Shown piece by piece: positions 1 through 20,062 of a stretch of DNA of 20,062 nucleotides (its first letter is position 1; every line of letters begins with the position of its first letter). The notes beneath the pieces were generated by a model. The model did not search any database. It had not been told where the DNA came from and saw nothing but the letters and a program-made list of their open reading frames with translations. Source of the DNA: a virus; IMG/VR virus record IMGVR_UViG_3300044712_000217, positions 1-20,062 of that record; one strand, given 5' to 3'. A program made the position numbers and the translations under genes.

Positions 1-1298
1 TTAATATCATTCGTAGTTTGAATTAACTGATTACCAAAGTTAGGACTTATCTTAGTTCCAGCTATGGCTGCTGACGCAGATACATCAGCATTCACTATAC
101 TACCAGTAAGATTTAACTTACTATAAGCAATCGCTGCCGAGGCATTAATGTCAGAGTTGACCAGCTCTCCCGTGAGAAGGAGAGATGATCTAGCAATATT
201 TGATAGGGTATTGCTTGATCCAGAAATAGTTTTATTAGTAAGAGTAGAAGTACCCGTCTCAGTTACAACCGTACCTGAAGTCGGGAATACAGCTGAACCG
301 GAAACGCCTGTCCCGCCTAGGTTTGTTGATAATGTTGCTGTTTCGGATAAATTACCTGAACCATCATTCAGGATAACCCGGTTAGGAGTCCCCGCAGCAA
401 TCTTAGATCTAGATATGGCAGCCGAAGCAGAGATATCTGAATTCAGGATGCTAGATGAGAGGTTAAGTTTAGAATAAGCAATATTAGCCCCAGAGGCAAT
501 ATCAGATCCCTGAATAGAATTAGAAAGGCTAAGTTTGGAGTAGGTGATTCCCGCACTGTTTTGGATATCAGAATTGGTAATGCTACCAGATAGGTTAAGT
601 TTGCTATATGCAATACCTGCTGAAGAGTTAATATCTCCATTCAAAATCCCATTAGATAGATCAAGCTTACTGTATACTATGCCTGCGGAAGGAGCAATAC
701 TTGAATTAGTTAATCCAGAAATTGTATTATTAGATCCGGATATAGTTTTATTAGTTAGTGTCTCTGTTCCCGCTAAGGTAGATAAAGTACCTGAAAGGGG
801 AAGAGTTACATTCGTAGGTCCGGTAGCTGTAAGGGCTACTGCGGATCCAGAGGAAAGAATAGACAAGTCTCCACCCAGGATTAAATCCCGGTCAGAGCCG
901 TCCAAGTCAAAAGTCAAAATCCGATCTGCAGCCGTGTCAACAGGGCCATTCAGATCGGACTGATATGCGAATTTAAGATTCTTATTCCCGCCCGTAGCCG
1001 AGTCAAGGATATTAAGGGAGGAGCCAGATAAGTTAAAGTTATCTGCAAAGATGTTTACATTGGATAAAGGATTACCTGATTCCCCGAGGTTAATGTCTCC
1101 GCCAAGGCCTGAGCCTCCAATATCTGCAGAGTTGGGAACAAGGTTAATATCAGCCCGAGACTTTATGTTTACGTCATCGTTCTGGGAAACTGAGAAAGTT
1201 GATCCGAGAAGATCAATTCTCTCCAAATTATATTTTGAGTTGGAAGTCAGGTTACTGTCAATACGTAACCGGAGGTACCTAGATAAGGTGGTAGCCAT
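1..1298 (-). CDS. Tail-fibre-like repeat protein (C-terminus beyond left edge)
   Basis: An open minus-strand frame runs from ATG at 1298 to the window edge without a stop, giving 432 codons. The N-terminal ~110 residues are Asn/Asp/Ser-rich. Around residue 185 comes the phrase ETLTNKTISGSNNTIS, which recurs near residue 350; TLTNKT-type phrases are common in phage tail fibres. From about residue 200 there are 22-residue repeats with the core NSDI..SA.IAYSKLNLS: four or five in tandem, then two more near the left edge. Low-complexity beta-rich repeats of this kind form fibre shafts. The missing C-terminus would carry the receptor-binding part. It is the last visible gene of the minus-strand structural block, 87 bp after its neighbour, with a weak purine-rich site (GACGAAAAGAAA) before the ATG. 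The fibre role is inferred from repeat style and position; another virion surface protein is possible. Confidence 0.75.
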   Translation of the reverse strand, partial: MATTLSRYLRLRIDSNLTSNSKYNLERIDLLGSTFSVSQNDDVNIKSRADINLVPNSADIGGSGLGGDINLGESGNPLSNVNIFADNFNLSGSSLNILDSATGGNKNLKFAYQSDLNGPVDTAADRILTFDLDGSDRDLILGGDLSILSSGSAVALTATGPTNVTLPLSGTLSTLAGTETLTNKTISGSNNTISGLTNSSIAPSAGIVYSKLDLSNGILNGDINSSAGIAYSKLNLSGSITNSDIQNSAGITYSKLSLSNSIQGSDIASGANIAYSKLNLSSSILNSDISASAAISRSKIAAGTPNRVILNDGSGNLSETATLSTNLGGTGVSGSAVFPTSGTVVTETGTSTLTNKTISGSSNTLSNIARSSLLLTGELVNSDINASAAIAYSKLNLTGSIVNADVSASAAIAGTKISPNFGNQLIQTTNDI

Positions 1299-1337
1299 TT
1301 TCTTTTCGTCCCATATATCAGAAGAGGGCCCTACACC

Positions 1338-1362
1338 CTTTAGGCCAGTCATTGACCTAAAG
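1338..1362 (-). other. Intergenic hairpin before the fibre gene
   Basis: CTTTAGG (1338-1344) and CCTAAAG (1356-1362) form a perfect 7-bp inverted repeat with an 11-nt loop in the short gap between the 178-residue gene and the fibre gene. No T-run follows on the minus strand, so it is not a standard intrinsic terminator. It may be an mRNA-stability or processing hairpin. Confidence 0.35.
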
Positions 1363-1385
1363 AGTAATCGGGAGATTAAAAGGTA

Positions 1386-1922
1386 TTAGATGCTCTTCAT
1401 GTACCGAACAAACCACTTGATCTTACCAGCAGTGATTGCTTCTGTACCAATAGTTACGCGAAGTTCTCTAGCTGCTGAAAGCTTAAGAGGAGTTGTATCG
1501 AATGTAGCTGCTGAAGCTGCTGCACCATCAGCAGTCAAACTTGCATCAACTGCACCATCCGTAGGTACGTTAAGTTGGATAGTTCCAGTAGAAGTTCCGC
1601 TTGTTGGAGCTGTTAGGACATCCCTAACTACTTCTACTAAAAGTGCGTTATCTGGAATAGTAACTCCTAGGTTAATATTTCCTACCGCGCCACCGTCTAC
1701 AGAGAAATCCCACTCGACTGTAGATACAGCCATAATAGAAGATCCGGCTGCAGCTAATGCATCCAAAGCTTCATCTTGAGTAGTAGGAGCTGTTTCCCAG
1801 TCACCAGGAACTGCTGGAGAGAAACTTTCTGCAACCTGAAGAACTTTTTGCTCTCTTTTGTTTAATTCTTTTGAAGGGTATTGACCGGCCTGTGCTAGCT
1901 GATCTGCTTTTGAAATTGCCAT
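1386..1922 (-). CDS. Probable virion structural protein
   Basis: The protein has 178 residues. A charged, Gln-rich N-terminal ~45 residues is followed by an Ala/Thr/Val-rich domain with alternating hydrophobic residues typical of beta-sandwich virion proteins, ending in a basic aromatic stretch (KIKWFVRYMKS). There is no signal peptide or membrane segment. It lies between the major capsid gene and the fibre-like gene, the usual place for a head-decoration, head-fibre or neck protein. A GAAAGTG site lies about 10 nt before the ATG. I do not recognise a named family; the structural role comes from composition and position. Confidence 0.6.
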   Translation of the reverse strand: MAISKADQLAQAGQYPSKELNKREQKVLQVAESFSPAVPGDWETAPTTQDEALDALAAAGSSIMAVSTVEWDFSVDGGAVGNINLGVTIPDNALLVEVVRDVLTAPTSGTSTGTIQLNVPTDGAVDASLTADGAAASAATFDTTPLKLSAARELRVTIGTEAITAGKIKWFVRYMKSI

Positions 1923-2001
1923 GTTATATTCACTTTCTTTTAGACTATATGTTAATAATTTACCTGGGGCATAGGACTAGTCGTGGATCTCAATCCCTAG
2001 G

Positions 2002-2036
2002 AAAAATGATCCTAATTTTTTAACAGGAGTAGGATC
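2002..2036 (-). terminator. Possible intrinsic terminator downstream of capsid gene
   Basis: Read on the minus strand, GATCCTA (2036-2030) pairs with TAGGATC (2014-2008) and is followed after one base by five T (2006-2002). The stem is 7 bp and only moderately GC-rich, with a 15-nt A-rich loop, so termination would be weak or partial. It lies about 120 nt beyond the capsid stop codon and before the next virion gene, where partial termination would keep capsid mRNA in excess over downstream genes. Confidence 0.45.
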
Positions 2037-2043
2037 AATCCTG

Positions 2044-2069
2044 TAATCCCCGCCAATTTATGGGGATTA
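2044..2069 (+). other. GC-rich hairpin in capsid 3' region
   Basis: TAATCCCC (2044-2051) and GGGGATTA (2062-2069) form an 8-bp stem with a 10-nt loop. TTTT follows on the plus strand (2070-2073), so it resembles a plus-strand terminator although no plus-strand gene leads into it. On the minus strand no T-run follows. Confidence 0.45.
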
Positions 2070-2118
2070 TTTTAAGTTTGTACTCAAACGATACTGGATC
2101 GCTGAGTACAGCTTAAAA
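2070..2118 (-). other. Long composite hairpin after the capsid gene
   Basis: Three nested inverted repeats share one axis: TTTTAAG/CTTAAAA (2070-2076 and 2112-2118), TGTACTCA/TGAGTACA (2079-2086 and 2103-2110), and CGAT/ATCG (2089-2092 and 2098-2101) around a 5-nt loop. That is 19 bp of stem with 1-2 nt bulges, starting about 38 nt past the capsid stop codon. No T-tract follows on the minus strand. It is a candidate 3'-end stabiliser or RNase processing site for the capsid mRNA. Confidence 0.5.
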
Positions 2119-2155
2119 GGCACTAGAATAGCTATCAAGGATAACTATAATCAGA

Positions 2156-3532
2156 TTAGGTCTGATTAGAGAAGTTACCGATAGAGATGATAGCTGCTGG
2201 ATGATTCGCGATAAGAACGCCGTTCATCTTGAGGAAAGAAACCATTGCATTCAAGTATCCGTTAGATCCTGGAACTAGGTGGAAAGAATTCATTCCTTCG
2301 CCCTTAACTGTCTTGAAGTCGGTTCCGTGGAATTCGAGAACTCGTTGCTTGTTTGATCCTTCTGGGAGCATCCAGATACGCTGAGGAGAAACGTACTCAG
2401 TAGTATAAGACTCTAGAGTATCTCCACCATGTTGGTAAGCGAAGTACCGAACACCGCGTGTCTTGTCTTCAACAGAGATGAATCTACGATCAGTCTCACG
2501 ACCGTTAATCAATGCATCTTCAGTTTCTGGAGCCATAGACATAAGTTTCCACTTATAAGCCTCTGGACCTACTGCCAACTTACCTTGAGAAAGAGCAGCT
2601 TGGATGTGACGTGTATCAATTTGGTCTCCGTTTGCATCCAAACGAGAACCTGCAGTTGCACCACTCATTGTGATTCCGTGAACTGTACGGCCATCGTTAG
2701 CGCCTAAAGATTCGATACCAGCCATAACGATAGAAGCTGTACCGTAGTCAGAGATAGAAGACAAGTTAAGTGCTGTATCAGCAGCTAGGAATTGTCCAAT
2801 TCTGTAGAATACGTCTGTACTTACGATTCCAGAAGAAGTAAGGTCAAGAACGTTTCCAGATGAATCGATTGGCTCAACAACTACTTGGTTAGCCAAACGG
2901 ATCTTATTCTTAACGCGGTAAGCGTAGAATGTACCTGAACCCAAAGTTGGGTTACGTGTAGAACCTGAAGCTTGCTTACAAACTAGGAGGTCACCGTATT
3001 CGAAGAAACCAACATGTCCACGAGCTGTAGAACTAGCAGACAAAGTTACTGTAACTTGCTCATTAACTGCATCGTCTGCAGCAGATGAAACTGTTCCAAC
3101 AACTCCAGTACCGTCACCGTGGAAGTCACGAGAAACGAGACGCTTAGCTGCCATAGACTTGTTCTGGATTTCCAAAGCAAGTGGAGCCATGTACTTAGGG
3201 CTCTGGCGAGCGCGGTCATACAAGTTATACTCAAGTTGAATTGTTACTGCAATTTCCTTGAACTTAGCAGTCTTCTCAGAAACTGTAGACTGTTGAGCTG
3301 CTGGGAATTGTGCGTTAGATTGACCAGGAGACATGTATTGAGCTGCCGCTGGGCCGTAAGAAGTTTGGATCATGAAACGGAGTTCACGAGCTGCTGCTTC
3401 GTCTGCCTTTTGACGCATTACATATTCGAAGTCACGATAATCAGAAGAAATCTGATTTCTTACTCCATCCGTGAATTGAATCTGGAGGAGGTTACCAAGT
3501 CTGAGTTGGTCGATGTTGCTGAAAGCTACCAT
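2156..3532 (-). CDS. Major capsid protein
   Basis: The protein has 458 residues and no signal peptide. The order terminase, portal, scaffold, this gene, then fibre-like protein is the standard head cassette of tailed phages, in which the gene after the scaffold is the coat protein of HK97 fold. Size and Ala/Gln/Asn-rich composition fit. An N-terminal region rich in Asp/Arg/Glu (residues ~20-50) precedes a mixed alpha/beta body. It has its own leader of about 185 bp containing an ATTCGG/CCGAAT hairpin, and an AAGGAA site about 12 nt before the ATG. Codon use is regular, as expected for a highly expressed gene. No cleavage site or head protease is evident nearby. Confidence 0.85.
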   Translation of the reverse strand: MVAFSNIDQLRLGNLLQIQFTDGVRNQISSDYRDFEYVMRQKADEAAARELRFMIQTSYGPAAAQYMSPGQSNAQFPAAQQSTVSEKTAKFKEIAVTIQLEYNLYDRARQSPKYMAPLALEIQNKSMAAKRLVSRDFHGDGTGVVGTVSSAADDAVNEQVTVTLSASSTARGHVGFFEYGDLLVCKQASGSTRNPTLGSGTFYAYRVKNKIRLANQVVVEPIDSSGNVLDLTSSGIVSTDVFYRIGQFLAADTALNLSSISDYGTASIVMAGIESLGANDGRTVHGITMSGATAGSRLDANGDQIDTRHIQAALSQGKLAVGPEAYKWKLMSMAPETEDALINGRETDRRFISVEDKTRGVRYFAYQHGGDTLESYTTEYVSPQRIWMLPEGSNKQRVLEFHGTDFKTVKGEGMNSFHLVPGSNGYLNAMVSFLKMNGVLIANHPAAIISIGNFSNQT

Positions 3533-3575
3533 AGTATTTAACTATTCCTTAATTTTACACCCTGTTCACTACTTA

Positions 3576-3592
3576 ATTCGGGGTAACCGAAT
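3576..3592 (-). other. Short hairpin in capsid leader
   Basis: ATTCGG (3576-3581) and CCGAAT (3587-3592) form a 6-bp stem with a 5-nt loop, about 45 nt upstream of the capsid start codon and outside the ribosome binding site. It may be a 5' stability element of the capsid mRNA. Confidence 0.35.
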
Positions 3593-3649
3593 GTCTGCTA
3601 CTAAGCCTTGTGTTTTAATTTATAAGCCCATCCTAGGCCTATTTTTGTT

Positions 3650-3684
3650 AGTATGTTGAAACCATTTCCACATACTGGTTTTTT
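3650..3684 (+). terminator. Strong hairpin with T-run between scaffold and capsid genes
   Basis: AGTATGT (3650-3656) pairs with ACATACT (3670-3676), and inside it GAAA (3658-3661) pairs with TTTC (3665-3668) around a 3-nt loop, separated by one mismatch: 11 bp in all. On the plus strand it is followed by GG and six T, then G and four T, a terminator signature facing against the genes. On the minus strand the same T-tract becomes an A-tract before the stem and no U-run follows, so sense transcripts from scaffold to capsid should pass. It may stop antisense transcription or act as a processing hairpin. Confidence 0.45.
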
Positions 3685-3717
3685 GTTTTACTTTAAGTAT
3701 TCAATACTACACGAATA

Positions 3718-4839
3718 TTAGAAATACTTTTTATATTCATCCCAGTTCGTTAAGATACTCATCATATCTCCCTTGCGTAACAACTTCTTAGCGTCATCAG
3801 CTTGAGAGTTAGTCTTGTATCCACTCATGGTCTTCTTCTGGACATTCTCTGCAGTTGCTTGCTTTTTCTTCTGGATAATCTTTTCAGTCTGCTTCTCTGC
3901 TACATTGTCGATTAGTTTACGTACTGCCATTGCGGCCTTACGGAATTCTTGTTCAACAACAGCGGTCGGAATCTCCTGATCGTCTGGAAAAGCTTCGAAT
4001 GCTTTCTGTGCTTTAGTCCACACGAGATCGTCCAAGGTTGCTTCCTTCTCTGGGTCCCCAAGTGTTCCCTCAAATCGGTACTTATCAAATACGCGATCAA
4101 CAAAACCTTGAGTACTTCTGATTTCAGCTTGTTCCATGCGAGCAAGGGTTTTTTCCTCTGTCTCTTTAAGTTTAGCTTCAATCTCTTGAGCCCGAGCTTC
4201 TGCAGCCTTCTTAGCCTCTTCAAGTTCCATTGCTCTACGTTCCGCTGGAGTAGCATCCTCGAAAGCTTGTCTCCTAGCAATTTCTGCTTGGATAAGTTTC
4301 TCGAATCCATCCTTACCTTCAACCGTTTCGATTAGAGCTTTTAATCCGCCCTTCTCGTATGCTTGGTTCAAAGTGTCGAAATGTTGAGCTTTTTCTTTTG
4401 TAGGCTTAAGCTCTTTAGCGAGTTGATCTCTTTCAACTTGCCATTTCCTAGCACCTGCGGCGAGTTCATAAGCTTTCTTGGTCTTCTCTTTATCAGAGAA
4501 ATCGATAGCAACTTTGCGTCGAACACCTTGATGGTCTGTAACAAATATCTCTTCGATATCTTTAGAACCTTGCTTACCTGGATCTTGTTTTCGAACGTCC
4601 CCACTCGAATTAGATCCTTTAACCTTTGTGGCTTCCGCTTCTTGGTCTGGATCTCGGATTGTGTCAATCGGATCTGTTAAATCCGCTTCCGGCTCCTGCC
4701 CTTGATTAGAATAACCGTCCTCTGTTGCCAGACTGGATGGGTCCATTCCCGCTTTTTCTGCTACGCCGCTTAAGTCTTCGCCCTTACTCATCGCGTCTAC
4801 AGCAGCTTGTGCCACTGGACTTAGTCCTGATACGTTCAT
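3718..4839 (-). CDS. Head scaffolding protein
   Basis: The protein has 373 residues and is strongly charged. Residues ~1-95 are acidic, Gly/Ser/Asp/Pro-rich and probably disordered. Residues ~105-245 are Lys/Glu/Ala-rich with heptad-like spacing, predicting long helices or coiled coil. The C-terminus is basic (KKLLRKGD, then KKYF), as in scaffolds that dock on the inner coat surface. It lies between portal and major capsid protein, the normal scaffold position. A near-consensus promoter lies upstream and AGAAAGG precedes the ATG. Assignment rests on composition plus synteny, since scaffold sequences diverge quickly; I see no internal protease domain. Confidence 0.8.
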   Translation of the reverse strand: MNVSGLSPVAQAAVDAMSKGEDLSGVAEKAGMDPSSLATEDGYSNQGQEPEADLTDPIDTIRDPDQEAEATKVKGSNSSGDVRKQDPGKQGSKDIEEIFVTDHQGVRRKVAIDFSDKEKTKKAYELAAGARKWQVERDQLAKELKPTKEKAQHFDTLNQAYEKGGLKALIETVEGKDGFEKLIQAEIARRQAFEDATPAERRAMELEEAKKAAEARAQEIEAKLKETEEKTLARMEQAEIRSTQGFVDRVFDKYRFEGTLGDPEKEATLDDLVWTKAQKAFEAFPDDQEIPTAVVEQEFRKAAMAVRKLIDNVAEKQTEKIIQKKKQATAENVQKKTMSGYKTNSQADDAKKLLRKGDMMSILTNWDEYKKYF

Positions 4840-4963
4840 ATGATGAACTACCTTTCTTTTACCGTCCTTTTATTTTAATAAAGGATAGGTATTTATTCCT
4901 GGCTCTGGTAGGAAGCCCGACTATGGGTATTCCACCTATGCCTATGGATGTTTATATATGTTG

Positions 4964-4992
4964 AATATACTCAATATGTTACAGGAAGTCAA
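4964..4992 (-). promoter_or_regulatory. Sigma70-type promoter for scaffold and capsid genes
   Basis: On the minus strand a -35 box TTGACT (4992-4987) is separated by exactly 17 bp from a -10 box TATATT (4969-4964), each one mismatch from consensus. Transcription would start near 4957, leaving a leader of about 118 nt before the scaffold ATG. The leader contains a stem-loop (TCCTTT/AAAGGA, about 4865-4885). It gives scaffold and capsid genes a dose separate from terminase and portal read-through. Confidence 0.75.
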
Positions 4993-5023
4993 GCACTATT
5001 TTTTTATAAAGGCTGAATTCTTA

Positions 5024-7018
5024 TTAAATAGTTTGGGGTCCTGTACCCTCTTGTAATGTCTGATCTTTTTGCGCTTCTTCTACTGGATTAGGTTCTCCGG
5101 GAGGGGTTGGTCCCGGAACTTGGCCTGTAGGGGTAGGTCCCGGTTCCTGTCCTGGAGGGGGAATCTGCCCTGGCTGCTGCCCAGTTTTCTCTGCCGCTGC
5201 TGCATTCACTCTTAACTGGATGTGCTGAAGGATAAGGTCCTGCTTCTCTTTAGGGAGGTTCTGGAACTCTTTAGTCATTCGGTAAGTTAAAGCTGCCGCA
5301 AGCATATTCTCATGATCCTCGAAAGGCTGAGGCTCAATAAGGATGTTAAAGGCAATCATACGCTCAATAATTTCTCTTTGGCGATCTTCAGCTAACTGCT
5401 GAATATCCATGATACCTTCCATATCCGCAAGTTTGAACATCTTAAGGATATACCTAGGAGGAAGTCCAGCCTTCTCAATAAAGGGAGCCATCTGCATAAT
5501 CTCTTGCTTCCTAGTTAAAGGATCAAGGGAGAAGCTTTGTCCGTACTCAGCTACAATGTCGTAGCCCCCATCGACATCTGCACCTTTAATATCGATACTC
5601 GATAACGCCCTTTCCTTACCAATAACTTGAATAGTTCTTTTAGTAGTCCAGTGACGAATAACTAGCTTGATGAATGTCCTGTAAAGCTGTTCTACAAACA
5701 TTGTGTATTTATTGAATAAGCGGTGACGAATCATGTTACCTTGGTTAGTAGCAAACTGCATACTGTTACCCGAGGTTTCTCTTTGTACCTGGCCCATCAT
5801 AGCGTCGTTAACACCCCAGATATCATCAATGCCTACACGCATCTGTGCGCGGAGTTCAGACATAGCTGGCATAGTTTGAGGAGGAGACATGTGAAATGCA
5901 CCAGAGTTTCCAGTTACTTTAATAATATCCCAAGGAGTGTTAGTGATAGAGCCGTCTGCAATTTCTGCTCCTTCAGGAAGAATAAGTCTAGCTACACCGT
6001 GAGCTTGAATGTTATCTAGCATCACAGTATCCAAACGATTAAGAGTATCCTGGACTGGAGCTACGTAATCAATTGCTGATTTACCCCAAACTTTTCCTGG
6101 AACGTCTACATCTGTGAAAGGGATTAAAGGAAGTTCTGCTAGTTCGAAGTTACCCTTAGTCTTGAATCTATGGGGGTTCGGTTTAACCTCTTCAATAGGA
6201 GTACCATCAGGGAGACATACAGCGTAGCGCCCTAGATAACCGTTAAGTGGTAAGCCTTTTTCCCAGTATTCAAAAAATTCTACAACTTCTTCTTGAGGGG
6301 CAGTGTTATCTAAAGCTGATCCATCGGAAGGAGTGTCTCCAGAACTCTTACGGAACTTTTGAAGCATATCTAATTTATCTGGATACTTAAACTTCGCCTC
6401 CTCTAAAGGAATAGAGAATTTAATCCAGCAGTATCTTACATCTTCCCAGTGGTTCGCATCTGGATCCAACCAAACATCCCAGTTAGAGACGACGGAGAAG
6501 GAAATATCACCTTCCGTAACGATATCCCCATTCTCATCCTCCTCCAAAGGCTCACCAAGTTCACTGTCCCAGATAAGTTTAAGAAAGCCCGTACCGTAAA
6601 GTAGGGTATTAAGACCTGTTAGGTCAGTGTACTCTTGAATTTTATACTTACGAAGTGCATACCTGCAAAGCTTATCTGCAGTTTCCGCTTTATATTTGTC
6701 CTCTACATCTGAAGTAGCTGGACGCATAAGGACAGATGGGGGGTTACTAGATAGTTGAGCGTGAATGAATCTAAGGTTCTTGAATGCGTAAGCAACTCCA
6801 ATGTCTGCCGAACTATTATCTACTGAATCGAATTGGTTCCGTGTACCATCCAGGGGGTTAGAGCCAATGTTAGTTACAAAGTTACTAGTCCTGTAAGCTG
6901 TATTCTCAGCCATTTGCCAGTTTTGCTCAAGATATCTACGCTGTCTTTTAGCATAGTCTAAACGCTTGAATAATTCTTTTTTAGCTTGGGCTGCATCCCA
7001 TATAATTACTCGTGCCAT
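5024..7018 (-). CDS. Portal protein
   Basis: The protein has 664 residues. Portals form the dodecameric ring at the unique head vertex through which DNA is packaged and to which the tail attaches. The N-terminal ~100 residues are rich in Arg/Gln/Asn and aromatic residues; residues ~150-230 hold the wing-like beta region with GTGFLKLIWD and a DVWLDPDA phrase typical of podovirus-type portals. The C-terminal ~60 residues are a Pro/Gly/Gln-rich tail with repeats such as PGPTP, probably disordered. It follows terminase large subunit and one small gene and precedes the scaffold. AAAGGA lies about 12 nt before the ATG, inside the end of the upstream gene. Size is within the range of P22-type and related portals. 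Confidence 0.88.
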   Translation of the reverse strand: MARVIIWDAAQAKKELFKRLDYAKRQRRYLEQNWQMAENTAYRTSNFVTNIGSNPLDGTRNQFDSVDNSSADIGVAYAFKNLRFIHAQLSSNPPSVLMRPATSDVEDKYKAETADKLCRYALRKYKIQEYTDLTGLNTLLYGTGFLKLIWDSELGEPLEEDENGDIVTEGDISFSVVSNWDVWLDPDANHWEDVRYCWIKFSIPLEEAKFKYPDKLDMLQKFRKSSGDTPSDGSALDNTAPQEEVVEFFEYWEKGLPLNGYLGRYAVCLPDGTPIEEVKPNPHRFKTKGNFELAELPLIPFTDVDVPGKVWGKSAIDYVAPVQDTLNRLDTVMLDNIQAHGVARLILPEGAEIADGSITNTPWDIIKVTGNSGAFHMSPPQTMPAMSELRAQMRVGIDDIWGVNDAMMGQVQRETSGNSMQFATNQGNMIRHRLFNKYTMFVEQLYRTFIKLVIRHWTTKRTIQVIGKERALSSIDIKGADVDGGYDIVAEYGQSFSLDPLTRKQEIMQMAPFIEKAGLPPRYILKMFKLADMEGIMDIQQLAEDRQREIIERMIAFNILIEPQPFEDHENMLAAALTYRMTKEFQNLPKEKQDLILQHIQLRVNAAAAEKTGQQPGQIPPPGQEPGPTPTGQVPGPTPPGEPNPVEEAQKDQTLQEGTGPQTI

Positions 7019-7024
7019 TTTATA

Positions 7025-7327
7025 TTATTCCTTTCGACCGTCGTTTTTATAAGAAGATGAGGTCTGATTTGCTAAAAATGTCTCAATATCCCTACTAAGC
7101 TCTTGACTAGCCTTTGTGGGGCTAGGTAGTTTGTCTAATAAAGACTTTATCTGGTTTAACTTTTTAAGGCAATAGGATTCTTTTCCTTGTCGGAACATGA
7201 TCATATGATCCTCGGCCTGCTCCCTTAAATCGGAAAGGGTAAGCTTGGGTCTGTAGTTATCCCGAGTAGGGACAGACTCTGTCTTTTTAATAATAATCTT
7301 AAGAGTTCCAGGCTTTATCTTATCCAT
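7025..7327 (-). CDS. Small protein between terminase and portal
   Basis: The protein has 100 residues, is basic and mainly predicted helical, with no membrane segment. The N-terminus is Lys-rich, and the middle (residues ~30-75) is charged with several Leu, suggesting two helices. Its AGGAAG ribosome site lies in the last codons of the terminase gene, and its stop codon is 6 bp before the portal start, so translation of the three genes is probably coupled. I recognise no family. Position suggests an accessory to packaging or head-completion, but the sequence does not prove it. Confidence 0.7.
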   Translation of the reverse strand: MDKIKPGTLKIIIKKTESVPTRDNYRPKLTLSDLREQAEDHMIMFRQGKESYCLKKLNQIKSLLDKLPSPTKASQELSRDIETFLANQTSSSYKNDGRKE

Positions 7328-7331
7328 TTTG

Positions 7332-8813
7332 TTATCTTCCTGTTAAAAGGTAGCCACGCCGGGCCCCACGTTTAACTCTAACTATACCATTCTTCTGAAT
7401 TGACATACCATTCTTCTGCATCTTCTCTTTCGCCCTACGCTTATCATCTGCCTCTACTAAGTAAGCATAAAAGTTTCTGTGACTTTGTTGCTTCTCGAAC
7501 TTAGGGAATAGGTCTACTGCGTATTGAGCTGAATCAATTAGGTGGAAGGAGGAGGAATTAACTATCTTATCCCCCTGGAATCCTTCAGCCCACCTACAAG
7601 TTGTAATCTCCTGGATAAAGTCTTCATTCCAGGCTGGGATATTGATTCGACTACCCATAGCTTGTTGCAAACCTTTAATAAGTTCGCCTTTTCTATGGGC
7701 CTTGTTATGTATTGTTATGTAGACAAACCCCATCTTGCTGGCCGTCTCTGTATAGAAGGGGGCCACATCGGAAACCCGCCTACAAATGTTATAGCCTTTC
7801 ACAAGGTTTTCGCAAGTAGTAACAATTTCCGTAGGTACATACACGTTTGTAATGTACTTGGATAGGATTAGGTGCCAGACTCCCGACTCTGGGTCCTCTC
7901 CCCACAAAGTTAAACCTAGTTTAGATTTAAGAGCAGGGTCTACTGACAGTAAGTGTCTCCACCCCTTGTGATAATGCTCGGGTAAAGGTCGGGACATCTT
8001 ATCGTAATCCCACGCATAGACCATTTCCTCACCAACCAGCCAGTCTCCCTCCAAAGAGTTTTGGCGCTGGGTATCGGAAAGGCCTGCGAACGAGGCGATA
8101 ATTTTCTTTTTATCTTCCTCATCATATATTGGGTTAAGGAGTGTATGAAGCTTGTACACTTTCCCGTAGGGCTCGTGAGTAGCGTCAACCATTCTCTTAA
8201 TTTTATCGTTAATAACTTTAGGGGTAAAGGTTGCTACGAAGTGACCCCTAGTATCCAGGATACGTTTATGCAATTCTTCTACTAATTCAGCGGTCCCGGG
8301 CATCTCGTCCAACCATACGTAGTGTGCTCCGTAAGATTGAGCATTCTTTCTAGCTTCATTCGGGTTATTATGCGAGATAAAGACTATTTTATTTCCGTTA
8401 GGTAGATACTCTACCGATTGGAGAACAATACCTGCAAAATTCTCTTTATAGGTACCTGGCTCTAGGTAAGCCTTAACCTTTTCCCACATAGTGTGGCGAA
8501 TCTGCTGAGTAGTTTGACCTAGGGCCAGGATGAGTAACTTTTGTTCTCCCCAATAGGTAGGTCTTTTCCACTTTGGGTGAGTTTCAGTTAGGATCCAAGC
8601 AACTTCTCTAGCTGCAGTTTGGGTTTTTCCAGATCTGTTACCACCCCTTAGGTAGCGAAACGTATGCCTATCCAAGTCATCAAAGAATTGCTGCTGAGTA
8701 GCATTAGGCCGAGAGCCTGGCCTGTTAGGGTCAAAGTCCTCAGTCTTCTCAATACGCTTAAGCCGGGCAACCGCTGCGGCTATAAGCTTATCATTTTCTG
8801 TGGGAGTACTCAT
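7332..8813 (-). CDS. terL: Terminase large subunit (packaging ATPase/nuclease)
   Basis: The protein has 493 residues. It translocates phage DNA into the prohead through the portal and cuts it to length. Walker A is GGNRSGKT at residues 57-64; Walker B is VWLDE at 166-170, with the catalytic Glu last; ATFTP at 194-198 fits the coupling motif. The C-terminal RNase H-like nuclease has candidate metal-binding acids Asp292 (SVDPA), Asp349 (VSDVA) and Asp427 (LIDSAQ). Both domains appear complete and the length is usual. There is no obvious Shine-Dalgarno site; a 9-bp inverted repeat ends 2 nt before the ATG (see hairpin entry). The gene lies one gene away from the terminase small subunit candidate. 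Confidence 0.92.
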   Translation of the reverse strand: MSTPTENDKLIAAAVARLKRIEKTEDFDPNRPGSRPNATQQQFFDDLDRHTFRYLRGGNRSGKTQTAAREVAWILTETHPKWKRPTYWGEQKLLILALGQTTQQIRHTMWEKVKAYLEPGTYKENFAGIVLQSVEYLPNGNKIVFISHNNPNEARKNAQSYGAHYVWLDEMPGTAELVEELHKRILDTRGHFVATFTPKVINDKIKRMVDATHEPYGKVYKLHTLLNPIYDEEDKKKIIASFAGLSDTQRQNSLEGDWLVGEEMVYAWDYDKMSRPLPEHYHKGWRHLLSVDPALKSKLGLTLWGEDPESGVWHLILSKYITNVYVPTEIVTTCENLVKGYNICRRVSDVAPFYTETASKMGFVYITIHNKAHRKGELIKGLQQAMGSRINIPAWNEDFIQEITTCRWAEGFQGDKIVNSSSFHLIDSAQYAVDLFPKFEKQQSHRNFYAYLVEADDKRRAKEKMQKNGMSIQKNGIVRVKRGARRGYLLTGR

Positions 8814-8815
8814 TC

Positions 8816-8854
8816 TAGTATAAATTATCCGGAAAAAGGGTTTATTTTATACTA
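8816..8854 (-). promoter_or_regulatory. Hairpin enclosing the terminase leader
   Basis: TAGTATAAA (8816-8824) and TTTATACTA (8846-8854) are perfect 9-bp inverted repeats 21 nt apart. On the mRNA the stem ends 2 nt before the terminase ATG, and the only Shine-Dalgarno-like bases (GGAT) lie in its loop. The fold would limit ribosome access. No T-run follows, so it is not a terminator. Confidence 0.5.
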
Positions 8855-8858
8855 AAGA

Positions 8859-9497
8859 TTAAGTGCCAGCTTCTACTCTAACGTCCATAACTTGAAGGGA
8901 GTCGCCTGCTCCAGTATCCGCTACAACTCGGCATTGAGATTTAATAGGGATAAGGGCTTGGTCACCAGAGACTGCATTGTTGATAGTTAAAGATACTACA
9001 CGTACAGCGGAAGCTGTAAGGGTACCTGTACCGTCACTAGTAATATCGGTGATAATACCATCGTTCTGGACTGCAGTAAGTTGGAAAGAATCTGCATCTA
9101 AAACTTTAACGTAATAGATTTTGCTTGAGTCTAGTCCTACGGGTAAAGTTCCTGTAGTGTAAAGGGCTACTGCTTGACCTGAGGTGAACCCGTGACCTAC
9201 GCTTGTAAAAATGTCGGTAGCTGAGTCAGGAGTAAGAGTCCTATTTGTGGAAGCTGAGATAGCGGAAGAGTCTTTAACGTTTCTCCAGATACCCGCTCCA
9301 GAGCTGTCCTGCAAACTAACGGTAACACCCGTAGCTGCTACGGACCGTCCAACAAGGACATCTACTCTAAGCAGATCTCGGCTATTCATAGCGATACCGA
9401 AAGAGGGTACAGAGATTACAGCGTCGGATTGACTAGCTGGAATAACCACGCCTCTAGCTGACATTTTACTTGCGCTTTGATTAATTTGTTGGGACAT
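8859..9497 (-). CDS. FCCH-type repeat protein, probable virion component
   Basis: The protein has 212 residues. Residues ~95-140 (TSVGHGFTSGQAV, then GTLPVGLDSSKIYYVKV and FQLTAVQNDG) match the phrase found in many phage proteins and labelled in databases as resembling the FCCH domain of ubiquitin-activating E1; here it is a small beta-rich module with no ubiquitin chemistry. The flanking segments (residues ~20-85 and ~150-212) are Val/Ser/Ala-rich and look beta-sandwich-like. No signal peptide. It starts within the end of the terminase small subunit candidate (17-bp overlap), so the two are translationally coupled. A place between two terminase genes is unusual for such a protein. Virion surface or decoration role is inferred from the module. 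Confidence 0.65.
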   Translation of the reverse strand: MSQQINQSASKMSARGVVIPASQSDAVISVPSFGIAMNSRDLLRVDVLVGRSVAATGVTVSLQDSSGAGIWRNVKDSSAISASTNRTLTPDSATDIFTSVGHGFTSGQAVALYTTGTLPVGLDSSKIYYVKVLDADSFQLTAVQNDGIITDITSDGTGTLTASAVRVVSLTINNAVSGDQALIPIKSQCRVVADTGAGDSLQVMDVRVEAGT

Positions 9498-9984
9498 CTT
9501 CTTTATCTTCCTTTTTTAAATTAGGGTCGTTTAAATACTTTACTCCTACCTTTTCCAGGTAAGCTTTAAGTTCATCTTTACTCATTTTATTAATAAAGTC
9601 ATCAGCAAACTTCTTCTGTTCCCATTTATTCGGCATTCTACCCGCAACCTCTACCATAAGTTTAGCCATATTAACACGGGCTGATGGATTAGCCTTAGGG
9701 TCTGAAAGGATCTCCTCGGCAGTATCTAGGGCTAAGTGGGCTAGGTATTCGACCCGCTGCCGGAACTCATCCTTGTTAAGAAACCATTCACGAAAACCCG
9801 GTAAGCCCCACCAAGCCTTTAACCGGGACTCCCCTGTAAGGGTCTGGGCTAGGGACAGGGTGATAGGTTGAGTACCCATATCCGCGTATAAGGCCCAGAA
9901 CGCCGCTTTAATGCGCCGCTGCTCGGGGGAAGGGAGGAATACCACCTGATCTAATAAATCGTTTAATTTGTTAATTGAGTGCAT
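9481..9984 (-). CDS. Terminase small subunit candidate
   Basis: The protein has 167 residues. Small terminase subunits bind the packaging site and load the large subunit. The N-terminal half is helical and includes AWWGLPGFREWF (residues ~57-68), a tryptophan-rich phrase of small terminase-like DNA-binding proteins; the middle (ALDTAEEILSDP, then SARVNMAKLMVEVAGRMP) looks like the helical oligomerisation core; the C-terminus is Lys/Glu/Asp-rich. Length and position, one gene before the large subunit, fit. It overlaps the next gene by 17 bp. I have no similarity search, so an unrelated DNA-binding regulator remains possible. Confidence 0.7.
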   Translation of the reverse strand: MHSINKLNDLLDQVVFLPSPEQRRIKAAFWALYADMGTQPITLSLAQTLTGESRLKAWWGLPGFREWFLNKDEFRQRVEYLAHLALDTAEEILSDPKANPSARVNMAKLMVEVAGRMPNKWEQKKFADDFINKMSKDELKAYLEKVGVKYLNDPNLKKEDKEDVPTN

Positions 9985-9985
9985 T

Positions 9986-10252
9986 TTATTTAATATAGTT
10001 CTTTAATGGTTTAACTGATAGGACCCAAGCTGAGCCTTCTGCCTTCTCTAAATTAATTAAACCTATCTGATTCAGGTAGATTAGGTAGTTCTTTAAACGT
10101 AAAGCTTTGACTTTTAAAGCTTTTGCGCAGGTACTGATATCAATCACTGCCTTATTCGAGTTCCATATAACACCCGGCAAGTCACTATTCAGTAAGGATA
10201 CTAGTACTTTATAAGGTAAAGCTTTATTGAATTCAATCATTATTTCAGTCAT
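9986..10252 (-). CDS. Small winged-helix-like DNA-binding protein
   Basis: The frame can be extended to a TTG at 10288, but that TTG is the -35 box of a promoter, so I choose the ATG at 10252, giving 88 residues; ATG at 10240 is an alternative. Residues ~38-75 (ISTCAKALKVKALRLKNYLIYLNQIGLI) have the helix-turn-helix spacing of a winged helix, followed by a strand-turn-strand wing ending KPLKNY. It is the first gene of the minus-strand arm, one base from the terminase small subunit candidate, and may be a regulator of the divergent centre or a packaging accessory. No clear ribosome binding site is seen; with the predicted start near 10253 the mRNA would be almost leaderless. Confidence 0.6.
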   Translation of the reverse strand: MTEIMIEFNKALPYKVLVSLLNSDLPGVIWNSNKAVIDISTCAKALKVKALRLKNYLIYLNQIGLINLEKAEGSAWVLSVKPLKNYIK

Positions 10253-10259
10253 ATAAGCC

Positions 10260-10288
10260 AGGATACATGAATGTCCTTGGGATGTCAA
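10260..10288 (-). promoter_or_regulatory. Promoter for the minus-strand packaging/head genes
   Basis: A perfect -35 box TTGACA (10288-10283, minus strand) is 17 bp from TATCCT (10265-10260), two mismatches from the -10 consensus. Transcription would start near 10253, right at the chosen ATG of the first minus-strand gene. Confidence 0.55.
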
Positions 10289-10329
10289 TAGGTAATTTAA
10301 CAGAAGATTAGTACCTTACAAAAAAGTTG

Positions 10330-10358
10330 TTGCATTTTGATTAAATTTATGATATAAA
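10330..10358 (+). promoter_or_regulatory. Extended -10 promoter firing into the non-coding centre
   Basis: TTGCAT (10330-10335), a 17-bp spacer, then TATAAA (10353-10358), with TG one base before the -10 (10350-10351), an extended -10 arrangement that makes up for the weak -35. The start would be near 10365. No gene follows for 800 bp, which points to an RNA product. Confidence 0.65.
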
Positions 10359-10364
10359 GTATAT

Positions 10365-10634
10365 ATCTTTTCTTTTCTTTGCCTAGCTAAGGCTTAAGCT
10401 ATAGCTAGGGGTTGGTTTTCTTTTAAGTGAAGTAGTAGTTATCAGGTAAGTGTACTTCAACGCACTGTGCTTACCTGGTTTTAGGTCAAGGTATAGTATA
10501 GTATTAATCTATAAGGCTTTTTCTTAGCTTGTTGCATAAGAGAAGAAGTAAAGCAATAACCAACCTAAGCTTAGCCTAGCTTAATGTATTACGGCGCAGA
10601 TTTTATTAAGGGGACTTTACCGTCTCTTTTTTTT
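10365..10634 (+). ncRNA. Candidate structured non-coding RNA, about 270 nt
   Basis: Between an extended -10 promoter and an intrinsic terminator lies a segment with no credible reading frame. Its ends pair over long range: GGTTGG (10410-10415) with CCAACC (10560-10565), AGCT (10403-10406) with AGCT (10568-10571), and TTAAGCT (10394-10400) with AGCTTAA (10578-10584). Inside are a stem CAGGTAAG/CTTACCTG (10443-10450 and 10470-10477), a weak stem TATAG/CTATA (10492-10496 and 10509-10513), and TTTTCTTA/TAAGAGAA (10519-10526 and 10537-10544). The 5' arm can instead fold on itself as a nearly perfect 28-nt palindrome (10382-10409), so two exclusive folds are possible. I recognise no known RNA family. 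Product and function are inference. Confidence 0.55.
10608..10634 (+). terminator. Intrinsic terminator of the non-coding unit
   Basis: AAGGGGAC (10608-10615) pairs with GTCTCTTT (10622-10629) including two G-T pairs, around a 6-nt loop, and runs into eight T (10627-10634). This is a classic Rho-independent terminator on the plus strand, with no gene upstream of it other than the candidate RNA. Confidence 0.75.
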
Positions 10635-10646
10635 ATGTTTAAGCGA

Positions 10647-10667
10647 GGGCAACTCCCTTGTTTGCCC
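10647..10667 (+). other. Hairpin after the terminator
   Basis: GGGCAA (10647-10652) and TTGCCC (10662-10667) form a 6-bp GC-rich stem with a 9-nt loop, in the non-coding centre. No T-run follows. Function unknown. Confidence 0.35.
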
Positions 10668-10700
10668 CCTAAGGATTTGACGTAAGTTCTTGACTTATAA

Positions 10701-10786
10701 GACCTCCCATTTTTTTTAGGTTCGTTCTGTCATTATTTTAATATATGACTTCACAGACTACCTAAACTGGGAATTTTTTTTAGGTT
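10701..10786 (+). repeat. Two copies of an oligo-T stem-loop element
   Basis: The 14-bp sequence ATTTTTTTTAGGTT occurs at 10709-10722 and 10773-10786, 64 bp apart. Each copy is preceded by its partner: ACCT at 10702-10705 for the first (4 bp plus a wobble) and ACCTAAA at 10760-10766 pairing with TTTAGGT (10779-10785) for the second. Between them is a weak dyad, TCTGT/ACAGA around CAT/ATG. Possible protein-binding sites or RNA elements. Confidence 0.5.
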
Positions 10787-11060
10787 AAATTCTCTTCCTC
10801 CCTCCTAATTTAAACCCACTTGTACCCTTCTTATTCCTCTTCCCTCGTGTGTGCGTAGCCTGTGTGGGGATGTGTGTGGGGGGGTGACTTTCCCTTTCCC
10901 TGTGTATACTTGACCGACCGGCCAACCTGTGTGTAACCCATTGTAGTGTGGATAACCCATTGATTTCGTGTAAGCTCTAAAATTCGATTTAATGCGTTGT
11001 CCCGATCAGGGGATACCTAGCCTATCCCTTGAATCGGGGTCGATTAGATCTAATATCTAT
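10787..11060. other. Candidate replication origin
   Basis: This non-coding stretch has, in order: a pyrimidine-rich tract (about 10789-10854), a G/T-rich tract with runs of four and seven G (about 10855-10885), a 19-bp tandem repeat containing a perfect DnaA-box match, a dyad with 14 bp of stem (CCCGAT plus AGGGGATA at 11001-11015, pairing with TATCCCTT at 11023-11030 and ATCGGG at 11033-11038), and TTAGATCTAA at 11044-11053. The next 100 bp are very AT-rich, as expected for an unwinding element. Its place between divergent arms fits. Origin function is inference from these parts together. Confidence 0.45.
10928..10965 (+). repeat. Tandem 19-bp repeat with DnaA-box match
   Basis: Two adjacent 19-bp units (10928-10946 and 10947-10965) share TGTG..TAACCCATTG, 14 of 19 positions identical. 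The second contains TGTGGATAA (10947-10955), the exact complement of the DnaA box TTATCCACA; the first has TGTGTGTAA, two mismatches away. DnaA or a phage initiator could bind here. Confidence 0.55.
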
Positions 11061-11113
11061 ATAAATATCCGATTGAGCGTAAAAAAATAATTCAAATAAA
11101 GCTAAAGTTTTCC

Positions 11114-11162
11114 AAAAAACAGCCGATAAATATAATATAAGCTGTAACCGTTCCAGCTTATA
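11114..11162 (+). promoter_or_regulatory. Early-type promoter overlapped by a 9-bp-arm palindrome
   Basis: A perfect -10 box TATAAT lies at 11131-11136, with a poor -35 at 17 bp (TTTTCC near 11109-11114) and AGCCGATAA just upstream (11121-11129). TATAAGCTG (11136-11144) and CAGCTTATA (11154-11162) are perfect 9-bp inverted repeats 9 bp apart, covering the -10 edge and predicted start: an operator-like layout for the small-gene block that begins at 11180. Confidence 0.5.
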
Positions 11163-11179
11163 AAAATAAAGGATCAAAT

Positions 11180-11383
11180 ATGAATAAGCAAATAACAATT
11201 TTAGTCGACACTTTACGGGTTGAAGGGTACGAAATTAAGTCAATCTATAATCTTGATGCTTTTGTTCATTTAACCTTATCTCACGGTAACACTGTGCTTA
11301 CAATTAAGGAGCCCAGTCTAGACGTGTTAGCGCAGATTAATGAATTAAGGCCTCAATATAACTTAATCTATCGAGTAGCCTAA
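11180..11383 (+). CDS. Small unknown protein, first gene of the plus-strand block
   Basis: The protein has 67 residues and is not membrane-spanning. It begins with a beta-like stretch (KQITILVDTL), continues with alternating hydrophobic residues (residues ~18-42) and ends in a helix (LDVLAQINELRP), suggesting a small alpha/beta fold. AAGGA lies 7-8 nt before the ATG. It directly follows the palindrome-covered promoter and would be among the first products of this arm. I recognise no family; small host-takeover or regulatory proteins commonly occupy such positions, but nothing in the sequence proves that. Confidence 0.7.
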   Translation: MNKQITILVDTLRVEGYEIKSIYNLDAFVHLTLSHGNTVLTIKEPSLDVLAQINELRPQYNLIYRVA

Positions 11384-11421
11384 CGTTTAATTAACTTTAA
11401 CCTTAACAGTGGAGTAAACTT

Positions 11422-11634
11422 ATGTACTATCTTAACCGCCTTAACCGTATAACGCTAGCAGTAGACGAGTCCGTCCTAGTCCATCTATTCAAGCATCAAT
11501 TGACAGCTCAATTGTATGCAGCGGAATTTTACCCTATTCAAGGATCTAATGTGTGGGAGAATAGATTAACAGGGGAATTGATTAGTATTATTAAGTGTGT
11601 TGACAATCCAAATACTTTAAACAATCAATACTAG
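11422..11634 (+). CDS. Small unknown protein with a decayed partial copy downstream
   Basis: The protein has 70 residues with no membrane segment or recognised motif. GGAG lies 9-10 nt before the ATG. The C-terminal part reads TGELISIIKC (residues ~50-59). Directly after its stop codon, in another frame, the DNA encodes GELVSIIKAINGDIK and a stop, clearly related to this segment. The gene therefore appears to have had a tandem relative that lost most of its length. Function unknown. Confidence 0.7.
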   Translation: MYYLNRLNRITLAVDESVLVHLFKHQLTAQLYAAEFYPIQGSNVWENRLTGELISIIKCVDNPNTLNNQY

Positions 11635-11681
11635 GTGAGTTAGTGTCTATTATTAAAGCTATTAACGGGGATATAAAATAA
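11634..11681 (+). pseudogene. Remnant of a tandem paralogue (15 codons)
   Basis: Read from GGT at 11634, the frame gives GELVSIIKAINGDIK and TAA at 11679-11681. Its first eight residues match GELISIIK of the gene just upstream except for Ile/Val, while codons differ at synonymous positions (for example GAG/GAA, TTA/TTG, AAA/AAG). That pattern indicates the descendant of a translated sequence, not a recent copy. It has no start codon of its own. A C-terminus reached by frameshifting is an alternative, but no slippery sequence is seen. Confidence 0.5.
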
Positions 11682-11856
11682 AATTAAAAGCTTGTATTCA
11701 AGCGTACCGGTTTTGCAAAGAATATTTTAATTTAATGTAAGTTTTGCTTAAGTATTTTTAAAATTAGCCGATAAGCAATGTATATTTAATGATTCATTGA
11801 GTATAGTAGATGAGATCCAGTGCAATAACGTATTTATAAATCATAAGGGGGCACAA
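11682..11856 (+). promoter_or_regulatory. Intergenic stretch with possible promoters
   Basis: No gene is seen in this AT-rich gap. TTGCAA (about 11714) with TGTAAG 17 bp further is a weak promoter candidate. AGCCGATAA recurs at 11766-11774, six bases before TATATT (11781-11786); the same 9-mer precedes the first promoter of this arm at 11121-11129. A small stem GCTTG/CAAGC occurs near 11690-11704. Support for any one site is weak. Confidence 0.3.
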
Positions 11857-12285
11857 ATGTATAATAAACAGTCAATTAGTCAATCACTGCCTGAATTCGT
11901 TATCCTATCAGCAGAGCGCGGTTCCAACAACCCTATGCAGAATAGCGTGTTTACAGATGAATTGGAATCAATCCTTAAGTCTAATGGGTACGCTTATAAA
12001 AAGGTTGAGGGGCGCTATAAAAATCAAAAAGAGGAATCTTTTGTGGTGATTTTAAATAGATCGGACAGTCTAACACAATTAATTCGATTAGCGAGCAAAT
12101 TTGACCAAGAATCAATTCTTCTCGTGAATAGCGATAGGAAGGCAGAATTAATCTATACAGCGGATCCATTGGATGGGTATGTTCTAGGTGGGACATTTCG
12201 CCTTGTAGATGGTGATTTAATTCAGCGTACTGACCTATCTTATACTTACGACCCGAATAGCGGGTATTATTATTCGGTATATTAA
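11857..12285 (+). CDS. Unknown soluble protein, 142 residues
   Basis: The frame extends upstream to a TTG at 11797, but AAGGGGG lies 7 nt before the ATG at 11857, which is the likely start. Residues ~15-30 are Ser/Glu/Asn-rich; residues ~50-90 alternate charged and hydrophobic residues (FVVILNRSD, TQLIRLASKFDQESILLVN) and suggest an alpha/beta core; the C-terminus is Tyr-rich (YTYDPNSGYYYSVY). It looks like a small globular phage protein, with some likeness to short DUF-type phage proteins carrying an SILLVN strand, but I cannot name a family. Preceded by a 222-bp gap, it may have its own promoter. Confidence 0.7.
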   Translation: MYNKQSISQSLPEFVILSAERGSNNPMQNSVFTDELESILKSNGYAYKKVEGRYKNQKEESFVVILNRSDSLTQLIRLASKFDQESILLVNSDRKAELIYTADPLDGYVLGGTFRLVDGDLIQRTDLSYTYDPNSGYYYSVY

Positions 12286-12317
12286 TATATTCAATAACCT
12301 ATAAAGGAGTTACTTTT

Positions 12318-12551
12318 ATGCAGACAATAAATACGTATAAAGACTTATGTGACAAATTAAAAAAAGGATCGTTTGAAGTCCGAATTCATTTAGGTAACGG
12401 TATACACGTATATAAAAATATCTACAGTAAAAAAGAGGTGTACGATCTATCTCAAGAATGTACAATCAAATTTAAATCAACTAAACAATTTAAAGCCTAT
12501 TGGGATAAGTATCTGAATAAAAATACAGTTGAATTTCTATATTTTAATTAA
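12318..12551 (+). CDS. Small basic unknown protein
   Basis: The protein has 77 residues and is Lys- and Tyr-rich, with a predicted helix at the start (TYKDLCDKLKKG), a beta stretch (FEVRIHLGNGIHVYKNI) and a final Lys-rich helix. AAAGGAG lies 8 nt before the ATG. It belongs to a block of closely spaced small genes. No family recognised. Confidence 0.7.
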   Translation: MQTINTYKDLCDKLKKGSFEVRIHLGNGIHVYKNIYSKKEVYDLSQECTIKFKSTKQFKAYWDKYLNKNTVEFLYFN

Positions 12552-12575
12552 TTAACAACAATAGGAGTATTATAT

Positions 12576-12824
12576 ATGAATTTATATAAAATATGCACTT
12601 TAGATGTTTGGGGAAATGAAGTAGATGGGTACGACATTAATGATTATTTTACATATAAAACTAATTTTAATATAGAAGAATTAGATAATTTTAATGAGTT
12701 TTGTGAAGAACATTTAATTGGTGATCCTAATCAATATGAATTAAATGACTATGCTAATGGTTTTATGGAAATTGTACACAAAGAAACAGGAAAACCAATA
12801 TTACATTTTTATGAGGAACAATAA
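12576..12824 (+). CDS. Small acidic unknown protein, AT-rich gene
   Basis: The protein has 82 residues, strongly acidic and rich in Asn, Asp, Glu and Tyr. The gene is clearly more AT-rich than the structural genes, using AAT, GAA and TTA codons almost exclusively. AGGAGT precedes the ATG. The composition resembles DNA-mimic or host-inhibitor proteins of phages, but this is only a likeness in charge. The next gene starts one base after its stop codon. Confidence 0.7.
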   Translation: MNLYKICTLDVWGNEVDGYDINDYFTYKTNFNIEELDNFNEFCEEHLIGDPNQYELNDYANGFMEIVHKETGKPILHFYEEQ

Positions 12825-12825
12825 C

Positions 12826-13155
12826 ATGCAATTCTCTTTAGATTTAAGTCCTGTGCATCGACAGGAAAATGTGTATGATGCAGAAATGATTTATACTAAT
12901 AGCGAAGAATATTCCCGCGACGAATATGCCGCTATGGAAAAGGAGATACAAAGAACAATATACGGAAAAGGCTTTGAGATATACGCATGGAATGATTCTA
13001 GCGGTTATAACTATTGGAATAATATAATGCGGGAATCTAATTACATACAATTAACAGTAGAAATACTAGACCAGACAATTTTAGATATGGAAGAATTAAA
13101 TCAGAAATTAAACAACAGATGGAATGAATTAAATAATAAATATGGGAGAAATTAA
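12826..13155 (+). CDS. Unknown acidic protein, 109 residues
   Basis: The start at 12826 has GAGGAACA about 8 nt upstream, inside the end of the previous gene; the frame is open further upstream but that part lies within the neighbour. Residues ~15-60 are Tyr/Glu/Asp-rich; the C-terminal ~40 residues (DQTILDMEELNQKLNNRWNELNNK) form a clear amphipathic helix, likely coiled coil. Very AT-rich codon use, shared with the preceding gene, sets the pair apart from neighbours and suggests a separate origin. The next gene's ATG immediately follows its stop codon. Confidence 0.7.
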   Translation: MQFSLDLSPVHRQENVYDAEMIYTNSEEYSRDEYAAMEKEIQRTIYGKGFEIYAWNDSSGYNYWNNIMRESNYIQLTVEILDQTILDMEELNQKLNNRWNELNNKYGRN

Positions 13156-13290
13156 ATGCAATTAACTAACGATCAAGTCTTAACAATTGTAGGCTCGGGG
13201 ATGGACTTTATTCTAGCCTCACTAGGTATGGTTAGTATCCTACTAGTCGTCGGCGTTGTTCTAGTAGCTATGGAGATGATTCGAGATTAA
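13156..13290 (+). CDS. Small membrane protein, 44 residues
   Basis: The ATG directly follows the previous stop codon, with GGGAGA 8 nt upstream. The protein reads MQLTNDQVLTIVGSGMDFIL, then one hydrophobic stretch (residues ~17-38, rich in Leu/Val/Gly) and a short MEMIRD end. It is a single-span membrane protein with a polar N-terminus. Its size is small for a holin but possible for a pinholin or an exclusion or signalling peptide. Function unknown. Confidence 0.65.
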   Translation: MQLTNDQVLTIVGSGMDFILASLGMVSILLVVGVVLVAMEMIRD

Positions 13291-13317
13291 TTAATATAAC
13301 TTATAAGGGGAATTTAT

Positions 13318-13542
13318 ATGAACAAATATTTACCTAATCATGAATTGTATGAAATGTATGATGAAATGTTAGATTCTGTGTATGATCCTGTTAAAATTGG
13401 GGCTTATGAATATGAAGTGTCTACTGCTTTAAGAAAAGTAGATCCAATTGCTTACGAATTGGGATTTGATGAATGGTTAGATTCACAGATACAAGATGAA
13501 GTGTTTATTGAAGACTCGAATGGTTCCGTATATTTAAAATAA
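13318..13542 (+). CDS. Small acidic unknown protein
   Basis: The protein has 74 residues, rich in Asp, Glu and Tyr, with predicted helices at residues ~8-20 and ~30-55. AAGGGGAAT precedes the ATG, 27 bp after the preceding small membrane gene. AT-rich codon use. The strong negative charge is a feature shared with several of its neighbours. No family recognised. Confidence 0.7.
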   Translation: MNKYLPNHELYEMYDEMLDSVYDPVKIGAYEYEVSTALRKVDPIAYELGFDEWLDSQIQDEVFIEDSNGSVYLK

Positions 13543-13554
13543 AGGAGATTTAAT

Positions 13555-13749
13555 ATGCTTGTATTTGATTTTATATCTTATGCAGTCAGAACTTACGGGA
13601 ATGATTGGAGAAAACGACCGGACAGAGGATTGACAGGAAATACTAGTCTTAATAAAAGAAAAGTAGATAAGTATGGCAGATCCATGCAGTCAGTAAAGGA
13701 TTCATACGAAAAGAATAAACAAATTATTAATAAGGATCTTAAAAAATGA
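13555..13749 (+). CDS. Small basic unknown protein
   Basis: The protein has 64 residues and is Lys/Arg/Asn-rich after a hydrophobic start (MLVFDFISYAV). AAAGGAG lies 8 nt before the ATG. Its last codons overlap the next gene's ATG by 4 bp (ATGA), so the two are probably translated together. The basic body suggests nucleic-acid or membrane-surface contact, without proof. Confidence 0.7.
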   Translation: MLVFDFISYAVRTYGNDWRKRPDRGLTGNTSLNKRKVDKYGRSMQSVKDSYEKNKQIINKDLKK

Positions 13750-13934
13750 ATGAAAACAATGTAATCAGTATGATTAAACGGGAAGCGCGCGTCTCTTATG
13801 AATTATCTTTGCAGAATCAGGCTAAGATAAAACGTATTCAAGAATCGCTTGAAAAGATAAATGATTTGATGATGCAGCTTAAATCGGGAGCTTTTGTAAA
13901 GCCTAAAGATATTGATTCCCAAGTAGAACTTTAA
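13746..13934 (+). CDS. Small coiled-coil unknown protein
   Basis: The protein has 62 residues. Residues ~8-47 form a long predicted helix (ARVSYELSLQ, then KIKRIQESLEKINDLMMQL) with heptad-like hydrophobic spacing, so a small dimeric coiled coil is likely. Its start overlaps the previous stop as ATGA. A 14-bp palindrome follows its stop codon. Function unknown. Confidence 0.65.
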   Translation: MNENNVISMIKREARVSYELSLQNQAKIKRIQESLEKINDLMMQLKSGAFVKPKDIDSQVEL

Positions 13935-13937
13935 TTC

Positions 13938-13951
13938 GTTTGTATACAAAC
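13938..13951. promoter_or_regulatory. Perfect 14-bp palindrome between small genes
   Basis: GTTTGTATACAAAC is a perfect palindrome just after one stop codon and 19 bp before the next ATG. It lacks a loop, so a DNA operator for a dimeric regulator is more likely than an RNA hairpin; followed by an A-run, not a T-run. Confidence 0.4.
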
Positions 13952-13970
13952 AAAAAGGAGTATTATTTTT

Positions 13971-14123
13971 ATGATTAAGTATTTGATCTATCCGCTATTC
14001 GCTATCTGTGTGGGTATTATTTTAGTACCTATTCTTATGTTCCTATCTGCTTTCGGGGATATCTTTTTTCGCGTTGACCTAGAAAAGTTGTATGAAGCTA
14101 ACGAATTACTTAAGGATAAATAA
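13971..14123 (+). CDS. Small membrane protein, 50 residues
   Basis: ATG at 13971 with AAAGGAG about 10 nt upstream. After MIKYLIYP comes a hydrophobic stretch through residue ~28 (rich in Ile/Leu/Phe/Val), then a charged tail VDLEKLYEANELLKDK that forms a short helix. A single-span membrane protein with cytoplasmic or periplasmic tail; orientation not clear. Stop codon is 2 bp before the next small membrane gene. A holin or host-interaction role is possible but unproven. Confidence 0.65.
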   Translation: MIKYLIYPLFAICVGIILVPILMFLSAFGDIFFRVDLEKLYEANELLKDK

Positions 14124-14125
14124 AT

Positions 14126-14290
14126 ATGAGTGATAAAAGATTTTTAGGGACATTGCTACTTATTATCCTGAGCTTGATCTTTCTAGCAGCGCTAAAGCAT
14201 CAAGCTTTAATGATCAAAGCTTTAGATCCGGAGGATACAACCTGTCCCACTAAACTAGATGAATGGCCAGTTAGACCTGCAACATGTTAA
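14126..14290 (+). CDS. Small N-terminally anchored protein, 54 residues
   Basis: ATG at 14126. MSDKRF precedes a hydrophobic segment (residues ~7-24, GTLLLIILSLIFLAAL), then a short polar domain with Cys40 and Cys54 and two Pro-Thr or Pro-Ala turns. The positive-then-hydrophobic start predicts export of the C-terminal part; the two Cys could form a disulphide there. There is no lipobox. No strong Shine-Dalgarno is seen before the ATG (TAAGGATAAATA), so translation may be coupled to the preceding gene. It could be a small periplasmic accessory of lysis or superinfection exclusion; this is speculation. Confidence 0.6.
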   Translation: MSDKRFLGTLLLIILSLIFLAALKHQALMIKALDPEDTTCPTKLDEWPVRPATC

Positions 14291-14315
14291 CAATATGAAA
14301 TATAAGGGAAGTAAT

Positions 14316-14981
14316 ATGCTAAAATATAAATTAACAAATAATAAAAATGCGCAAGGTTTTTATCAGATTCAAGCTTTACGGGATATTCCTAAGTTTTACG
14401 TAAAAGCTGGAGATAGGGGGGGATTTATTGAACAGGAAAGCAATCTAAGCCATAATGGCGATGCTTGGGTTTTTGATAATGCTGTGGTTTATGGGGATGC
14501 TAGGGTTTATGGGGATGCTAAGGTTTTTGATAATGCTGTGGTTTATGGGGATGCTAGGGTTTATGGGGATGCTAAGGTTTTTGATAATGCTGTGGTTTAT
14601 GGGGAGGCTTGGGTTTATGGGGATGCTAAGGTTTTTGATAATGCTGTGGTTTATGGTGATGCTAGGGTTTGTGGTAATGCTGGGATTTATGGGGAGGCTT
14701 GGGTTTATGATAATGCTGTGGTTTATGGGGATGCTAGGGTTTATGGGGATGCTAAGGTTTGTGGGGATGCTGTAATTGATTCTAGTTCTGATATTATTTA
14801 TATTCAAATGAAACCTTACAATATTACATTCACGCCACAGAACATTATTATAGGTTGTCAAAATAAAACATATAAAGAATGGATGAAAGTTAAGCATAAA
14901 GATACTGAATTAGATTTAAAAACATTTAATAAATACAAGAAAATTCTTCAATTCTTTAACTTAGAAGGAAAAACAAAATGA
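14316..14981 (+). CDS. Hexapeptide-repeat beta-helix protein
   Basis: The protein has 221 residues with start at ATG 14316, where AAGGGAAG lies 6-7 nt upstream; the longer frame to 14259 lacks such a site and overlaps its neighbour. After ~47 residues (with GDRGGFIE) come 18 consecutive six-residue units of the type GDA[RK]VY or DNAVVY (residues 48-155, DNA 14457-14780), the signature of a left-handed beta-helix as in YdcK-like and polymer-forming proteins. A C-terminal mixed domain follows. The 18-bp DNA units are nearly identical, so the copy number should vary by slippage or recombination. No acyltransferase catalytic residue is visible; a binding or structural role is more likely. The small gene after it overlaps by 4 bp. 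Confidence 0.75.
   Translation: MLKYKLTNNKNAQGFYQIQALRDIPKFYVKAGDRGGFIEQESNLSHNGDAWVFDNAVVYGDARVYGDAKVFDNAVVYGDARVYGDAKVFDNAVVYGEAWVYGDAKVFDNAVVYGDARVCGNAGIYGEAWVYDNAVVYGDARVYGDAKVCGDAVIDSSSDIIYIQMKPYNITFTPQNIIIGCQNKTYKEWMKVKHKDTELDLKTFNKYKKILQFFNLEGKTK
14457..14780 (+). repeat. 18 tandem 18-bp coding repeats
   Basis: Eighteen 18-bp units, mostly GGGGATGCTAGGGTTTAT or close variants, arranged in a higher-order 54-bp pattern (GDARVY, GDAKVF, DNAVVY). The identity between copies is much higher than protein function requires, indicating recent expansion or gene conversion. Because the unit length is a multiple of three without stops, all overlapping frames stay open. Confidence 0.9.
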
Positions 14982-15175
14982 AACAGATTAATCAGGGTCA
15001 ATTAACACAAGCATTCAAATTTTATGAACAACTTACGGAGAAGTCTAGGTATAACCGTTGGCTTCAGAGTGTAATAGAAGAAGGCTATATCGTGAAGGAT
15101 ACGGAAGGGAATCTTTATTATAATAAAGTAGCAGCGGATATGATGGCCTCAGCTTTACATTTAAAAGGGAATTAG
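14978..15175 (+). CDS. Small unknown protein after the beta-helix gene
   Basis: The protein has 65 residues, mainly helical (QLTQAFKFYEQL, then WLQSVIEEGYIV and a C-terminal helix). GAAGGA lies about 8 nt before the ATG, which overlaps the previous stop codon as ATGA. There is no membrane segment. It may act with the beta-helix protein, as the pair appears to be co-translated. No family recognised. Confidence 0.7.
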   Translation: MKQINQGQLTQAFKFYEQLTEKSRYNRWLQSVIEEGYIVKDTEGNLYYNKVAADMMASALHLKGN

Positions 15176-15211
15176 TATTTAAATATAATATGATATAAAG
15201 GAAAATACAAA

Positions 15212-15745
15212 ATGCAACAACGCAAAAGAACTAATCAAATTATTATTCATTGCTCTGATTCCCCCGATTCTAGGGGGGACATTGGGGTTAAAGAAATACG
15301 GGACTGGCATCTTAAAAGAGGATGGTCAGACATTGGCTATCACTTTGTTGTTAAAAGAGATGGGACAGTAGAGGAGGGAAGAGGCGAGCATTTCGTAGGA
15401 GCACATACGGAAAAGTGGAACGGTAAGTCTATAGGCATATGTTGGGTTGGAAGGAAGGAACCTACTCCCATTCAACTAGCTAAGTTACTTAGGAAGGTAA
15501 AGGACTTATTAAAAAAGTACGGGCTTAATGAAAGCCAAGTCCTTGGACATAAGGAACTTAACCCGAATAAGACATGCCCTAATCTAGATATGGAAAAGTT
15601 CCGAGCTTTATTAAAAATGCAAAGTGTATCAAACGATACCTTGACAAATGCAGCGACAAGTCCTATCGTACCTAAAGATTTATTCTCCGATTCTCATTTG
15701 GATTTACCAGATGATCTATTCGGACCACAAGAAAAGGATGTGTAA
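15212..15745 (+). CDS. N-acetylmuramoyl-L-alanine amidase (T7-lysozyme type)
   Basis: The protein has 177 residues. It cleaves the amide bond between N-acetylmuramic acid and L-Ala in peptidoglycan. Residues ~8-130 form an Amidase_2/PGRP domain with candidate zinc ligands and catalytic residues His13 (IIIHCS), Tyr43 (IGYHFV), His65 (VGAHTE), His113 (LGHKEL), Lys120 and Cys122 (NKTCPN), the T7 gp3.5 pattern. There is no signal peptide, so a holin or membrane leak is needed for access to the wall. The last ~40 residues (Asp/Leu/Pro-rich) are an extension beyond the usual domain. AAAGGA precedes the ATG. In T7 this protein also inhibits the phage RNA polymerase; nothing shows that here. It opens the lysis-type cassette. 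Confidence 0.9.
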   Translation: MQQRKRTNQIIIHCSDSPDSRGDIGVKEIRDWHLKRGWSDIGYHFVVKRDGTVEEGRGEHFVGAHTEKWNGKSIGICWVGRKEPTPIQLAKLLRKVKDLLKKYGLNESQVLGHKELNPNKTCPNLDMEKFRALLKMQSVSNDTLTNAATSPIVPKDLFSDSHLDLPDDLFGPQEKDV

Positions 15746-15747
15746 GT

Positions 15748-16506
15748 ATGATGTTAAGATTAGTAATGTTGTCCATGACTTTAATGGCTCTAATCGGGTC
15801 CAGTCTTTATGGAAAAGCCAAGTCCGTAACTGTTAATCTAGACTCTGCAGTTATTATTTCGGGACCTATTTTTCCTGAGAGTATGAAGAATCGGATTAAA
15901 GAACTTATCGATCTGCAGAAGAACCCAGAAGTGCAGTCAGTTGATATTGTTCTGAATAGTCCGGGGGGTGAAGTCTATTCCACCCTTATGTTCATCTCAG
16001 TAATGGAACAGATTAAAGCTTCAGGTAAAGAGGTTCGGTGCGTTGTTCTTAACGGGGCTGCTAGTGCTGCTTTCCAGATCCTTTCTCACTGTTCTCAGCG
16101 TGTCAGCATGGAGCATTCATTCCTTCTTTGGCACCCAGTTAGAATTGGCCTTGGCTTTGGCGCAAGTCTTACACCTACAGAAGCAGTAAGTCTAGCTAAC
16201 CACCTTGTATACCTTGAAGACATTCTTATTAAGGACTTAAGACAGACTCTTAAAGTATCTGATGAAGACTTCTGGAAGCATTACACCTTGGAAACTTTAC
16301 ATACTGGAGCCAGCCTTCACGAGCTAGATAAATCTTTTCTTGACATTGTTGGATTCGTTACTAACTTAAAGGAAGTAAGAGAGAAAGCTGAGGAGCAGGA
16401 GAAGAAGGACGCTAGCGTGGGTGGTATCTTTGGAATGAGTATCAGTCCGGAAGACTTTATCTTTGACTACTCTACTCCTATCTATATTCCTGATCTTATT
16501 CAGTAA
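15748..16506 (+). CDS. Exported ClpP/SppA-fold serine protease
   Basis: The protein has 252 residues. After a hydrophobic start MMLRLVMLSMTLMALIGSSLYGKA, which reads as a signal peptide or anchor, residues ~27-205 have the crotonase-like fold of ClpP/SppA peptidases: the substrate loop NSPGGE (70-75), a nucleophile site GAASAAF with Ser106, and LLWHPV with His129, in the same order and spacing as ClpP (Ser, then His about 25 residues on). The acidic partner may be Asp199. The C-terminal ~45 residues are unlike ClpP. It lies 2 bp after the amidase stop codon and before an exported lytic transglycosylase, which points to cell-envelope work. A head-maturation protease is an alternative, but the export signal and operon argue against it. 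Confidence 0.75.
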   Translation: MMLRLVMLSMTLMALIGSSLYGKAKSVTVNLDSAVIISGPIFPESMKNRIKELIDLQKNPEVQSVDIVLNSPGGEVYSTLMFISVMEQIKASGKEVRCVVLNGAASAAFQILSHCSQRVSMEHSFLLWHPVRIGLGFGASLTPTEAVSLANHLVYLEDILIKDLRQTLKVSDEDFWKHYTLETLHTGASLHELDKSFLDIVGFVTNLKEVREKAEEQEKKDASVGGIFGMSISPEDFIFDYSTPIYIPDLIQ

Positions 16507-16538
16507 TTGATTCTGTATTTAGCATTACGGGGGGATTT

Positions 16539-17042
16539 ATGATTAAGTTATTTGTTTTATTATTTACAGGACTGCTTCCCTTTACAGGGAATGCAGACCC
16601 TCTTCTGGATTACATTCAAAAGATTAACCCTTATATTAATAAAACATTTGCTAAGACTTTAGCTAAGGAAGTAAACACGCAAGCTAAAAGGTATGGGCTA
16701 GATCCTTTTATCTCGATTAAGATCGGGATGCTTGAGTCTAGCCTACGCATGGATGCAGTTTCAAATACGGGAGACTACGGAATATTCCAGATCAACCTTA
16801 AGACCATGCAAGACTTTGGTATTCCTATCTCCGATCTAGGTACACTTAAAGGGCAGGTTCGTGCTCACATGAAAATCTTGAAGCAAAAGATTCAAGTATG
16901 TTCCAAGCGTCCAGAGTTAAGGGGAAGAGAGTGGGTTTGCTATCACTCCTTCACTCCTAAATATAATGAGCTATATTATGTACGGGCGACTCGACTTATT
17001 CAAATTAAAGAGGAGATTTCTAATTATGTTACAGCAAATTAG
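16539..17042 (+). CDS. Exported lytic transglycosylase (SLT domain)
   Basis: The protein has 167 residues and cleaves the glycan strands of peptidoglycan. A signal peptide-like start (MIKLFVLLFTGLLPFTGNAD) predicts export. The goose-lysozyme/SLT core follows: catalytic Glu66 in KIGMLESSLR, then GDYGIFQINL (78-87), the standard Ser/Tyr-Gly-Xaa-Xaa-Gln-Xaa pattern. The domain is short, and Cys118 and Cys133 could form a disulphide in the periplasm. A GGGGGGAT ribosome site precedes the ATG. The next gene overlaps by 17 bp. Together with the amidase it attacks two different bonds of the wall, at the end of infection or during DNA entry. Confidence 0.85.
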   Translation: MIKLFVLLFTGLLPFTGNADPLLDYIQKINPYINKTFAKTLAKEVNTQAKRYGLDPFISIKIGMLESSLRMDAVSNTGDYGIFQINLKTMQDFGIPISDLGTLKGQVRAHMKILKQKIQVCSKRPELRGREWVCYHSFTPKYNELYYVRATRLIQIKEEISNYVTAN

Positions 17043-17190
17043 TACGGAACAAGTAATGCTATGGGCTATGGCTGCCGCTTTCGGTTTCGGTATTGGGTCT
17101 ATGTTCTCTGGTATCCTGAGAGCTACAGTATCCATGCTATTCACTTCGGTCGCACTGTTTGTTCTCGGTTCAAATAAAAAAGAAGGGTAA
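17026..17190 (+). CDS. Small membrane protein in lysis cassette, holin candidate
   Basis: ATG at 17026 with GAGGAG 9 nt upstream is preferred over an upstream ATG at 16966 inside the transglycosylase. The product has 54 residues, with two hydrophobic stretches, about 9-26 (QVMLWAMAAAFGFGIGSMF) and 31-47, and a basic end NKKEG. A two-span small membrane protein directly after wall-degrading enzymes fits a class II holin, which would let the signal-less amidase out. Homology cannot be shown by eye. Confidence 0.6.
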   Translation: MLQQISTEQVMLWAMAAAFGFGIGSMFSGILRATVSMLFTSVALFVLGSNKKEG

Positions 17191-17195
17191 TAAGT

Positions 17196-18404
17196 ATGAC
17201 TTTTAAATTTAATAAAGTTGAGGGCGGGTATAAGTGTAGAGGCTTAGGCTTTGTGTATCCTTATGCATTAGGCTTGCAAGCTTGGATTGATTCAGAGAAT
17301 TTGGTAGTAGAAGACATTGATAAGGTACCTTTTTCTGGTAAGCCTTTTACTCAGCGTTTATCTTTCAGTAAACACGGGACACTTTACTCGGGAATCTACG
17401 GAGCTTTCCATATAAAGAATAAGAATAAATGGGGAGTAAAAGGAATTCATTTTGATTTGGATGTTGATAATCCTAATAGATTAGATTTTCAAATCTATAC
17501 GGACACACACCCAGAAGAGTTTATGGGTATGCTCCAAAGCTTAAGCAAAAATCTGGACATATTTACTGGGGCAGGAATTAGTTTATCTAGAAGAGAAGGC
17601 CTTTCTTTCTTTCAAGGGATTCAAGATAAACCTATCTTCTCGAAAGAAGTAGCAAATCAATTAGGGTATTCTATCTATACCCCAATCCTCCATCATGCAG
17701 ACTTTCCCGATTCCGAATTTAAAAGAGGAGTTCTTCTTCACGGTACTTACGGGATGGGTAAAAGTTCCGTAGCTAGTTACACTGCTCACTTAGCTAACCA
17801 GTTAGGTATTACTTTTCTTTATTGTAAGACTGCACATGATTTTGTAACTGCTACAGAATACTTCTCTGTTCTGAAAGGTAAAAAGATTGTATTCGTAGAG
17901 GACATTGATAAGCTATTCAAGGATCGAGAAAGGGATAGTACAGTAGATGATATCCTTAACTCTTTGGACAGCGTGGATAATAAGTCAAACAGTGTAATGT
18001 ATATCTTTACTACAAATGAACTAGAGGTGATTGAAAGGGCGATGCTTAGACCGGGACGTATTGATTCTGTCTTAGGCTTAGAGCTTCCGAATAAGGAGGC
18101 AATGTTCCATATCCTTTCTAGGTATACAGATGGAAATACCTTAGCAGTATCCGACTTCCTTGAGACATTAAAGGCAGGGGAAAGTTATAGTCCAGCTTTC
18201 CTTAGGGAGATGTGTCAACGTGCTAAGTATATCCTTAAACAAGAGAATAAAAAGATGTTGACAGGACAAGATCTAGTGTTATCTTTAGAGACGCTGAAGC
18301 CTCAGATTGCTTTAGTGAATGCGGATCGTAAAGTTATTCCGGAAGAGCAGAAGCTTTATCAAAACTTAATGACAGTAATTAATAGAGGTGTGCATGGAGA
18401 CTAA
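17196..18404 (+). CDS. AAA+ ATPase with a phage-specific N-terminal domain
   Basis: The protein has 402 residues. Residues ~175-300 are an AAA+ core of FtsH/CDC48 type: Walker A GTYGMGKSS (183-191), Walker B IVFVEDIDK (231-239), sensor-1 TTNE (272-275, Asn274) and RPGRID (285-290), the arginine-finger and second-region-of-homology mark. A helical lid follows. The N-terminal ~165 residues show no known domain; they are mixed alpha/beta and probably bind the substrate. No protease, zinc or membrane segment is attached. It starts 5 bp after the small membrane gene and shares the transcript of the lysis genes and nucleotide enzymes. Possible jobs are protein remodelling, or loading of replication factors; I cannot decide. 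Confidence 0.85.
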   Translation: MTFKFNKVEGGYKCRGLGFVYPYALGLQAWIDSENLVVEDIDKVPFSGKPFTQRLSFSKHGTLYSGIYGAFHIKNKNKWGVKGIHFDLDVDNPNRLDFQIYTDTHPEEFMGMLQSLSKNLDIFTGAGISLSRREGLSFFQGIQDKPIFSKEVANQLGYSIYTPILHHADFPDSEFKRGVLLHGTYGMGKSSVASYTAHLANQLGITFLYCKTAHDFVTATEYFSVLKGKKIVFVEDIDKLFKDRERDSTVDDILNSLDSVDNKSNSVMYIFTTNELEVIERAMLRPGRIDSVLGLELPNKEAMFHILSRYTDGNTLAVSDFLETLKAGESYSPAFLREMCQRAKYILKQENKKMLTGQDLVLSLETLKPQIALVNADRKVIPEEQKLYQNLMTVINRGVHGD

Positions 18405-18615
18405 TAACAATAAGCAAACTAGAATGGATGCGGCTTTAAGTAGGGCGAATAGATTGATTGAGTCTTGGACTTTGGAAGAGCTTAAGACTTTCGCATTCGA
18501 TAGACTAGTAACCGAGTATCTTAATGATTACCAGAATGCAAGTCCTGTCCAGTGGGGATACGATGCGAATGGATCTCCTGTCCCGATAGAAGAAGAAGAA
18601 GATACTAATGAGTAA
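18394..18615 (+). CDS. Small acidic-tailed unknown protein
   Basis: ATG at 18394 with GAGG five bases upstream is preferred over GTG at 18388. The product has 73 residues: a basic-helical N-terminus (NKQTRMDAALSRANRLI), helices to residue ~48, and an EEEEDTNE tail. It overlaps the ATPase gene by 11 bp, so translation is coupled and a functional link to the ATPase is plausible. No family recognised. Confidence 0.65.
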   Translation: METNNNKQTRMDAALSRANRLIESWTLEELKTFAFDRLVTEYLNDYQNASPVQWGYDANGSPVPIEEEEDTNE

Positions 18616-18706
18616 GGTAACCTACCTTATAGGTATATTCCTGATCTGGTATTTTACTGGGTACATCATAGGCGATTTAATTATATTCATATTTAATAAA
18701 GGATAA
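18608..18706 (+). CDS. 32-residue membrane peptide
   Basis: ATG at 18608 overlaps the previous gene's stop codon by 8 bp; the frame reads MSKVTYLIGIFLIWYFTGYI and ends FNKG at TAA 18704-18706. Almost the whole peptide after residue 6 is hydrophobic and aromatic. It is too short for a standard gene call, but the overlap, position and hydrophobicity support it. The ribosome site is weak (GAAGAAGAAG). Confidence 0.45.
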   Translation: MSKVTYLIGIFLIWYFTGYIIGDLIIFIFNKG

Positions 18707-18712
18707 CTGTAA

Positions 18713-19003
18713 ATGACAAACAAAAACGAACCATTGAAAGCTAGAGTTAAAGTTAGACTTACATTGTATGATAACTTAGGCTATGCTTTCCAACAACTAG
18801 CCAACCTGTACCAACTGGATTACGATAAGCTAGCTGAACGTCTTATCTTCTCGGGGGTAGAGTCCCACCTTCATGCTATTAATGAATTGCAAACTAAACA
18901 ACAGGAGAGCCAAGCAAATGCAGACCAACAAGCCAACCAGCCTTCTGGAATTGTTTCGTCTAGCGGGACACCGCTCCTTCCAAACGATCCATTTCTCAAA
19001 TGA
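18713..19003 (+). CDS. Ribbon-helix-helix-like protein with Gln-rich tail
   Basis: The protein has 96 residues. Residues ~8-52 (LKARVKVRLTLYDNLGYAF, then YQLDYDKLAERLIFSG) have the short strand plus two helices of a ribbon-helix-helix DNA-binding fold, and the rest is Gln/Asn/Ser/Pro-rich and probably disordered. AAAGGAT precedes the ATG. Its 3' end carries the start of the next gene in another frame (86-bp overlap). A small transcription regulator is possible; the fold call is by eye. Confidence 0.6.
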   Translation: MTNKNEPLKARVKVRLTLYDNLGYAFQQLANLYQLDYDKLAERLIFSGVESHLHAINELQTKQQESQANADQQANQPSGIVSSSGTPLLPNDPFLK

Positions 19004-19151
19004 GAGAAAGCCTACAGAGATTGTAGGTATAGTAGATTCAGGTTGTTCTATTAATGGACAGGTTATTGACAAGCCTATGGCTGTTGGTTATTATCTGAAA
19101 GAGAAAGAAATAAAAGTATTTTCATTGGAGAACAGGGAGTGGATACAATGA
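18918..19151 (+). CDS. Small unknown protein overlapping its neighbour
   Basis: ATG at 18918 with AGGAG 10 nt upstream gives 77 residues; a start at 18873 lacks such a site. The first 86 bp lie inside the previous gene in another frame, while the last ~150 bp are unique and coding-like (IVGIVDSGCSINGQVIDKPMA, then a YYLKEKEIKVFSLENREW stretch). The unique part looks beta-rich. Its stop codon overlaps the next ATG as ATGA. Function unknown. Confidence 0.6.
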   Translation: MQTNKPTSLLELFRLAGHRSFQTIHFSNERKPTEIVGIVDSGCSINGQVIDKPMAVGYYLKEKEIKVFSLENREWIQ

Positions 19152-19477
19152 ACAACACCGCTAAAAAGTTAGATACGAATAAGCCAGACTTATCTTTGAA
19201 TCCTAAAGTTGCATTAGACCAGATGGCTTTCGCTTTTATGTATGGAGAAAAGAAGTATGGACGTTACAATTACACAGCAGGTTTTGATTCTCACAGACTT
19301 ATTGCCGCAGCTATGCGTCACCTTACTCAGTATCAAGAAGGTGAGGACCTGGACCCAGAATCCGGGGCTAGTCATTTAGGACACGCCCTAGCTAGTATCG
19401 CAATGCTTCTTCACACTATTGAGCTAGGAACTAACAAGGATACTAGGTTGCACAAAAAGGGCTTAAAGAATGATTAA
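19148..19477 (+). CDS. dATP/dGTP diphosphohydrolase-family protein
   Basis: The protein has 109 residues. ATG 19148 has AGGGAG 9-10 nt upstream and overlaps the previous stop codon; GTG 19139 is less likely. The phrases KPDLSLNP, KYGRYNY, AAMRHLTQYQEGED and ESGASHLGHALASIAMLL match the small helical family (DUF5664 type) that is annotated as dATP/dGTP diphosphohydrolase N-terminal domain, common in phages. The Glu/Asp/His cluster (GED, ESG, HLGHA) would bind Mg2+ and nucleotide. It would change nucleotide pools during infection. The family activity is from annotation knowledge, and pool effects are inference. Confidence 0.75.
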   Translation: MNNTAKKLDTNKPDLSLNPKVALDQMAFAFMYGEKKYGRYNYTAGFDSHRLIAAAMRHLTQYQEGEDLDPESGASHLGHALASIAMLLHTIELGTNKDTRLHKKGLKND

Positions 19478-20062
19478 TATTAAAGATAGTTTAAAAGATT
19501 ACTTCTCTTTTACTCAAAAAGAATCTGAGGAAAAGGATCGGGAGCAAGCCGGAACTTTAAGAGGAGGTAACGCTGGAGTTGTTCTGGATGGTCAGCCTTA
19601 CGCGAAATATAACTGCCCACGTAAAACCTATTTAAGATATAAGGGTATCTCCCTTAAAGATAAAGAAGACAGTACTCTCCTTATGTTCGAAGGAGGTAAG
19701 GTTGCAGAAGAGATTTGGAAGATTGTTCTATCCGGACATGAGTCAGATAACCTAGTTATTAAAAGAGAAGAAGAGGCAGCGGTATCTTTCCGGATCCAAG
19801 ATAAGGAAGTAACTGGTAGGCCTGACTTCGCTATTTATAATAAGGAGGGAAGACCTTTATTAGGAGTGGAACATAAGAACCTATCCTCTGTTTATTCTAG
19901 CTTGGATGTTAGAGTAGGTGGAGAACCGGGCTTCGACCACCTCGCGCAAGCCGGGTTCTATATGGCCGCTTTAGGTTGCCAGTATAAACTTATCTATACT
20001 CAGACTGTAATGTTTCCTTTGATTGGTTGGCTAGCCAAGAAGGTGTCTCGCGACTCCCCCCT
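19470..20062 (+). CDS. Cas4/RecB-type PD-(D/E)XK nuclease (C-terminus beyond right edge)
   Basis: ATG 19470 opens a frame that runs to the edge (197 codons) and overlaps the previous gene by 8 bp. CPRKTYLRYKG (49-59) is like the N-terminal Cys-Xaa-Arg region of Cas4-type nucleases; a conserved helix with FEGGKVAEE (73-81) follows. The catalytic set is visible: Asp119 in GRPDF, Glu134-His-Lys136 in GVEHKN, and Gln160 with Tyr164 in QAGFYMAA. A single N-terminal Cys is seen; any iron-sulphur Cys set would need others in the missing C-terminus. The enzyme should process DNA ends in recombination or replication. No CRISPR repeats lie nearby. Confidence 0.8.
   Translation, partial: MINIKDSLKDYFSFTQKESEEKDREQAGTLRGGNAGVVLDGQPYAKYNCPRKTYLRYKGISLKDKEDSTLLMFEGGKVAEEIWKIVLSGHESDNLVIKREEEAAVSFRIQDKEVTGRPDFAIYNKEGRPLLGVEHKNLSSVYSSLDVRVGGEPGFDHLAQAGFYMAALGCQYKLIYTQTVMFPLIGWLAKKVSRDSP

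Follow-up and report, generated by a model that had tools for sequence, protein, structure and literature searches.

A putative folded leader RNA at a divergent promoter pair between the two arms of a phage genome

The intergenic segment 10330-10634 of the phage DNA analysed here probably codes for a folded non-coding RNA, a reading taken from the sequence for which the evidence now comes mostly from relatives of the phage. We tentatively interpret the segment, with slightly less than even confidence, as the folded 5' domain of a rightward transcript, which would act in cis and in this phage would be attenuated at 10634. The basis that was computed supports this interpretation: the promoter recurs in position among relatives, the RNA has structure potential, sister lineages show covariation, and the segment has no coding capacity; transcription, cis action and a protecting or attenuating role of the RNA are what we infer from it. 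"Window" denotes the whole stretch of 20,062 nt, positions 1 to 20,062 of the IMG/VR record IMGVR_UViG_3300044712_000217. Its features are listed in Table 1.

Table 1. Features of the window, and sites of the downstream element in related contigs
Feature	Position	Strand	Basis and remarks
Portal gene	5024-7018		Structural arm (leftward)
Large terminase gene	7332-8813		Structural arm (leftward)
Gene X, first structural-arm gene, predicted winged-helix protein	9986-10243	-	Start set from relatives; longest ORF reaches 10288
Leftward promoter P_L, TTGACA-17-TATCCT	10260-10288	-	Score 12.1, p=0.03; counterpart in relatives
Rightward promoter P_R, TTGCAT (10330-10335), 17-nt spacer, TATAAA (10353-10358), extended -10 TG (10350-10351)	10330-10358	+	Sequence; positioned as the near-consensus promoters of relatives
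Predicted structured untranslated RNA, ~270 nt	10365-10634	+	No ORF >33 aa, fold z, helix probabilities
Predicted 5' palindrome hairpin, 9 bp	10384-10407	+	Base-pair probabilities, ~0.62
Predicted domain with internal hairpins, closing helix 10409-10417/10558-10566	10409-10566	+	Mean pair probability 0.91
Weak intrinsic terminator or attenuator, stem 10608-10629 plus T run	10608-10634	+	8 pairs, 3 G-C, dG -7.3
CCCACTTGTACC, possible remnant of the relatives' element	10815-10826	+	At the expected place, region ~10755-10826
Second rightward promoter-like site, TTTCCA-16-TATAAT	11109-11136	+	Upstream of first right-arm ORF; score 11.5, p=0.04
First right-arm ORF with ribosome-binding site, 67 aa	11180-11383	+	Sequence
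Gene with tandem repeats	14259-14981	+	NAVVYGDARVYGDAKVF-type units
ClpP-like protease domain	15748-16506	+	Right arm; flanked by amidase and lytic transglycosylase
Element sites in relatives	L094 2726, L098 1710, L099 495, L110 2743, L132 792, L133 3430, L139 2084, L173 116, others	-	

Phage family and genetic context

The segment sits inside a 0.9-kb gap that lacks credible genes and separates a leftward structural arm from a rightward arm. The longest ORF overlapping 10300-10660 has 33 aa, which bears out the earlier note's statement that the segment contains no credible reading frame. The untranslated stretch headed by the RNA extends over ~0.8-1 kb before the right-arm genes. A 167-aa gene of the structural arm may, by inference, encode the small terminase, and no tRNA genes were found in the window. 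AGCT words are 3.6 times denser in the segment than in the whole window; 14 of 1980 overlapping 270-nt intervals were equally rich.

The same virus is represented by one other contig (21.9 kb), whose intergenic region is identical. Over positions 3284-14647 of the window the near-identical pair differs by 13 substitutions and one gap, all located in a repeat-rich gene at 14.5-14.6 kb. Scans with single proteins returned only the near-identical genome or no match. Against phage records, tblastn with portal and terminase aligned no more than part of the query, at 20-26% identity, and the major capsid protein had no match. The family was opened by alignments that included distant terminases: alignment-based terminase and portal searches led to phages ~33-49% identical in these proteins. 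The largest contigs of the family are 57-61 kb long, and several have two divergent arms and long non-coding gaps. The contigs of the relatives L136, L137, L138 and L139 carry assignments to Candidatus Thiomargarita nelsonii, Saprospiraceae, Oligoflexales and a Nanoarchaeia bin, which suggests very diverse hosts or mis-binned contigs.

Between lineages the RNA has almost no sequence similarity. The segment had no blastn match in phage records, a gapped pattern of 25 fixed bases detected no further copy of the window RNA in viral contigs (the sole homologue found is the identical one), and comparison of the RNA with the relatives by nhmmer and blastn-short gave only 12-16-nt matches with E>=2.2. 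Paper searches covered leader RNAs and structured motifs of phages, HK022 put, packaging RNAs and divergent early promoters; among the titles and abstracts listed, none described the family or the RNA.

Divergent promoters and predicted folding

In 19 family members for which the available sequence was long enough, a divergent pair of sigma-70-type promoters is located at the edge of the structural arm. The two promoters stand back to back, with 9-138 nt (42 nt in the window) between their -35 boxes. P_R scored better than 100 shuffles (p<=0.05) in 18 of the 19 members and P_L in 16 (exceptions L132, L135 and L219), both promoters doing so in 15. The P_R of L110 and L139 is a full consensus promoter with extended -10 (score 18.0). 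The P_R was mostly picked as the best-scoring site of the locus, which inflates the significance of the p values; they are optimistic for this reason, and the recurring position is the stronger point. P_R candidates of L118/L119, L214 and L138 (outside the region) were left out, and L121 is the near-identical genome. No P_R was scored in L133, which is therefore outside the promoter and fold tests; L090 and L099 were included in the promoter test and are outside the fold test.

The single member whose P_R did not surpass the shuffles was the window, which has the weakest P_R of all. Of 100 shuffles of the DNA around it, 40% attained its score of 9.7 (p=0.40), and the site was absent from the list produced by a consensus promoter scan of the region. 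Thus, the extended -10 motif described in the earlier note is present, but its strength taken alone is near chance.

Gene X, adjacent to P_L, was recognisable by eye in 8 of 9 aligned rows including that of the window, with identities of 19-25%; for the rows that were kept the range is 19-27%. L098 was the unaligned row, and the structure model was made without L098 and L099; L143, L147, L149, L173, L187, L189 and L219 were outside the comparison. The AlphaFold model (pLDDT 83) has the order of elements of a winged helix. Foldseek matched it weakly to winged helices of CRP type and of CodY, with no match reaching E 0.001, and searches of Pfam and PHROG yielded no convincing family. Given its recurrence in relatives and the winged-helix prediction, gene X is a likely candidate for a regulator of the P_L/P_R pair.

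Folding of the segment (MFE -73.8, z -1.96) was equalled by 7 of 200 shuffles. When 280 nt were tested, the antisense strand of the window (z -2.14) folded at least as well as the sense strand (-1.82). Taken alone, the window segment is barely above chance, and the case is strengthened by comparison with relatives. In the predicted structure the core of the closing helix, GGUUGG/CCAACC, has a pair probability of 0.99, and the outer pairing of 10394-10401 with 10577-10584 one of ~0.13; the long-range closing pairing proposed earlier thus stands as a prediction for the helix that closes the domain, but is improbable in its outer part. A perfect 8-bp pairing, CAGGTAAG/CTTACCTG (10443-10450/10470-10477), is possible, yet its probability is 0.0. 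The palindrome hairpin, which had been proposed as an alternative to the closing pairing, is itself predicted, but the MFE structure contains it together with the closing helix, and a switch between two folds is only weakly supported by the model. Comparison with the Rfam 15 covariance models gave no match above the gathering threshold for the window and 13 relative loci, in agreement with the earlier statement that no known family is recognised. At E<=5 the sole Rfam match in 10280-11180 was an unrelated snoRNA model, below threshold.

Across the family the first 280 nt past P_R had negative z values against dinucleotide shuffles in all 17 members tested (mean -2.22). The mean z of the following 280 nt was -0.60 (16 members; p=0.004 for the difference). 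Sense z was below antisense z in 13 of 17 members (p=0.017), the family mean for antisense being -1.51. With close relatives merged into 14 groups, the p values were 0.0001 for negative z, 0.013 for first versus next 280 nt and 0.025 for sense versus antisense. The antisense strand, too, differed between the first and the next 280 nt, though less clearly (p=0.04), since the pairing of two arms is reflected on either strand.

Covariation could be assessed in two groups of sister lineages. L132 and L135 are 66% identical in the RNA region, and their consensus fold of 59 pairs contains 11 compensatory double changes, 4 one-sided changes and 1 broken pair. Its energy was -77.5, compared with -17.9 (sd 3.9) for 200 column shuffles (z -15.4); the antisense values were -47.0 against -19.2 +/- 4.3 (z -6.5), with 13 of 64 pairs compensatory. 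A hairpin with tandem G.A pairs (two internal loops), located ~175-300 nt from the -35 box, is common to L130, L133/L134, L187, L132 and L135. Four of its 11 pairs are compensatory, and its covariation of 0.382 (0.176 for shuffles) was attained by none of 500 shuffles; the count of further pair types was unremarkable (236 of 500 shuffles). None of 200 shuffles had a consensus energy as low as that of L133/L187 on either strand (z -4.9 for sense, -3.7 for antisense), and in the three-row alignment of L130, L133 and L187 the strands were alike (sense z -3.4, antisense -3.8). The L132/L135 and L130/L133/L187 lineages therefore very probably hold real RNA structure. With a covariance model of the tandem-GA hairpin only the training lineages scored well among 60 sources, and the hairpin is absent from the window. 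Among the matches listed from a pattern scan of viral contigs, the hairpin was accompanied by promoter and fold only in known lineages and in one contig with the L130 sequence. For the window RNA, whose sole homologue found is identical, the case is one of position and folding only.

Termination, right-arm genes and a conserved downstream element

The earlier note described a clean intrinsic terminator at the end of the segment. A site is present there, but it is weak, with 3 G-C pairs, and about one such site is expected by chance: 2 terminator-like sites were found in 9900-11300, compared with 1.1 expected from shuffles. A terminator within 550 nt of the P_R -35 box was detected in 4 of 19 members, at 300 nt in the window, 346 in L187 (dG -21.4), 467 in L189 (-7.3) and 523 in L147 (-17.4). 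None was detected over this distance in the other 15, four of which have less than 550 nt of sequence, or within 900 nt in L110 and L139, the members with perfect promoters. In another scan, which covered 17 regions without L187, L189 and L147, sites beyond that of the window were found only in L107, where no P_R was scored, and in L137, where the distance to the -35 box is 810 nt.

Eleven members were scored for right-arm ORFs, and in six of them (window, L110, L116, L130, L139 and L187) the first ORF with a ribosome-binding site begins 780-1063 nt past the -35 box. In L189 an ORF of 99 aa with a site resembling a ribosome-binding site occurs at 220 nt and another ORF at 983, and in 4 of the 11 no right-arm ORF was found within the sequence examined. 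The window and L116 each have a promoter above chance ahead of the first right-arm ORF (p=0.04 in both cases); in L110, L130, L139 and L187 the preceding 260 nt contained none (p=0.62-0.93), and in these members the RNA could therefore be the leader of that ORF. In L110 and L139, where a perfect P_R is combined with no terminator found in 900 nt and no second promoter, the RNA probably forms a long untranslated leader. The window has both a terminator and a second promoter, and its product may be mostly a short RNA. The independent transcription unit suggested by the earlier note is thus favoured in the window by these two signals, but is weakened as a general feature of the family, with terminators detected in 4 of 19 members.

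An element of ~60 nt (CCC-GTGTGG..AAATTC..CCCACTTgCC) was found in relatives 266-686 nt downstream of the -35 box. An HMM of the element, built from 18 sequences, locates it on the strand of the transcript in 12 of the 19 promoter members, of which 9 contributed to the training set. Outside the training set the HMM detected it at E<=0.001 in the contigs L210, L201, L161, L220 and L229. The window gave no match at E<=1, its copy being too degenerate. The element was also considered as an RNA hairpin; by eye, L110, L137 and L139 do not retain the pairing between its two boxes, and for this reason it is read as a DNA site. It could be an origin, a cos-like site or a protein-binding site. G runs are commoner after than before the element (p=0.008), and after it the comparison of G with C runs gave p=0.08. 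No GC-skew step was found at the element (p=0.58).

Proposed role and comparison with known systems

By the interpretation we prefer, the P_L/P_R pair of a podovirus-like phage would form the boundary between its structural arm and its replication and lysis arm. Transcription by the host RNA polymerase would start at P_R, and the first ~0.3 kb of the transcript would be strongly folded, untranslated RNA, protecting the 5' end of its own transcript in cis and modulating whether polymerase crosses the other 0.5-0.7 kb, also untranslated, to reach the right-arm genes. In the window phage the weak terminator at 10634 would stop part of the transcripts, giving a ~270-nt RNA, and the second promoter at 11109 could serve the right-arm genes.

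The stretch from P_R to the terminator might instead be a gene of ~270 nt for a free, trans-acting small RNA, which early in infection would bind a protein or RNA of the host or the phage. Besides the terminator and the separate promoter of the window, the terminators of L187, L147 and L189, likewise no more than 550 nt from the -35 box, are consistent with this, as are the tandem-GA hairpins of two sister lineages, such hairpins often being protein-binding sites. We nevertheless regard a free RNA as rather unlikely in view of the 15 members without a detected terminator in 550 nt (4 of them with shorter sequence) and of L110 and L139, where neither a terminator in 900 nt nor a second promoter before the genes was found. 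Alternatively, P_R could read toward the element as an origin, and the folded RNA would help to form or process an R-loop primer. Such a replication transcript would agree with the position of the element, which lies downstream of P_R and on the strand of the transcript in 12 of 19 members (9 being training members), and with its occurrence in 5 contigs outside training, with the more frequent G runs past it, and with the DNA polymerase gene of the near-identical genome, which matches phage records annotated as DNA polymerase I. However, the weak G versus C difference, the lack of a GC-skew step, the degenerate copy in the window and the fact that the element may equally be a cos or protein-binding site make this explanation unlikely.

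It is also quite unlikely, but has to be weighed, that the window phage makes no functional RNA here and that the promoter- and terminator-like matches arose by chance in A+T-rich intergenic DNA. The p value of P_R (0.40), the fold z of -1.96, the one terminator-like site expected by chance and the equally good folding of the antisense strand would all fit; the position of the segment in the family pattern, the P_L 42 nt away (p=0.03) and the family-wide fold signal argue against it. Of the regulatory or packaging RNA envisaged by the earlier note, a structured untranslated RNA made from an inter-arm promoter is supported by the relatives, which keep promoter position and structure potential, but the packaging part was not borne out. 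The segment is close to that end of the structural arm where the terminase lies; however, there is no Rfam match, the phage has a large-terminase gene, and structure and sequence turn over among relatives, so that a packaging RNA like phi29 pRNA is highly improbable.

The phi29 pRNA is a small structured phage RNA; the window RNA differs from it in having no covariance-model match at the gathering score. At ColE1-type origins the RNA II transcript helps in forming or processing an R-loop primer, a G-rich stretch of the RNA pairing with the template at the origin. The phage region resembles this system in its promoter, structured RNA, conserved downstream DNA element and polymerase I-type gene, the origin being only a candidate and the G-run signal weak. 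In HK022-type put antitermination, polymerase reads through terminators with no phage protein involved. Passages of PMC9378689 describe the putL and putR sites of HK022 as folded RNAs at or near a divergent early phage promoter that act in cis on polymerase; they are ~70 nt long, have two stem-loops and are mutually similar in sequence. The RNA considered here is likewise folded and located at a divergent promoter, with cis action a proposal; unlike put it is ~280 nt long and varies in sequence and shape between lineages, and instead of two stem-loops in ~70 nt the window fold has a ~160-nt closed multi-hairpin domain plus a 5' hairpin. GOLLD and ROOL are presented in parts of PMC12286853 as structured phage RNAs without known function; the ROOL example has 659 nt, and many GOLLD RNAs exceed 800 nt and are often near tRNA islands. 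The window RNA differs from them by its length of ~270 nt and by the lack of an Rfam match and of a tRNA gene in the window.

It is possible, if doubtful, that the family carries an undescribed class of phage leader RNAs, in which a strong divergent promoter and a ~280-nt folded RNA are kept at a fixed place, and sequence and hairpin layout are replaced between lineages. For structured RNAs of uncultured phages, sequence conservation is the usual route to discovery. RNAs that keep position, promoter and folding without sequence are missed by Rfam-type searches for this reason. If such a class exists, selection would act as if only foldedness at this place, or the binding of a fast-changing host factor, mattered, and the RNA would be part of a conserved control region comprising the winged-helix gene X, P_L/P_R, the folded RNA and the DNA element. 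If the leader is real, it would define the control region of a phage family met only in metagenome-derived and genome-bin contigs, and the L132, L135, L130 and L187 types would offer concrete constructs for studying cis antitermination, RNA stability and origin function.
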